A stretch of DNA of 48,862 nucleotides from a virus. Shown here piece by piece: positions 1 through 48,862 of this stretch (positions are counted from its first letter, which is position 1; each line of letters begins with the position of its first letter). The stretch covers positions 1 to 48,862 of IMG/VR virus record IMGVR_UViG_3300021492_000030; one strand, written 5' to 3'. Below the pieces are notes generated by a model. It searched no databases and was not told the DNA's origin. It saw only the letters and a list, made by a program, of their open reading frames with translations. A program made the translations under genes and the position numbers.

Positions 1-1
1 A

Positions 2-121
2 GCAGAGAAGCTTGAAGATTTGAAGAGCGAGAAGTGGATTGATGCTACATATGGAAGAGCGGTGAAAGAACATGAAGATTACTTCGGTAAAGCTTTTGAA
101 GGTAGCGAGGGGGGACAATGA
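2..121 (+). CDS. 3' end of Rad52-like single-strand annealing protein
   Basis: This is the last 39 codons of the gene that begins at 48108 at the far end of the window. The last two bases of the window plus base 1 form a Thr codon, and the frame then stays open from base 2 to the TGA at 119-121. The segment is charged and helical (Glu/Lys rich), as expected for the tail of an annealing protein. The stop overlaps the start of the exonuclease gene as ATGA, so the two are translationally coupled. See the entry at 48108 for the main annotation. Confidence 0.75.
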   Translation, partial: AEKLEDLKSEKWIDATYGRAVKEHEDYFGKAFEGSEGGQ

Positions 122-1113
122 ACATCGAAAAGATTGAGTCCACGTTAAATGAAAAACTGCAAAAACACATCCTCTCTGAAATCACAGACTCAGTTAGTAG
201 AGACACAAACAGAGCCTCTGACCTCGGTGTCGAGTGTGACACTTATCATGCACTGTGCAGGCTCAAAGGTGAGCTCAGACCGAGGCTGACACCTGACAAG
301 AAGCAACTCTTCAGAACAGGTACAATCGTTGAGATTCCGAACCTGACGTTCTTGAACCAAGCCGGGCTGCCGATTCAGCCAGCTGCTCAGCAGTACAGAT
401 GGCATAAATACAAAATCTCTGGCAGAACTGATGGTATCGCACTGCTCAACATAGATGGTAAAAAAGTAGAAGTCCCGGCAGAGCATAAAGCATGCTCGCC
501 GCAGGTGTTCAGGTCAATTGTTCAACACAAGAATCAGAATATACCATTGACCAAATCAAAATATCACTGGGTCAGAAAGTATCCAGCTCAGTTGATGATA
601 TACATGCTGCAGAAAGGCGTTGAATACGGGCTCTGGATTTTCTTTGACAAAGTGAGCGGCAGATTTCTGTTCTGGGTCATGTCTCTAGACTATGATTATG
701 CAGAAGAGTTGCTGAAGAGAGCAGAAAGAGCGAATGAGAATGCAGAGAAAGGCATAATCCCTGAGCCAAAATATAAAGACATCTGCACATCATGCGACTT
801 TGCCTTGACTTATTGTTTCCCGGACAAAGACTTCGGTGAGGGTTTCGATATTATTTCTGATGAAGAGCTGGTCGAGAAGCTGCAGAGAAGAGAAGAGCTG
901 AAAGCTGCTGCTGAAGAGTATCAGGCACTTGACAAAGAAATCAAAAAGATGTTCAGAGGCAAGAATGCTGTTGTTGGTGACTTTCTGATTGAAAGCAAGA
1001 GATATGAAACTACGTACTATGACATTCCAAATGATATGAAGCAGAAGTTTGCTCAGAAACGGGAGGCTTTCCGAGTGGACATCAAAAAACTTGGAACTGG
1101 AGGTGACTTATGA
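118..1113 (+). CDS. PD-(D/E)XK exonuclease with probable iron-sulfur cluster (Cas4/AddB-like)
   Basis: The 331-residue protein shows the RecB-type nuclease motifs: Asp105 in GRTDG, Glu122 and Lys124 in the ExK motif, and Gln158 in YPAQL. Cys223, Cys226 and Cys233 near the C-terminus, with Cys40 or Cys47 near the N-terminus, match the four-cysteine arrangement that holds a 4Fe-4S cluster in Cas4 and AddB nucleases. It should resect double-stranded DNA ends. It overlaps the annealing-protein gene by four bases, and such exonuclease plus annealing protein pairs are the standard phage recombination module. The start ATG follows a GGGGGG ribosome-binding run. Family assignment is firm; the cluster is inferred. 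Confidence 0.85.
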   Translation: MNIEKIESTLNEKLQKHILSEITDSVSRDTNRASDLGVECDTYHALCRLKGELRPRLTPDKKQLFRTGTIVEIPNLTFLNQAGLPIQPAAQQYRWHKYKISGRTDGIALLNIDGKKVEVPAEHKACSPQVFRSIVQHKNQNIPLTKSKYHWVRKYPAQLMIYMLQKGVEYGLWIFFDKVSGRFLFWVMSLDYDYAEELLKRAERANENAEKGIIPEPKYKDICTSCDFALTYCFPDKDFGEGFDIISDEELVEKLQRREELKAAAEEYQALDKEIKKMFRGKNAVVGDFLIESKRYETTYYDIPNDMKQKFAQKREAFRVDIKKLGTGGDL

Positions 1114-1577
1114 ACTATTTAGAAGCAAAGAAAAAAGCAAAAGAAAAATATGAGATGCACCTGAAGCAGATTGAGCTCTGTAAAGAGGTCTCAGACAAGA
1201 TTGCTGCTGCTCTGCCAGAGGGCTGGAATATAGACATTGGTGATGTGATTTTTAATCTTTCAATCTGGAAAGGAAGCATAAACGATGGAGAAGAGGCCGA
1301 CGCAGGTGAATTCAAATATGTTTGTTCAATCGTTCAAAAGGCTTATCCAGAGCTCAATCTACATAGGTTTGCTCATGTCAGTGATGATGGTAAAATAATT
1401 TTCCTCAAAGCTTACGATTACCTAAGAGACTCGGAAAAATCAATACTTCTTGAGATTGAAATTATTGCTTACAATCCAAAGCTAATGCCGAACTGCAAGA
1501 TTGAATGGAAAGAAGAGGTAGTAAAAAGAGCTGTTGTCAGTGATGAATGCTTGGGAATAGGAGGAGGAAATGAGTGA
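1110..1577 (+). CDS. hypothetical protein in recombination operon
   Basis: The 155-residue protein is not recognised. It begins with a charged helix rich in Lys and Glu (residues 1-30), then has an alternating hydrophobic pattern suggesting a mixed alpha/beta fold. Its ATG overlaps the stop of the exonuclease gene (ATGA) and its end overlaps the next small gene by eight bases, so it belongs to the same operon. A role in recombination is suggested only by position. Confidence 0.7.
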   Translation: MNYLEAKKKAKEKYEMHLKQIELCKEVSDKIAAALPEGWNIDIGDVIFNLSIWKGSINDGEEADAGEFKYVCSIVQKAYPELNLHRFAHVSDDGKIIFLKAYDYLRDSEKSILLEIEIIAYNPKLMPNCKIEWKEEVVKRAVVSDECLGIGGGNE

Positions 1578-1755
1578 TACTAAATTCTGCCCATTTACTG
1601 ACAATACATGTCTTCAGGGGATATGTGCGTTGTGGGATTCCAGATATGAATGTTGCTCAATTAAGCTAGTAGCAAAGAAACTAGAAGACATCTCGAAGTA
1701 TATGAAGTTTCTATCGAACTTAGAGAACATTGCCATCAACATGAGGGAGAAATGA
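1570..1755 (+). CDS. small cysteine-rich protein
   Basis: This 61-residue protein carries five cysteines in its first half (residues 7, 14, 19, 28 and 29), including CPF and CALW motifs, followed by an amphipathic helix. The cysteine spacing suggests a metal site, but no family is recognised. It has a good ribosome-binding site (GGAGGAAATG) inside the end of the preceding gene and is the last gene before the terminator at 1762. Confidence 0.6.
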   Translation: MSDTKFCPFTDNTCLQGICALWDSRYECCSIKLVAKKLEDISKYMKFLSNLENIAINMREK

Positions 1756-1761
1756 GCCAAG

Positions 1762-1835
1762 AGGCCGCCAGTCAAAAAATCCTCCCTTTTCCCTCCTCCT
1801 TTAGTTTCTCTCATCCTGGCTGGCGGCCTTTTTTT
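1762..1835 (+). terminator. intrinsic terminator of the recombination operon
   Basis: A perfect 10-base-pair GC-rich stem (AGGCCGCCAG at 1762-1771 and CTGGCGGCCT at 1820-1829) is followed directly by seven T residues. The loop is unusually long, about 48 bases and pyrimidine-rich. It closes the operon that starts near 46.1 kb. Confidence 0.85.
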
Positions 1836-1856
1836 GAAAGCATGGAAAAAAATTTC

Positions 1857-1885
1857 TTGACAAAGCTTAGCCTGTTTTTTATACT
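1857..1885 (+). promoter_or_regulatory. sigma70 promoter upstream of structured RNA and replication genes
   Basis: TTGACA (1857-1862), a 17-base spacer and TATACT (1880-1885) make a near-consensus promoter directly after the terminator. Transcription should start near 1892. The -35 context CTTGACAAAGC recurs at 13211 and 22960. Confidence 0.85.
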
Positions 1886-1891
1886 TAAGAC

Positions 1892-2013
1892 ATGATAAGC
1901 CTGGTGATGGACAATGAACATTGAAAACAAAGCCCCAGACACAGCCTATCTCTATTCAGAGATATCCATTTTTCCATCACCAGGTAAGGTTGTGCTGGGG
2001 CTTTCTCTTTTAT
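1892..2013 (+). ncRNA. highly structured leader or small RNA, possible pseudoknot
   Basis: Three strong helices can be read. Helix A pairs 1900-1911 with 1973-1984 (12 perfect pairs). Helix B pairs 1929-1946 with 1988-2004 (17 pairs with one bulged A and one G-U). Helix C is a 7-pair hairpin (1947-1953 with 1958-1964) stacked on the end of B. A and B cross, so they form either a pseudoknot or mutually exclusive states. A U-rich tract (2005-2013) follows B, so B is terminator-like. The unit starts at a consensus promoter and ends about 120 bases later, just before the gene at 2025. It may be an attenuator or riboswitch-like leader or a free small RNA; no known family is recognised. Confidence 0.6.
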
Positions 2014-2024
2014 TGGGGGGATAG
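1914..2024 (+). CDS. possible 36-residue leader peptide
   Basis: An open frame starts at an ATG in the context GGACAATGAACAT, nearly identical to the start region of the gene at 118, and ends at a TAG that directly abuts the ATG at 2025. It spans the crossing helices of the structured RNA, so translation would compete with folding. The upstream ribosome-binding site is weak (GGTGATGGA). The peptide (rich in Ser, Leu and Gly near the end) resembles nothing recognised and may be chance. Confidence 0.25.
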   Translation: MNIENKAPDTAYLYSEISIFPSPGKVVLGLSLLLGG

Positions 2025-2576
2025 ATGAACATTGTAGATAAGGTTAGAGAATATTTAGAAGAAAGGAGTCAAGAACTAGCTACAAAATTCTATTCTTATA
2101 TCATTTCTGAATTCGATGAAAATCCAGACCGAGTAATTGAAAGCCCTGTCGAACAATTATTTTATATTGAGTGGAGATTTAGAGAGTTTAGAGGTGATAT
2201 AGATTTATATCTTATGCCTCAATTTCAGGATAAATCAACAGGGAAATATAGATTAGATTTTGCTATTGATTTTATCCAAGAAATGATTTCTAGGTATGGA
2301 GAGATTGCTGTGGGTATGGAAAATCCAAAATTAGGGATTGAAATTGACAGCCATGTTTGGCATGAGAGAACAAAGGAACAGGTTGAATATCATAAAAAAA
2401 GAGAAAGATTCTTAATCTCTAAAGGGTGGAAACTATTAAGATTCACTGGTAGTGAAATTTATCGCAATCCTTCAAAGTGTGTGGACGAAACCTTAGAGGT
2501 AGCTTATCTGTTAAGAAAAGAATTCCATGAGCAAATCCAAAAAAAGTTAGGTAAAAATGAACTGGAAAAAGGGTAA
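2025..2576 (+). CDS. DUF559/Vsr-like endonuclease fold protein
   Basis: The 183-residue protein carries the DUF559-type restriction fold in its second half: Asp79 in YRLDF, the strand GIEIDSHVWH with Glu106, Asp108 and His113, then an Arg/Lys-rich helix and the strand WKLLRF. These are the metal and DNA contacts seen in Vsr-like and DUF559 enzymes. The first 70 residues are helical and include PVEQLFYIEW, common at the start of this family. It is first in the replication operon, behind the structured RNA, and has a GGGGGG ribosome-binding run. A DNA repair or nicking role is inferred; the substrate is unknown. Base composition is AT-richer than the structural genes. Confidence 0.75.
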   Translation: MNIVDKVREYLEERSQELATKFYSYIISEFDENPDRVIESPVEQLFYIEWRFREFRGDIDLYLMPQFQDKSTGKYRLDFAIDFIQEMISRYGEIAVGMENPKLGIEIDSHVWHERTKEQVEYHKKRERFLISKGWKLLRFTGSEIYRNPSKCVDETLEVAYLLRKEFHEQIQKKLGKNELEKG

Positions 2577-2588
2577 TAGGAGAAAGAC

Positions 2589-3335
2589 ATGAGGAAAAGA
2601 GTATCAGACAATGTATGGATTCCATTTTGGGTAGATAAATGGATTTTTGGTTCAATGAGAATTGAATTTAGCCTCGAAGAAAGAGCTATTTGGATTGATT
2701 TACTTGCTCTTGCTTCTAAAGACGATGGCTATATTAGAGCAAATGAAGAAACACCATATCCAATACAACAGCTTGCTGGGATGCTTTTAATCCCCAATAG
2801 TATCTTAAAATCGGCAATAGAAAAATTCATAAAAAAAAGAAAATTAACTCGCCTTAAAAATGGCACTCTCTATATCACAAACTGGGAAAAATATCAACTT
2901 AGTGAAAGGCAAAAAAGACGTTATGAGTCCAAGAAAGCGGACACTATGGCCGAAAAAGCGGACACTATGGCCGAAAAAGCGGACACTAAATCAAATCAAA
3001 TCAAATCAAATCAAATCAAAACAAAACATTTAGAAAAATATTCTGAAATTATTTTCAATTTTGAAAAACAACAATGGGAAAATATTACAAATAAAGATAG
3101 AGAAAGATGGGAAAAAACATATCCAGCTTGTGATATAGAATTTGAATTGAATAAAATGGCAGACTGGCTAATAAGTAATCCAAATAAGAAGAAAAAAAAA
3201 TATAGAGCCTTTATATCCAGATGGCTTTCTAGAGTTCAAGAGTCAGGTGGCACTAAAGGGATTAAACCAGCACAAAAAGAAATGGATGAACTTTTGGCTA
3301 AGCTGGAATCAAAAAATGAGGGGAAGAATGATTAA
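2589..3335 (+). CDS. phage replication organizer with N-terminal winged helix
   Basis: The 248-residue protein begins like the phage replisome organizer N-terminal domain: a Trp-rich segment, then IWIDLLALASKDDGYI and a leucine-rich helix followed by a GTLYITNWEKYQ strand. Residues 114-141 are a low-complexity linker (ADTMAEK and NQIKS repeats) encoded by tandem DNA repeats. The C-terminal half is charged and helical and could contact the helicase encoded just downstream. Embedding of repeats in the initiator gene recalls the lambda O arrangement. The protein is inferred to bind those repeats and load DnaB. It could also be a generic winged-helix replication protein. Confidence 0.7.
   Translation: MRKRVSDNVWIPFWVDKWIFGSMRIEFSLEERAIWIDLLALASKDDGYIRANEETPYPIQQLAGMLLIPNSILKSAIEKFIKKRKLTRLKNGTLYITNWEKYQLSERQKRRYESKKADTMAEKADTMAEKADTKSNQIKSNQIKTKHLEKYSEIIFNFEKQQWENITNKDRERWEKTYPACDIEFELNKMADWLISNPNKKKKKYRAFISRWLSRVQESGGTKGIKPAQKEMDELLAKLESKNEGKND
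2937..3028 (+). repeat. iteron-like tandem repeats plus AT-rich pentamers (candidate origin)
   Basis: Two full copies and one 10-base partial copy of a 21-base repeat (GCGGACACTATGGCCGAAAAA split as 2937-2957, 2958-2978 and 2979-2988) are followed at once by six AATCA pentamers (2989-3018) and two AAACA units (3019-3028). GC-rich iterons next to an AT-rich, strand-biased tract inside an initiator gene match the general design of lambda-type origins. The unit lengths keep the reading frame. Confidence 0.55.
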
Positions 3336-3501
3336 ATCCTGTAAAAACTGCATATACAGCTATGTAGAAAGATGGATTATCGGAGATGTTTATAAATGTC
3401 ACTTAGGATTGAACAGGCTAAGTAAATACAATCCTAATGATTCTGTAGAAGACGTCGGAAGAATCTGCAAGTTATGGAAAGGCAAAAATGGTAGAAACTG
3501 A
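3328..3501 (+). CDS. small zinc-binding-type protein, SCKxC family
   Basis: This 57-residue protein starts at an ATG inside the end of the organizer gene, behind GAGGGGAAG. It has CKNC near the N-terminus and further single cysteines in YKCHLG and RICKLW, suggesting one metal site. Its start (SCKNCIYSYVER) is closely similar to residues 64-75 of the protein encoded at 7129, so the two are paralogous modules. Function is unknown. Confidence 0.6.
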   Translation: MIKSCKNCIYSYVERWIIGDVYKCHLGLNRLSKYNPNDSVEDVGRICKLWKGKNGRN

Positions 3502-4735
3502 GAAAGCAATTCTAGCGGCTGTCATTGAGTGGCCAGACAATGTTATTCTGCTCATTGAAAACTGTGACGATGAATTCTTTCAGAGTCCTGAAAACCGAGA
3601 GCTGTATAGAATCGTAAAAGGCTTGTATGAAGGCCGCTCGATAATAGACTGGGCAACGGTGTTTGACTTGAGTAGAGGCCGTGTGAGGGAGAGCTATTTG
3701 GCCTCGCTACTTGATACCCTGAAAGGTCTTTATCCCTCAGGCGTATCCTCATACATAAAAGAGAAGGTTAGGCTTATAAAAAAAGTCAGGACAAAGAAAA
3801 AACTTCTGGCTGAAATCGAAAAGCAGGCAAAGCTTACGGATGTAGATTTCGAGAAGATACGTCAAATCATTGATGAGGCTAAAATTGTGGAAACGCTGGA
3901 AGAAGAAAAAAAATTTGAGGCTGCTTACAAAGAATATATTGAATGGAAAAGCAGGGAAAAGACAAACATAACGCTGGGCTTTCCATCATTTGACAGGCTT
4001 ATAGGCTCATTGAATTATGGTGAGATTGTGTCTATCTTTGGTAGAACCTATACAGCAAAGACGTTTCTAATGCTAAATATAATGGAACATCTTGTCGGCA
4101 ACCTGATGGATGATGAGAAAATCGGATTCTTTTCCCTGGAGATGGCAAAGCCTGCGATTTTCGAGCGGATAGCGCAGATATTTTTCGGGAAAAGCCGATG
4201 GGAAATTCAGGATGAGCTGAAGGAAGAGAAAATTAACTTCCAGGAGCTGTTGAAACGATATGAAAATGTAAATCTCTACGGAAAAGTATATTCTGTGTCT
4301 GAGATAGAGCAGCTTACAAAAAGAGATAACCTCAGGATTGTATTCATTGACTTTCTTCAGCTTTTGAAAGAGGAAAGAGCGGGCAGCCAGTATGAAAAGA
4401 CTACAAAGAAAATTCGTGAGATAAAAGAACTTGCTAAGAATCAATCAGTTGTTATTTTTCTGGCCGTCCAGATTTCAAGAAAGGGTGAAGGCGGATGGGA
4501 GGCAGTCTCAATGGAGATGGCACGTGAGAGTGGACAGATCGAGGAGCTTTCGGATTTTATAATCGGCGTATGGAATCCGAGTTTGAAAGAAGGTGCATCC
4601 TCAAAGTGGAAGGGAAAGATATGTATGAAGCTATTGAAAAACAAAAGAGGGGGACCGTTTTCATTGATTGCAAAGTTTGATGAAAGGTCTGGAAGAATTA
4701 TTGAGCTTGTACATGAGCTTAATGAATATTTTTGA
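3488..4735 (+). CDS. dnaB: DnaB-like replicative helicase
   Basis: The 415-residue protein has the DnaB layout: an N-terminal helical domain (about 1-100), a linker, and a RecA-type ATPase from about 150. Visible motifs are Walker A GRTYTAKT (185-192), the SLEM strand with Glu217, Walker B IVFIDFLQLL with Asp288, the sensor Gln328 in VQISR, and the segment RESGQIEELSDFIIGV before an Arg-rich end. Walker A has Ala in place of the usual Gly before the Lys. The gene overlaps the small zinc protein by 14 bases and follows the organizer, so it is the replisome helicase. No primase gene was found, so priming may be done by the host. Confidence 0.88.
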   Translation: MVETEKAILAAVIEWPDNVILLIENCDDEFFQSPENRELYRIVKGLYEGRSIIDWATVFDLSRGRVRESYLASLLDTLKGLYPSGVSSYIKEKVRLIKKVRTKKKLLAEIEKQAKLTDVDFEKIRQIIDEAKIVETLEEEKKFEAAYKEYIEWKSREKTNITLGFPSFDRLIGSLNYGEIVSIFGRTYTAKTFLMLNIMEHLVGNLMDDEKIGFFSLEMAKPAIFERIAQIFFGKSRWEIQDELKEEKINFQELLKRYENVNLYGKVYSVSEIEQLTKRDNLRIVFIDFLQLLKEERAGSQYEKTTKKIREIKELAKNQSVVIFLAVQISRKGEGGWEAVSMEMARESGQIEELSDFIIGVWNPSLKEGASSKWKGKICMKLLKNKRGGPFSLIAKFDERSGRIIELVHELNEYF

Positions 4736-4760
4736 AAGAGAATGAATATTTTTAAAAGAG
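4721..4760 (+). repeat. 20-base tandem duplication at the end of the helicase gene
   Basis: The 20 bases at 4721-4740 are repeated at 4741-4760 with one difference (G to A). The first copy holds the last codons and stop of the helicase gene; the second copy lies outside it. This looks like a recent slippage or duplication event. Confidence 0.8.
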
Positions 4761-4772
4761 CAGGAGGTGCTA

Positions 4773-5129
4773 ATGAAACCTGAGAAAAAATTTAAGACAG
4801 AAGATTATCTTATGAATTATTTAATCGCCTCAAAGATGTTCGGAGCTGAGAAGCCAGAATTTGGCTCTTTTTGCACTGGTTTTTATGCAGGCCTGCTGGC
4901 TGCAATAAACATTCTAAGAGTGAAACTATCGCAGGAGGATACCTTCGTCAATGGCAAATCAATTGCTGCTGCGTTGTCGGTCATTATGGAAGATTTTAGG
5001 GACAAAATAACAGAAATAGAGGAAGTCAACAGGCTTGCTGATATGGCATTCGGAAAAAAAATGAGCAAGGCGGCAAGAGAAGCAATATATCAGTATGCAG
5101 TAGAAATTACTGAAGGGAAAAAGAACTGA
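4773..5129 (+). CDS. hypothetical protein downstream of helicase
   Basis: The 118-residue, mostly helical protein is not recognised. The ATG at 4773 is preferred because AGGAGG lies five bases upstream; an in-frame GTG at 4767 is part of that ribosome-binding site. Hydrophobic helices around residues 27-45 and 50-65 and a charged C-terminus suggest a small soluble helical bundle. Its place in the replication operon is the only clue to function. Confidence 0.65.
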   Translation: MKPEKKFKTEDYLMNYLIASKMFGAEKPEFGSFCTGFYAGLLAAINILRVKLSQEDTFVNGKSIAAALSVIMEDFRDKITEIEEVNRLADMAFGKKMSKAAREAIYQYAVEITEGKKN

Positions 5130-5170
5130 CTGGGATTATTTTTGAAGCCATATGAAAGGAGGTGATGCCT

Positions 5171-5817
5171 ATGACACCGAAAATAATCGGTGTTGACTAG
5201 ATGAGTGTAATTACAGTCCAAGCCTGGCAGGTGACTGTACAATATGCGCTCTATACGCACTGAAAAAAGTGCGTGGTGTAAAAGACTCAAAAAAATTGAC
5301 CCATAAACAACGGCTAAAGCTGTTCGAGAAACTGCATTATAACAGCGTTTATTCAATTATGCCAGCTACCGTAAATTCAATCAATAGTATTGGAATTTAT
5401 AAAGCCCGGAACTATGCCATAGCAACAGCCCTTGAGAACCTGTACTTGCAGCTATTAGGGATGAACATCAAGTCGGAGAAAGCAATCATTGACGGGCCGT
5501 TCTCAAGAGCGTGGGTAAACTATTTCAGAAGCAAGGTTGCCATATCGGTTGAGTGCATGGTCAATGCGGATGAAATTGTGTACGAAGTGAGTGCAGCGTC
5601 GATTGTTGCCAGAATCTATGCTGATGCTCTATTCGAAGGATTTGGAAGCTTCTATCCGGGCTATAATTTGGAGAAAAATCACGGCTCGCCCGACAGGGTC
5701 ATGTACGAAAAAATCAGAAAAGACGGCGCCTGTCCGTATATGAGAGTCAACTATGGTAAATCATGGTGGGAAAAAATAAGAAAGGGAAAGGAGCAAATCA
5801 ATGAAAGAACCAAGTAA
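5171..5817 (+). pseudogene. rnhB: RNase HII-like gene with early frameshift
   Basis: The ATG at 5171, behind AAAGGAGG, encodes MTPKIIGVD and then meets TAG at 5198. The rest of the protein continues in another frame: DE at 5200-5205, then SLAG, GVKDSKKL, an INSIGI helix region, the DEIVYEVSAASIVARIYAD motif and a GSP-rich end, all typical of RNase HII. Removing five bases (CTAGA at 5197-5201 region) would restore IGVDE with the catalytic Asp-Glu pair; a -1 shift would also join the parts with two extra residues. Even when repaired, the usual GRG loop reads NYS. The 3' part may be expressed alone from GTG 5269, but would then lack the catalytic pair. Either a decayed gene, an assembly error or a recoding site. 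Confidence 0.75.
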
Positions 5818-6010
5818 AAAGAAACTTTTAGAACGGCTGACCAGTTTGCAAAAGAGGAAAAACGAAGAATCCATAGTAACCGCCGAATGCCCGTATTGTA
5901 GAGTGATAATAAAATTTAAAAAACTCGGCTCAGCCCCAATAGGAAAAATTAAAATAAGATGTCCTAGATGCAAGATATTATTCAATTACTCAGAGACAAC
6001 ACCACAATGA
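5801..6010 (+). CDS. small zinc-ribbon protein
   Basis: This 69-residue protein has a Lys-rich helical N-terminus followed by two CxxC knuckles (CPYC and CPRC) separated by a basic strand, a classic zinc ribbon. It overlaps the end of the RNase HII region by 17 bases, with GGAAAGGAG upstream. Such ribbons often bind nucleic acid or RNA polymerase; the partner is unknown. Confidence 0.65.
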   Translation: MKEPSKKKLLERLTSLQKRKNEESIVTAECPYCRVIIKFKKLGSAPIGKIKIRCPRCKILFNYSETTPQ

Positions 6011-6195
6011 CGGCTATGAATCCAAAGTTTAAACGTGCTATCAGGCATCTGTTGCTCAGGATGCGCTTTCTACAAAACCTGCAATACCATCAGGTTGACT
6101 GGGATAAAGAAAACGTCAGAGAAGAAAGGGACAGCGAAATCAATGAGATTCAAGATGCAATTAATGTGTTAGATAAGGAAAAGGAGGCAAGATGA
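6007..6195 (+). CDS. small basic helical protein
   Basis: The 62-residue protein starts at an ATG overlapping the previous stop (ATGA). Its first half is strongly basic (RAIRHLLLRMRFLQ) and its second half acidic and helical. An in-frame ATG at 5968 lies inside the zinc-ribbon gene and is less likely. No family is recognised. Confidence 0.5.
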   Translation: MTAMNPKFKRAIRHLLLRMRFLQNLQYHQVDWDKENVREERDSEINEIQDAINVLDKEKEAR

Positions 6196-6893
6196 GTAGC
6201 AGACTGCCAGACTTTTTTATCATTGGAGCAAGCCGGTCAGGCACAAACTCATTGAGAGTCATGCTGAACTCAGTGCAGGAGGTACTACCAGCAAAAAAAA
6301 GAGAGATTCACTTTTTTGACAACGACAAGCAGTATTCAAAGGGCTTGAAGCATTATGAGTCATATTTCCCAGAGAGGGAAGCCCACCTGTCATTCGACAC
6401 GACTCCCGGTTATCTCTATTCGGAAAAAGCACCTATGCGAGTCAAGCGAGACATCCCGGAGCAGAGCCATCGCTTCATTGTGTTGCTAAGAAATCCGATA
6501 GACAGGGCATGGTCGAACTACTGGTACTGGAGAGACAAGATACCGAAGTCAGAGCTGTTCAATCCTGAATCAGAGCTTTTGAAAAGAGGTCGTTACATCG
6601 ACTATTTGAAACGATGGTTGAACGTCTTTGACCGGGAATGTTTTAATGTCATCAAGTCTGAAATATTTTTCAGACAACCGGTGGCCGTTGTTAACGTTGT
6701 CCTCCATTATTTTCTTTGGCTGCCGACTCGGATACTGAAGGCTTCTTACTATGACCCGAAAAAAAGCAAGCCGACGGTGAAATCATCTTACCCGAGGCCC
6801 GACAAGAAGACTCTTGATTTTCTCAAAGAATATTACCGAAAGCCTAATGAAGAGTTATATGACTATCTTGGAATAGATTTAGCTTTGGAATAG
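6192..6893 (+). CDS. sulfotransferase (PAPS-dependent family)
   Basis: The 233-residue protein shows both cofactor signatures of cytosolic-type sulfotransferases: the 5'-phosphosulfate loop GASRSGTNS (12-20) and the 3'-phosphate site RNPIDRAWSNY (100-110), with the REIHFF segment between them (about 37-42). It should transfer sulfate from PAPS to a hydroxyl or amine acceptor, probably a sugar. It is translationally coupled to the preceding small gene and sits among early accessory genes, far from the second sulfotransferase at 30645. The acceptor is unknown; PAPS must come from the host. Confidence 0.85.
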   Translation: MSSRLPDFFIIGASRSGTNSLRVMLNSVQEVLPAKKREIHFFDNDKQYSKGLKHYESYFPEREAHLSFDTTPGYLYSEKAPMRVKRDIPEQSHRFIVLLRNPIDRAWSNYWYWRDKIPKSELFNPESELLKRGRYIDYLKRWLNVFDRECFNVIKSEIFFRQPVAVVNVVLHYFLWLPTRILKASYYDPKKSKPTVKSSYPRPDKKTLDFLKEYYRKPNEELYDYLGIDLALE

Positions 6894-6902
6894 GAGGTTT
6901 AT

Positions 6903-7112
6903 ATGCTTATTAAAATTTTACTCTTTTTCGCAGGTTTTGTCATTGGTATGTTTGGCACTTCAATACTTTTTGGTGCAAAGCTCGGTGACGTTGAGGATGA
7001 ATTGATGCTACTAAAAGAAGAAAAGCGCAAGCTCTCTGATGCTGTGAGAAGAAAGCAGAACAAGATTGATGAGCTGAAAAGAGAATTGAAGAGAGTAAAG
7101 AGGAACGAATGA
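6903..7112 (+). CDS. single-span membrane protein with coiled coil
   Basis: The 69-residue protein has one hydrophobic segment (residues 3-25) followed by a highly charged heptad-like helix (30-69). TAGGAGG lies upstream. The layout (short membrane anchor, cytoplasmic or periplasmic coil) resembles the protein at 10169. Function unknown. Confidence 0.6.
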   Translation: MLIKILLFFAGFVIGMFGTSILFGAKLGDVEDELMLLKEEKRKLSDAVRRKQNKIDELKRELKRVKRNE

Positions 7113-7128
7113 AAAAAGGAGATGCCCG

Positions 7129-7500
7129 ATGAAGGAGCTTAAATGTTTTTATTGTGGCAAGATAGATAAAGTGGAGCCTGGGGAAGTCGTCGTAGGGCTA
7201 AAGGGAATGCCTTATCTCTGTAGTGATTGTTCGACAGAGTTTTTTGAATGGCTTATTGAGAAGTGGGCAGAGCATATGGATAGTAAATCTAAAGAAAAAA
7301 AAGGAAGAAAAATGAGCAAGAGCTGTAAAGATTGTGTCCATTATGTAGAGAGAATTGCAACCTTGAATGAGAATAAAAAGACAGGTTTCTGCTCAATTGA
7401 TGTTCCTGTCCAGAGTCCTGAATATTGTCCTTACTTTGAAATTAACGAAGAAAAAAGGAGGAGGCATGAAGCTCACAATTTTCAAGAAAAAAGAGAATAG
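7129..7500 (+). CDS. two-module zinc-binding protein
   Basis: The 123-residue protein contains two cysteine modules. Module 1 (1-60) has CFYC and CSDC, a ClpX-like or ribbon pattern. Module 2 (62-123) starts at an internal Met preceded by AAGGAAG and has SCKDCVHYVER, then GFC and YCPYF. Module 2 resembles the whole protein encoded at 3328. The gene may therefore be a fusion, or may use two starts (7129 and 7312). Function unknown. Confidence 0.55.
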   Translation: MKELKCFYCGKIDKVEPGEVVVGLKGMPYLCSDCSTEFFEWLIEKWAEHMDSKSKEKKGRKMSKSCKDCVHYVERIATLNENKKTGFCSIDVPVQSPEYCPYFEINEEKRRRHEAHNFQEKRE

Positions 7501-7579
7501 ACCGATGGTAGAAAAATTACAGGAAATTTCAGGACTACTTAGAGAGATTGAATTTCATATTAGAACACAAAATAGATGA
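7466..7579 (+). CDS. 37-residue basic peptide
   Basis: A short frame starts at an ATG behind AAAGGAGGAGG, the strongest ribosome-binding site nearby, and overlaps the previous gene by 35 bases. The peptide is basic at the start and helical after residue 13. No family is recognised; support comes only from the ribosome-binding site. Confidence 0.4.
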   Translation: MKLTIFKKKENRPMVEKLQEISGLLREIEFHIRTQNR

Positions 7580-7606
7580 TGAAGAGACCTTTAAGGAACT
7601 TAATCA

Positions 7607-7705
7607 ATGGGCGCTAAAACTTTAGAAGCACTCAAGGAGTCAATTAAGAAGTGGGAAAGGATTTTCTGCGAAGTTTGTTGCCGAAGGAGGAATAATGGGG
7701 ATTAA
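7607..7705 (+). CDS. possible 32-residue small protein
   Basis: A short frame encodes a helix (LEALKESIKKWERI) followed by CEVCC. The helix motif is common in small phage proteins, and here the C-terminal metal-site half seems cut short. AAGGA lies about nine bases upstream. It overlaps the next start by 11 bases. It may be a remnant. Confidence 0.3.
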   Translation: MGAKTLEALKESIKKWERIFCEVCCRRRNNGD

Positions 7706-7886
7706 ACAAAGACCTTTTTATTTTCTTTTTTGTGATTCTTGTAAGGTTTGTCTTGAGGAAAATAATCTAATTCTGGTGGAAGAAAAAATAGGACAACTAC
7801 AAGAAATAGCAAAAGATGAATATGGATGGAAGCGTGTTAAAGGAAGATGGCTTTGTCCAGATTGTCAATTGGAGGAGAGAACATGA
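7695..7886 (+). CDS. small zinc-binding protein
   Basis: This 63-residue protein has CDSCKVC near the N-terminus and CPDC near the C-terminus, with a helical middle, giving one probable zinc site. GGAGGAATA precedes the start. It overlaps the following HNH gene by four bases. Function unknown. Confidence 0.55.
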   Translation: MGIKQRPFYFLFCDSCKVCLEENNLILVEEKIGQLQEIAKDEYGWKRVKGRWLCPDCQLEERT

Positions 7887-8461
7887 AATATATCAAAGAA
7901 GAAATAAGGCTTTGTAAGGAGATTGCCCAACGTTATCGGAATAAAAATTGGCTGTTTAATAAATATTACAGAAAAAAATATTCAATAAGAGATATAGCAA
8001 AGGAATGTGCCGTATCTTCCCGAACTATTCGATATTGGATGAAAAAATTAAAAATAAAATCAAAATCAAAAAGCGAGGGATGTAAAGATAGATATTTCAA
8101 GAAACAAAATCCAATGAAAGGCAAAAAACACAAGAAGAGTTCGATAGAGAAAATGCAAGCCTTGAAAATTGGGAAGGCTAATCCAGCTTGGAGTGGTGGA
8201 AGAAGAATACAAAAAAGCGGGGCTATTTTAATTTGGATGCCGAATCATCCAAAATCAGATAAAACGGGCTGTATATTAGAGCATCGCTTAATTGCTGAAA
8301 AGGTATTAGGAAGATATCTAAAGTCAAAAGAAGTGGTTCACCATATTAATGGCAATAAATCTGATAACAGAAAAGAGAATTTATTAATTTGTTCAGCATC
8401 TTATTATACATGGTTGCATTTCAGAATGGCTCAATTATATATGGAGGAACATTTTGCATAA
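7883..8461 (+). CDS. HNH homing-type endonuclease with HTH and NUMOD3-like region
   Basis: The 192-residue protein starts at ATG 7883 behind GGAGGAGA. In order it has an HTH (about 32-58, SIRDIAKECAVSSRTIRYW), a NUMOD3-like segment (NPMKGKKH and NPAWSGG), and an HNH_3 nuclease core with LEHRLIAEKVLG, the VVHHINGNKSDNR motif and ENLLIC. This is the usual build of freestanding phage homing endonucleases that cut related DNA lacking the gene. Its genes around are short accessory ones, consistent with mobility. AT-rich composition supports separate origin. Confidence 0.85.
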   Translation: MKYIKEEIRLCKEIAQRYRNKNWLFNKYYRKKYSIRDIAKECAVSSRTIRYWMKKLKIKSKSKSEGCKDRYFKKQNPMKGKKHKKSSIEKMQALKIGKANPAWSGGRRIQKSGAILIWMPNHPKSDKTGCILEHRLIAEKVLGRYLKSKEVVHHINGNKSDNRKENLLICSASYYTWLHFRMAQLYMEEHFA

Positions 8462-8516
8462 AAACTTTGAGGCGATTCTCAAGGTAGTATTGGAGGTGGT
8501 GAAGGATATAAAATGA
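8454..8516 (+). CDS. possible 20-residue peptide carrying an EAILK motif
   Basis: A TTG start five bases after GGAGG opens a 20-codon frame with FEAILKVVLEVV, ending in an ATGA overlap with the next gene. The same motif is encoded again at 8714 (LEAILKVMLAVL) without a start codon. The peptide is small and unproven. Confidence 0.3.
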   Translation: MHKNFEAILKVVLEVVKDIK

Positions 8517-8733
8517 AAGAAAGAACAAAAGAGAATGAATGGATAAAATACAATGATGTGTTTGGAACAATTCATATTTGTCAAAGATGTGGAGCTGAAA
8601 TGTATGGCTCTTTTTATTGGAATAAGAAAAAAAAGTTGTTTTATTGTTCAAAATGTTTTTATGAAACTCAATCTTTCAGTAATCGCTAAAATATAAAAGA
8701 AGGCAAGACAGACCTTGAGGCGATTCTCAAGGT
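8467..8733 (+). repeat. 19-base direct repeat pair
   Basis: The 19 bases at 8467-8485 (TTGAGGCGATTCTCAAGGT) recur exactly at 8715-8733, and similarity continues weakly downstream (TNTTGG). Both encode EAILKV in one frame. The second copy sits in the 73-base gap between genes and has an upstream stop with no start, so it is probably a relic of duplication. Confidence 0.75.
8513..8689 (+). CDS. 58-residue zinc-ribbon protein
   Basis: The protein has CQRC and CSKC pairs separated by about 18 residues, with aromatic residues between, giving a small zinc ribbon. The ATG overlaps the upstream peptide stop (ATGA); GGAGGTGGTGAAGG lies upstream. No family is recognised. Confidence 0.5.
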   Translation: MKERTKENEWIKYNDVFGTIHICQRCGAEMYGSFYWNKKKKLFYCSKCFYETQSFSNR

Positions 8734-8762
8734 GATGTTGGCTGTGTTAAAGGAGAGGAAGA

Positions 8763-8948
8763 ATGAAAAGATGTGAAATAATGGAGTGGAAAGATTGGGT
8801 AGAACTCTGTGAATATGCTCATTTAGACCCTTATGAAACTGCAAATTTTGCAAAAGACCTGGGAGATGAAATAGTTTTATATGTTTATTGTGGAGAATGG
8901 GAATATCAAGAGGAAAAGGAAGAAGAGAAAAAAGGAGCAAAACAATGA
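8763..8948 (+). CDS. small acidic protein
   Basis: This 61-residue protein has a conserved-looking core (EWKDWVELCEYAHLDPYETANFAKDLG) split over two helices, then a strand and a Glu/Lys tail. AAAGGAGAGG precedes the start. Its end overlaps the next gene as ATGA. Function unknown. Confidence 0.55.
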   Translation: MKRCEIMEWKDWVELCEYAHLDPYETANFAKDLGDEIVLYVYCGEWEYQEEKEEEKKGAKQ

Positions 8949-9253
8949 AAGGGCTAAGTAAAGAAGAGCTTTTAGGCTATCTAGAAGGATGGTATTGCAT
9001 GAGTACTCCAAAATGTGAAGAAATAGAAAAGCAAGCCTATAAGCAAATCCGTCAGCTAATAGAAGTGTGCTATGAATGTGATTATTTTCAAAAGAACATG
9101 GAGTTATATAAGCCAGAAGTGGATGAAAGTGAACTGAGAGAAAAGATAAATACAGCAATAGAAAACTTTAATTTAGCGGTAGATAAAGTTTTTGAGCAGA
9201 TTAAGTCTTTACTCCAAGAAGCAGGAGTGAAGGTAAAAGAAGATGCCGATTAA
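8945..9253 (+). CDS. hypothetical helical protein
   Basis: The 102-residue protein starts at ATG 8945, which overlaps the previous stop; GGAGCAAAAC lies upstream. It is almost entirely helical, with a cysteine pair in VCYECDYF (about 41-46) and an acidic, coiled-coil-like second half. No family is recognised. Confidence 0.55.
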   Translation: MKGLSKEELLGYLEGWYCMSTPKCEEIEKQAYKQIRQLIEVCYECDYFQKNMELYKPEVDESELREKINTAIENFNLAVDKVFEQIKSLLQEAGVKVKEDAD

Positions 9254-9539
9254 GCCAGAACGAAAGAAGTTGTATCCAGAGAACTGGGACAGGATTTCCC
9301 GGTTGCTGAGGGAGAAGGCCGGCTGGAAATGCGAGTTGTGTGGAGCTGCGAACGGCTGCTATCATCCAGTCACCGGTTCGGAAGTAGTGCTGACTGTCCA
9401 CCACATAAATGGCGACCCGAGCGATAATCGGAAAATCAACCTGATTGTTCTGTGCCAGCGATGCCATAATCGGCTAGATATGCCGTTTAGGAGGAAGGAA
9501 AAAAAGAAAGAGGGCAAATTATTAAAGGAGGAGACATGA
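9243..9539 (+). CDS. HNH endonuclease
   Basis: The 98-residue protein is a compact HNH nuclease: CELC (about 30-33), the core VHHINGDPSDNR, then NLIVLCQRCHNRLD, which supplies the second cysteine pair and metal-binding His. Basic residues flank the core. It overlaps the previous gene by 11 bases. Small HNH proteins in phages can act in DNA packaging or as selfish nicking enzymes; this one is far from the terminase, so no role is assigned. Confidence 0.85.
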   Translation: MPIKPERKKLYPENWDRISRLLREKAGWKCELCGAANGCYHPVTGSEVVLTVHHINGDPSDNRKINLIVLCQRCHNRLDMPFRRKEKKKEGKLLKEET

Positions 9540-9628
9540 GGAGGTTTTTATTAGCTATTGGAACCTGGTTAATGCAAGTTATTTTGAATTCGGAATATCA
9601 GGAAATGTTTGAAAGAAGGAAAAATTAG
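9536..9628 (+). CDS. 30-residue hydrophobic peptide
   Basis: A short frame overlaps the previous stop (ATGA) and follows AAAGGAGGAGAC, an excellent ribosome-binding site. The peptide starts with two Arg then a hydrophobic stretch (FLLAIGTWLMQVIL) and a charged tail, so it may be membrane associated. Function unknown. Confidence 0.4.
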   Translation: MRRFLLAIGTWLMQVILNSEYQEMFERRKN

Positions 9629-9633
9629 AGAGA

Positions 9634-10032
9634 ATGGCTACAAATAGAAGAAAAGCGACTAACTTTCAATCATGGATTCAAAAATGGCTAGAAGCAGAGG
9701 GCTGGCTTGTCCATAATGAAGAGATAGGAGGAAGATTCAAATCACAGAGAGATATACTGGGTTGCGCAGACCTCATAGCGAAAAAGGGCTGTTATACACT
9801 CTGGATTCAAGCCAAAGCGAGCTCACGGCCGGCACTAAAGCCAGTGAAAGAGAAGTTTGACAAAGTGCCGTGGGCTGAGAACGACTTGCCGATGCTCTGG
9901 ATAAAGAGAACGAACAATAGAATAGACATTTTTGCTTATAAGAAAAGCGGATTTTTCCTTATTGCTAAAATTATAAACAACAAACTTAAAATTAATTTAA
10001 AAGACAGGAGGTGCGAATGGTCGAAAAAATAA
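9634..10032 (+). CDS. PD-(D/E)XK nuclease, Holliday-resolvase-like
   Basis: The 132-residue protein has a helix followed by Asp40 and Asp46 (RDILGCADLIA), a short hairpin and the QxK motif Gln59-Ala-Lys61 (LWIQAKAS), the minimal restriction fold used by Hjc-like and VRR-NUC enzymes. It starts shortly after the small hydrophobic peptide gene; a weak GAGAG precedes the ATG. A role in resolving DNA junctions is inferred from fold and size. Confidence 0.65.
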   Translation: MATNRRKATNFQSWIQKWLEAEGWLVHNEEIGGRFKSQRDILGCADLIAKKGCYTLWIQAKASSRPALKPVKEKFDKVPWAENDLPMLWIKRTNNRIDIFAYKKSGFFLIAKIINNKLKINLKDRRCEWSKK

Positions 10033-10178
10033 CTAATATTTTCGGTTATGTATTGAGTGCTACAATCTGTGTGGTTGCGTTTCTTATATTCGTCGTAGCA
10101 TTAATTCTATTTTTGCCGTTCATTCTGGTTGCAAAGGTTTTTGAGTCATTGCGGCCGAGGAGCACGCTATGGCTGTAG
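10017..10178 (+). CDS. small membrane protein
   Basis: This 53-residue protein starts behind AGGAGG inside the end of the preceding gene. Residues 10-42 form one long or two short hydrophobic spans with a basic C-terminus (ESLRPR). It overlaps the next gene by 10 bases. It could be a small holin-like or regulatory membrane peptide; nothing proves this. Confidence 0.5.
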   Translation: MVEKITNIFGYVLSATICVVAFLIFVVALILFLPFILVAKVFESLRPRSTLWL

Positions 10179-10423
10179 AAAGATTCAGCAAGACAGGGCT
10201 GGCTCTCTTGATGCTGGCTATTGGCTTTTTTCTCGGGCTGGCAGCCGGCTTCATCGGAGCATATCACGGGTCTAATTTCTGGTACAGCAAGCTCAGAAAA
10301 GAGAACAAACAGATTGAGGAAAGAATCCGACAACTTGAGCAGGAGAAGATGGAGGCGCTTGAAAAGGCAATCAAGATATATCAGCAAGATTTAAAGAACA
10401 TCTGGCCAGAGGAGGAGCGATGA
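10169..10423 (+). CDS. membrane-anchored coiled-coil protein
   Basis: The 84-residue protein has one hydrophobic segment (about 10-32, with Gly-rich FFLGLAAGF) followed by a charged coil (40-75). The order anchor then coil resembles inner-membrane spanin or XhlA-like proteins, but lysis genes lie further downstream. It overlaps both neighbours by a few bases. Confidence 0.55.
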   Translation: MAVERFSKTGLALLMLAIGFFLGLAAGFIGAYHGSNFWYSKLRKENKQIEERIRQLEQEKMEALEKAIKIYQQDLKNIWPEEER

Positions 10424-10788
10424 GAACAGCATGGAAGGTATTTTCGAAAATCAGTAATAAAAAAATATACAGCGTAACTGTTATTAGAAAAGCATTAATT
10501 AGATATAAAAGGGGTAGGAAAAACTATGCTCCTAATTGGTTGAGGGAGATGGGATACCATCCCCTAGTTTTCAGAACAAAAAAGCATGCACTTCTTTTCT
10601 CAAAGATTCTACCCGGAACTATTGTCGAAAAAGTCGAAATAGGGAAAAAGATGCCGCTTCCCGTAATGTGTGATACCACTGCACTGGACAAAGGAAAGAT
10701 TATACCAGATGCTCAGCTTGGCTTATGGCCTGAAGGCACAATGATGGTCGAATGGGTAAAGCCGTTTAAAGAGGAAAAAGCTAAGTGA
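10420..10788 (+). CDS. hypothetical protein
   Basis: The 122-residue protein is basic at the N-terminus (residues 1-40) and has beta-rich segments later, including GTIVEKVEIGKKMPLPVM and GTMMVEWVKPF. The ATG overlaps the previous stop. No family is recognised. Confidence 0.55.
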   Translation: MRTAWKVFSKISNKKIYSVTVIRKALIRYKRGRKNYAPNWLREMGYHPLVFRTKKHALLFSKILPGTIVEKVEIGKKMPLPVMCDTTALDKGKIIPDAQLGLWPEGTMMVEWVKPFKEEKAK

Positions 10789-10806
10789 AGATATTAAAGG
10801 TTTGGA

Positions 10807-11574
10807 ATGGAATTAACTCATATAGATTTATTTTCTGGAATAGGAGGCTTTAGCCTTGCAGGAGAATGGGCAGGATTTAAAACAATCGTCTTCTGTGAGA
10901 AAGATGAATTCTGCCAAAAAGTCCTCAAAAAACACTGGCCAAATGTGCCTATCACCCCGGAAATCCGGGACTTTGACGGAACAAAATGGCGAGGAGCAAC
11001 TATTCTTACAGGGGGATTCCCCTGTCAGCCTTTTTCTGTTGCCGGGAAGCAAAGAGGCGAGGAAGATGACCGTTACCTCTGGCCGGAGATGCTCAGAGTC
11101 ATTTCCGAGGCGAGGCCTGCTTGGGTGCTTGCGGAAAATGTTGCTGGAATCATCCACCTGGCACTCGACAAGGTGCTTGCTGACCTGGAAAGCGAAGGCT
11201 ACGAAACAGAAACATTTATTATTCCAGCTTGTGCCGTTAACGCTCCGCACAGAAGGGATAGAGTCTGGATTATTGCCTACTGCGACCAGCAGGGATTACA
11301 AAGATGTAGGGAACCTGAAGAATGTAGAAGAAAATGCTTTATTGGGTCGGAGGCTTGGGAAAAATCATGGCTTGAAGTTGCAACCAAACTTTGTAGAGTG
11401 GATGATGGGCTTCCCGCAAAACTGGACGGATTTGAATTATCCAGGTCCGCTCACAGGAGAAAGAGGTTAAGAGCATTGGGAAACGCAATTGTTCCGCAAA
11501 TAGCTTATGAGATTATGAAAAACATAAAAAAAATTGAAGAAGAAAAGAAAAATGAAGGCTTTAGTTATCCTTAG
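10807..11574 (+). CDS. C5 cytosine-specific DNA methyltransferase
   Basis: The 255-residue protein carries all core motifs: DLFSGIGG (7-14), the catalytic loop GGFPCQPFS with Cys73, ENV (110-112), HRRDRVW (148-154) and the closing RLRALGNAIVPQIAYEI (220-236). The target-recognition part between motifs VIII and IX is short (about 60 residues). It should methylate cytosine at carbon 5 in a specific site, probably to protect viral DNA from restriction. No partner nuclease of a restriction system is adjacent. A second reading frame stays open within the gene (see 10856). Confidence 0.92.
   Translation: MELTHIDLFSGIGGFSLAGEWAGFKTIVFCEKDEFCQKVLKKHWPNVPITPEIRDFDGTKWRGATILTGGFPCQPFSVAGKQRGEEDDRYLWPEMLRVISEARPAWVLAENVAGIIHLALDKVLADLESEGYETETFIIPACAVNAPHRRDRVWIIAYCDQQGLQRCREPEECRRKCFIGSEAWEKSWLEVATKLCRVDDGLPAKLDGFELSRSAHRRKRLRALGNAIVPQIAYEIMKNIKKIEEEKKNEGFSYP
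10856..11470 (+). CDS. overlapping +1-frame reading frame inside the methylase gene
   Basis: A 204-codon frame lies entirely inside the methylase gene. Its second half reads like a known phage protein segment: LLTWKAKATK, FQLVP, LLPTATSRDYKD and LQPNFVEWMMGFPQNWTDL. From memory, similar segments occur in phage proteins linked to cytosine methylases. No convincing ribosome-binding site precedes the ATG. It may be a true overlapping gene, a product of frameshifting, or a database-propagated shadow. Confidence 0.3.
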   Translation: MQENGQDLKQSSSVRKMNSAKKSSKNTGQMCLSPRKSGTLTEQNGEEQLFLQGDSPVSLFLLPGSKEARKMTVTSGRRCSESFPRRGLLGCLRKMLLESSTWHSTRCLLTWKAKATKQKHLLFQLVPLTLRTEGIESGLLPTATSRDYKDVGNLKNVEENALLGRRLGKNHGLKLQPNFVEWMMGFPQNWTDLNYPGPLTGERG

Positions 11575-11674
11575 CTTGCTATTTTTCATAGCCTGGACAT
11601 GGCTCTGTATAGCCAAGATGGAGGATAACATTCAGTTAAGACTTAGAAGAAAGAAAAGAAATAAAATTTTTTAG
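11552..11674 (+). CDS. 40-residue membrane peptide
   Basis: A short frame overlaps the end of the methylase gene. It has a hydrophobic N-terminal span (residues 3-20, ending WLCIAK) and a very basic tail (RLRRKKRNK). The GAAGAAGAAAAG stretch could act as a weak ribosome-binding site. Possibly a lysis or membrane accessory peptide. Confidence 0.4.
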   Translation: MKALVILSLLFFIAWTWLCIAKMEDNIQLRLRRKKRNKIF

Positions 11675-11688
11675 AAAGGAGGTGAATC

Positions 11689-11958
11689 ATGGGACTTGAA
11701 GCATTAGTTGCTCTGGTAGTTACTCTGACTCAGACAATCAAGAGCTGGCTCAAGAACTGGTTCAATATCCCAGACGAAAACTGGCGTGGCTGGTACTCGG
11801 TTCTTCTTTCATTCTTTGTGTCAATCGGTGTTGCTGTCTATACAGCCCTCAAGTCAGGTTACGGTATTGACTTCAATGTACTCTTAGTAGCAATAGCAGC
11901 TTGGGCAATAGCCAATGGTGCTAAGAAGGTGTTGAATTCAGTCAGAAAGTCAGAGTAA
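11689..11958 (+). CDS. candidate holin
   Basis: The 89-residue protein has a short hydrophobic N-terminus (3-18), an amphipathic stretch, a clear transmembrane span (about 38-55, SVLLSFFVSIGVAVYTAL) and a second one (64-78, VLLVAIAAWAIANGA), ending in a basic tail. Size and two-span topology fit class II holins. AAAGGAGG precedes the ATG. A peptidoglycan hydrolase gene follows at 13254 after three intervening genes, so the lysis role is inferred. Confidence 0.55.
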   Translation: MGLEALVALVVTLTQTIKSWLKNWFNIPDENWRGWYSVLLSFFVSIGVAVYTALKSGYGIDFNVLLVAIAAWAIANGAKKVLNSVRKSE

Positions 11959-12003
11959 AGCAATTTGGAAGTAAGGGTCGGGGGTGGGTAGAAAAGGTTT
12001 ATC

Positions 12004-12591
12004 ATGAAAGTAACAGCAATAATCAGATTCAAACATTCTGCAATTTATCAGGCAAGAAAAGAGCTTGGCTACAGCCAGAAAGAGCTTGCTGAAAAAATCG
12101 GTATCAGTCAGAGCGCGCTTGCGACTTGGGAAAACTTCAGAAGCTGCCCTTCAAAAAAAGACCCGAGGGCTCAGTCACTCTGTCAGATCGTCGGGAAATC
12201 TTACAATGAGCTGTTCCCAGAAGAGTTCAGACAGGCTGTTTACAGAAAGCAGGGCAGGAGCATGGAAGTGGAATTCAAGACGAAGCGGCTGCCGGAATGG
12301 GTTGAAAGGAATCTTTTGTTGCCAGACCCGGAAGAGCAGTATATCTTGAAAGAGAGGAAAGACAAATTAAAAGAATGTATCCAGGAAGCATTGAAATTTC
12401 TTACAGAAAGAGAAAGAAGGGTTTTAATCTTAAAATTCGGGCTTTACGGCAATCCCGTTCACACTCTTGAAGAAATAGGCCGAATGTTCGACCTCTCAAA
12501 AGGGCGCATCTACCAGATAGAAGCCAAAGCCCTGAGAAAGCTGAAACGTCTATCTAGGAAAGAGGCATTAAAAGTAATTTACGAATCCTGA
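12004..12591 (+). CDS. Cro/C1-type HTH fused to sigma70 region 4
   Basis: The 195-residue protein joins two DNA-binding domains. Residues 14-70 form a Cro/C1 HTH (YSQKELAEKIGISQSALATWE). Residues 127-182 match sigma70 region 4 (LTERERRVLILKFGL, TLEEIGRMFDLSKGRIYQIE, KALRKLKR), the part that reads the -35 box and touches the RNA polymerase beta flap. Regions 2 and 3 are absent. It is placed between the accessory and late genes and could redirect host polymerase to late promoters. A plain sigma-like late activator of the ArpU type is the main alternative. Confidence 0.8.
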   Translation: MKVTAIIRFKHSAIYQARKELGYSQKELAEKIGISQSALATWENFRSCPSKKDPRAQSLCQIVGKSYNELFPEEFRQAVYRKQGRSMEVEFKTKRLPEWVERNLLLPDPEEQYILKERKDKLKECIQEALKFLTERERRVLILKFGLYGNPVHTLEEIGRMFDLSKGRIYQIEAKALRKLKRLSRKEALKVIYES

Positions 12592-12602
12592 GGGAGAAGA
12601 AA

Positions 12603-12854
12603 TTGCCTAAAATAATATGTTACGCCATAAGCTGCTCAGCTGAAGGCATGATGGATGTAAGAAAGCTCTATGTCTGGGGTGAGTGGGGAAACAGCAAATC
12701 TCTACCGCTAACCAGAAGTGAAGCAAATAAAAGAATAAAAGCATGCCAGAAGCGTCACAAGTGTCTTTTTTGCGACGCCGAGGTACATAAAATAACGGTC
12801 GAAAGGACGAAAAAGACCTTTCGGCACGGAGGAGGTCAAATCAATGCAACCTGA
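12603..12854 (+). CDS. hypothetical protein with cysteine pair
   Basis: The 83-residue protein uses a TTG start behind GAGGGAGAAG. It contains CLFC (about 54-57) and separate cysteines near the N-terminus and at residue 48. The C-terminal part is basic. It overlaps the next gene by 11 bases. Possible zinc finger; no family is recognised. Confidence 0.5.
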   Translation: MPKIICYAISCSAEGMMDVRKLYVWGEWGNSKSLPLTRSEANKRIKACQKRHKCLFCDAEVHKITVERTKKTFRHGGGQINAT

Positions 12855-13203
12855 CTTTGATTTAGATTTCAGAACGGGTACAATCGCCGAAAAGAAGCTG
12901 GAAAGAATACTCAGAGGTACAAAGATTGAAGTCAAGTACGACAGAATGGCAAAGACGACTGGCAATATATTCTTTGAGACCCATTACAAAGACAAGAAGA
13001 GCCGCAGCAGCGTATTTACCACATCGGCCGAGTGGTTTGCAATTGTCACTGACTTAGATGATGCTATCCTTATTTTCAAGACAAAAAAGCTGAGAGAAAA
13101 AATTGTGAAGCTGTATTATCATGGAAAAGCGATTAAGACCGTCGGCGGCGATTATGACGATTCGAAAGGCTTTTTGGTCAGGATAGCTGACCTGTTCAGT
13201 TGA
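12844..13203 (+). CDS. PD-(D/E)XK-type phage nuclease
   Basis: The 119-residue protein shows the pattern of a small phage endonuclease family: an acidic start DFRTGTIAE with Glu16, then IEVKYD (Glu29, Lys31, Asp33), TTGNIFFE with Glu45, and a TSAEWFAIV segment. These can form a restriction-fold metal centre. The start follows GGAGGTCAA. Role could be DNA repair, recombination or host DNA breakdown. Confidence 0.65.
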   Translation: MQPDFDLDFRTGTIAEKKLERILRGTKIEVKYDRMAKTTGNIFFETHYKDKKSRSSVFTTSAEWFAIVTDLDDAILIFKTKKLREKIVKLYYHGKAIKTVGGDYDDSKGFLVRIADLFS

Positions 13204-13211
13204 GAAGTGGC

Positions 13212-13241
13212 TTGACAAAGCAGATATTAAATTTGTAACTT
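13212..13241 (+). promoter_or_regulatory. possible promoter before the hydrolase gene
   Basis: TTGACA (13212-13217) in the context CTTGACAAAGC is followed after 18 bases by TAACTT (13236-13241), a weak -10 box. The -35 context is identical to the promoters at 1857 and 22961. Transcription would start only a few bases before the ATG at 13254, giving an almost leaderless message. Confidence 0.45.
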
Positions 13242-13253
13242 ATCAGTAGGCCG

Positions 13254-13706
13254 ATGGCGTCTACTGAACCGACGAATGTAGAAAGTCTCAGAAAAAAAGC
13301 AATCAAATATCTCTGGCATCTGCTCGGAGTGCCATACCTCTGGGGAGGCGACGATGCATTGGCTGGTTTCGACTGCAGCGGTTTGCAAATTGAAGTTTTG
13401 CAAGCCGTAGGAATTCTACCTCATGGTTTTGACTCTACCGCTCATGACTTATATCTGAAATTCATTGATTACAAGGTAGAGAAGCCGTATGCAGGCTGTC
13501 TTGTATTCTGGTTCAGAGACGGCCGGGCTATCCATGTTGAGATGTTGATTGATGACTCTCAGGTCATCGGTGCATCAGGCGGCGGTTCATCCGTCAGGTC
13601 TTTGAGAGATGCTATCAGACAAAATGCTTTTGTAAAAATGAGACCGCTTCACTACAGAGGTGAAAACTTCAAGATTGTAGACCCGTTTCTGAGTTTGCTG
13701 AAATGA
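13254..13706 (+). CDS. NlpC/P60 peptidoglycan hydrolase (endolysin candidate)
   Basis: The 150-residue protein is a single NlpC/P60 domain: LGVPYLWGG, the catalytic Cys41 in GFDCSGL, GCLVFWF, and His94 in AIHVEML. Such enzymes cut peptide bonds in the cell wall stem peptide. No signal peptide or binding domain is present, so export would need a holin, with candidates at 11689 and 14058. Its end overlaps the next gene as ATGA. It could alternatively act in tail-borne wall opening, but its place among small membrane genes favours lysis. Confidence 0.85.
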   Translation: MASTEPTNVESLRKKAIKYLWHLLGVPYLWGGDDALAGFDCSGLQIEVLQAVGILPHGFDSTAHDLYLKFIDYKVEKPYAGCLVFWFRDGRAIHVEMLIDDSQVIGASGGGSSVRSLRDAIRQNAFVKMRPLHYRGENFKIVDPFLSLLK

Positions 13707-13864
13707 AAGAGACAATCAAGTTTTTGCTAGAGCTGCTCAAATTGAGCAGAAAACTTGTATCAATCTACAGAAAAGAGAAAGATGCAAGAAAAAGAAAGAA
13801 AATACACAAAGCTATTGTTGAGCGTGATGTTGACGCTTTGCGTCATCTCATTCTTGGCAAATAG
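13703..13864 (+). CDS. 53-residue helical protein overlapping lysis genes
   Basis: A short frame begins in the ATGA overlap with the hydrolase gene. It encodes a leucine-rich helix (about 5-20), a very basic stretch (DARKRKKIHK) and an acidic-ended helix. The next gene starts inside it in another frame, an arrangement reminiscent of overlapping spanin genes, though no membrane anchor is visible here. Confidence 0.45.
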   Translation: MKETIKFLLELLKLSRKLVSIYRKEKDARKRKKIHKAIVERDVDALRHLILGK

Positions 13865-14054
13865 CTGTCACTATGAGCCATCGCTGTATCCTGTGAAGGA
13901 TGTGCTGCATCCAGGAGAAGACGTGAAAATCATAGCGGTCACAGAAGATGGCAATGTCATAGTCAATGCTGCGTTCATTTTATGGGTAGAAGATTTAAAG
14001 CAGGAAATAATCAGACTTAGAAGAGAATTAGAAAAATGCAAAGAGGAGGATTAA
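13782..14054 (+). CDS. small membrane or lipoprotein-like protein
   Basis: The ATG at 13782 gives 90 residues; an in-frame TTG at 13755 would add nine. Residues 10-27 are hydrophobic and end at LANSC, a weak lipobox-like site, followed by a beta-like segment and a C-terminal coil (EIIRLRRELEKC). It overlaps the preceding frame by 83 bases. The combination suggests an outer-membrane-type spanin or a lysis accessory lipoprotein, by inference. Confidence 0.5.
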   Translation: MQEKERKYTKLLLSVMLTLCVISFLANSCHYEPSLYPVKDVLHPGEDVKIIAVTEDGNVIVNAAFILWVEDLKQEIIRLRRELEKCKEED

Positions 14055-14057
14055 GCC

Positions 14058-14375
14058 ATGCCATATGAACCGTCGACATTCTACGGCCTTATGGGGCTGG
14101 TTGTTGTCAACATCTCGGCAATCGTAATTTCGTTTCTCAAAGAAAGAGCAAGAAACAAGCATCAGCAGAAAAACGGCAAGTCTATTGAAGAAGTGAGAAA
14201 GCTGACAAAAGCGATAGACTCAAAAGTCGACAGCCTGAACATCAACATGGCGCAGCTCACAACTGAGGTCAAAGGCATCAAAAACAACTGCAGACAGACG
14301 ACAAGGCGTTTCGAGCAGGCGATAGAGACGAACAGGCGTGACATTCTGGAAGTAGTCAAGACAAAGAAAGGGTGA
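14058..14375 (+). CDS. membrane-anchored coiled-coil protein, XhlA/holin-like
   Basis: The 105-residue protein has one N-terminal transmembrane span (about 9-27, LMGLVVVNISAIVISFL), a basic linker (KERARNKHQQK) and a long helical region (45-100). This resembles haemolysin XhlA-type lysis helpers and inner-membrane spanins. It is the last gene of the lysis group and precedes the packaging genes. Confidence 0.55.
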   Translation: MPYEPSTFYGLMGLVVVNISAIVISFLKERARNKHQQKNGKSIEEVRKLTKAIDSKVDSLNINMAQLTTEVKGIKNNCRQTTRRFEQAIETNRRDILEVVKTKKG

Positions 14376-14381
14376 GAGAGA

Positions 14382-14903
14382 ATGCTTAAAGAGCCAGAAA
14401 TTATGCAGGTCCCTTTTGGCAAGATTCAACCCTGGGGCAAGAATCCAAGAAACATCAAGACAGAAAAGCTGGAAGAGCTTGCAAAGAGCATCAAGGAAAA
14501 AGGATTGTTCCAGGTTCTGACCTGCTGGAAAAACGGCGATAAGTACGAAACTGGCGGTGGCAATATGCGGTGGCATGCGATGAAGACTATACTTAAATAC
14601 CCGGACGATAAGCTGGTGTGGATTAGCCTCAACTTCCCGGAGAATGAGAGAGAGAAAATCGAGCTATCGCTTTTAGATAATATGAGGTTTGCAAGGTACG
14701 ATGAGCAGGCTCTGGCCGAATTGGTTTACCCTTATATCGGGGAGATTGAGCTTGAAAAGTTTGACATAGACCTGAAAGAGCCAGTTAACCTGAAAAGCAT
14801 TATTGAGGATTTCGGGCCCGACTTGGATAGTGAAGAAAAAAACAGCAGCGAGGATGATGGATATATAGTCTGTCCTAAATGTGGGTTCAAATGGAAAGAG
14901 TGA
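14382..14903 (+). CDS. ParB/Srx-fold protein upstream of terminase
   Basis: The 173-residue protein begins with a ParB-type nuclease domain: IQPWGKNPRN, an LAKSIKEKGLFQVL helix and strand, GGGNMRWHAM (58-67, the nucleotide-binding motif) and an acidic helix. It ends with CPKC and a short strand, half of a zinc ribbon. Such domains are common just upstream of phage terminase genes and may bind nucleotide or assist packaging or methyl transfer. Specific function unknown. Confidence 0.75.
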   Translation: MLKEPEIMQVPFGKIQPWGKNPRNIKTEKLEELAKSIKEKGLFQVLTCWKNGDKYETGGGNMRWHAMKTILKYPDDKLVWISLNFPENEREKIELSLLDNMRFARYDEQALAELVYPYIGEIELEKFDIDLKEPVNLKSIIEDFGPDLDSEEKNSSEDDGYIVCPKCGFKWKE

Positions 14904-14970
14904 TAATACTAAGTTATAAGACTAGGGTCTATATTTATAGAACTAGCTATATATAGCTATAATACTAAGT
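14903..14970 (+). promoter_or_regulatory. AT-rich repeat and palindrome region before terminase
   Basis: The 12 bases ATAATACTAAGT occur at 14903-14914 and again at 14959-14970. Between them is a perfect 16-base palindrome (TAGCTATATATAGCTA, 14944-14959) overlapping TATAAT at 14958-14963. This could be an operator, a promoter or a terminase recognition site. Confidence 0.4.
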
Positions 14971-14983
14971 AAAGAGGGTAATA

Positions 14984-15391
14984 ATGTCTAACAATAAGCT
15001 AAATACAAACAAAGGCGGTAGACCATCAACGTTCAAAGAAGAATACATTGAAGAAACAAGAAAGCTCGCTACTCTCGGCGTCAATGAAGAAGACATCGCA
15101 TGGTTTTTTGGTGTTCATCCAAATACGTTCAAGGGCTGGAAGAGAAGATATCCGCTATTAGTGTCTGCGTTAAAAAAAGGCAAAGCAGACAGAAACGTCA
15201 GTCTGATGAAAGCGATGTTTACGAATGCTGTCAAAAGGCATAACGCATCGGTTCAAATATTCTTGGCCAAGAACTGGCTCGGCATGACAGACCGTCAGGA
15301 GTTGCTGCATACTGGCGATGAGAAAAAGCCAGTGAGGTTGATACTTGAGGATTACAGCAATAACAAAAACAATGCAAACTCAAAGAGCTGA
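14984..15391 (+). CDS. terS: terminase small subunit
   Basis: The 135-residue protein has an N-terminal HTH (about 30-55, LGVNEEDIAWFFGVHPNTFKGW) followed by a helical region with MKAMFTNAV and IFLAKNWLGMTDRQE, typical of small terminases. It should bind the packaging site on viral DNA and regulate the large subunit encoded directly downstream. GAGGGTAATA precedes the ATG. The gene overlaps the large subunit. Confidence 0.85.
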   Translation: MSNNKLNTNKGGRPSTFKEEYIEETRKLATLGVNEEDIAWFFGVHPNTFKGWKRRYPLLVSALKKGKADRNVSLMKAMFTNAVKRHNASVQIFLAKNWLGMTDRQELLHTGDEKKPVRLILEDYSNNKNNANSKS

Positions 15392-16652
15392 ATACAAAGT
15401 AGTCCATCTACTGCCTCATCAAGCGGCAGCCTTAAGAAGCAAGAGCAGGTTTGTCGGAATGATAGGTGGTACAGGGGGCGGTAAGACCTGGCTTATACCG
15501 TGGTGGCTGTTTGCAGAGATACACAAGCATCCAGAGGATGAGTATATTGTCGTGGCTCCGACCTATAAGTTACTCACCAGGACAACTGTCCCTGTGATTA
15601 GAGACGCGTACAGAGATACAGATTTGGAAGGTGAATACAGGCCGAGCTATAACGTTTATTTGCTGCCGACCGGTGGGAGGATATGGTTTGGGACTGCCGA
15701 TAGACCAGAATCACTGGAGGCCGGCCAATACAGAGCAGCATGTCTGGATGAAGCTGGTCAGATGAAGTATATGGCCTGGGTGGCGATTCAAGCACGTCTC
15801 GGCATGAAAGAAGGCAGGGCGCTCCTAACGACCACACCATACGGTCTCAACTGGCTGTATTATGAGTTCTACTTGCGCTGGAAAAAAGGCGACCCGAACT
15901 ACACTGTGATAAACTTCAGTTCGATAGACAACCCGTACTACCCGGCAAAAGAGTTTGAGAGAGCGAAAAAAGACCTGTCAGAAAGACTATTTGATATGAG
16001 GTACAAAGGGTTGTTCAGAAAGATGGAAGGTCTTGTCTATCCGGACTTTGACTCGAACAACGTCGTTGAGGAAGAGTTTGAAATACCGGAAGACTGGCTC
16101 AAGCTCGGTGGCACTGACTTCGGCTATAACAACCCGCATGCAAATCTTAAAGGCGCTCTTTCTCCTGATGATGTGCTGTACATATATGACGAACTCTATG
16201 TCTCTCACATGCTGCTCAAAGACATAGCAAAGCATATGAAAGACATCACTTATTTCGGAGACCCGTCGGGCAAGAGAGAGATTGAAGAGCTCAGGGGCAT
16301 GGGAGTTGACATACACAGCGGCGATAACGACGTTCAGAAAGGCATTGAAGCCGTCAATGCAAGAATAAGAACAAACAGACTCAAAGTGTTCAAGAGCAAG
16401 TGTCCGAATCTGCTTGATGAGATAGAGACGTACCACTATCAGACTGGCACAGAGAAGCCGTACAAAGAGAATGACCATGCTGTTGATGCACTGAGACAGC
16501 TTGTTGTTGCTCTTGACAAGAGAAGGCACAGAGTCGGGAGAGTACATTTCATCGGCATAGACAGAGTCAAGAGAAAAGAAGAAAAAGAGTCTGAGCAAAG
16601 GAAAAAGGAGGTGACACATGTCAGAAAAGGCAAAGTCTACTACCCGTGGTAA
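15372..16652 (+). CDS. terL: terminase large subunit
   Basis: The protein (426 residues from ATG 15372; a TTG at 15345 would add nine) has an ATPase domain with Walker A GGTGGGKT (32-39) and Walker B CLDEA (Asp126, Glu127), then an RNase H-like nuclease domain with three aspartates: Asp249 in GGTDFGYNNP, Asp297 in YFGDPSG and Asp372 in DHAVDAL. It cuts concatemers and pumps DNA into the prohead through the portal encoded next. The start is uncertain because neither site has a strong ribosome-binding sequence and both lie inside the small subunit gene. Confidence 0.93.
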   Translation: MQTQRAEYKVVHLLPHQAAALRSKSRFVGMIGGTGGGKTWLIPWWLFAEIHKHPEDEYIVVAPTYKLLTRTTVPVIRDAYRDTDLEGEYRPSYNVYLLPTGGRIWFGTADRPESLEAGQYRAACLDEAGQMKYMAWVAIQARLGMKEGRALLTTTPYGLNWLYYEFYLRWKKGDPNYTVINFSSIDNPYYPAKEFERAKKDLSERLFDMRYKGLFRKMEGLVYPDFDSNNVVEEEFEIPEDWLKLGGTDFGYNNPHANLKGALSPDDVLYIYDELYVSHMLLKDIAKHMKDITYFGDPSGKREIEELRGMGVDIHSGDNDVQKGIEAVNARIRTNRLKVFKSKCPNLLDEIETYHYQTGTEKPYKENDHAVDALRQLVVALDKRRHRVGRVHFIGIDRVKRKEEKESEQRKKEVTHVRKGKVYYPW

Positions 16653-18075
16653 AAAGAAGCTCGGCAAAGTCCATTACATAAAGACAACGAAGGGGCTTTT
16701 CCCGCTCTCTGTGCTTTACAAAGCAGAGAAGCGCTCTTCTAAACAGCTCAAAGAAGAGCAAAGATTCCTATCGGACAAAGGTCTGAAGCCGCTGCCGTTC
16801 AGTGTTGACGGACTCATGTCACTTCAAGAGAACTGCACGTACTTCGACTCATGCGTCAAGCAGATTGCGAAAGACGTTGTCGGTCAGGGCTGGACTCTTA
16901 CCGAAGCGACAGAAGACGTGAGTGAAGCAGAGCTTGAAGAGCAGAAAAAGAAAGCAAAAGAATTTCTTGAAGACCCGAATGAAGAGGAAGAAGAAGCGAT
17001 TGAAGATATTATTGAGAAGTGCATCATAGATTGGGGCGTCGTAGGCTGGTTTGCAATAGAGGTCAGCAGAGACCCGGTAACGAACGAAGTGAACGGGCTC
17101 TGGCACATCCCGGCACACACGATAAGAGTCCACAAGAGCAAAAAGCTATTCTGTCAGGTGAGGGACGGCAAGTATCGCTGGTTCAAGAAAATCGGCGTTG
17201 AGAAGAACTATGATGCTGACACCGGAGAGCCTGTGACTGGCAAAGCCGGTAAAAATCTGGCGAATGAAATCATCTACTACAAGAACTATTATCCACGCAG
17301 TTCATATTACGGAGCACCGAACATACTGCCGGCTGTCGGAGCGGCGAAAGCGCTCATTGGTGTCAGAGACTACAATCTGTCATTCTTTGAGAACTATGGC
17401 ATCCCGGCCGCTATTGTCACTCTTGAGGGCGATTGGGAAGAAAACTCAGCAAAATATATCAACAATTTTCTCGATGTTCAGATTCGAGGCTCTGACAATG
17501 CTCACAAGACTCTTGTGCTGGAGCTGCCGACCGGCGGCACTCTGACATGGAAGCCGCTCTCGGTCGAAGTAAAAGAAGGCTCATTCACAGTCTATTACAA
17601 GCAGTCAAGAGACGAAATTCTCAGTGCTTATAAGATGCCACCGTACAGGATAGGGCTGGCCGAAACGGGCAGCCTGGGCGGCTCTACTGCAAAAGAAATG
17701 ACACCAATCTACATTAACTCAACAGTTGCACCTTTGCAGAAGGCCGTTAACAGAATCATAACGAAAAGCATCTTGCACAAAGGGCTCAACTGCGAGCATG
17801 TAGACTTTCAGTTCAACAAGATAGACACAAGGGATTTGGATTCAGAAGTGAAACGCTGGCAGATGCTCTTTAGCCTCGGTGCAATCAATGTGAATTACAT
17901 CAGAGACAAGCTGAATCTTGAGAAAGTCGACCACGGTGATGATTATTACATTGCATCGAACTATCTGCCTGTCGGTGAGGAGAGCCTGACAAGAAGAGAA
18001 GCATCGATTGAGGAATTAAACATGAAAGTAAATGAGATAATTGAAGAATATAAAAAATCAAAGAAAGGAGAATGA
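16618..18075 (+). CDS. portal protein
   Basis: The 485-residue protein matches PBSX/HK97-type portals: a long N-terminal arm, LMSLQENCTYFDSCVKQIAKDVVG, the helical segment YYGAPNILPAVGAAKALIG with FFENYGIPAAIV, and MPPYRIGLAETGSLGGST in the crown side. It forms the ring at the capsid vertex that DNA passes through. AAAGGAGGTGACAC precedes the ATG, which overlaps the terminase gene by 35 bases. The C-terminus is acidic and helical. Confidence 0.9.
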   Translation: MSEKAKSTTRGKKKLGKVHYIKTTKGLFPLSVLYKAEKRSSKQLKEEQRFLSDKGLKPLPFSVDGLMSLQENCTYFDSCVKQIAKDVVGQGWTLTEATEDVSEAELEEQKKKAKEFLEDPNEEEEEAIEDIIEKCIIDWGVVGWFAIEVSRDPVTNEVNGLWHIPAHTIRVHKSKKLFCQVRDGKYRWFKKIGVEKNYDADTGEPVTGKAGKNLANEIIYYKNYYPRSSYYGAPNILPAVGAAKALIGVRDYNLSFFENYGIPAAIVTLEGDWEENSAKYINNFLDVQIRGSDNAHKTLVLELPTGGTLTWKPLSVEVKEGSFTVYYKQSRDEILSAYKMPPYRIGLAETGSLGGSTAKEMTPIYINSTVAPLQKAVNRIITKSILHKGLNCEHVDFQFNKIDTRDLDSEVKRWQMLFSLGAINVNYIRDKLNLEKVDHGDDYYIASNYLPVGEESLTRREASIEELNMKVNEIIEEYKKSKKGE

Positions 18076-18076
18076 T

Positions 18077-18376
18077 ATGCCGCTAATCATTTATTTTCGT
18101 CAGCCTAACGTTTCAATCGTCGTTGATGGCACGCTCGACGCTCCGACTGTGAAGCGATTAAAGTCTCAGCTCGGGAATTTCTTGGAGTTCAAGAGCGTTG
18201 AGGGCAGCAATAAGATAGTCATCCCGACCAGCAACGAAACGAATGTCCTCTACGTCAGCTCTATGGCTGATGAAGAGTTCCAGAAGCTAAAAGAGCAGAG
18301 AGAGGCACAGCGTGCGAGAGCACCGATAATCGAACGGCCTCAGATGATAATTCCAACAAACAGGAAGAGACACTGA
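18077..18376 (+). CDS. hypothetical protein between portal and MuF gene
   Basis: The 99-residue protein starts at ATG 18077 behind AAAGGAGAATG. It begins with beta strands (LIIYFRQPNVSIVVDGTL) and ends in a basic Arg-rich stretch. It is placed in the head operon, so a minor head or assembly role is possible. No family is recognised. Confidence 0.6.
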   Translation: MPLIIYFRQPNVSIVVDGTLDAPTVKRLKSQLGNFLEFKSVEGSNKIVIPTSNETNVLYVSSMADEEFQKLKEQREAQRARAPIIERPQMIIPTNRKRH

Positions 18377-18378
18377 AG

Positions 18379-19233
18379 ATGCAGGTGCTGGAGAAGCTGA
18401 GAGACTCGATGAAAGAGATAGTGCAGAAGTCTATCCGGAGAACGTTCATCAACACCAGACGACTCAGGCGATTGAATGAGAGGAAGCTTACACCGAAAGT
18501 TAATGAATTTATGCGATACATGAGAAAGCAGCTGCAGAGAGGCCTGACTCGGGTGAAGGCAAGGAAGCCGTCGACGTTCGCAGAACAACTTGCTGACTGG
18601 GAAGCGGTAGCAGAAGAGGGCAAGCGAATCCTGAAGCCAGCACTGCTGAACATTCTTGCTGAAGGTGGCAAGGCTGTGGTCGAGAGAAGAGTCATCAAAC
18701 AGGAAGCAGAGCCACGCTTCGATATTCTTGGCATCAAGGCAGTCAAATGGGCTGAGAAGCATACAGCGAAGCTTGTGACCGAGGTCATAGAAGAGACAAA
18801 GCAGGCAATCAGACAGGAGATAAAAGCCGGCGTCGACTACGGCAAGAGCATTCAGAAGATTGCAAAAGAGCTGAGACCGATAGTCGGACTCACATCACGT
18901 CAGGCTGGCGCTGTGGCAAAATACAGACGGGTACTGGAAGAGCAGGGACTACCCGAGCAAAAGGTTGCTTCGTTAGTGGAAAGATATGCTAATAAGCTGC
19001 ACAGATTCAGAACTCAGATGATTGCAAGAACAGAGACGGCGGCAGCTCTCAGTGAGGGCACTCTGCAAGGCTTTGAACAGATTGGAGTCAAGAAAGTTCA
19101 AGGCGTAGCAGATGAAGAAGCCTGCGAGTATTGCCTTGAGAACATAGACGGTAAAATATTTACTCTGGATGAAGCGCATGGAGTTATTCCCGCTCATCCT
19201 CAGTGTGAATGTGTATTCGTTGCAGCATCATAA
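18379..19233 (+). CDS. phage head morphogenesis protein, MuF/SPP1 gp7 type
   Basis: The 284-residue protein is helical for about 190 residues, then shows the MuF domain: RFRTQMIARTETAAALSEG, VADEEACEYCLENIDGKIF and HPQCECVFVA. MuF proteins bind the portal, and some are packaged and injected. No extra toxin or enzyme domain is attached here; the enzymatic cargo instead seems to be in the 1100-residue protein three genes downstream. GAAGATG contexts give a weak ribosome-binding site. Confidence 0.88.
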   Translation: MQVLEKLRDSMKEIVQKSIRRTFINTRRLRRLNERKLTPKVNEFMRYMRKQLQRGLTRVKARKPSTFAEQLADWEAVAEEGKRILKPALLNILAEGGKAVVERRVIKQEAEPRFDILGIKAVKWAEKHTAKLVTEVIEETKQAIRQEIKAGVDYGKSIQKIAKELRPIVGLTSRQAGAVAKYRRVLEEQGLPEQKVASLVERYANKLHRFRTQMIARTETAAALSEGTLQGFEQIGVKKVQGVADEEACEYCLENIDGKIFTLDEAHGVIPAHPQCECVFVAAS

Positions 19234-19246
19234 ATAGGAGGCATAG

Positions 19247-19507
19247 ATGGCTAAACAAACAATACCGTTTCATGTCAGCTCAGGTCAGTATGCAGTCAGA
19301 GTAAAGTATACTCAGATTGGGAATGAATGGTATCCGGAGTATATTGGTGAGTTTGCACCATGTGACCAGAACAAAGTATTGCAGCCGGTCTGCAGAATCA
19401 AAAAGATAATTTATGATGAAAATGGCAATGCTTTAGCTACTCTGTTTGCGAACGGTTGTGCTAAGTTCAATAAAATTTGGGCTAATCGAGAGACTTACAC
19501 TTATTGA
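19247..19507 (+). CDS. small beta-rich hypothetical protein
   Basis: The 86-residue protein follows AGGAGGC and consists mostly of short strands (YAVRVKYTQIG, CRIKKIIYDENGNALATLF). Three cysteines are spaced irregularly. Position between MuF and the polyvalent protein suggests a minor head protein. No family is recognised. Confidence 0.6.
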   Translation: MAKQTIPFHVSSGQYAVRVKYTQIGNEWYPEYIGEFAPCDQNKVLQPVCRIKKIIYDENGNALATLFANGCAKFNKIWANRETYTY

Positions 19508-19665
19508 TGGTACAGGTAGCTGAGAAGCTGTGTCCGAAATGCAACGGCAGAATGATTATACTGCCGGCGTGTTGTGCTATAAGACGAAAGGGCTTTCGGA
19601 AGATGCTCAAGTGTCCACGCTCCGGGTGCGGGCATAGAGAGGGCTACAAGGAGAGCAAACAATGA
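19507..19665 (+). CDS. 52-residue zinc-ribbon protein
   Basis: The frame starts in an overlap with the previous stop and its own stop overlaps the next start. It encodes CPKC, ACC and CPRSGCG, consistent with a zinc ribbon, in a very basic chain. Tight coupling on both sides supports it being real although it is short. Confidence 0.5.
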   Translation: MVQVAEKLCPKCNGRMIILPACCAIRRKGFRKMLKCPRSGCGHREGYKESKQ

Positions 19666-22600
19666 GAATAGAAGAAATAACAGCAAGCAAACTGAAAGAA
19701 GCGCCAGACAGAGAGCTTTATAGTTTGAGGCTCAGATTCGTGCAGTTATATAACAAGAACTTCAAGGGCAACAGAAACACAAGAGTCGGCACATTGACCA
19801 GAAGTGATTTTCTGAAGAAGTACAAGCTACTGATGAACGAAATGAAAAACAGAGGCCTGTCAACAAGCAAAGTTACTGACATAGATGTTGAAGTGTTCAG
19901 AAAAGCAATGTTCGGCGGTCTCGATGTCAGTACTCTTGGAGATATTGTCATCGTGGAGAATTATCTCTCAATCGCTGGTTCGTTCGTCAAGTCCCCGACC
20001 GAAGCGAATGACATTGACATCATAGTCAGAGATAGCTCATCGAACAGAGACGAAGGCCTTGAGCTCAAAGTCGGAAGGCTCATAGAGAAAGAGACTGAGA
20101 AGCTGCCTCACTTCGTCTATTCACCGAGAGGGCCGCACAGCTCATATATTCCGCTGTTCGACCTGGTGCTGAGAAGCAAAGAAGAGACAAAGAGAGTGAA
20201 AGTCAGAGAGAGCAAGAAAGTAGAGAAGCAGTCCGAACTTAAACTAACTCTGATAGGGACCGGAGCACTCGATTCACCGAGAAAAGATGAATGCTTACTT
20301 GTTGAATACCAGGGCCAGAGGATACTCATCGATGCAGGTCCGGATATACAACCAAAGGATGTTGGAGAGCTGACTGATATTTTAGTCTGTGACCCTGAGT
20401 CGGATTTCATGAAAGATGCCAGAAGACTGGGAGAAAAGTATGGGATTGAGCCGGGAGTGAAGAGCATATCAGAAGATGGGCTGAAAATAACTCCATTCAA
20501 AGTAAAGCATACTTCCCATGATACCTATGGCTATAAAATTGAAGCTGACAATAAAACCATAATTTATGCTCCAGAATTCTTTGAATTCCCCACAAGGCAG
20601 GTTAAGAATGCGGATATTGCTATACTTGAAGGTTCGGCATGGTCAAAGCCGATAGTATTCACAGGCAAAACCGGAGGCCATGCAGCCGTTCTTGATAGCT
20701 GGGAAAAAGCTAAAGAGGCGAACGTGGATAGGATAATCTTCACCCACATAGGAAAGACCACCGAGGCACATCTCAAAGATGCAGAAGAAATGGGTATAGA
20801 GATAGGCCATGATGGTCAGGTGATAATACCGAAAGCAAAGGTTAAAAAGAAAGCCATAACTCTCGGTCGGCCTTTTACTCCGTTAAAATCCAGAGGGGGT
20901 TATGGCACTTATGAGTTTGCTGATATCGAAGCTCTTTGGACAACGTGGGCTCAGGGCTATATCCCGGAACCTGGCGTTGCTGTTGAGGTGAAATATGACG
21001 GCTTCAGAGTCCAAGTGCATAAGAAAGATGATACAGTCAGAATTTTTTCAGAAGATGCAAAGAGGGATTTAAGCCCCAGGCTTGAAGACGTAGTCAAAGA
21101 AATTAAAACCATCAAACAAAACTGCATTCTTGATGGTGAGCTTCTTATCTATGTTAATAACAAGAAAGTGGAAAGAAGAGATATGCCCAGCTATCTGATG
21201 GCAAAAGAACCGGAAGAGTTCAAGGCTGAAATTGAAGTGTTTGACTGTTTGTATTTTGATGATAGGGCTCTGAATGAATTGCCTTGGGAAGAGAGGCAGA
21301 AATATTTAGACAAAATATTTTCAGGCGTTGATGAGCTGCTTTTACATAGAGTGAAGCCGATAATAGCCAAGACGAAAGACAGGTTCTTTGCAGCTGTGAA
21401 GAAGTGCTCGTCAGTAGAGCATTCTGAAGGAGCGATGCTCAAGGTTGTCAATTCAAAGTATCCGCTTGATGGCAAAACATCGGAGTGGGCAAAATTCAAA
21501 AACTTCAAAGAGCTCAGAGTCAAAATTATTGATAAGGAAACAAAGAAAGGCGGCGGCTATATCTACACATGCGCTCTTAGAAATAACATTCCGATAGGAC
21601 GGACCTATGCAACAAAGATTGATGCGAAGGTTGGAGATGTTCTTGAGGTGGCGGTTGCTGAAGTACTTTACAACGAAGAAGAAGACAGGTTCAGTTGGGA
21701 CAATCCGATTGTGCGCTCTAAGAAGCCAGCCGGCACTGCGCTGACAACCAAAGAACAGGCTAAGGCTTTGGCCAAGCTGAGAAGGACAAAAGCGATGTAT
21801 ATATGCGAATGTCTACAATGCGGTTATAGTATCGAATCAGATGAACACTGTAGAGAAATAAAATGCCCGAAATGTGGCGGTGAAATGAGAAGGCTAGAAC
21901 GCCCCGGACCTGGCTATGTAGAGAAAGAAGAAATCGGTAATATCAGTTTTAAAGAGGGCGATTCTGGCACGGGCGTTGCTCAGATTCATATTATGGGCTT
22001 GGGGGAAGGGGAAGTAGACAAGTTGAGAGAAGAGAGTAATCGGCTAATGATGGCAAGAGCCGATATTGGTAAACTCAGAACAACTCTTCTTCAAAGCATC
22101 GGCAACCATGGTGCTCATATTGACATCAGACTCCGGAGAGATAAAGAGAATTCCTGGCAGGGCTGTGAAATCTTCATTGGCAACATCGAAGGCCTTCTAA
22201 AGCTCAAAGAGCTACAAACCGGTAAGAAAAAGCTCAGAGCACCGTGGAAACAGAGCAGGGCTGGGGAGCCGGAGACAGAAGTGGTACGTGGCCCTCTTGG
22301 CTGGATGGAAGCAGGTGCTAGGAAAGTGGAATTCTTCAAACCGGGGACTCCAGGAGCGACCGCCAACAAGTGGGGTGCAATCATTCGGATAGACACTTTC
22401 AACTGGCTTCTCTACTATTCTGAGGAACATGCCAAGAAGTTCCATATCACAGACTCACGTTTCTTTGAGGGCAACTGGCTATTTGCCTTCGTGCCTGTCG
22501 GTGAGAAAGAAAGGGTCTGGATGATGAGCAAGCTTAAAGATGACGACCATGAGAAGGAGCAAAGCAAAGAGCCTGCGGAGAAGTCAATGATGTTCAAGAT

Positions 22601-22964
22601 TTACAAGCTGAACAAAAGAAAGCACCTTGTCGGAGGCGTTGTCTATGAACCGGAGACAGTAGACGCACAGGGTGACTATACAGATGCAGAAGAGATAGAG
22701 AAAGCGATAGAGCGGTTCATGGAGAAGTATGCAAAAGACCCGAAAAGAATCAGAGTTAATCATCAGGGCAGAGCATATTATTTCCCGATTATAGAGTGTT
22801 TTCAGCCAGAGACAGACATCAAGAAAGGTGGCAAAACTGTCAAAGCCGGTAGCTGGTGGCTCATGGTTAAAGTTACAGATGACAGCATCTGGCAGCTTGT
22901 AGAATCAGGCAAGTTGACAGGCTTCTCTATGGGTGGCAGAGCAAGTGAAGCTAAAGAGCCTTGA
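19662..22964 (+). CDS. polyvalent head protein: nucleotidyltransferase, MBL fold, DNA ligase, XkdF protease
   Basis: This 1100-residue protein strings together: a helical start; a nucleotidyltransferase-like part (about 76-170, NDIDIIVRD and SPRGPHSSYIPLFD); a metallo-beta-lactamase-fold part (193-390, ILIDAG, HTSHDTYGYKI, IIFTHIG) lacking a recognisable HxHxDH motif; an ATP-dependent DNA ligase (425-690) with the adenylation motif KYDG at Lys444, DGE at 491-493, EGAMLK and WAKFK, then an OB fold; a zinc ribbon (715-738); a LigD phosphoesterase-like region (800-955, HIDIRLRRD); and an XkdF-type prohead protease (975-1097, GVVYEPETVDAQGDYT, GFSMGGRA). It lies between the MuF and scaffold genes. 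It is likely built into the prohead and may be cut into parts; the enzymes could act on DNA in the head or after injection. Polyvalent packaged proteins are known; this exact order is not known to me. Confidence 0.8.
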   Translation: MRIEEITASKLKEAPDRELYSLRLRFVQLYNKNFKGNRNTRVGTLTRSDFLKKYKLLMNEMKNRGLSTSKVTDIDVEVFRKAMFGGLDVSTLGDIVIVENYLSIAGSFVKSPTEANDIDIIVRDSSSNRDEGLELKVGRLIEKETEKLPHFVYSPRGPHSSYIPLFDLVLRSKEETKRVKVRESKKVEKQSELKLTLIGTGALDSPRKDECLLVEYQGQRILIDAGPDIQPKDVGELTDILVCDPESDFMKDARRLGEKYGIEPGVKSISEDGLKITPFKVKHTSHDTYGYKIEADNKTIIYAPEFFEFPTRQVKNADIAILEGSAWSKPIVFTGKTGGHAAVLDSWEKAKEANVDRIIFTHIGKTTEAHLKDAEEMGIEIGHDGQVIIPKAKVKKKAITLGRPFTPLKSRGGYGTYEFADIEALWTTWAQGYIPEPGVAVEVKYDGFRVQVHKKDDTVRIFSEDAKRDLSPRLEDVVKEIKTIKQNCILDGELLIYVNNKKVERRDMPSYLMAKEPEEFKAEIEVFDCLYFDDRALNELPWEERQKYLDKIFSGVDELLLHRVKPIIAKTKDRFFAAVKKCSSVEHSEGAMLKVVNSKYPLDGKTSEWAKFKNFKELRVKIIDKETKKGGGYIYTCALRNNIPIGRTYATKIDAKVGDVLEVAVAEVLYNEEEDRFSWDNPIVRSKKPAGTALTTKEQAKALAKLRRTKAMYICECLQCGYSIESDEHCREIKCPKCGGEMRRLERPGPGYVEKEEIGNISFKEGDSGTGVAQIHIMGLGEGEVDKLREESNRLMMARADIGKLRTTLLQSIGNHGAHIDIRLRRDKENSWQGCEIFIGNIEGLLKLKELQTGKKKLRAPWKQSRAGEPETEVVRGPLGWMEAGARKVEFFKPGTPGATANKWGAIIRIDTFNWLLYYSEEHAKKFHITDSRFFEGNWLFAFVPVGEKERVWMMSKLKDDDHEKEQSKEPAEKSMMFKIYKLNKRKHLVGGVVYEPETVDAQGDYTDAEEIEKAIERFMEKYAKDPKRIRVNHQGRAYYFPIIECFQPETDIKKGGKTVKAGSWWLMVKVTDDSIWQLVESGKLTGFSMGGRASEAKEP

Positions 22965-22990
22965 CAAAGCGGGCAACTGCTTTGTATATT
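22961..22990 (+). promoter_or_regulatory. sigma70 promoter for scaffold and capsid genes
   Basis: TTGACA (22961-22966) overlaps the stop codon of the polyvalent protein gene, and TATATT (22985-22990) follows after 18 bases. The -35 context CTTGACAAAGC is shared with 1857 and 13212. It would give extra transcription of the highly expressed capsid gene. Confidence 0.8.
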
Positions 22991-22996
22991 AATATC

Positions 22997-23148
22997 AGAA
23001 ATGAATGAGATTGAAAGATTGAAACTGATGGATAAGGAACTTATCAGTTCGCTATGCTCAGTGTTCAAGTCTTTCAATGCTCAGCTACGTCTCTGAATGC
23101 CTCGTTTGAGAGATAGCAAGAGAGGGGATTCAAGCTTTTAAATTCAAT
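22997..23148 (+). ncRNA. structured untranslated leader of the capsid transcript
   Basis: About 180 bases separate the promoter from the scaffold start. An outer near-perfect helix pairs 23011-23023 with 23064-23077 (one bulge). Inside it AACTG/CAGTT and ATAAG/CTTAT form a nested hairpin around GAA. The octamer ATGCTCAG occurs twice. A 31-codon open frame from 23001 lacks a ribosome-binding site. No known RNA family is recognised. Confidence 0.45.
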
Positions 23149-23175
23149 TTGACGGGAGGTCTAAGAGAGAAGACC

Positions 23176-23925
23176 ATGCCACGTAAATTGAAAGACATCG
23201 ATGTGGCAGAAATCTCACTTGTGGATAATGCTGCCAATCGAAAAAAATTTTATATTGTCAAAAGGAGAAGGCAAATGGATGAATTCATCAAACTTCTGAA
23301 ATCTTTTATGGGTGAAGATGATGATGGGTTTAAGTTGAGTGAGGAGGATATTGCAAAGGCCGAAAAGCTTGATGAGAAAGCAATCAAAGCTATTCAGGGC
23401 GCTTTGAATATCCTGAACAAGTACAAAGATGTGTACCCGAATGATGTGCTGACTGCAATCAAAACGCTGACAAAGTACGCTGCATACGGCTACAGTTACC
23501 CTGCGAAAAAGTCTTTGACTGAAGAAGAGCTGATTGAAGAGCTGACTGATGTGGAGAAAGCCGGACGCAAGCTGTCAAAAGCAACAATCGAGCAGCTGAA
23601 GAAAGCAATGGAGATTATACAGAGCTTAATTGAAGAGAAAGAAGAAGACATCACGAAAGGTCATAAGCTTCCACCTGAAATTGTCAAAAAGCTGGAGAAG
23701 CTGGCCGAGTACGAAAAAGCAGAGAAAGAGAGAATCGAGAAAGAGCGAATTGAGAAAGAGAAGAAACAGGAAGAACTTATCAAAGAGCTCAAAGAGAGAA
23801 TAGAAAAGCTTGAGAAAAGCAAGGGCATCAAGAAAAGCATAGACGGTCAGGACGACGACGACGATGACAAAGACAAAAACAAAGGGGTAAAGTGGCCTTC
23901 ACTCATTTCTTCACAGGAGGACTAA
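23176..23925 (+). CDS. scaffold-like protein with protease-tail remnant
   Basis: The protein (249 residues from ATG 23176) starts with VAEISLVDNAANRKKFYIVK, the segment that normally ends XkdF-type prohead proteases. The rest is helical and very charged, with coiled coil around 170-225 (EKERIEKERIEKEKK) and an Asp-rich stretch before a short basic tail, as in capsid scaffolds. It directly precedes the major capsid gene. It is inferred to guide capsid assembly and be degraded by the protease domain encoded upstream. Confidence 0.7.
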   Translation: MPRKLKDIDVAEISLVDNAANRKKFYIVKRRRQMDEFIKLLKSFMGEDDDGFKLSEEDIAKAEKLDEKAIKAIQGALNILNKYKDVYPNDVLTAIKTLTKYAAYGYSYPAKKSLTEEELIEELTDVEKAGRKLSKATIEQLKKAMEIIQSLIEEKEEDITKGHKLPPEIVKKLEKLAEYEKAEKERIEKERIEKEKKQEELIKELKERIEKLEKSKGIKKSIDGQDDDDDDKDKNKGVKWPSLISSQED

Positions 23926-23928
23926 ACA

Positions 23929-25068
23929 ATGAAAAGCACAAAGGATTTACTCAGCCGGTTTAAAATCGGCAAGAGTTTCAACCTTATTTCTATGCCGACT
24001 ATATCTTTGACTGAAGAAGAAGCAGACAGATTCATCGACTACATCGTAGATGAGTCAGTGATGAAGAATTATGCTCGAATTGAGAAGATGACCAGACCGC
24101 AGAAAAACATCAGAGCTATCGGTTTCGGTTCCGGACGCTTTCTGTACCCAGCTGACAACTTCAATGAGAGCAAATACAAAAAACAGTGGGCTCAAAACAA
24201 GATTCAGCTGAGCACAAAGAAAGCACGTGGCGCTATAGCCGTTTTTGATGACGACCTTGAAGATATCAGAGCAATATCGAATGAAGATGATTACATGGAC
24301 CATCTCATGAAAATCGTTGCAAAGAAGATTGCCAACGAACTTGAAGAAGCCTACTACATCGGTGACACTCATGGCCTCAATGGCTTCGCAGCTGATGACA
24401 TTCGCAGCATGTGGGATGGCTGGCGCTACATCATCAATCACAGTCAGCCCGGTCAGCAGTACTATAACGAAGTTACTGGCGGCGCTCACATCAAAGATGC
24501 CTGCCTCTGTGAGAGTGGCGCTTCGTGTCCGAGCGGTAAATCAGACCCGGATGCTGAGTTCAGATTTCCCGGCTTGATTGCCGAGCAAGACCCGAATCCG
24601 CCTTACAACTGGGAGTTCAAATATCATCAGATGCTGAAGAATATGCCATCCAAGTACAAGCTGAACAATGGGCTTGCCAATATGGTGTTCATGAATTCTG
24701 ACCTTGTGACTCAGGACTATATTGAGGCTCTGAGCCAGAGAGGCACAGCCCTGGGAGATGCGATTTTCACGGGCAAGGCACCGACCACTTACGGCAAAGT
24801 TCCCATCGTTGATGTTCCGCTCATGCCTACGAATCTCGGTCAAGATGCCGACGGTACTTACGGCTTAGTTGGCGGTGGCGAATACACCGATGTACTGCTC
24901 ACACCGAAGAACAATCTGATAATCGGGCTACAGAGAGACATCAAAATCGAGACCCAGCGTGTACCCGCAGATGAAGCGACTTATGTCTTCTACTCAATCA
25001 GAAGTGATGTGACTATTGAGAATGTAAATGCTGTTGTGTTCTTAAGATGCCTTGAACACAGATGCTAG
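23929..25068 (+). CDS. major capsid protein (HK97 fold, PBSX type)
   Basis: The 379-residue protein is placed directly behind the scaffold with CACAGGAGG upstream, and its sequence fits HK97-fold capsids of the PBSX type: an N-terminal arm, long spine-helix region (DYMDHLMKIVAKKIANELEEAYYIGD), a VFMNSDLVTQDYIEAL segment, GKVPIVDVPLMPTNLG, and a C-terminal strand set with DVLLTPKNNLIIGLQRDIKIETQR. A cysteine-containing insertion (ACLCESGASC) sits near residue 190. About 400 copies per virion are expected from the family. Confidence 0.88.
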   Translation: MKSTKDLLSRFKIGKSFNLISMPTISLTEEEADRFIDYIVDESVMKNYARIEKMTRPQKNIRAIGFGSGRFLYPADNFNESKYKKQWAQNKIQLSTKKARGAIAVFDDDLEDIRAISNEDDYMDHLMKIVAKKIANELEEAYYIGDTHGLNGFAADDIRSMWDGWRYIINHSQPGQQYYNEVTGGAHIKDACLCESGASCPSGKSDPDAEFRFPGLIAEQDPNPPYNWEFKYHQMLKNMPSKYKLNNGLANMVFMNSDLVTQDYIEALSQRGTALGDAIFTGKAPTTYGKVPIVDVPLMPTNLGQDADGTYGLVGGGEYTDVLLTPKNNLIIGLQRDIKIETQRVPADEATYVFYSIRSDVTIENVNAVVFLRCLEHRC

Positions 25069-25071
25069 AAG

Positions 25072-25374
25072 ATGAGAGCGAGAATCACAAACTACAGCTA
25101 TAGAAATGTGTTCCCGACCTGTCTCGGCAATCTTTTCATTCCGAGGGGCAAACAGATAGAGCTTGACAATGCCCAGGCGATAATGGAGCTGAAGAGATTC
25201 CCACAGGTAGAGATTGAAGTCATAGAAAATGAACCGATGGTTGATTATTCTGTCTACTCTATCAATGAGCTGAGAAGCATTGCCGCACGGGCGGGAGTCA
25301 AAGACTCTTTCTTCAAGTCAAAGAAAGAGCTAATCAAATTATTGGAGGAAAAAGATGGAATTTCCACATGCTAA
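25072..25374 (+). CDS. small head protein with SAP/Rho-N-like C-terminus
   Basis: The 100-residue protein has a beta-rich first half (NLFIPRGKQIELD) and a C-terminal helix pair, SINELRSIAARAGV and SKKELIKLLEE, like LEM/SAP/Rho-N motifs that bind nucleic acid. Such small proteins often follow capsid genes and may act at the head-tail interface. Its end overlaps the next gene by 20 bases. Confidence 0.6.
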   Translation: MRARITNYSYRNVFPTCLGNLFIPRGKQIELDNAQAIMELKRFPQVEIEVIENEPMVDYSVYSINELRSIAARAGVKDSFFKSKKELIKLLEEKDGISTC

Positions 25375-26110
25375 CATCGATGACAATGCAAAAGAGCTCT
25401 TCATCAGGGATATATTTTTTCTGAACTATCACATCAATCATGACAAGTGGGACTGGTTCAGAAGCTTCACCATTCAGGATGCTCACCGTCTGGAGCTTGA
25501 TTTCTGCTGCTTTGACTCTGACTGCTGGACTGTTACCACTACCGAAGCCGGCTCTGGCTCAGCCACTGAAGCCTGTATCGACGCTGTCAACGGAGTGCTG
25601 AGAATCACCAATGCAGCCGGCAAAGAGGACCAGGACGAATTGGTCTACGGCTGCGAGTGCTGGAAGCTGGTCGACAGCTATCCGCTCTATGCTGAGCTCA
25701 GATTCAAGATTGAGGATGCTGACAACTGCTCATTCTGGTTCGGGCTTGTTACCGGCAATCAGTTCTTCACTGCACCCAACGACTACGTGGTCTTCCACGT
25801 TGATAACACCGGCGATGACCTGTATTTCTCCACTGCCGTCAATGGTGCTGCTACTGATGTTGATACAGCTGTCGATTTGGAGAACGATACATGGTACAGA
25901 ATCGGCTTTCACTGGGACGGCGACGGCACTCTCCGCTGGTTCGTGTTCAGAGACAGTGACCAGTACTGCATTGCTACCGGCTCGGTGACCACTCATATCT
26001 GTCAGGATGAAGAGATGAATATCGGCTTCGGGCTCAGAAACGATGCAGCTGACGGCTACTACCTGGATATCGATTATCTGAAGTGCGTACAGAAAAGAGT
26101 CATTGAGTAG
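25355..26110 (+). CDS. jelly-roll (LamG-like) virion decoration protein
   Basis: The 251-residue protein starts behind TTGGAGGAAAAAG. From about residue 45 it has the alternation of strands typical of concanavalin/LamG folds: YAELRFKIEDADNCSFWFGL, WYRIGFHWDGDGTLRWFVF and a closing DIDYLKCV. Several cysteines could form disulfides. It comes right after capsid genes and before a terminator, so it may decorate the capsid surface and bind sugars. Confidence 0.6.
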   Translation: MEFPHANIDDNAKELFIRDIFFLNYHINHDKWDWFRSFTIQDAHRLELDFCCFDSDCWTVTTTEAGSGSATEACIDAVNGVLRITNAAGKEDQDELVYGCECWKLVDSYPLYAELRFKIEDADNCSFWFGLVTGNQFFTAPNDYVVFHVDNTGDDLYFSTAVNGAATDVDTAVDLENDTWYRIGFHWDGDGTLRWFVFRDSDQYCIATGSVTTHICQDEEMNIGFGLRNDAADGYYLDIDYLKCVQKRVIE

Positions 26111-26124
26111 TTAGAGCAAAATAC

Positions 26125-26186
26125 GCAGAAGAGAGAGCGGACAAACAGAAAAATTGCTGATGCTCTCTCTTCTGCTATCACTTTTT
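26125..26186 (+). terminator. terminator after capsid gene block
   Basis: A perfect 14-base-pair stem (26125-26138 with 26162-26175, GCAGAAGAGAGAGC and its complement) is followed by TATCAC and five T residues. It could partly end capsid transcripts before the connector genes. Confidence 0.75.
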
Positions 26187-26215
26187 CTTTAGTAGAGAGC
26201 TTACGGGAGTGTTAT

Positions 26216-26845
26216 ATGGGCAACTATGTGGTTGACTCAGACATAAGCTCATGGCCTTCGGGTTGCGATGCTGACTGCAAGAGTAAAATAATTGATTTTG
26301 CTGAACAGCTTATTGAAAAAATCACCGGCACTCATTTCTATGAAAAAGCCTTTGATATCAAGGTCAACGGCAACAACAAAAACAGAATCTTCCTGCCGCT
26401 TCATGCGAATATCATCAGTGTTTCGGCCGTCTATGTCTGCGGCTATGAGCTAGACCCAACCTGGTACGGCTTTGACGAAAGCTCAGTGTATCTTGACCTG
26501 TGCAAGTCGGGCGTTGCTCTGTCAGAGTATTACTACGTTCTTACTCAGGAGACAGAAGAAGGGCTGTTTCCGAGAGGGTATAACAACATCAGAATAGTCG
26601 GCACTTACGGCTATAGCACTGTACCGGAGCCGATAAAGAAGGCGGTCATCTACCTGATTGATGCAATCAATGATGGCTCATTCTCAGCAGCCGGAATGTT
26701 TGAGAGCGAGAAGATAGGCGACTACTCTTATAAAATCGGCATAGAAGGCTATTCTAAAAAAGGCATCTATACAGGCATACCAAAAGTTGATGTCATTCTG
26801 AGAGCGTACATGAAACAAAAAAAACCTGTTCTTCAAACACCATGA
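26216..26845 (+). CDS. head-tail connector protein (gp6/YqbG-like)
   Basis: The 209-residue protein fits head-tail connector adaptors: an acidic N-terminus with AEQLIEKITGTHFYEK, a beta block (NRIFLPLHANIISVSAVYVCGY), RIVGTYGYSTVPEPIKKAVIYLI, and a helical end. This family sits below the portal ring. The ATG follows GGGAGTGTTAT. Its stop overlaps the first gene of the glycan cassette (ATGA). Confidence 0.75.
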   Translation: MGNYVVDSDISSWPSGCDADCKSKIIDFAEQLIEKITGTHFYEKAFDIKVNGNNKNRIFLPLHANIISVSAVYVCGYELDPTWYGFDESSVYLDLCKSGVALSEYYYVLTQETEEGLFPRGYNNIRIVGTYGYSTVPEPIKKAVIYLIDAINDGSFSAAGMFESEKIGDYSYKIGIEGYSKKGIYTGIPKVDVILRAYMKQKKPVLQTP

Positions 26846-27546
26846 TTTCAGCAGAGAAAGCAACTCTTTTCAGAAGCGATAAGTTTGTCAACCGTTTTCT
26901 CTGGGAAGTTCTACCTGACGGCTCCTGGAAGAATAAGCCGTGCTTCATCATCGGAGGTGGCCCGAGCTTGAAAGACTTTGACTGGTCTCTTCTCAAAGGC
27001 AAAAGAACAATCGGCATCAACAGAGCTTTTGAGAAATTCGAGCCAACGATAATGTTCTCGATGGATATGCGCTACTTGAAATGGGTGCTGAATGACAAGT
27101 ATGGCGACGCAGTCAGGGACAGGTTTTTCTCGCTTCGTTCTTACCGGGTCTGGCTCTGTACATATACTGTGAAGCTTCCGGATTATATCTACATAGTCAA
27201 AGTCTATAAGCACTATAGAGCGGGACTCAGGGCGTTCACAAATAGCCTGAAGGACGGCATCGGTCACGGCAACAACTCTGGCTATGCAGCTCTGAACATT
27301 GCGGCCTGTCTCGGGGCTAATCCGATATATCTGCTGGGCTTTGACTGCAAGTTCAACAACGGCAGAACGCACTGGCATGAGGGGCATCCTGTACCGCAGT
27401 CAGAAAAAGTAGTAAACGACTTTGTAAGATTCTTTGAGAAAGCGGCCCCTATCATCAGGGCGATGGGAATCAAAGTCATCAATCTGTGTCCGGAGTCTGC
27501 TCTAAACTGCTTTGAAAAAAAACCGATTAGCGAGGTGCTGCATTGA
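26842..27546 (+). CDS. DUF115/MAF-like glycosyltransferase-family protein
   Basis: The 234-residue protein contains CFIIGGGPSLKDFDWSLLKGK, GINRAFEKFEPTIMFSMD and NIAACLGANPIYLLGFDCKF, the pattern of DUF115 and motility-accessory-factor-like proteins and of some sialyltransferase-like enzymes. The Gly-rich start likely binds a nucleotide sugar. It is the first of nine coupled genes inserted between connector genes, and likely adds a sugar to a protein or glycan. Confidence 0.7.
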   Translation: MISAEKATLFRSDKFVNRFLWEVLPDGSWKNKPCFIIGGGPSLKDFDWSLLKGKRTIGINRAFEKFEPTIMFSMDMRYLKWVLNDKYGDAVRDRFFSLRSYRVWLCTYTVKLPDYIYIVKVYKHYRAGLRAFTNSLKDGIGHGNNSGYAALNIAACLGANPIYLLGFDCKFNNGRTHWHEGHPVPQSEKVVNDFVRFFEKAAPIIRAMGIKVINLCPESALNCFEKKPISEVLH

Positions 27547-27893
27547 AAACTCAGGGCAAGGTCTGGGGTCAGACAACTGAATTTTTCAGAAACGGTATAG
27601 TTTCTGCTCACCATCTACACATTAACAAAGGCGGCTACTGCTCAGAGCACAGACATGAACATAAATACAACGTATTCTATGTAATTTCGGGCAAGCTGAA
27701 AATAACAATCTGGCAATCTGACAAGCTGAAGGATGTGACCGTCTTGAGAGACGGGCAGGTCAGCGCAGTACCTCCCGGTCTCTGGCACTGCTTCGAAGCG
27801 CTTGAAGATTCAGAAGTTATAGAGATTTATCAGGTGCTGCTGATTGACCCGGACATTGAGAGAAGAACCCACGGAGGTCTGAAAAAGAGATGA
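27543..27893 (+). CDS. cupin-fold protein, mannose-6-phosphate-isomerase-like
   Basis: The 116-residue protein uses a TTG start that overlaps the previous stop. It has the cupin metal motif EHRHEHKYNVFYVISGKL and the second motif VPPGLWHCFEALEDSEVIEIYQ, as in the cupin half of type II phosphomannose isomerases and similar sugar enzymes. It probably modifies or isomerises a sugar precursor for the neighbouring transferases. Confidence 0.8.
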   Translation: MKTQGKVWGQTTEFFRNGIVSAHHLHINKGGYCSEHRHEHKYNVFYVISGKLKITIWQSDKLKDVTVLRDGQVSAVPPGLWHCFEALEDSEVIEIYQVLLIDPDIERRTHGGLKKR

Positions 27894-28768
27894 AGCTGAC
27901 AATCTTCTCACGCACACCGCTGGCAGCTGCACCGTGGGAGCTTTATAAAGCGCTAAAAAAATATACTGACTTAGATGTATCTCTTATTAACCAGGTTTAC
28001 CGTTATCCTGACGGGAGAGTGTTCCCGTACCATCTGTTGCTTAATATGAACGGCACAGCATCTGTTGCTCTAAAAAAAGCAGACCTCTGGCACATCAACA
28101 ACTACTGGCACAGAGACCTGAACTCATTGCGCAGTTCTCAAAAAGTGCTTGCTCAGTTTCATTCAGTACCACGTCTGGGCAACTGGCGTGAATTGATGCA
28201 ACGTGCAGATGCTTGCTATACAATCAGTCAGCCGTTGCAGGAGAAAGAATATAAGCTGCCGTCCCTGCCGAATGTGATTGACCCGGATGAATACAGACCG
28301 ATTCGCAGGTCATCCACCATCCGCATAGCTTTTGCACCGACAACAAAGCTGCCAGTCAATCATGTCAGCAGCAAGGGCTACTATGAGGTGAAGAAGGTGC
28401 TTGACGAAGTTGCCAGAGAAAGAGCAGTTGAGATTGTCTGGATTGAAGGCAAAGACTACAGAGAGAATCTCAAACTGAAGCAGAGCTGTCACATCCTCAT
28501 CGACGATGTGGTCACGGGCAACTGGCATCGCACTTCACTTGAGGGCGCTTGCTTTGCCTGCGCAGTGCTGAACAGAGTGAAGAAAGTGCCGTTTGTGTTT
28601 GCAAACTTAGAGAATCTAAAAGAAAAATTGTTACAGCTGATAGATTCACCGGCAATGCTTGCTGATATACAAGAAAGAACAAGACTCTGGGTTCTTCAGA
28701 ACTATCATGCCATCGATACCGTGAAGAAATACGTTCGGGCTTATCGGAGGCTTGCCGATGCACGTTAG
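27890..28768 (+). CDS. GT-B type glycosyltransferase
   Basis: The 292-residue protein has two Rossmann-like halves: an N-terminal acceptor side with ADLWHINNYWH and AQFHSVPRLGNW, the junction YTISQPLQ and LPNVIDPDEYRPI, and a C-terminal half with IRIAFAPTTKL, HILIDDVVTGNWHRTSLEGACF and a closing helix set. This is the layout of GT4-like enzymes. It overlaps both neighbours. Donor and acceptor are unknown. Confidence 0.7.
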   Translation: MKLTIFSRTPLAAAPWELYKALKKYTDLDVSLINQVYRYPDGRVFPYHLLLNMNGTASVALKKADLWHINNYWHRDLNSLRSSQKVLAQFHSVPRLGNWRELMQRADACYTISQPLQEKEYKLPSLPNVIDPDEYRPIRRSSTIRIAFAPTTKLPVNHVSSKGYYEVKKVLDEVARERAVEIVWIEGKDYRENLKLKQSCHILIDDVVTGNWHRTSLEGACFACAVLNRVKKVPFVFANLENLKEKLLQLIDSPAMLADIQERTRLWVLQNYHAIDTVKKYVRAYRRLADAR

Positions 28769-29444
28769 CATTTTGATAAGTACATTCGACAGAGTAGATA
28801 CATTGAGAGCAACTATCCAGAGTCTCAGAGCTTCGAGTTATAAAAATCTGTCTGTGTTCGTAGCGGTAGATGGGAATGACCGTATTCTGTTAGATGTTGC
28901 CAGGCTTCCTGTCTGCTTGATTTACAACAAGAATAGAAAAGATTTTGTCATGTCGATGAATACTCTCCTGCAGTATGCTCGGAGCGATGCCGTGCTCTAT
29001 GCTTCAGATGACTTAATCTTTGAGAAAGATTGTATTGAAAAAGCCGTGAAGATGTTGAAGGAGAAGTTCCCGGACACGGACGGTCTCATCGGTATCAAGC
29101 AGGATATCAAGGGCTGTTCTTCAGCATTCGGACTCATGGGCAGAAAATTCATCGAAAGATTTCCGCATCGCTGCGTCTTCTGTCCAGACTTCATTCATTA
29201 TTCAAGCGATTTTGAGCTTGGCAGATTCGCAAGGAATGTCAATAAATGGGGCTACTGCGAGTCAGCGCTTGTACATCACAGACGGTTAAGAGACACAACC
29301 TGGCAGATTGCTCACAAGGTGAGAGACAGAGACTTTGAGACAATGAAACTGAGAAGAGAGAAACATCTGTTCTGGGGGCATAACTTTGAACTTGTGACTG
29401 AAATCGGTCAGAAACGACTCAAAGCGCTTGGAGAGCTGGCATGA
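28758..29444 (+). CDS. GT2-family glycosyltransferase
   Basis: The 228-residue protein starts at ATG 28758 behind CGGAGG. It opens with the GT-A signature VSILISTFDRVDTLRATIQSL, VFVAVDGND and has YASDDLIFEKD as the metal-binding Asp motif, then HYSSDFELGR. It should transfer a sugar from a nucleotide donor. It overlaps the previous gene by 11 bases. Confidence 0.8.
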   Translation: MHVSILISTFDRVDTLRATIQSLRASSYKNLSVFVAVDGNDRILLDVARLPVCLIYNKNRKDFVMSMNTLLQYARSDAVLYASDDLIFEKDCIEKAVKMLKEKFPDTDGLIGIKQDIKGCSSAFGLMGRKFIERFPHRCVFCPDFIHYSSDFELGRFARNVNKWGYCESALVHHRRLRDTTWQIAHKVRDRDFETMKLRREKHLFWGHNFELVTEIGQKRLKALGELA

Positions 29445-30256
29445 GCGAAATAGCTTATCTTCCGGAGTTCGACGGGCAGCGATACTATGACACTCACTAT
29501 AAATTTGTCATTGAGCTGATGAAAGCGGCTGGTATTGAAGTGAAACTCTACCATGACAAACGAAAAGGCAGAGGCTTCGTCATGCGCTACAAGGACAAAA
29601 GAGTCCTCATTGACTTCGGTGACCATCTCACTGTGGCTGATGACTATTCGAACTTCGATGCTCAATTCAGGTTTCACTATTCATACAAAAGACACAAAGA
29701 ACTAAGAAATACATTCCCGTTGACACCGATAAGCTTCTACGACTGGGATGAGTACTTCAACCTTCAAAGAGTGCTCAGATACAATGCAGATGGCATGATT
29801 CTCAGCAATCAGAGACCGGGGGCTGCTGCTCTCAAAAGAAGAAAATTTGTTCAGTACAGGCTCATTGACTGGTTCGGCGGTCAGGTCGACACTTCATTCA
29901 CAGACAAGAGAACGTTCTGGAAAAAAGTCAACAGGTGCTTGGTCTCTGTCTGTGTGCCGGGAGCGAGAAACGACATCTTAGATAGAGGTCAGTTTCAGTA
30001 CATGGCATTCGGCGCTTGCACAATCTCACCACCTCTTGATATAGTGCTGCCGTACTGGACAGAGCTCAAGCCGGGTGAACATTATATCGCTTGCAGAGAA
30101 GATTATTCAGACATTCTCAATGTCATTGAAAGCTGTATCAATGACAGAGAGAAATGCCTCAGAGTCGGCTCTCAGGCAAAACGATTGTTCCTGAGCTGCT
30201 GCACTCCGAGTAGAGTCGTCGAATGGCTCAACCACTGTCTGGAGAATTTAGAATGA
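29441..30256 (+). CDS. glycosyltransferase-like protein, CgeB-type C-terminus
   Basis: The 271-residue protein has a Rossmann-like N-terminal half (KRVLIDFGDHL) and a C-terminal part with FQYMAFGACTISPPLD, LKPGEHYIACREDYSDILNVIESCI and a final Arg-containing helix, as in CgeB and group 1 glycosyltransferases. The ATG overlaps the previous stop. Confidence 0.6.
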   Translation: MSEIAYLPEFDGQRYYDTHYKFVIELMKAAGIEVKLYHDKRKGRGFVMRYKDKRVLIDFGDHLTVADDYSNFDAQFRFHYSYKRHKELRNTFPLTPISFYDWDEYFNLQRVLRYNADGMILSNQRPGAAALKRRKFVQYRLIDWFGGQVDTSFTDKRTFWKKVNRCLVSVCVPGARNDILDRGQFQYMAFGACTISPPLDIVLPYWTELKPGEHYIACREDYSDILNVIESCINDREKCLRVGSQAKRLFLSCCTPSRVVEWLNHCLENLE

Positions 30257-30648
30257 AAGTCACAGAAAAATTAGAAGCCATAAAGAAAAAAGTATTCGGA
30301 AGAAAAAAACTTATACTTGAATCTACAAAGAACGACATTAAAGACAGAGCTTTGGTTCTTACTGAAGCAGACAGGAGCATCAGTGCACTTATCTCTTTCG
30401 GCGCTCTCAGCAGAATGCTCAACTACAGACAGGGTATAAGAGAGTACGCAAGGGTGATGAAAAAATCTGCTATCGGGGCGATAGCCGTCTGGGTCAAGAG
30501 ACACTTCGACTTCAGAGGCACTCAGTACTATCTCCCGGAAAAAACGTTTAAAGCTGAGCTTGAGAGGTTTTTCATCATAAAGAGCGAGACAGTTCTTATA
30601 TCTGACAAAAATAGAAAGTTCATAGTCTATGAGGTTAGAAAGAAATGA
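30253..30648 (+). CDS. short protein, possible methyltransferase fragment
   Basis: The 131-residue protein starts at ATG 30253 in an ATGA overlap. The middle (FGALSRMLNYRQGIREYARVMKKSAIGAIAVWVKR) resembles the region of class I methyltransferases after the catalytic motif, and the end looks like the last beta hairpin (FIVYEVRKK), but the cofactor loop is missing. It may be a truncated methyltransferase or an unrelated accessory protein. Confidence 0.45.
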   Translation: MKVTEKLEAIKKKVFGRKKLILESTKNDIKDRALVLTEADRSISALISFGALSRMLNYRQGIREYARVMKKSAIGAIAVWVKRHFDFRGTQYYLPEKTFKAELERFFIIKSETVLISDKNRKFIVYEVRKK

Positions 30649-31301
30649 AGGTGATAATTTGCGGGATGCATCGCTCGGGCACTTCAATGATTGCTGGCTT
30701 GCTCGAGCTCTGCGGTCTGTATCTCGGCAACAATTTGCTCTCTGGACTGAGTGACAACCCGAAGGGTCATTTTGAAGACAGAGAGTTTCTCTCACTGAAC
30801 AGGCAGCTGCTCAGAGCGGGCGGTTCAACATGGCATCAGAATCTTCCGTTCAAGCTCACCACAGTGCCAAAGCCATTACTCGCTAAAATGAAGCTTTTTG
30901 TATCAAAATGGCCTGCAGATAGAGTCGTTGGCTGGAAAGACCCGAGAGCATGTCTTACTCTACCGCTCTGGCGGCAGGTCATTGAGCCCGAACCGCTCAG
31001 AGTTGTCCTTATATTCAGACCGTATATTGAGATTGCAATGAGTTTGAAAAAACGCAACCGCTTTGCTTTAGAGAAAGGAATCTGGCTGTGTGACTATTAC
31101 TGCCGGACTGCTGAACAGAATGTCAAAGACATCCCTCATATAGTTACTTACTATCACAAATATTTCTCAGACTGGCAAAGTGAACTGGCAAGAGTTGCTG
31201 AATTCTTAGGGCTCTCGATTCCTGACAATAGAGCGGCGATTGAAAAGTTTATCGATGTTTCACTCTGGCATCATCGGGAGAGATTCAATGAATACAGCTA
31301 G
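30645..31301 (+). CDS. sulfotransferase-family protein
   Basis: The 218-residue protein has the PAPS loop GMHRSGTS (7-14), the GHFED segment, WKDPRACLTLPLW (about 97-109) and VVLIFRPYIEIAMSL (120-134) as the 3'-phosphate side. It belongs to a different sulfotransferase subgroup from the one encoded at 6192. In the glycan cassette it probably sulfates a sugar. Starts in an ATGA overlap. Confidence 0.8.
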   Translation: MKVIICGMHRSGTSMIAGLLELCGLYLGNNLLSGLSDNPKGHFEDREFLSLNRQLLRAGGSTWHQNLPFKLTTVPKPLLAKMKLFVSKWPADRVVGWKDPRACLTLPLWRQVIEPEPLRVVLIFRPYIEIAMSLKKRNRFALEKGIWLCDYYCRTAEQNVKDIPHIVTYYHKYFSDWQSELARVAEFLGLSIPDNRAAIEKFIDVSLWHHRERFNEYS

Positions 31302-31803
31302 AGCAAGACAAGCGTTCGCTGCTGTGCCGGACTTGCTGGACTATGAGACTCTGCTATATATCGGTGCAAGTATAGCAAGAAATGAGATGCTGTCTTATTT
31401 CTTAGAGAAAGAGTACAAAGTCACTATCCTTGAAGTCTGGACAGAGAACGTACTGTACTACAAACAAGACCCGAGATTCAGCATCATTCAGGCTGATGTC
31501 AGAAATGTGGGTAAGTTTCCGCTCGGTCAATTCGATGTAGTAATGTGGTGGCATGGGCCCGAGCATGTGGAGAGAGAAGCGCTGCCGAGAGTGCTCAATG
31601 AGCTGTTCAAACATACTAACAAAGTTCTCATGCTCGCTTGTCCGTGGGGCAGATATGAACAGGGCGCAGTAAGAGGCAATCCGTATGAAGAGCACAAAAG
31701 CCATCTTGATGAAGGATTCTTCAGAGAGCTGAGCTTCAACACTTCTACGCTCGGGAGAAAAAACGTCAGAGGCTCGAACCTATTGGCATGGAAAAGAAAA
31801 TGA
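31288..31803 (+). CDS. class I SAM-dependent methyltransferase
   Basis: The 171-residue protein (ATG 31288 behind GGGAGA) has the SAM loop LLYIGASIARN, the acidic end of strand 2 (VTILEVW), QADVRNVGKF and the catalytic-side strand DVVMWWHGPEHVER, followed by helix and strand with KVLMLACPWG. It may methylate a sugar or protein. It overlaps the sulfotransferase gene by 14 bases. Confidence 0.75.
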   Translation: MNTARARQAFAAVPDLLDYETLLYIGASIARNEMLSYFLEKEYKVTILEVWTENVLYYKQDPRFSIIQADVRNVGKFPLGQFDVVMWWHGPEHVEREALPRVLNELFKHTNKVLMLACPWGRYEQGAVRGNPYEEHKSHLDEGFFRELSFNTSTLGRKNVRGSNLLAWKRK

Positions 31804-32729
31804 AAAAAGTTGCATATTTACACCCGATGTTTTTGAACAGAAAAGTATCAGACAGGGTCAGAAACTTCTTCAAATCTCTGAAGCGCTCGCTTGATTTTGA
31901 CGTCATCTACTCTGTACATCTGACTGATGATGCTAAGTCAGCAGATATTGTCTTCATTTATGCCGGTGTTCACGGCAAAGAGCTTCTCTCAGAGTCTTTG
32001 AGCCTAAAATCAAAGAAAATAGTCTATCTTCTGACCGGTGCTCACAGCTTCAAAGAGCAGATGATGAAAGCTCTGACAGAGAAAGCAGACTTGCTGCTTG
32101 TGACATATTACTACCAGTTTAGCGTAAGGTTCCCGAGACTGAAAGAAAGCTTTGTGTTTTTTCCGCTGTACTTTGCACCTCACAGTAGATATGTGAACCT
32201 GAAAGTGCAAGAGAAGCCGGTTATGAAGTGTCTTATAACCGGGCACAGAAATCCGAAGCTATATCCGTTGAGAGACAGAGTAATAGCAACAGTATCAAAA
32301 CAGAAGAAGTATCAAAAGATGGTTGCGGTGATGAGACATCCGAGATGGCAACGCTCTGAGCCTCTGAGAGAATGGGAGCTGTCAGCCTGCATCAATGAGA
32401 GCTACGCTCAGACACTGAACAAGTATTTCTGCTCTGTTGCTACCGACTCAATCTATCACTATGGACTGGCAAAGTATTTTGAAATTCCGGCTGCTGGCTC
32501 TCTGCTTCTTGCGGTCAAAACAGATGACATCGATAGAGCCGGGCTTGTTGCTTGGGAGCATTATGTGCCGGTCTCTGATGCAACGATTCTGCATCAAATA
32601 GAAGCGGTGTTGGAGAATCCGTCAGCCTTTGATAGAATAAGAAGAGACGGCTGCCGACATGTGAGAGCGAATCACAGTGTCAGAAACAGAATCAGGCAGC
32701 TCAGGGCTTTGATTGAGGAGCGTCTGTGA
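31800..32729 (+). CDS. glycosyltransferase-like protein (GT-B/CgeB type)
   Basis: The 309-residue protein has an N-terminal Rossmann-like half (VAYLHPMF, DIVFIYAGVHG, KIVYLLTGAHS) and a C-terminal half with KCLITGHRNPKLYPLRDRV, YHYGLAKYFEIPAAGSLLLA and a helical tail. The order resembles CgeB-like glycosyltransferases. ATG 31800 overlaps the upstream stop; its own stop overlaps the head-closure gene, tying the cassette to the morphogenesis operon. Confidence 0.65.
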   Translation: MKKVAYLHPMFLNRKVSDRVRNFFKSLKRSLDFDVIYSVHLTDDAKSADIVFIYAGVHGKELLSESLSLKSKKIVYLLTGAHSFKEQMMKALTEKADLLLVTYYYQFSVRFPRLKESFVFFPLYFAPHSRYVNLKVQEKPVMKCLITGHRNPKLYPLRDRVIATVSKQKKYQKMVAVMRHPRWQRSEPLREWELSACINESYAQTLNKYFCSVATDSIYHYGLAKYFEIPAAGSLLLAVKTDDIDRAGLVAWEHYVPVSDATILHQIEAVLENPSAFDRIRRDGCRHVRANHSVRNRIRQLRALIEERL

Positions 32730-33031
32730 TGTCTTATTCAGGATTGCTCATCAACACTTGTGACATTATACAGCGGACATTCGACAAGTGGAACGAGCCC
32801 TCCGAGACTGTCCAGAGCGATATCAGGTGCAGGTATATAAGACATCACAAGCTGATACGGAACATTGAAGGAGAAGAAATCCTGAGCTCTGGTAAGTTCT
32901 TTTTCGAAAGCTCAGTGAATATCGGTCATGAAGACATTATCAGATTCAACGGCGTCAAGTACTCAGTCGTCGAAATAAGAAGAGTGCAGAACTCTTCAGC
33001 GCTGCATCATATTGAGGTATATGTGAAATGA
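32729..33031 (+). CDS. head-tail adaptor / head closure protein
   Basis: The 100-residue protein matches small phage head-tail adaptors: LLINTCDIIQRTFD at the start, RCRYIRHHKLIRNIEGEEILSSGKFFF in the middle and FNGVKYSVVEIRR with HHIEVYVK at the end. It closes the head after packaging. ATG 32729 is preferred over GTG 32726. GAGGAGCG lies upstream. Confidence 0.75.
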   Translation: MSYSGLLINTCDIIQRTFDKWNEPSETVQSDIRCRYIRHHKLIRNIEGEEILSSGKFFFESSVNIGHEDIIRFNGVKYSVVEIRRVQNSSALHHIEVYVK

Positions 33032-33423
33032 AACGGAAAACCGGTTTCTATATGGACTTTTCAGAGTTCGATAAGGGCTTTGAAAAGTATCTGAAGAAGC
33101 ATCCAATAGAGTCAGCAAAAGCACTTGAAGCAGTTGCTGCGTTCGTTCTTGCTGATGCTGTGAAAGAACAGCCGACTGTGCCGAAAAAGACGGGCACGCT
33201 CAGAAGAAGCCAGGCCATTGCGAATGCCAGGATAGAGAAAAAGGGCATCAGCATTGTCTTCGGCTTCAACACTGAGTACGCTGCCCGGCTGCACGAAGCG
33301 CCGTCGAGCTGGAACTGGTCAGAACCGGGCTCAGGGCCGAAATACCTGCAGTCAAAGCTTGAGAGAAACATGAGAAAGTATATGAAAGCTGTTGCTGATA
33401 AGATAAAAGAGGCAATGCAATGA
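33028..33423 (+). CDS. HK97 gp10-like neck/tail protein
   Basis: The 131-residue protein shows the gp10 pattern: a helix with AKALEAVAAFVLADAVKEQP, the strand-turn VPKKTGTLRRSQAI, and FGFNTEYAARLHEAPSSW, then a basic helical end. This family builds the head-tail joining region. It is coupled to the adaptor gene by a four-base overlap. Confidence 0.8.
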   Translation: MKRKTGFYMDFSEFDKGFEKYLKKHPIESAKALEAVAAFVLADAVKEQPTVPKKTGTLRRSQAIANARIEKKGISIVFGFNTEYAARLHEAPSSWNWSEPGSGPKYLQSKLERNMRKYMKAVADKIKEAMQ

Positions 33424-33863
33424 ACACAGTACTGAAATCAATTGCGACATTCATTGAAAGCCTTAGCGGCTGTGACCTGACTATAGGTGAGAACCTGTTT
33501 GCAGGCTCACTACCGGTAAAGACTGCCTCGGGTGCTGAGCCTCCGGCGAGATGTGTGGTGATTCTTGAGACTTCTCCCGGTGCTGTGGTTCCGGACTTGC
33601 CCGACTGGGAAGAGAAATCTATACAGGTCTGGAACAGAGCAGAAAGCTATTTTCAAGCCAGAGACGATGCTTATTGTATATATGAATCTCTGCACGGCAC
33701 AGCCGGGTGGACGTTGCCAGCAGTTGACGGAGGGTCTCCCTACTGTGCTATGGTTATAAATGCAGTCGGCTTGCCGGCTGTGATAGAAAATCCTAATGAG
33801 AAAGGACTCTATGTCTTTTCAACGAACTACATCTGGAGCGTGTCGGCGGAGTTTCCGCCGTAA
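33420..33863 (+). CDS. tail terminator / minor capsid-type protein
   Basis: The 147-residue protein has a helical start (VLKSIATFIESL), then ARCVVILETSPG, VWNRAESYFQARDDAYCIYESL and YVFSTNYIWSVS, the order found in siphovirus tail terminators. It is expected to cap the tail tube at the neck. Position directly before the tube protein supports this. Confidence 0.65.
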   Translation: MNTVLKSIATFIESLSGCDLTIGENLFAGSLPVKTASGAEPPARCVVILETSPGAVVPDLPDWEEKSIQVWNRAESYFQARDDAYCIYESLHGTAGWTLPAVDGGSPYCAMVINAVGLPAVIENPNEKGLYVFSTNYIWSVSAEFPP

Positions 33864-33891
33864 AGCTTCAGAAATTTTATAGGAGGTAAAA

Positions 33892-34416
33892 ATGCCACAG
33901 TTACCATTCAAGGACAAAGGGCCAGTCAGATTGACTTGGGATTACGGCGACTCGAATCTCATCATCAATCCAGTACTCGGCACAGTTTCACTTACCACTA
34001 CTGACAGCGTTTCTGACATCCAGGAAGAAGGCTACGGTGAGACACCTGTTGATGCTGTATTCACAGGTACAGTTGTAGAGCTCAATGTGCCGATGACCAG
34101 AAGCACATTGAATCAATTGACTTCGTTGCTGCCCGGTGTTGAAAGCGGAGGTGCAGACATTGCTATCATCTCAGTGAAAAGCGGCTGTGATATGTACTCC
34201 GATGCAAAACAGATACTCATTCAACCGCTCTGTGACAACGTTCCTGACCCGGACTCAAAGACATGGATTCTGCTCTACAAGTGCTTCCCATATAGAGCTT
34301 TTGAGCTGGCTTTCGACAGAGAGAGTCAAAGAGTGCTCAATGTTGTGTTCAAAGTATTCCCGAATCAAGAATCTGGTTATGAAGGCAGACTCTATCAGAT
34401 TGGAGTGTCAACCTGA
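33892..34416 (+). CDS. major tail tube protein
   Basis: The 174-residue beta-rich protein (INPVLGTVSLTTTDSVSDI, FTGTVVELNVPMT, KTWILLYKCFP, VFKVFPNQ) lies behind ATAGGAGG, the strongest site in the tail region, and precedes the tail chaperone gene. Position and composition fit the tube subunit. The stop overlaps the next start. Confidence 0.75.
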   Translation: MPQLPFKDKGPVRLTWDYGDSNLIINPVLGTVSLTTTDSVSDIQEEGYGETPVDAVFTGTVVELNVPMTRSTLNQLTSLLPGVESGGADIAIISVKSGCDMYSDAKQILIQPLCDNVPDPDSKTWILLYKCFPYRAFELAFDRESQRVLNVVFKVFPNQESGYEGRLYQIGVST

Positions 34417-34736
34417 TGAGCTTAAAACTAAGCACGACAAAGAGCCTTTACAAGCCGATAACAATCGAGATTGACGGCACTGAGCTCAAAGCACGACCGA
34501 TGACAAGGGATGTGCTGCGGAAGATGTCAGTGCTGGAGAAGAGAATCCGCACGGGTGATGTTGAAGCTGCGTATGAACAGGTAGAACTCATTTTCGGAAA
34601 GCACAAAGTCATAGACAAGCTGGAGCTGCGTCAGGTCAATGAGATTATCGAATACGTGACAACCTGCATATTCAAGCCGGAGAGAGAGTTACAGACTGAA
34701 GAAAAAAACTTGAAAAGGCCTGGAGACAAAACCTAG
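34416..34736 (+). CDS. tail assembly chaperone, short (gpG-like) form
   Basis: The 106-residue product is the unshifted form. It has a small beta start (KPITIEIDGTELKARPMT) and helices (VLRKMSVLEKRI, YEQVELIFG, VNEIIEYVTTCIF). It likely coats or guides the tape measure protein during tail building. Near its end lies the slippery site that yields the longer form. Confidence 0.8.
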   Translation: MSLKLSTTKSLYKPITIEIDGTELKARPMTRDVLRKMSVLEKRIRTGDVEAAYEQVELIFGKHKVIDKLELRQVNEIIEYVTTCIFKPERELQTEEKNLKRPGDKT

Positions 34737-34963
34737 CAATAATCGCTGGTGAGTTTCCGGGCCTGTTCACTCTTGAAGAGCTTGTCAATCTCGATGTCAG
34801 AGACTTGAACTTCTGGCTGAAAGAGGCTCGAAAGAGACATCTTAGATGGCGATACTGGCTCAATTATGCCTGCCGTCTTGCTATGGCTACGGGAACCGAA
34901 TACTCGGATGAGATGACTCGATTAAGCTTTCAGATGCGCATGATTGAATCAGAGGAGGAGTAA
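34416..34963 (+). CDS. tail assembly chaperone, -1 frameshift (gpGT-like) fusion
   Basis: A -1 shift after AAC at 34707-34709 extends the first 98 residues with 84 more, read from 34709 to the TAA at 34961. The extension contains AIIAGEFPGLFTLEELVNLDV, a LNFWLKEARKRHLRWRYWL helix and an acidic end, a believable globular domain. It lacks its own start codon and ribosome-binding site. As in lambda gpGT, the fusion should bridge the tape measure and tube proteins. Confidence 0.85.
34703..34764 (+). promoter_or_regulatory. programmed -1 frameshift signal
   Basis: The slippery heptamer A AAA AAC (34703-34709) is in the correct phase (GAA AAA AAC). After a 6-base spacer an 8-pair stem follows (AGGCCTGG at 34716-34723 with CCGGGCCT at 34757-34764, one U-G pair), with a 33-base loop that could form a pseudoknot. 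Confidence 0.88.
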
Positions 34964-37900
34964 GTGAACGGATTCGGTGGTTTTCTTGCCGGCGCCATAG
35001 TCGGCAAGATGATTCTTGACCGGACTCAGTGGGCTCAGTCTGTTTCAAAAGTCAAGCAGGATGAGAAAAGCCTTGCTGGTACTGCATCACGTTTGAGTCA
35101 GAAGTTTGCTGGAGTCGGCAAAGCGTTGACTTTGGCCGGTGGTGCTATCGTCGGCACTCTCGGCATGATGGTCAAAAGCTATATCAAAGCCGGTGATGAA
35201 GTGCACAAGATGGCGCTGCGCACCGGGTTTGCCACAGAGACACTGTCAGAGCTGAGATATGCAGCTCAGATAAGTGGCACCAATTTAGATTCGCTTGAGA
35301 GAGCAGTCAAGCGAATGCAGAAGACAATAGTCGATGCATCTGAAGGCATGACAACATATCAGAGAGCTTTTGAGAGAATCGGTGTCAACTATGAAGAGCT
35401 GTTGAAACTTCATCCAGAGCAGCAGTTTGAAGTTCTAGCGAAAGCTATTGCTGCTGTAGAAGACCCGACAATCAGAGCAGCTACGGCTCAGGACATATTC
35501 GGTCGAGCTGGCACACAGTTGCTGCCATTATTTGCCCAGGGCGTTGAGGGCATGGAAGCGCTTCGTCAAAAAGCACATGAGCTCGGCATGGTGTTCGACC
35601 AGGAAGCAGCTGACAAAGCTGCCCGTCTTGCTGATGCTCAAGCAACTCTCAAGGGTGCAATACAGGGACTGACAATCGCCATTGCTGAGAATATTGTGCC
35701 AGTGCTGAGCAGATTCGTTGAAGGTCTCTCCGGCGTAATATCAAAAATATCTGGTTGGATGAAAGCTAATCCGGTTCTTGCTTCTACGATTACAAAGGTT
35801 GCCTCAGTGCTTGGTGGTTTAATGGCAGTATTTGGGCCGATGCTGCTGCTTCTTCCCAAGCTAGCTGCTGGCTTCACGCTTATGAAAACCGCTATGCTTG
35901 CTGCGACTGGCCCGGTTGGCATTGCTGTTGCAGCTATAACCGGGCTTATCACTGTCGGGACACTTGTTTACAAAAATTGGGATAAAATCAGCAAATTTCT
36001 GGTTAACATCTGGCATGGCATTGGAGACAAGGCAGTTGAAATCTTTGGGAAGATTAAAGAATTTATTATTAACTCCCTGTACTGGCTGGTAGAGAAGATT
36101 TCCAAAGTTCCTCTTGCTGGCAAATTTGTTAAACCGTGGAAAGAGGCGCTTGCAGAGGCTCGCAGAGAGATGGCAAGCACTGAGACTGTTGTATCAGAAA
36201 AGAGCTTAGAAATGGCTCGGGCATTCATCGATAGCGTCAAGCGAACTGATGCCTATAGAAAGGCTTCTGATTTTCTCGGGAAAAAGCTAAAATGGCTTGC
36301 GAGTAGCATCAGTAAAGTTACAGAAGAGGAAAACAAGCTTGGTAAAGCTGTAAAAGTTACAACTAAAGAAATAAAAACCCAAATAGAAGCGGCCTCTGGT
36401 GTAGTAGTAAAAATCGGTTGGTGGGGAGCTGAGCTTATCGATATCGGTAAAATCGTAGAGAATGTTCAGGATAAATTTGAAAGATGGTCTAACGCAGTTG
36501 TCCCAGCTGCTAGAGATATGAGCGAAGTGTTAGACGATGTAGCCGATTCATTTGAAACAGTTCGATTTGAAGGTGAAAAAACAGAAACAGTATCAGAAGA
36601 TTTAGCCAAAGCTTTTTCTAACCTCGGCTCTGTTCTTCAAGTATTAGCCGATGAGATTGGAGGCAACTTAGGTAATCTCATTTCCTCAATTGGGTTAGCT
36701 TTCGGTCAGTTAAAAGAAAGCGCAGAAAAGTCAGCAAAGGGCATTTTAGAAGCAATTGGCCCCGGATTAATGGGTAAAATTGGAGGCTCAATCGGTCAGA
36801 TGGTCTCCGGTGCTAAAAAGAGCTTTGCCTCGCTTGGCTCTGCTATAGGCAGTGCTGTCGCCATGATTCCGGGTATAGGGACAGCAGCCGGAGCGGTTAT
36901 TACCGCTATCGGTGGATTCATCGGTGGTCTATTTAAGAAAGCCAAAACCGAGGCAGAACGTCTTGCTGAAGAAATGGAGATGATGGAGGAAGATATCACT
37001 AAAGCGATGTCCAAGTTTGGTGAAATATCAGAATCCACGGCTAAAAAAATAGCCGAAGCAGATAGAGAGATGTCCGGGTTTGCTGCTGTCTCCAAATACT
37101 TTGGGGACGTAATAAGAGATGTCGGTGTCACTCAAGAGAATGTGAATGACCTCTGGAAGCGAGCTTCACAGATAGTGGGTCATTGGAAGAAAGGCTACCT
37201 ATCAGCCTCGGATGCAACTAAAGCCTTAAATGATAGCTTTAGAGAGCTTTTAAGAGGCACTCAAGAACTAGGAGAAGAAGGCTCAGCTGCTATGGTCAAT
37301 TTCATTCTCAAAGTCCGCAAATCAGGTCTCGAAGTCAAGGCGGTTTCTGATTATGTAGTAGAACAGCTAGACAGAATACCTTCTGCACTTTCAACTCTTA
37401 TTGACTCTTATGATAAAGTTGACATGTCAGTACAAGAGATGGGAGACATTGCGGTACAGACTTTCGGTGCGATGCTGGCGTCTGGGGTAAGCTGGACGGA
37501 TGCTGTTTCTAAAATGTCTGAACCGCTTGCAGCGCTCAGGGATAAATATCAAGAGCTTGGCATGTCAAGCGATGGAGCTCTTAAAAAGCTTTTCAATATA
37601 GTCGGGGTTACAGAAAAAAATAAAGAGCTGTTTAAATCAATAGAAGCAAACAAAGAAATTTTAGAAGCACTTGGCAATTCTGGCTGGCTCACTGCAGATG
37701 CTATGAAGAGCTTGACCAAAAATGCAACAAGCTATTATGAGCAACTTAAAGCAGCCGGCTTGAGTAGTAATGATGCTCTCCGGGCAATGGGGCCGACGTT
37801 ACAGAAAATTCAAGACTATGCTGATGCTTATGGTTTGCAAATCGATGACAATACACAGAAATTAATAGACCAAGCTAAAGAAATTGGAGTCGTTAAGGAA

Positions 37901-38443
37901 ACTCAAAAGAGCGCCATTGAAGAACAGAAAACGATGTTTAAAGAGCTCGGAGACAGAATAGAAAAGATTATGGACGACCTCGGAGAAAGGATAGAGAAAA
38001 CATTTCGGACTGCTTTTGGAGATGCCTTTAAAGATGCAAAGAGTAAAGCAGAAGATACAGCCTCAGCAATAGATAAAGAGTTCAGAAACATTAGGCCGAC
38101 GGTAAGGCTTAACTTTGACTATGAGGCTCCAAGTTTTGGCAGCGGTATTAGAGGTGGCAGAACAGAAAGAGTTGGACATTTTCAACAAGAAGGGATAGCT
38201 TGGAGACCGCAGCTTGCCTGGGTTGGTGAGCGGAGACCAGAGGCTATTGTTGATATAGCCAAGTTTAATGCCGGAGTCAGCAGATTGCAAAATATACTTG
38301 TGCCTAGAAAACCTTCAATGGTTATAAACTCAGTTGTTAATATATATCCTCAGCGCTTAGACGATAGGACTATCGATGAAGCAGCTCAAAAGATATTTGC
38401 TGCCGTCGATAGGCAGGTTCGTCGAAGGGGGTATGGGTTATAA
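34964..38443 (+). CDS. tape measure protein
   Basis: The 1159-residue protein is the longest in the genome, mostly helical, with hydrophobic stretches at about 52-70 and 280-340, and Gly/Ala-rich hydrophobic segments near 620-650. The N-terminus (MNGFGGFLAGAIVG) and the ALTLAGGAIVG helix are typical. It uses a GTG start behind GAGGAGGAG, one base after the frameshift product stop. It sets tail length; by the usual 0.15 nm per residue the tail would be about 170 nm. The C-terminal part has a beta-rich end (VINSVVNIYPQRLD). Confidence 0.9.
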   Translation: MNGFGGFLAGAIVGKMILDRTQWAQSVSKVKQDEKSLAGTASRLSQKFAGVGKALTLAGGAIVGTLGMMVKSYIKAGDEVHKMALRTGFATETLSELRYAAQISGTNLDSLERAVKRMQKTIVDASEGMTTYQRAFERIGVNYEELLKLHPEQQFEVLAKAIAAVEDPTIRAATAQDIFGRAGTQLLPLFAQGVEGMEALRQKAHELGMVFDQEAADKAARLADAQATLKGAIQGLTIAIAENIVPVLSRFVEGLSGVISKISGWMKANPVLASTITKVASVLGGLMAVFGPMLLLLPKLAAGFTLMKTAMLAATGPVGIAVAAITGLITVGTLVYKNWDKISKFLVNIWHGIGDKAVEIFGKIKEFIINSLYWLVEKISKVPLAGKFVKPWKEALAEARREMASTETVVSEKSLEMARAFIDSVKRTDAYRKASDFLGKKLKWLASSISKVTEEENKLGKAVKVTTKEIKTQIEAASGVVVKIGWWGAELIDIGKIVENVQDKFERWSNAVVPAARDMSEVLDDVADSFETVRFEGEKTETVSEDLAKAFSNLGSVLQVLADEIGGNLGNLISSIGLAFGQLKESAEKSAKGILEAIGPGLMGKIGGSIGQMVSGAKKSFASLGSAIGSAVAMIPGIGTAAGAVITAIGGFIGGLFKKAKTEAERLAEEMEMMEEDITKAMSKFGEISESTAKKIAEADREMSGFAAVSKYFGDVIRDVGVTQENVNDLWKRASQIVGHWKKGYLSASDATKALNDSFRELLRGTQELGEEGSAAMVNFILKVRKSGLEVKAVSDYVVEQLDRIPSALSTLIDSYDKVDMSVQEMGDIAVQTFGAMLASGVSWTDAVSKMSEPLAALRDKYQELGMSSDGALKKLFNIVGVTEKNKELFKSIEANKEILEALGNSGWLTADAMKSLTKNATSYYEQLKAAGLSSNDALRAMGPTLQKIQDYADAYGLQIDDNTQKLIDQAKEIGVVKETQKSAIEEQKTMFKELGDRIEKIMDDLGERIEKTFRTAFGDAFKDAKSKAEDTASAIDKEFRNIRPTVRLNFDYEAPSFGSGIRGGRTERVGHFQQEGIAWRPQLAWVGERRPEAIVDIAKFNAGVSRLQNILVPRKPSMVINSVVNIYPQRLDDRTIDEAAQKIFAAVDRQVRRRGYGL

Positions 38444-38826
38444 TGGCCGATATAAAACTTGGTCCTGAAGGAAGCGAAATAACGCTCCCTGTTATGAAGT
38501 GGTTCGGAGGCAGTGAGCTTAAACTAGATGTTAGCGTGCATAAAGAGATATCAGAAGTAAAGATGTCAGACGGGTCATCAAGGTGGGGGTTTTACTCAGG
38601 CTCAGAGAAACGGACGTTTGTCTGGGAGCACGGCTACTTGACCAAAGCTCAACTTGACCAGATTAAGACCCTGTACGGATATAATCAGATTCTAAGGTAT
38701 CAAAACAATAATGAGGACGATACGTGGTACGATGTAATAATAACTTCTTTTGAGTACGGGCCTGTGGGAGCAGGCATTTTGAATCTTAACCGCTACTGGT
38801 GTAGAATAGTGTTAAGGGAAGCGTAA
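38443..38826 (+). CDS. minor tail protein (distal tail region)
   Basis: The 127-residue beta-rich protein (ITLPVMKWFGGSELKLDVSVHK, SRWGFYSGSEKRTFVWEHGYLT, YDVIITSFEYGPVGAG) directly follows the tape measure gene with a one-base overlap. Position and fold pattern suggest a distal tail or tail tip protein. The exact family is not certain. Confidence 0.65.
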   Translation: MADIKLGPEGSEITLPVMKWFGGSELKLDVSVHKEISEVKMSDGSSRWGFYSGSEKRTFVWEHGYLTKAQLDQIKTLYGYNQILRYQNNNEDDTWYDVIITSFEYGPVGAGILNLNRYWCRIVLREA

Positions 38827-38844
38827 AAAGAGGGAGAAATAAAG

Positions 38845-39471
38845 ATGGCCTGGAAATATAATCCATTTAGCGGAATAATAGACTTTTATGACTCAACCGC
38901 TCATATCGGAAGTGAAGAAGACTATGCAAGCTTCGACTTAGATGGTCAACTGCTTCTTCATGGTGCAGCAAGAATCAGGCGTCATCTTATCGCTGACCCT
39001 AAACGGTTCAAGATACCGGCGACTAACTACCCGGGTGAGAGTTATGAAGGGCTGTTCTACACACTGGATTTTGACAAAAGCACTGAAGAGTCAGCATATT
39101 TAGTCGAGCATATACCTTATAGATGGGACCCATCAACAGATATGGAGGTCATGGTCTCATGGTTTCATGACAGTGTTGATTCTGGGGCTGTAGTCTGGGG
39201 ATTAGAGTACAAAGCAGTAAGCTCCGGAGACTCAATTGCAGGCTCAGGCACTGTGATAACTCAAGCGAGCGGTGGCAACCATGCACCCGGTGTAGAAATA
39301 AGAACTGTGTTTACGGAAAAAATCCTTCACAGCAATATTGCACCCGACGATGACATCGCAATACGGTTCTTCAGGAAGTCAGGCGACGGTGCTGATACAT
39401 TGAATGAAGATGCCAGAGTGATTAACGTTCATATCGTCTATATAGAAAATACATTAGGGAGAGCGATTTAA
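38845..39471 (+). CDS. tail-associated beta-rich virion protein
   Basis: The 208-residue protein starts with AWKYNPFSGIIDFYDS, a common opening of short phage tail proteins, and then has a jelly-roll-like set of strands (YEGLFYTLDFD, MEVMVSWFHDSVDSGAVVWGLEYKAV trimmed by loops, DDIAIRFFRKSG). AGGGAGAAATA precedes the ATG. It may be a tail tip or fibre support protein. Confidence 0.6.
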   Translation: MAWKYNPFSGIIDFYDSTAHIGSEEDYASFDLDGQLLLHGAARIRRHLIADPKRFKIPATNYPGESYEGLFYTLDFDKSTEESAYLVEHIPYRWDPSTDMEVMVSWFHDSVDSGAVVWGLEYKAVSSGDSIAGSGTVITQASGGNHAPGVEIRTVFTEKILHSNIAPDDDIAIRFFRKSGDGADTLNEDARVINVHIVYIENTLGRAI

Positions 39472-39472
39472 A

Positions 39473-40378
39473 TTGCAGGATATAGCCCCTCTTTCTGCAG
39501 ATGACTTCAAAGAAAAAGCAAAGCAGCCCGTATCAAAGCTCGAAATATACATTGATGGCACAGGATGGGTGAACTTATGCTCGCTCAACGGCGAGAATTA
39601 TCTCATATCTGCGAATTATTCGAGCGGTCAGAGAGAGCTATCATATAAGCCGATAGCGGCTGAGTTTTCTGCTGTGATAGACGATACTGACGGAGACTTC
39701 AATCCGAGAAATGACGACGGACAGTATAAAGATTATTTCAAAATCGGAAGGAAAATCAGGTTTTCAACTGGATTTAGAAAGAATAGCACAGACTATCTCT
39801 GGCAGTGGTTTGTCGGTGCTATTGCTGATATTCAGATTGATAGAGCCAACAAGCAGATAACCGTAAAAGGGTTCGACTATACACAGTACTTAGTAGACAC
39901 AAAGCTCAAAAGCCCTGACAATTACTGGGGGTCATCGGTAACGCTGTCAACTGTTGCCAATCAGGCTGACTATGATTTGCCTTCAGAGTGCAACTGGCCT
40001 TACATAGCCTATCTTGACGGAAATCCGATATATGAAGGCGACTACTGGGTCTATGACCAGGGCACAAATAAATTCTGGTTCTTGCCGAGTAAGATACCAA
40101 GTTCAGACGGAACAGATAACTTAATCGTCTATTATTACACAGACCAGGTGCCTGAAAACATAGTGGCAGATATTCTGGTAACTGCAGGTTTATATGCAGA
40201 CAGAGCTTCAGCTCTGGCTGATATGGATTACACCGCAACAGGCATAACACTTGAAAAAGTAAGATTTAACAGCGGAGTCTCCGCTTTACATGCTATTCAA
40301 AAAATCTGTGAACGATGCGACTATGAGTTTTATTTTAAATATGACGGAACTCCTTACTTTAAGCCTATTCTGTCATAG
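39473..40378 (+). CDS. baseplate/tail hub protein, N-terminal part
   Basis: The 301-residue protein uses a TTG start. It shows PVSKLEIYIDGTGWVNL, FSAVIDDTDGDFNP, the FKIGRKIRFSTGF ring strand, IQIDRANKQITVKGFDYTQYLVD and a C-terminal ICERCDYEFYFKYDGTPYFKP, a baseplate hub pattern. It stops where related hubs usually continue. The missing C-terminal part resembles the separate protein at 43309. It probably forms the tail tip ring. Confidence 0.65.
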   Translation: MQDIAPLSADDFKEKAKQPVSKLEIYIDGTGWVNLCSLNGENYLISANYSSGQRELSYKPIAAEFSAVIDDTDGDFNPRNDDGQYKDYFKIGRKIRFSTGFRKNSTDYLWQWFVGAIADIQIDRANKQITVKGFDYTQYLVDTKLKSPDNYWGSSVTLSTVANQADYDLPSECNWPYIAYLDGNPIYEGDYWVYDQGTNKFWFLPSKIPSSDGTDNLIVYYYTDQVPENIVADILVTAGLYADRASALADMDYTATGITLEKVRFNSGVSALHAIQKICERCDYEFYFKYDGTPYFKPILS

Positions 40379-40389
40379 GAGGTAACAAA

Positions 40390-40743
40390 ATGGGATATTC
40401 GACAGCGGGTAAAAATAAGATGCTGGATGAGCTTGCAGCTGTGGCTGTATATGTTTCGCTTCATGATGGTGACCCGGGTGATAACGGGGCTAATGAAATT
40501 TCAGGCGGCTCTCCTGCATACGCAAGAAAATCGGTTACATGGAACTCAGCGTCAGGCGGAGCAATAACTGCATCAAATCAACCAGAGTTTGATGTGCCTG
40601 CTGGAACGACAGTGCGATATGTAGGCTTCTGGTCAGCAGCAACTGGCGGAACATTCTACGGCTATGCAGACGTAACAGATGAAACCTTTACAAATCAGGG
40701 GACATATAAGCTCACAAGCATACAATTAGACCTGAACGCATAA
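40390..40743 (+). CDS. small tail fibre-like protein
   Basis: The 117-residue beta-rich protein (YSTAGKNKMLDELAAVAVYVSLHDGDPG, YARKSVTWNSASGG, VRYVGFWSAATGGTFYGYADV) belongs to a type often found with phage fibres. It has an excellent TAGGAGG site. It lies inside the insertion that splits the baseplate gene. Confidence 0.65.
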   Translation: MGYSTAGKNKMLDELAAVAVYVSLHDGDPGDNGANEISGGSPAYARKSVTWNSASGGAITASNQPEFDVPAGTTVRYVGFWSAATGGTFYGYADVTDETFTNQGTYKLTSIQLDLNA

Positions 40744-40766
40744 ATTAGAGATGGAGTAAAAAGTCG

Positions 40767-43079
40767 ATGGGCTGGCTTTCTGGGTGGTCAAAAAGAAAGA
40801 AAATAACAATTGACTGCACGAATATTGATTCAGACCTGTCTCATTTTCCACTTCTGGTCATAATCGACGGAGACACGGATATCTTCGGAGAGCTGGGGGC
40901 TGGCGACGGGAAAAAGGTTGCCTTTACAACATCAGACGGAGAGACGCAGTTATATGCAGAAATAGAGCAGTTTGACGCAAGCGGGCAGAAAGCCGTCTAC
41001 TGGGTATCAAAAAGCGGATGGACTATATCAAGCAGCTCTAATACGGAAATATATATCTACTATGACAGCTCTCATGCTGATAACACTAGCTATATAGGTG
41101 AGGCTGGCTCAACACCTGCGGCAAACGTATGGGACTCTAATTTTGTGGCTGTTTATCATCTCAGGGAGAGCGGGAACGGGACATCTGGCGAATACAAAGA
41201 CAGCACATCGAACGGACTCGACGGGACGGGCGGTGCAGGGAATGCCTCTAAAACTCCAGCCCAAACAGACGGAAAAGTATATAAAGCTCAAGACTTCGAG
41301 AGCGATGATGACCATTTCATTCGACTTGGAAACAATAGTAAATTTGACTTCACCTCAGCTCTGACGATTTCCTGCTGGATGAAGCCAGAAAGCTATGGCG
41401 GGGGAAGTTATGGAAGGCTGATATATAAGCCCGGTGCGTATAGTATTTTTTGGAATTATTCGGATGAAATAAGGTTTAATCTCGTAATCGGAGCATCCGG
41501 GAAAAACCTGGATGTCATTATATATGAGACAAACTGGATGTATGTCAGCTTCACTTACGATAAGACCCTCGGCTCCAACAATCAGAAAGCCCTGAAAAAT
41601 GGCTCGATTGCAGGTCAGAGAAATCAGACTGGAGACATCGATACAAATACCAACAATCTTGACATCGGAAGGGATGGCTGGTCTTTCGATGGCATCATTG
41701 ATGAGATTAGATTCTCAAACATAGATAGAGGTCTGGCCTGGCACAAGTTTGAATACTATAACATGAACGAGGCTGACCATGAGTTGAGCTGGGGCTCAGA
41801 AGAAGAGAAAATAGTAATCGAAGGGACGGCCTCAATCTCCGGCGGGGGCTCGCTTTCAGTAAGCGGTGAAAAAAAAGCCTATGCGTCGGTCTCAATATCC
41901 GGGTCAGGTTCTCTCACTGTATCAGGGAAGGCGTTTTCTCCGGTCTTTGAGTTCAGTGTAGACCTGATAAGCGAGTTCAATTATATCGAAAACATCGACG
42001 AGGTGAAAAATCATATCATAATAGAGGGAGACGAATACACCATCTATGATGAATTGAGGCGAATTTTGGACGGTTCAGAAATTCAATATACCCTTGATGA
42101 GATTCCTGACGGCGATGAATATGGAAAAGTAAAGCTAACAGGAATCAGTGCTGGAAGGATTGTGGTAGCCGGTCTTGATGCAGAGGTTACGGACAGAATG
42201 TTCACTGACCCTACGGCGAAAGAGAACATCGAAGCATGGCGTCATTCTTCTGATGCTACTCTCATTGATGGTGGAAAGATATATACAGGTTCAATCGAAA
42301 CGGATAAACTGAAAGTTGGCTCATCGGCAAATCAGCAGGACACTCTCGATATATTTCAGGGAGAAGATAATACTCAGGTTTTCAGGCTTCGCTCAACTTC
42401 AATAGACCATCAGATTACTCAGGGCGGTGGTGAAGGCTATGACTGGGGCACTTATACTGACTGCTATTTTTATATGAGGAAATTCAATGCAGACTGGGGA
42501 GGCGTTCATATTGGCTCTTTCACAGAAAGCAATGGAGATGTATCTTTTCAAGTATATGCTGTATATGGCGATGCGGATACTGCGACTGACGGGAATGCAA
42601 AAGGAGCAATTAATCTGGCCGCTCTCAGAGGAGACCCTTCTACCCACGGTTATCAGGCCTGTGAGCCCGGAGATAACCTCTTTGTCATTAAATCAAAACC
42701 CTATGCTGCATCTTATCAGGCCTTGCTTATCTTGAAGCAAAGCGGGAATCTATATATCAGTGGTTCTTATGAGACTTTTCAACATGAAGATGACCTAAAA
42801 TTGATAGAAGAGCTTGAAGATATTTTATCGGGAAAAATCAGTAAAAAAGAGATGAAAGAGAAAGATGTTTGTAAGAAGCACAAAGTAGTTCATGTAAGTG
42901 AAGTGGATGAAGAAGAGATAGGAGAAGAGGGAAAGATTGTCAAGACTGGCAAAAAGAGAGTGGATAAATTTATAAATGTGCAAGCAAAGGATATGCTCCT
43001 CATGGGAGCAATCCGTCAATTAGCAGAGAAAAATCAGGCCTTGGAAAAAAGGCTTAATAAATTGGAGGCAAGAATATGA
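40767..43079 (+). CDS. tail spike/fibre with DUF2341 and LamG-like domains
   Basis: The 770-residue protein starts with a DUF2341-type domain (GWLSGWSKRKKITIDCTN, HFPLLVIIDGD, IYIYYDSSHADNTSY), then a LamG/concanavalin domain (about 130-320, FVAVYHLRESGNGT, ISCWMKPESYGGG, GIIDEIRFSNIDRG), a short repeat of SISGGGSLSVSG type, a fibre region with IDGGKIYTGSIETDKLKVGS, and a C-terminal charged segment ending in coiled coil (LAEKNQALEKRLNKLEARI). It likely binds the host surface sugar. The fold order suits a tail tip fibre. Confidence 0.8.
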   Translation: MGWLSGWSKRKKITIDCTNIDSDLSHFPLLVIIDGDTDIFGELGAGDGKKVAFTTSDGETQLYAEIEQFDASGQKAVYWVSKSGWTISSSSNTEIYIYYDSSHADNTSYIGEAGSTPAANVWDSNFVAVYHLRESGNGTSGEYKDSTSNGLDGTGGAGNASKTPAQTDGKVYKAQDFESDDDHFIRLGNNSKFDFTSALTISCWMKPESYGGGSYGRLIYKPGAYSIFWNYSDEIRFNLVIGASGKNLDVIIYETNWMYVSFTYDKTLGSNNQKALKNGSIAGQRNQTGDIDTNTNNLDIGRDGWSFDGIIDEIRFSNIDRGLAWHKFEYYNMNEADHELSWGSEEEKIVIEGTASISGGGSLSVSGEKKAYASVSISGSGSLTVSGKAFSPVFEFSVDLISEFNYIENIDEVKNHIIIEGDEYTIYDELRRILDGSEIQYTLDEIPDGDEYGKVKLTGISAGRIVVAGLDAEVTDRMFTDPTAKENIEAWRHSSDATLIDGGKIYTGSIETDKLKVGSSANQQDTLDIFQGEDNTQVFRLRSTSIDHQITQGGGEGYDWGTYTDCYFYMRKFNADWGGVHIGSFTESNGDVSFQVYAVYGDADTATDGNAKGAINLAALRGDPSTHGYQACEPGDNLFVIKSKPYAASYQALLILKQSGNLYISGSYETFQHEDDLKLIEELEDILSGKISKKEMKEKDVCKKHKVVHVSEVDEEEIGEEGKIVKTGKKRVDKFINVQAKDMLLMGAIRQLAEKNQALEKRLNKLEARI

Positions 43080-43309
43080 GCGGAGAGAAAAGAGAGCTTA
43101 CAAAGGTTCAGCAGTATGCGGTGAAAGCTGCAAGTGATAAGGCAAGGGCGGCGTATAATGAGCTGCAATCTATCCTTGATGCAATAGCTGATGAACTCGG
43201 CATAGACAGGAAAAAAGAAAGATGGCGTATAACTGCGGATATGAAGTACTTTGAGCGAATGGATACTCCTGATCTTACAATTTCTAAGAAGAGCGAGGAT
43301 AAAAAATAA
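43076..43309 (+). CDS. small helical protein
   Basis: The 77-residue protein overlaps the fibre stop (ATGA) and the next start. It is helical (VQQYAVKAASDKARAAYNELQSILDAIADELG) with a basic tail. It could be a fibre chaperone or structural linker; no family is recognised. Confidence 0.55.
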   Translation: MSGEKRELTKVQQYAVKAASDKARAAYNELQSILDAIADELGIDRKKERWRITADMKYFERMDTPDLTISKKSEDKK

Positions 43310-43677
43310 TGCCAGTAATCTATGAGAATCCCGATATAACAGAGAAAAAGAAATACAGAGGCGAAGCAGAAGCGTCTCAGGCTGAAAAAGATGCCGTTGG
43401 CGGCGAAAAGACACTACAAATCAATAATCATCTTTTCCAGAGTGATGCAGATGCTCAAAACATGGCAGATAGTCTGCTGGCCCGGCTAAAGAACAGAAAA
43501 CAGTATTTCGAGATTTCGACTGAATTCTGTCCCGTTCCTGTAGAAAGAGGAGACGCAGTCACTGTGATAGAGTACATATCTCCGACAAAATCAATCACAC
43601 ATCAGGGGATAATCAGGCAGGTCAGGCTTTCGGTTACACCTCGAAGCCAGACTCTGACTTTGTTGATAGAGAAATGA
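43309..43677 (+). CDS. baseplate protein, C-terminal part
   Basis: The 122-residue protein has LQINNHLFQSDADAQNMADSLLARLKNRKQYFEI, then VERGDAVTVIEY and HQGIIRQVRLSVTPRSQTLTLLIEK. In many phage baseplate hubs this order forms the last part of the same chain whose first part is encoded at 39473. Its start is coupled to the preceding gene. It may reassemble with the N-terminal part. Confidence 0.6.
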   Translation: MPVIYENPDITEKKKYRGEAEASQAEKDAVGGEKTLQINNHLFQSDADAQNMADSLLARLKNRKQYFEISTEFCPVPVERGDAVTVIEYISPTKSITHQGIIRQVRLSVTPRSQTLTLLIEK

Positions 43678-44759
43678 ATTTCCGTAAATTGATTTGTAGA
43701 ATTCTCAGCTGTGAGAGATACAGCCCGGACTGTCAAGAACTGGTCAGCTCAGCACAGGAGCTAATAAAAGCCGAATGTGAAAAGAGGGTAAAAAGCATTC
43801 TAAAAGAAAAAAAAGCAGAAATATCAAAATTAAGAGATTCTATAAAACTATGGAGAAAAAGATACAATGAAGAGAAGGCAATTCCTAAACGTCCTTCTTA
43901 CTGCAATATTGAGCGGTGTCCCTTCAATCCCAACAATAAAAAAAACTCTAAGCTAACAGCAAGAGGCAATCAAATATGCTATGAAGACGGAGGAACTATG
44001 CCCATAAAGCTGATTGGAGTTTATCGCTGGGAGGCTCTGTGGCGTGAAACAGGAGAACATAACTGTCAATGGAATTGGGGAAAATACTCTCTTGCCTGGT
44101 ATGAAGAAGAGCTCTCAAAGTATGACTTCAATTATGTTCGTCATGGTGGAATACTGGATACAAAATTTCTCTATGACCACTGCAAGAGGATGAGAGAGCA
44201 GAGAAAAATCGTCCAGATAACGGTATTCAGGAATGTGGATGAAGGGGTATTAGTGAGACTTGAAGATATGCCTGATTTAGCGAAACTGGGAAATGTCTTT
44301 TTTGACATAAATGAATTTTGTAGAAGTAGCCTAGAGAAAGGCCGTCAGGATATTCGCAAGGCAATAGAAATAATTAATTATCTTGTCGGTAATGGTTGCA
44401 TAGTATCTGCTGGATCATGGGGAGCAAGCAGATACGGAAGGCAACTCTGTCAAGAGTTTCATGATAGGTGTAATAAACATCAAATAGAACAGCATCATAG
44501 AGAATGGACAAGAGAATCGTTCAAAGCACAGCTCATATACAAGAAACCTGTAATCTTTGATGAATATTTTGCTATGAAGAGTCAAATGTCTTTCTCAAAA
44601 GTCAGAGAGCTTGCAGAGCTTGTCTTAGAGTTAGGATATGCAGGAGTGGGCTACTACGGATTCAGATTTCCTGGTATTCCAGGGCTTAGGCAATATGACC
44701 CATTCGACTACAGAAAGCCTCTTGAATTTTTTGAGTTACTCTGCAAAAAATATAACTAA
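43674..44759 (+). CDS. TIM-barrel glycosidase-like tail protein
   Basis: The 361-residue protein has a helical and cysteine-containing N-terminal part (1-105), then a barrel-like domain: FNYVRHGGILD, IVQITVFRNVDEG, FFDINEFC (Asn213-Glu214), IVSAGSWGASRYG, KPVIFDEYFA (Glu297), and YAGVGYYGFRFPG. The Asn-Glu after strand 4 and Glu after strand 7 match the catalytic pair of clan GH-A glycosidases. As last rightward tail gene it may degrade host surface glycans. Confidence 0.65.
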   Translation: MNFRKLICRILSCERYSPDCQELVSSAQELIKAECEKRVKSILKEKKAEISKLRDSIKLWRKRYNEEKAIPKRPSYCNIERCPFNPNNKKNSKLTARGNQICYEDGGTMPIKLIGVYRWEALWRETGEHNCQWNWGKYSLAWYEEELSKYDFNYVRHGGILDTKFLYDHCKRMREQRKIVQITVFRNVDEGVLVRLEDMPDLAKLGNVFFDINEFCRSSLEKGRQDIRKAIEIINYLVGNGCIVSAGSWGASRYGRQLCQEFHDRCNKHQIEQHHREWTRESFKAQLIYKKPVIFDEYFAMKSQMSFSKVRELAELVLELGYAGVGYYGFRFPGIPGLRQYDPFDYRKPLEFFELLCKKYN

Positions 44760-44776
44760 TCTCCCTTTTGCCTATG

Positions 44777-44794
44777 ACCTGGCCGCAGCCAGGT
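44777..44794. terminator. hairpin between convergent operons
   Basis: A perfect 7-pair hairpin (ACCTGGC, loop CGCA, GCCAGGT) sits between the end of the tail operon and the end of the leftward operon. Only three T residues follow on the + strand, so it is a weak terminator candidate. Confidence 0.4.
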
Positions 44795-44813
44795 TTCGTC
44801 TACTCAAGACTCG

Positions 44814-45005
44814 TCAGATGGGCTGGCAAGTGCTTTGAATGATAATCCTTTGAAACTGAGAATCCGAATACTCAAGAATGACCTTATCATTTTCAACTAA
44901 GATTCTTTTTTTGTCTCTGCCGTAAATCTTAGCATTGAGACCGTAGTGGCTTAGAAAGACATAGTCTTCGTTTTTGTACTTAAATATATCTCTTTTCATT
45001 GTCAT
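44814..45005 (-). CDS. hypothetical protein, leftward operon gene 4
   Basis: The 63-residue, beta-rich protein (KNEDYVFLSHYGLNAKIYG, RILVENDKVILEY) has two possible ATG starts two codons apart, behind ATAGGGG. It is the last gene of the leftward operon. No family is recognised. Confidence 0.55.
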   Translation of the reverse strand: MTMKRDIFKYKNEDYVFLSHYGLNAKIYGRDKKRILVENDKVILEYSDSQFQRIIIQSTCQPI

Positions 45006-45008
45006 CCC

Positions 45009-45251
45009 CTATGATTTCATTCTCAAGCGGTAGAGACGATTGAAACGACGGTCGAGCTCTTCCTCAATAGCTTTTCCGAATGCAGTATCAAGCTCTTTTC
45101 TCAACTGTCTCTTCAGTTTTTCCATCTTTGCTTTCTTGAGCGACTCTTCCCTTGCCAAGCGATTTCGCTTAGTGAGTACTTTGATTGTGTCCTGAATCTC
45201 TTTATCTGAATGATTCAGGACGTACCTTAAACCGTAATGAAAATTACCCAT
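45009..45251 (-). CDS. hypothetical basic helical protein, leftward operon gene 3
   Basis: The 80-residue protein has an excellent AGGGAGG site. After a short start (GNFHYGLRYVLNHS) it is a very basic helix with repeated Lys/Arg/Leu (residues 20-60). It may bind nucleic acid, by composition only. Confidence 0.6.
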   Translation of the reverse strand: MGNFHYGLRYVLNHSDKEIQDTIKVLTKRNRLAREESLKKAKMEKLKRQLRKELDTAFGKAIEEELDRRFNRLYRLRMKS

Positions 45252-45290
45252 GAAATCCTCCCTGGATAAAAATTTGAGGGCTATATCCTC

Positions 45291-45416
45291 TTATTTAACC
45301 CTAAACTTTCTTAAAAACCACCAGGTTTTGATAGCGTAATAATATGCCTTAATTTCAGCTGTTACCGTTCCCCAAAAATTCTCTGAGATTTCTAATAGTC
45401 TTTGAAAGATGTTCAT
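45291..45416 (-). CDS. 41-residue small protein, leftward operon gene 2
   Basis: A short frame behind AAAGGAGAAAGAGG encodes an amphipathic then aromatic and basic chain (NFWGTVTAEIKAYYYAIK, TWWFLRKFRVK). The ribosome-binding site and place between two real genes support it. Function unknown. Confidence 0.5.
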   Translation of the reverse strand: MNIFQRLLEISENFWGTVTAEIKAYYYAIKTWWFLRKFRVK

Positions 45417-45432
45417 CCTCTTTCTCCTTTAT

Positions 45433-45912
45433 TTAATCTTTCAAAAGCTCAATTTCCCTTTTATTTTCTTCCAAAAAAGTCTTAACAGATTTTTTCTCTT
45501 TAAGTATGTCGTGGAAGCCCGGAGTAATATTTGTTTCTCTTTCTTCAAAAAGCCAGTCTGTTTCTTTGTTACATGCTTTACAATGTCCTTCATCTCCGCA
45601 AAAATGCCCTTTCAAATGCATCCCTTCATAATATACTTTGTTTCTGACTTGATACCACAACCATTCGCAAGCCTCCTTTACTGATCCAAAAACAGGACTT
45701 TTAGGTAATCGGCCGTGCCAAACATTGCAACCCCTCCAATTCATTAGGTGCCTGTAAAACTGCCCGACCCCATACCACACAAATTTATCTCCTCTATACC
45801 TCATTAACTCGAACCATGATAGATTATAACCAGTATCGCCCGATACAAAATAATCATCAAGCTTAACTAGCTCCCATTTCTTGCTAATTCCTTCCTCCTT
45901 TTGTTTTCTCAT
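45433..45912 (-). CDS. hypothetical protein, leftward operon gene 1
   Basis: The 159-residue protein is rich in Trp and Tyr (WELVKLDDYFVSGD, FVWYGVGQFYRHLMNW, ACEWLWYQVRNK) and has a cysteine cluster HFCGDEGHCKAC that may bind metal. The ATG lies only about three bases after the predicted start of transcription, so it may be read leaderless. AAAGGAGG lies inside the frame (codons 4-7), five bases before an in-frame ATT, so initiation could also occur there. Possible early takeover or immunity role, from position only. Confidence 0.6.
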   Translation of the reverse strand: MRKQKEEGISKKWELVKLDDYFVSGDTGYNLSWFELMRYRGDKFVWYGVGQFYRHLMNWRGCNVWHGRLPKSPVFGSVKEACEWLWYQVRNKVYYEGMHLKGHFCGDEGHCKACNKETDWLFEERETNITPGFHDILKEKKSVKTFLEENKREIELLKD

Positions 45913-45921
45913 CTCACTAAT

Positions 45922-45950
45922 AATATAAGCTTTCCAACTCTATTTGTCAA
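45922..45950 (-). promoter_or_regulatory. leftward sigma70 promoter
   Basis: Read on the minus strand, TTGACA (45950-45945), 17 bases and TATATT (45927-45922) form a near-consensus promoter for the four-gene leftward operon. Confidence 0.85.
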
Positions 45951-45981
45951 GTAATTTTTAAAAAAATTTAAAGAAATAAAA

Positions 45982-46010
45982 GGTGAAATTTTATTCACCC
46001 CAAAAGGTGA
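45982..46010. promoter_or_regulatory. operator-like GGTGA/TCACC half-sites
   Basis: GGTGAA (45982-45987), TTCACC (45994-45999) and GGTGA (46006-46010) alternate in orientation with six-base gaps, between the two divergent promoters. This is a typical arrangement for dimeric repressors binding side by side, such as ribbon-helix-helix or HTH proteins. Confidence 0.6.
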
Positions 46011-46038
46011 GGTCTTTAACTATTTTCGGCTAATCCTT

Positions 46039-46047
46039 TGTGGATAA
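46039..46047 (-). promoter_or_regulatory. DnaA box
   Basis: The minus strand reads TTATCCACA, the consensus high-affinity DnaA site. It lies beside a run of A/T bases (46045-46068) just before the rightward promoter, as in many plasmid and phage origins. Confidence 0.6.
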
Positions 46048-46068
46048 TTATTTTTTACAATTTTTTTC

Positions 46069-46097
46069 TTGACAATTTGAGGAACTGTCATTATATT
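46069..46097 (+). promoter_or_regulatory. rightward early sigma70 promoter
   Basis: TTGACA (46069-46074), 17 bases and TATATT (46092-46097). An inverted repeat TGACA-N11-TGTCA (46070-46090) covers the -35 box and spacer and could be an operator. Confidence 0.88.
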
Positions 46098-46116
46098 TTA
46101 TAGCGAGGAGGTGAGC

Positions 46117-46320
46117 ATGAGAACTGGAAACCAAAAAAGACTGACGACCCGGGGTCGGGTTATTGTGAATTTTGAGATTGAGCCTGAATATGACCAGCAG
46201 CTGAATGAACTGGCCAAAAAAGCTGATAGAAGCAAGAGTTCGTTAATAAGGATGATATTAAGAGGATACCTCGACAAGCTAAATAGAGTAGACCTTGAAG
46301 AGGTTGCACAGAAGTTATAG
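46117..46320 (+). CDS. ribbon-helix-helix (CopG/Arc-type) DNA-binding protein
   Basis: The 67-residue protein starts at ATG 46117 behind GAGGAGGTGAGC; an in-frame GTG at 46111 is part of that site. It has a beta strand (RVIVNFEIE) followed by two helices (EYDQQLNELAKKAD, KSSLIRMILRGYLDKL), the ribbon-helix-helix fold. It is the first gene after the early promoter and lies next to operator-like repeats, so it is likely a self-regulating repressor of both divergent promoters. ParG- or CopG-like plasmid control is an alternative. Confidence 0.75.
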   Translation: MRTGNQKRLTTRGRVIVNFEIEPEYDQQLNELAKKADRSKSSLIRMILRGYLDKLNRVDLEEVAQKL

Positions 46321-46341
46321 GGAGTTCCACAGAAGTTATAG
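46307..46341 (+). repeat. 14-base direct repeat pair
   Basis: CACAGAAGTTATAG occurs at 46307-46320 (end of the ribbon-helix-helix gene including its stop) and again at 46328-46341. The copies start 21 bases apart, two helical turns, so one protein could bind the same DNA face at both. Confidence 0.7.
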
Positions 46342-46359
46342 TGGAAATGATTTTTAGGG

Positions 46360-46389
46360 TTGACAAGGAGCGTAGAAATAGCTTAATAT
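46360..46389 (+). promoter_or_regulatory. second rightward promoter
   Basis: TTGACA (46360-46365), 18 bases and TAATAT (46384-46389) precede the zinc finger and ParB-like genes. A perfect TATAAT also occurs at 46406-46411 but without a good -35 box. Confidence 0.65.
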
Positions 46390-46430
46390 GTTCATATACG
46401 CATGTTATAATGAAGAAAGGAGCTTGAATA

Positions 46431-46625
46431 ATGGATAATCAATTAATCGGTGAAAAAGAGTACAAATTATGCAAATTTTGCAGAAAGGAGTTTTCACCGA
46501 AAGTGGAGTGGCAAAAGTTTTGTTCTACGAAATGCCACAATGCTTATTGGAGAGAAGTATATAGAGAAAAAGCTGCCCTCAATAAGAGGCTTGAGAGAAT
46601 TGAAAAGAAATTAGGAATTAAATAA
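46431..46625 (+). CDS. small zinc-finger protein
   Basis: The 64-residue protein has CKFC and FCSTKCHNAYW motifs, a compact zinc finger similar to FCS/MYM-like or DUF2116-type fingers, then a basic helix. GAAAGGAGC precedes the start. It likely binds nucleic acid or a protein partner. Confidence 0.65.
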   Translation: MDNQLIGEKEYKLCKFCRKEFSPKVEWQKFCSTKCHNAYWREVYREKAALNKRLERIEKKLGIK

Positions 46626-46636
46626 AGGAGGTTTAG

Positions 46637-47656
46637 ATGAAGGTAAAAATCAAAGATTTAAAGCCTAATCCGTTCCGAGATATTAAGAATTATCCTATTA
46701 ATCCAGAAAAGATTGAGAGCCTTAAAAAGTCAATCAATCAGACTGGCTTTTGGGATAATATTCTAGCTCGGAAAAAAGACGGCAAGATTGAGATTGCATA
46801 TGGCCATCACCGTCTAAAAGTCCTTCAGGAATTATTCAAGCCTGATGATGAGGTGGATATTCCAGTTAAAGATTTGGATGATGCCATGATGATTCGAATT
46901 ATGGCAAATGAAAATGATGAAAGCTGGGAAACAAGTCCAAAGGTTATTGATGAGACGGTAAGGGTGGCTTATGAATATTTGGAAAAATTTTTTTGTTTAG
47001 AAGAGAAAATTCACAAAAATGCTGGAAGGCCAACTCAAATTTTTAAAAAGTTACCAATTCCTGAACATATAGATAAAGACCCTGAGAACGGTTTTAGAAA
47101 ATCCATTATTGCAAAGCAAATCTCAAACTGGCTTGGGGGCAATTGGAATGAGGAGAAAGTTTACTACGCTCTTGAACGGCTCAACCTGATTGAAGAAGGT
47201 GTACTAGATAAGAAGGCAATCGAAAAGCTTCCATTTGATACAGTAGCAAGACGATTTGCAAGAGCGGTAAAGAAGGTTAAAAATATATCTCCAGAACAGC
47301 AAAGAAGGGCGGTAGAAAAAATTATAGAGACTCAAGACTTTGGTGAAGAATCGATTGAGCTGGCTGTCTTGGAAGAAAAGCATGGATTCCAAAGGCGAAG
47401 GAAGGAGGAAGAAAAAAGATTTGAGGAGTTTCTGAGAGACTGCCGCAGGAAAACGGATAGTCTCATTCAGGATTTCCAGACAATCATTGATTTCAAAAAA
47501 GATTTTGACTCTGATTTTTATAATCAAACCTTTGAAAAATGGGATTTAATCGAATCAATCGATAGGCTCATTTTTTGGGCAAAAAAAATAATTGGAGGTG
47601 AATCTAATGAAAAAAGGAAGGAAGCCAAGCAAGCTCTTCCAGAACATTTACAATGA
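46637..47656 (+). CDS. ParB-like partition/nuclease-domain protein
   Basis: The 339-residue protein begins with a ParB/Srx domain: LKPNPFRDI, IESLKKSINQTGFWDNILAR, IEIAYGHHRLKVLQEL (GHHR at 56-59 in place of the usual GERR), then a helical middle that may include an HTH (about 160-195) and a long charged coil. AAAGGAGG precedes the ATG. With the nearby DnaA box and ribbon-helix-helix protein it hints at plasmid-like maintenance, but no ParA gene was seen. It may instead regulate early genes. Confidence 0.75.
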   Translation: MKVKIKDLKPNPFRDIKNYPINPEKIESLKKSINQTGFWDNILARKKDGKIEIAYGHHRLKVLQELFKPDDEVDIPVKDLDDAMMIRIMANENDESWETSPKVIDETVRVAYEYLEKFFCLEEKIHKNAGRPTQIFKKLPIPEHIDKDPENGFRKSIIAKQISNWLGGNWNEEKVYYALERLNLIEEGVLDKKAIEKLPFDTVARRFARAVKKVKNISPEQQRRAVEKIIETQDFGEESIELAVLEEKHGFQRRRKEEEKRFEEFLRDCRRKTDSLIQDFQTIIDFKKDFDSDFYNQTFEKWDLIESIDRLIFWAKKIIGGESNEKRKEAKQALPEHLQ

Positions 47657-48029
47657 TTTTATCGAACGGGCAAAAAATGGATGTAAACCTATAAGTTTCT
47701 ATGAGTTGAGTTATATGTATAATAAAGACTTTCGTGAAATTAAAGAAGTTTGCTACAAGGTTCGTACAAGACTACAGGAAGAAGGAAAATTAAGTCTCAT
47801 TCGCTTATGGAAAAAAGAGAAAAATAAAAGGCGATTTTGTTATGCTCTCAAACCAAGCAGTGGAAGTAAAGAAGACCAAGCACTTCTCAGGGCTGATTTA
47901 TTTTTAGATGCCCACCAAATCGAAGGACGTTATAGAAGATTTGAGGAAAGAAAAAATTGTGCGTTCAGTACCAAAGCTCTTCCTAAAAGGGATAAAAAAC
48001 AGTTTCTATTATTCTCTGATAGAAAATAA
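47607..48029 (+). CDS. hypothetical basic protein
   Basis: The 140-residue protein starts at ATG 47607 behind GGAGGTGAA, within the end of the ParB-like gene. The first 100 residues (ELSYMYNKDFREIKEVCYKVRTRLQEEGKL) look like a winged-helix. From about 47908 a second frame is also open and reads more protein-like (DVIEDLRKEKIVRSV), so the end may be frameshifted. Function unknown. Confidence 0.55.
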   Translation: MKKGRKPSKLFQNIYNDFIERAKNGCKPISFYELSYMYNKDFREIKEVCYKVRTRLQEEGKLSLIRLWKKEKNKRRFCYALKPSSGSKEDQALLRADLFLDAHQIEGRYRRFEERKNCAFSTKALPKRDKKQFLLFSDRK

Positions 48030-48052
48030 AAAGACAATTCAAAAAAAAATAA

Positions 48053-48092
48053 GCCCTGCTATCAGCTCTCTTAGGGGGGGGTTATGCAGGGC
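48053..48092. promoter_or_regulatory. hairpin before the annealing-protein gene
   Basis: GCCCTGC (48053-48059) pairs with GCAGGGC (48086-48092). A run of nine A residues lies just upstream, so on the minus strand it reads as an intrinsic terminator. On the plus strand the stem ends two bases before AAAGGAGG of the next gene and could affect its translation. The loop includes a run of eight G residues. Confidence 0.5.
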
Positions 48093-48107
48093 GAAAGGAG
48101 GTTTCAA

Positions 48108-48862
48108 TTGAAAGATAATGAAAAGGAGCAAAAAAGTCAAGGCTTGCAGCAGCTTAATGGCGAGAGTGAGATGCCTGCGGTCTCTGTCCCGGAAGAAGAG
48201 AGCATCATCAACATCACACAGCAGATTGACCAGGTAGAGCAGAACATTGAATTTTTCAAAAAGGTCAGAACTCTATCACTCTCTCTCACGAATCACAAAG
48301 ACTGGCTGTTTCAGGATGACTCTCTCTATCTCATGGACTCTGGAGCTGAGAAGATTGCTATAGCCTGGGGCATTCATATCAAGTCAGACACACCAAAGCT
48401 TGAATGGCATGAGGACAAGAAAGGCCGCTATTATCAGTTCGTCGTTCACGGACAGGCGCTCTCAAGGAAGCTGAACCGCTATGTTGAAGATATCGGTACA
48501 TGTTCTCAACGTGACAAGTTTTTTGGTACCGTGAACGGCAAGCTGCTGCCGATTGAGGACGTAGACATGAACATGATACGCAAAAAAGCGGTGACAAATC
48601 TCTACAACCGCTTAATCAAGCGGCTGGCTGGTCTGGTCAATATCACTGAGGATGAACTCAAGGCTGCTGGTATTAACGTAAGCAAGATTGCAAGGGTGAA
48701 ATTCAAAACGGGCAAGAAGAAAGAAGAGAGAAAGCTATCAGAAGAAGCACTGAAAAGAAGAGAAAAGCTCTGGAACATATGTCTTGAGCTGGCTGCTGGA
48801 GATGAGCAAGAGGCACTTGCTAAGCTTACCAGATTCAGCAGCTTTACCGTCAACAAAAAGAC
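48108..48862 (+). CDS. Rad52-like single-strand DNA annealing protein (5' part, continues at base 1)
   Basis: A TTG start lies six bases after AAAGGAGG. The frame runs to the window end (251 codons plus two bases) and continues at base 1 to 121, giving 291 residues. The segment YVEDIG (125-130), followed by IRKKAVTNLYNRLIKRLAGL (157-176), has the layout of the conserved Rad52 and Sak family core, where a YxEDxG segment is followed by ARKEAVTDGLKRALR. The gene after it encodes a PD-(D/E)XK exonuclease, the usual partner of annealing proteins. An in-frame ATG at 48084 would add eight residues but lies inside a hairpin. Family is inferred, not proven. Confidence 0.65.
   Translation, partial: MKDNEKEQKSQGLQQLNGESEMPAVSVPEEESIINITQQIDQVEQNIEFFKKVRTLSLSLTNHKDWLFQDDSLYLMDSGAEKIAIAWGIHIKSDTPKLEWHEDKKGRYYQFVVHGQALSRKLNRYVEDIGTCSQRDKFFGTVNGKLLPIEDVDMNMIRKKAVTNLYNRLIKRLAGLVNITEDELKAAGINVSKIARVKFKTGKKKEERKLSEEALKRREKLWNICLELAAGDEQEALAKLTRFSSFTVNKK

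Follow-up and report, generated by a model that had tools for sequence, protein, structure and literature searches.

What is transcribed from the strong promoter that follows the exonuclease operon and precedes the replication genes of this phage? The DNA derives from a virus record in IMG/VR (IMGVR_UViG_3300021492_000030, positions 1–48,862), and this whole stretch of 48,862 nucleotides is here called the window. A preliminary description, made from the letters alone, had proposed a compact pseudoknotted RNA that might be a small RNA, a riboswitch-like attenuator or a copy-number control RNA for the replication operon. Taken as a whole, a pseudoknotted, promoter-driven and terminated RNA is strongly supported by what follows and an attenuator is possible, but the part concerning copy-number control found no support. 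With about even confidence we regard the locus as the gene for a discrete, pseudoknotted phage small RNA of roughly 120 nt, whose helices are conserved and whose function is inferred.

Genomic context and related phages

The genes of the record, which include those for terminase and portal, mark it as phage. In the relatives L006, L007 and L008 about 6 bases separate the two ends of the window, so that it probably represents a nearly complete, circularly permuted genome. The upstream operon contains a Cas4-like exonuclease gene (118–1113) and ends in hairpin T1 (1759–1832, plus strand), a terminator-like stem with a 42-nt C/U-rich loop; the promoter and then the pseudoknot RNA element follow. 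Next on the same strand are a DUF559/MTES_1575-type endonuclease-like gene (2025–2576) and the replisome organiser gene (Phage_rep_org_N, 2589–3335) which heads the replication genes, both assigned by Pfam, and beyond them a DnaB-like helicase gene (3488–4735).

T1 folds at -26.8 kcal/mol, a value that none of 200 shuffles equalled, and a hairpin with a C/U-rich loop occupies this position in six of six phages, L006 and L009 included. Its stem is long and G+C-rich, and the G-poor loop carries CCUCC-type (anti-Shine-Dalgarno-like) tracts; pairing of this loop with nearby ribosome-binding sites was not consistently above that given by composition. The mir-2058 family matched the T1 hairpin of L009 at 27.9 bits, below its cut-off of 90, and we regard this as the chance match of a long hairpin.

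Four relatives in IMG/VR carry the RNA, always with the Cas4-like exonuclease gene on one side and the replication genes on the other. The exonuclease, used as query, returned L006, L007 and L008 (89–91% protein identity), a search with the RNA pattern returned L007, L008 and the distant L009, and alignment of the exonucleases added L034, which the loop-based patterns had missed because its loop differs. The exonuclease of L009 is only 29–34% identical, though the order of its neighbouring genes is kept. The known members thus number five, four of them close. Inspection of the hits from separate pattern searches led us to discard 16 of 19, 2 of 2 and 3 of 5 as chance matches, and a nucleotide search in named phages and plasmids gave no match to the element.

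Counting the window, the RNA is present in five of the six phages with the exonuclease arrangement. The exception, L006, has neither promoter nor RNA, and its replication genes still follow: a search of its 24.5-kb record with the RNA model gave no match, and no promoter-like site by the criteria used for the relatives' promoters lies between T1 and these genes. Since they are kept all the same, the RNA seems unneeded for their expression. Directly after T1, at the position of promoter and RNA in the other phages, L006 carries a 72-aa ORF (2156–2374) which is ribbon-helix-helix-like by eye, is without a match in Pfam or PHROG, and is followed by the replication gene. The protein that it encodes may stand in for the RNA.

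The stretch from the RNA to the replication gene contains what may be called a cargo site (2025–2576 in the window, 5908–6906 in L007 and 4384–5376 in L034). Its occupants are of the DUF559/MTES_1575 nuclease-like, N6_N4 methylase or MT-A70 methylase type; L008 and L009 have none, so that in two of five phages the replication gene itself comes directly after the RNA.

An arrangement of promoter-like site, helices in the order A-B-A-B and terminator was also observed in three nearly identical contigs (L048, L050 and L051; minus strand, about 190–290 in L051), where it adjoins a primase-helicase-like gene. Crossing stems that large arise in 305 of 1000 shuffles, the copies scarcely differ from one another, and model R1 gave no match to them at E 0.001; on these grounds they are not counted as members.

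Structure of the RNA

The fold consists of two long helices which cross each other and a hairpin inside one of them. Helix A joins 1899–1911 to 1973–1985 on the plus strand. Its core is the perfect 12-pair helix first described (1900–1911 with 1973–1984), which the G-U pair 1899–1985 extends to 13 pairs. An unpaired linker, L1 (1912–1928), with a conserved AAUGAA..AUU..AA pattern, leads to helix B (1929–1946 with 1988–2004), the 3' arm of which is also the 3' side of a terminator stem. The 17 pairs previously assigned to helix B are all there, one of them G-U, but they are not continuous, being divided 10 + 7 by the bulged A1939. Hairpin H (1947–1964; 7 pairs, arms 1947–1953 and 1958–1964) lies inside helix B, on which it had been proposed to stack, and abuts it directly; its loop is AUUC, within the motif CUAUUCAG. 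Linker lengths are kept in all five phages, at 17–20 nt for L1 and 2–3 nt between the 3' arms of A and B.

Helices A and B are compatible. Computed energies are -26 to -35 kcal/mol for B and H as a nested fold and -18 to -24 for the A duplex; their sum of -44 to -58 kcal/mol, which carries no pseudoknot penalty and is indicative only, lies below the -34 to -38 computed for the best nested fold. Because the two helices are compatible, no competing (antiterminator) helix is seen, and none appeared in RNAalifold over the transcribed part, in a search for alternatives that was not exhaustive. Pair lists for the individual sequences use arms trimmed to their pairing part and are therefore descriptive only.

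Transcription signals

The sigma-70-type promoter (TTGACA-17-TATACT, 1857–1885, plus strand) has its boxes at 1857–1862 and 1880–1885, separated by a 17-nt spacer, and agrees with the consensus at 11 of 12 bases. It is the best of ten promoter-like sites in positions 1–6000 of the window. All five RNA-carrying phages have such a promoter: L007, L008 and L034 match the consensus at 12/12 bases with an 18-nt spacer, and L009 at 10/12 with a 17-nt spacer. From the promoter position, the terminator and the homologues in L007, L008, L034 and L009 we predict an RNA running from about 1892 to 2014, both ends being placed by consensus signals. The U-rich tract (2002–2014) sets its length, counted from the predicted start, at about 120 nt. 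The consensus promoter and the U-rich end some 120 bases on, both claimed in the preliminary description, are thus upheld.

Since helix B runs directly into the U-rich tract, it has the form of an intrinsic-terminator stem. A G+C-rich stem (AAAGCCCC..GGGGCUUU in the window) followed by a U-rich tract occurs in five of five phages. The terminator loop of 41 nt is unusually long and contains hairpin H as well as the 3' arm of helix A; a simple terminator scan with loops of at most 8 nt does not list it.

The strong promoter beside the replisome organiser gene might also suggest that the transcript is a replication primer or marks an origin, and structured replication primers are known in plasmids. 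We consider this highly improbable: the conserved fold includes the terminator as an integral part, the GC skew rises almost steadily over the window with no turning point there, and L006 is without the element.

Covariation and chance

The preliminary description had named covariation in related phages as the means of checking the helices, and uncompensated breaks in both of them as the outcome that would speak against it; the opposite was seen. Alignment A9 holds the window, L007, L008 and L034 and was made with MAFFT, not fitted to the structure. We preferred it over A4–A6 because these set the 3' arm of helix A in L007 one base out of register. In an unselected count 97.3% of 148 pair cells hold, the failures all falling at helix ends (A, inner end, three cells; B, outer end, one cell). 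Both sides have changed in 11 of 37 pairs (six in A, four in B and one in H), so that each of the crossing helices is itself kept by compensatory changes. Shuffles gave 6.3 +/- 1.3 such pairs and none of 500 reached 11; with the partners slid by 1–3 columns there were at most 4. The covariation score is 0.419, against 0.237 when shuffled (0/500 as high) and at most 0.185 when slid. One measure, the number of further pair types, was not above shuffles (455/500). Every cell of hairpin H is paired, and RNAalifold recovers B and H unprompted; pairs that it proposed with the promoter were ignored, the promoter not being transcribed.

The relatives keep the knotted fold while its letters change, and the fold therefore matters. 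Compensatory changes preserve the crossing helices and the internal hairpin, and the promoter and the U-rich tract stay in register with this fold.

Crossing complementarity of this extent had been judged unlikely at random, and so it proved when the best pair of crossing stems was sought in 500 dinucleotide shuffles of each sequence. In the window both stems have at least 10 contiguous pairs, G-U allowed. The observed value was reached by no shuffle for the window, L008 and L034, and by one each for L007 and L009. Covariation is the stronger test of the two. Nested folding alone also beats shuffles, with z of -2.8 to -4.7 for the five sequences.

Inverted repeats may covary as DNA too, and one could take the helices for protein-binding sites at the DNA level, or for chance. 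To this we give the least weight of all the explanations considered, in view of two long repeats which cross, eleven double changes, G-U intermediates, and a promoter and U-tract in register in five phages. The exchanges among G-C, G-U and A-U in helix B point to pairing in RNA rather than in DNA.

L009 is not reliably alignable to the other four. Its layout has the same order, with a U-rich tract, a different A of 13 pairs and a B whose 11+5 pairs flank a small internal loop; the H loop motif is kept in L009 and changed to AUCA in L034. A model made from the four sequences and limited to B and H scores L009 at 21.7 bits (E 0.0096 over 168 kb), and in the whole-record model search it did not reach the threshold of E 0.001. 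A weak model score, together with layout, promoter, T1 and gene order, makes L009 a weakly assigned, putative member.

The RNA and its possible roles

We propose that transcription starts near 1892 from the sigma-70 promoter and that helix A would form first. The 3' arm of B, once made, would pair with the 5' arm inside the loop of A and, with the U-rich tract, release the RNA; the terminator would itself be one stem of the pseudoknot. Helix A begins about 7 nt from the predicted 5' end and B ends at the 3' end. The RNA would be clamped at both ends and should for that reason be stable. Its accessible and conserved parts would be the H loop and the L1 strand, which likely contact a partner, whether RNA or protein, of phage or host. 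The replication region would produce such an RNA without depending on the upstream operon, and termination would also hold the promoter back from driving the replication operon at full strength.

In favour of the small RNA are the full consensus match of the promoter in three relatives, the built-in terminator, the clamping of both ends, the lack of any competing fold in what was seen, and L006, which manages without the element; moreover, the gene downstream varies (DUF559-type, N6_N4 methylase, MT-A70 or replication genes) and the RNA stays. Against it, the element is at the same site in all five phages, with 16–25 nt from the stem to the next start codon, a fixed spacing which a free small RNA does not need.

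The RNA adjoins replication genes, and c4 of phages P1 and P7 is likewise a structured phage RNA, as stated in PMC12197685. One might accordingly think of copy control, either by an antisense/target pair or by a c4-like RNA pairing with a downstream ribosome-binding site. On the minus strand downstream of the RNA, however, no promoter-like site occurs within 2.8 kb, the nearest being at 4833 (weaker promoters are possible). Pairing of the RNA with the downstream ribosome-binding site is no better than in shuffles in five of five phages (fractions 0.13–0.73), and Rfam gave no c4 match. The copy-number control suggested earlier is thus improbable.

Rfam 15 at its gathering threshold gave no match over the whole window, riboswitches included, and permissive settings (window and L009) returned sub-threshold matches only, none of them credible. 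A literature search found no description of the element, which is not proof of its being unpublished. A type III toxin-antitoxin RNA (ToxI) was considered and rejected: the element has no tandem repeat and the next gene matches DUF559/MTES_1575.

The five members form an RNA family, probably of small RNAs, that Rfam 15 lacks. Its covariation is unusually clear for so small a number of sequences, its terminator doubles as a pseudoknot stem, and its site at the border of the phage replication region is independent of the gene after it. It also shows that phage genomes contain structured RNAs which escape sequence searches because their helices change sequence fast.

A possible leader ORF through the terminator

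A possible leader ORF of 36 codons (1914–2024, plus strand) begins within L1, crosses the terminator and extends as far as the next start codon. It suggests a possible, though less favoured, reading in which the element acts in cis to attenuate transcription of the replication operon, being off by default and gated by translation. Helix B would be the terminator, and helix A, covering the region before AUG 1914, would pair the AUG before B is made. A ribosome starting on the ORF before the 3' arm of A is made would cover the 5' arm of B, block the terminator and stop where the next gene has its start codon. The small-RNA and attenuator readings are not exclusive of each other.

The ORF (36–40 codons) is open through the terminator in five of five phages, which counts against a simple small RNA, and the other two frames are interrupted in all five. 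Its stop abuts or overlaps the start of the next gene (TAG-ATG, ATGAGTAA twice, GTGCCTGA and GTGA), although these genes differ in family; the constant distance from stem to start codon also fits. Before the 3' arm of B is made the best fold is helix A, and truncating the RNA after the 3' arm of A leaves the AUG completely paired in the window and L007, partly paired in L008 and L034, but unpaired in L009.

Several observations speak against such gating. When the tails were shuffled, the frame stayed open with a probability of 0.36, 0.125, 0.24, 0.19 and 0.61 for the five sequences, so the product is 0.05 over three lineages and 0.001 only with all five taken as independent. No Shine-Dalgarno sequence is conserved before AUG 1914, any such sequence being weak or absent by eye in L008, L034 and L009, and the leader peptide is not conserved beyond its first residues. 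The genes following in L006 are expressed, if at all, without the promoter, and no alternative antiterminator fold is seen. The riboswitch-like attenuator of the preliminary description is likewise possible, but it finds neither a competing antiterminator helix nor an Rfam riboswitch match.

An overlapping 10-codon ORF starts where transcription presumably begins (1892 in the window) in five of five phages; that of L009 begins at a non-equivalent site, and little weight is given to it. The bases around AUG 1914 (GGACAATGAACATTGAAAA) are a near-repeat of the exonuclease start at 118 (GGACAATGAACATCGAAAA), a likeness only partly common to the relatives.

A pseudoknot terminator gated by translation, in which the ORF passes the RNA's own terminator and reaches the next start codon, is in our judgement doubtful. 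Since the ORF crosses the terminator, every terminated copy would be a non-stop mRNA and a substrate for tmRNA. Were this true, only read-through copies would complete the ORF, passing the ribosome to whichever gene the phage has downstream, and the element would be a plug-in control element of the phage family for the cargo site of its replication region.

Comparison with known systems

The c4 RNA is located upstream of ant. Our element resembles it in being a phage-borne structured RNA; it differs in having no Rfam match, no complementarity to ribosome-binding sites beyond shuffles, and a pseudoknotted terminator of its own. The c4 antisense RNA of P1/P7 is entered as RF01695 in a table of PMC2864571, and its function depends on secondary structure according to a statement in PMC12197685.

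If the attenuator reading is right, the element would also recall the rep leaders of IncI-alpha, IncB and IncL/M plasmids, for which titles cited in PMC10724649 name a repY/repZ pseudoknot, in placing a pseudoknot and a short ORF ahead of a replication gene. It departs from them in having a terminator as its second stem and in showing no sign of an antisense RNA. In leaders of the IncI/IncB type the pseudoknot activates translation and is controlled by an antisense RNA.

Ribosome-mediated attenuators of the trp/leu type have the order promoter, short ORF, terminator and operon, and so does the element described here. Unlike them, it shows no competing antiterminator fold and no runs of regulatory codons, and it has a pseudoknot in place of mutually exclusive hairpins. 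With ordinary small-RNA genes of bacteria and phages it shares a strong sigma-70 promoter, a length of about 120 nt and a Rho-independent terminator; what sets it apart from these is that the terminator loop pairs with the 5' end of the RNA, over 11–13 pairs, in a covarying pseudoknot.

Follow-up and report, generated by a model that had tools for sequence, protein, structure and literature searches.

A viral prohead protease fused to an ATP-dependent ligase and a LigD-type 3'-phosphoesterase

We find, by computation from sequence, that a group of uncultured tailed viruses encodes its head-maturation protease in one giant protein with a ligase and a DNA-end-cleaning enzyme, both of which resemble enzymes of bacterial break repair. 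The example described here comes from IMG/VR virus record IMGVR_UViG_3300021492_000030, the whole 48,862 nucleotides of which were analysed (hereafter the window). We think it slightly better than an even chance that the fusion is a packaged polyvalent protein with LigD-like end-processing cargo, injected to circularise the genome or to mend breaks.

Results

The fusion ORF lies in the head operon

The fusion is encoded in a single open frame with a ribosome-binding site (AAGGAGAG) six bases 5' of its ATG, and the order of domains is a Pol-beta-like nucleotidyltransferase (an assignment we regard as plausible), a metallo-beta-lactamase fold, a ligase, a zinc ribbon, a LigD 3'-phosphoesterase and XkdF. 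Pfam matches, motifs and predicted structure bear out the 1100-residue multidomain protein that a preliminary description, made from the sequence without database searches, had proposed. The features of the region are:

14984..15391, + strand, terminase small subunit (phrog_309, E 3e-18)
15345..16652, + strand, terminase large subunit (phrog_2, E 7e-40)
16618..18075, + strand, portal protein (phrog_12, E 4e-47)
18379..19233, + strand, MuF-like head morphogenesis protein (phrog_3517, E 1e-24)
19662..22964, + strand, fusion protein P0001, 1100 aa (single open frame with ribosome-binding site; full-length IMG/VR homologues)
19662..20234, + strand, N-terminal region, residues 1-191: helical part 1-64 and plausible Pol-beta-like nucleotidyltransferase at about 95-175 (28-sequence alignment)
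20235..20846, + strand, metallo-beta-lactamase-fold domain, residues 192-395, HxHxDH absent (PF12706, E 3e-9; motif inspection)
20847..21761, + strand, ATP-dependent ligase, adenylation and OB-like domain, residues 396-700, Lys444 in KYDG (PF01068, motifs)
21795..21896, + strand, zinc ribbon, residues 712-745, CxxC...CPKC (weak ribbon-family matches; direct reading)
21924..22547, + strand, LigD-type 3'-phosphoesterase, residues 755-962, with Q774, H776, H819, D821 and R823 (AF2 model, VIA-align, invariant residues)
22548..22592, + strand, linker of variable length, residues 963-977 (alignment; domain table)
22593..22949, + strand, XkdF (Peptidase_S78_2) prohead protease, residues 978-1096, with H1034 and S1089 (PF14550, E 8e-26)
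23149..23925, + strand, scaffold-like ORF with the N-terminal XkdF motif EISLVDNAAN (phrog_3017 positions 1-42; comparison with unfused XkdF)
23929..25068, + strand, major capsid protein candidate (phrog_1623, virion structural protein, E 2e-48)

The gene order is TerS-TerL-portal-MuF-fusion-scaffold-capsid, with an 86-residue ORF between the MuF-like gene and the fusion ORF, and these PHROG-matched neighbours confirm the head-operon location given in the preliminary description. In one related contig (L041) the portal gene and the same capsid family flank the fusion, and in another (L026) the MuF gene and that capsid family do so.

The XkdF protease domain recognised earlier at the C-terminus also holds up in Pfam, and its H1034 and S1089 are invariant in the alignment of the fusion family and are found in unfused XkdF as well. 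Exactly one XkdF was found in each of 12 records searched, always in the fusion-family protein and with no second, ordinary XkdF-family prohead protease elsewhere in these records, so that this protein presumably serves these viruses as their prohead protease. A prohead protease acts inside the prohead, and cargo fused to it must go along; as XkdF is the only prohead protease found, we expect the attached enzymes to go into the prohead.

Typical unfused XkdF proteins, such as those of Dulem virus 37 and Lactococcus phage 28201, start with VSxVDKAAN and have more scaffold-like sequence in the same chain. In the window the N-terminal XkdF motif opens the next ORF, and the scaffold part is a separate downstream ORF; a similar split is seen in Rhizobium phage RHph_TM16. 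Many XkdF genes are annotated as 'DNA methyltransferase', a label that found no support in two cases: the VLCpiM5a protein matches only XkdF in Pfam, and the Lactococcus XkdF gene reads as a plain XkdF protein.

Related viruses exchange the cargo between constant ends

A search for the same domain order across metagenomic phages, which the preliminary description had suggested, finds the fusion again. Relatives from IMG/VR and GTDB genome searches came to about 30 further contigs, and ligase, phosphoesterase and XkdF stand in one ORF in at least 24 other contigs, a count that includes two near-identical pairs and five contigs with the N-terminal part as a separate ORF. Because of this recurrence, which spans many metagenomes, an assembly error as the origin of the fusion is ruled out.

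Most relatives have a small methyltransferase beside the ligase, and in the commonest variant it is joined to the second of the three ligase types described below. A methyltransferase with the third type is found in L041 and L053, a lactamase with the first type in the window, L002, L008 and L058, and a ligase with neither partner in L004 and L050. In L052 (2137 aa) three tandem D12 adenine (Dam-like) methylases are added, an arrangement seen once, and the linker of L002 and L005 holds a zinc-finger-like insert. The fusions of L055 and L057 are reduced, having neither ligase nor phosphoesterase, and that of L051 has no ligase core; the end-repair kit is therefore not essential to the fusion architecture. 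Contig L058 is binned as Pacearchaeota, but this is weak evidence on the host, given the sigma-factor-like gene of the window.

Against its counterparts in L003, L011, L023 and L033, scored in blocks of 40 residues, the window protein shows identities of about 71-98% for residues 1-200, 12-49% for 201-720, 51-68% for 721-920 and, linker differences apart, 85-100% for 921-1100. Both ends thus keep an identity of about 90% in close relatives. From the high identity of the ends and the low identity of the middle we conclude that cargo has been exchanged between constant ends. The dN/dS ratio (Nei-Gojobori) was 0.02-0.14 for every domain pair for which it was computable, and all tested domains are under purifying selection, the ligase and phosphoesterase strongly.

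The ligase of the window has intact motifs

PF01068 matches residues 438-613 (E 3e-28), and the ligase is matched best by DNA ligases of archaea and of the LigD type. None of motifs I, Ia, III, IIIa, IV and V is missing, and I, III, IIIa, IV and V read KYDG, DGEL, FDCLY, SEGAM and WAKFK; Lys444, which had been singled out from the start, lies within KYDGFR. The first ligase type (window, L002, L004, L008, L050, L058) has complete motifs I-V, except for one stretch in L058. The second and commoner type, found in about 20 relatives, reads KLN at motif I, and none of its members has the motif III Glu; the third (L041, L053) has KFSG and keeps the motif III glutamate. Both main types score highest against DNA ligases, LigD-type included, and the idea that the second type is an RNA ligase has no support. 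The zinc ribbon that had been read by eye is visible at two CxxC pairs (about 716-719 and 734-737), with weak scores against several ribbon families.

A ligase search of 11 records found only one ATP-dependent ligase in each, and in the single record whose fusion no longer has a ligase core this is an unrelated ligase encoded on its own, as if the fusion otherwise supplied the general phage ligase. These observations and the late head-operon position speak for the main rival to our reading, namely that the enzymes act in the cell that makes the virions or while packaging goes on, sealing nicks and cleaning ends of replicated DNA as the head fills; the fusion would then serve only to place them at the procapsid, and they would not be injected. 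We nevertheless consider such a role unlikely, as fusion to the protease would shut a replication ligase in closed proheads, and as polyvalent proteins whose genes lie among those of the virion are believed to pass into the host (PMC5512222).

A LigD-type 3'-phosphoesterase is recognised by its predicted structure

The domain between zinc ribbon and protease had been read by eye as a LigD phosphoesterase, and predicted structure upholds this reading although HMMs miss the domain. The AF2 model, built from a 24-sequence alignment, has a pLDDT of 91.7. When it was compared with 998 chains by VIA-align, the six top rows were bacterial and archaeal LigD 3'-phosphoesterases at Z 9.8-13.8 (117-124 residues aligned, rmsd 2.1-4.5, 18-20% identity), and the next row had Z 4.4. 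PF13298, the LigD family, was not matched in Pfam scans of residues 755-962 or in a search of four related records, and profile-profile comparison of the domain with PF13298 gave a probability of only 2%. Foldseek on its own found nothing at E 0.001 in the PDB and nothing in a viral library; since its E-values are not significant, the assignment depends on the second aligner together with the motifs. The structural match rules out that the LigD domain is a chance reading. The LigD phosphoesterase fold is an eight-stranded barrel, and the model of the window domain has this fold.

On the strand that opens the structural match, Q774 and H776 pair with Gln40 and His42 of LigD, and beyond a helical insert some 35 residues long H819-x-D821-x-R823 corresponds to His48, Asp50 and Arg52, a pairing that follows from the range aligned (model 14 to chain 34) and from the HxDxR motif. 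All five residues are invariant in 24 of 24 aligned sequences. In LigD, His42, His48 and Asp50 are manganese ligands, while Arg52, His84 and Tyr88 hold the phosphate mimic (PMC8656161). The counterparts of His84 and Tyr88 seem from motif alignment to be Gly and Trp (H-P-L-D-Y against G-P-L-x-W, followed by PGxxGA), and the chemistry may therefore differ from that of LigD.

Ligase and phosphoesterase could also be viewed as a kit for RNA, repairing for instance tRNAs cleaved by host anticodon nucleases, with the methyltransferase of the commonest variant in a Hen1 role. Such a kit would resemble the RNA repair sets Pnkp-Hen1 and ligase-RlaP. In its favor, a small methyltransferase stands beside the ligase in most relatives, and the RNA_ligase Pfam score of the window protein is only slightly under the cut-off. 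In jumbo phages, moreover, RNA ligases occur together with Pol-beta nucleotidyltransferases (PMC7824862). We find an RNA substrate quite unlikely all the same, given that DNA ligases are the best match of both main ligase types, that the LigD fold is that of a DNA 3'-end enzyme, that L052 carries DNA methylases as cargo and that Pfam scans found no polynucleotide kinase domain.

The N-terminal part has a plausible nucleotidyltransferase and a degenerate lactamase fold

The 28-sequence alignment of the N-terminal region has the pattern GSFV...DIDI...FDLVLR, of Pol-beta nucleotidyltransferase type, and two of the 28 sequences match DNA_pol_B_palm (PF14792, best E 4e-6). The structural model of this region is poor (pLDDT 68.6) and matches mostly short helical hairpins of ribosomal proteins. 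Motif and palm matches agree with the nucleotidyltransferase-like domain of the preliminary description, whose identity we regard as no more than plausible. No PrimPol polymerase domain was matched in the fusion protein by Pfam or NCBIfam.

As to the metallo-beta-lactamase-fold domain of that description, the fold is present (Lactamase_B_2, PF12706, over residues 272-363) but the metal motif is not. Both intact copies inspected lack HxHxDH, reading CDPESDF in the window and CDEKKHY in L008, and the domain is broken by differing deletions in L002 and L058. As HxHxDH is missing, the domain is probably inactive, and an Artemis-like nuclease is ruled out.

This degeneracy, the second ligase type without its motif III Glu, and the relatives reduced to nucleotidyltransferase plus protease, of which L055 has altered nucleotidyltransferase DxD residues, could be taken to mean that the enzyme domains have for the most part degenerated, serving as nucleic-acid-binding or structural filler, as in an internal core protein. 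We regard this as improbable in view of the intact motifs of the window ligase, the phosphoesterase metal residues that are invariant in 24 sequences, and the strength of purifying selection on both of these domains.

Discussion

We favor the reading of the fusion as a packaged polyvalent protein, for which we infer packaging, cleavage, injection and a DNA substrate, as well as a purpose of the fusion, along the following lines. The C-terminal XkdF would carry the attached enzymes into the prohead together with the scaffold. At maturation the protease would cut the scaffold and probably its own linker, and the N-terminal enzyme set would stay in the head. On infection the set would enter with the DNA and work on DNA ends, where the phosphoesterase would convert 3'-phosphates or 3'-ribonucleotides to 3'-OH and the ligase would seal, with nucleotides perhaps added by the nucleotidyltransferase. 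The outcome would be a circularised incoming genome, or the mending of breaks made by host nucleases. The domain set suggests end processing of incoming DNA as the most economical use of the kit, and both the exchange of cargo and the presence of other DNA enzymes as cargo (the L052 methylases) fit with the polyvalent theme. No Ku (PF02735) was found in 17 virus records, which are possibly fragments, so that the bridging of ends would fall to the host, to cohesive ends or to the fusion protein itself.

The preliminary description had suggested a virion-borne DNA end-joining kit. Its domain list and its comparison with LigD stand, and the sole XkdF per record, the head-operon site and the precedent of a C-terminal peptidase in polyvalent proteins make its connection to the virion stronger. 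The full end-joining kit is weakened by the lack of a detected Ku, the degenerate lactamase fold, the seemingly missing His84 counterpart and the ligase type of most relatives, which is without the motif III Glu. We offer only tentatively, and with some doubt, the bolder idea of a Ku-independent, virion-delivered end-joining machine: a LigD-like set for healing ends, adding nucleotides and sealing, which the prohead protease would bring into the capsid, and which would be released by self-cleavage, enter with the genome, circularise it or reverse damage from host nucleases, and have interchangeable ligase modules matched to hosts or defences.

If our reading is true, incoming viral DNA is protected or circularised by head-carried enzymes that are tied to the one protein each prohead has to take in, and viral end joining goes beyond borrowing the host LigD to bringing a kit of its own. 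The fusion could then be a natural route for loading enzymes into capsids, and module swapping offers ready variants for comparing ligase and partner against host or defence.

Comparison with known systems

Arthrobacter phage LiSara gp18 shares a phosphoesterase N-terminal to XkdF, but it is of the 2H/LigT family, 373 aa long and without a ligase. The ATP-dependent DNA ligase of the ANMV-1 virus (AJP62006.1, KP703175) shares the nucleotidyltransferase-ligase-OB order and is encoded right after the portal gene, but it is much more diverged and no XkdF was detected in it; its phosphoesterase-like part aligns with LigD over 21 residues, which is not significant, and no IMG/VR relatives of the ANMV-1 protein were found. 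With XkdF of PBSX-like phages the fusion shares the protease domain, the position before the capsid gene and the conserved His and Ser, but those proteins usually have about 200-400 aa and often their own scaffold part, whereas here the protease comes after 960 enzyme residues. XkdF has been called unrelated to another prohead peptidase family (PMC7824862).

Like bacterial LigD (PMC8656161), the fusion has a 3'-phosphoesterase and an ATP-dependent ligase in one chain together with a candidate polymerase-type nucleotidyltransferase. It differs in having a Pol-beta-like domain where LigD has PrimPol, another domain order, a large helical insert in the phosphoesterase, the attached viral protease and no Ku that we could find. 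Mycobacteriophages Omega and Corndog, according to Pitcher 2006 as cited in PMC7719229, have their own Ku, which recruits the host LigD, and the genome is circularised; these phages thus supply Ku and borrow LigD, whereas the window virus supplies LigD-like enzymes with no Ku detected.

Polyvalent proteins with a C-terminal assemblin-like peptidase are known and are believed to undergo processing as the virion is assembled (PMC5512222). The fusion shares with these packaged proteins the large multi-enzyme chain, the virion-gene context, a presumed maturation peptidase at the C-terminus and mosaic cargo domains with DNA methylases among them, but not the zincin peptidase that is typical there, and the main text of that paper mentions neither LigD nor end joining. 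Within the open-licence literature, the polyvalent carrier is thus already known, and what is new is its cargo, a LigD-like set for healing and sealing ends.

Variants of the fusion protein in related contigs

The domains carried by relatives of the fusion protein vary. The version on contig L052 (6001-12414) is 2137 residues long and contains three D12 N6-adenine DNA methylases in tandem, with repeated linkers between them, in addition to a methyltransferase, the ligase, the phosphoesterase and XkdF. On L051 (6001-7251), the sequence just after the nucleotidyltransferase resembles, by eye, an ADP-ribosyltransferase, for which Pfam gave no confirming match. A C2H2 finger-nucleotidyltransferase-ligase protein lacking XkdF is encoded on L031 (4861-7320), a 133-kb virus contig, a few genes upstream of the capsid gene.

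The fusion copies on contigs L002 and L058 are closely related, and their degenerate lactamase domains carry differing frame-breaking deletions (L002 7661-7830 vs L058 2661-3100). The domain may therefore be dispensable, or else the breaks may be assembly faults.

Other genes of the window

Three further genes of the window were assigned by profile matches:

5269-5817, viral RNase HII (PF01351, E 3e-16)
6192-6893, clear sulfotransferase gene (PF00685, E 5e-15)
12004-12591, HTH regulator with a sigma-factor-like portion joined at its C-terminal end (phrog_351, E 4e-19)

The true start of the RNase HII gene may lie earlier than listed. The HTH/sigma-factor-like gene points to a bacterial host for the virus, despite the binning of one relative's contig as Pacearchaeota.

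Glycosyltransferases, a methyltransferase, an MptE-like protein and a weak sulfotransferase match form one block (26842-32729) within the structural operon, flanked by head-completion and tail genes, and glycosylation of the virion by products of this block is possible.

Annotation of XkdF proteases

Some XkdF proteases are annotated as 'DNA methyltransferase'. In M5a_00150 of Klebsiella phage VLCpiM5a (L071, 2261-2887), XkdF is the sole domain found in Pfam, which is why the methyltransferase name looks like an annotation carry-over.
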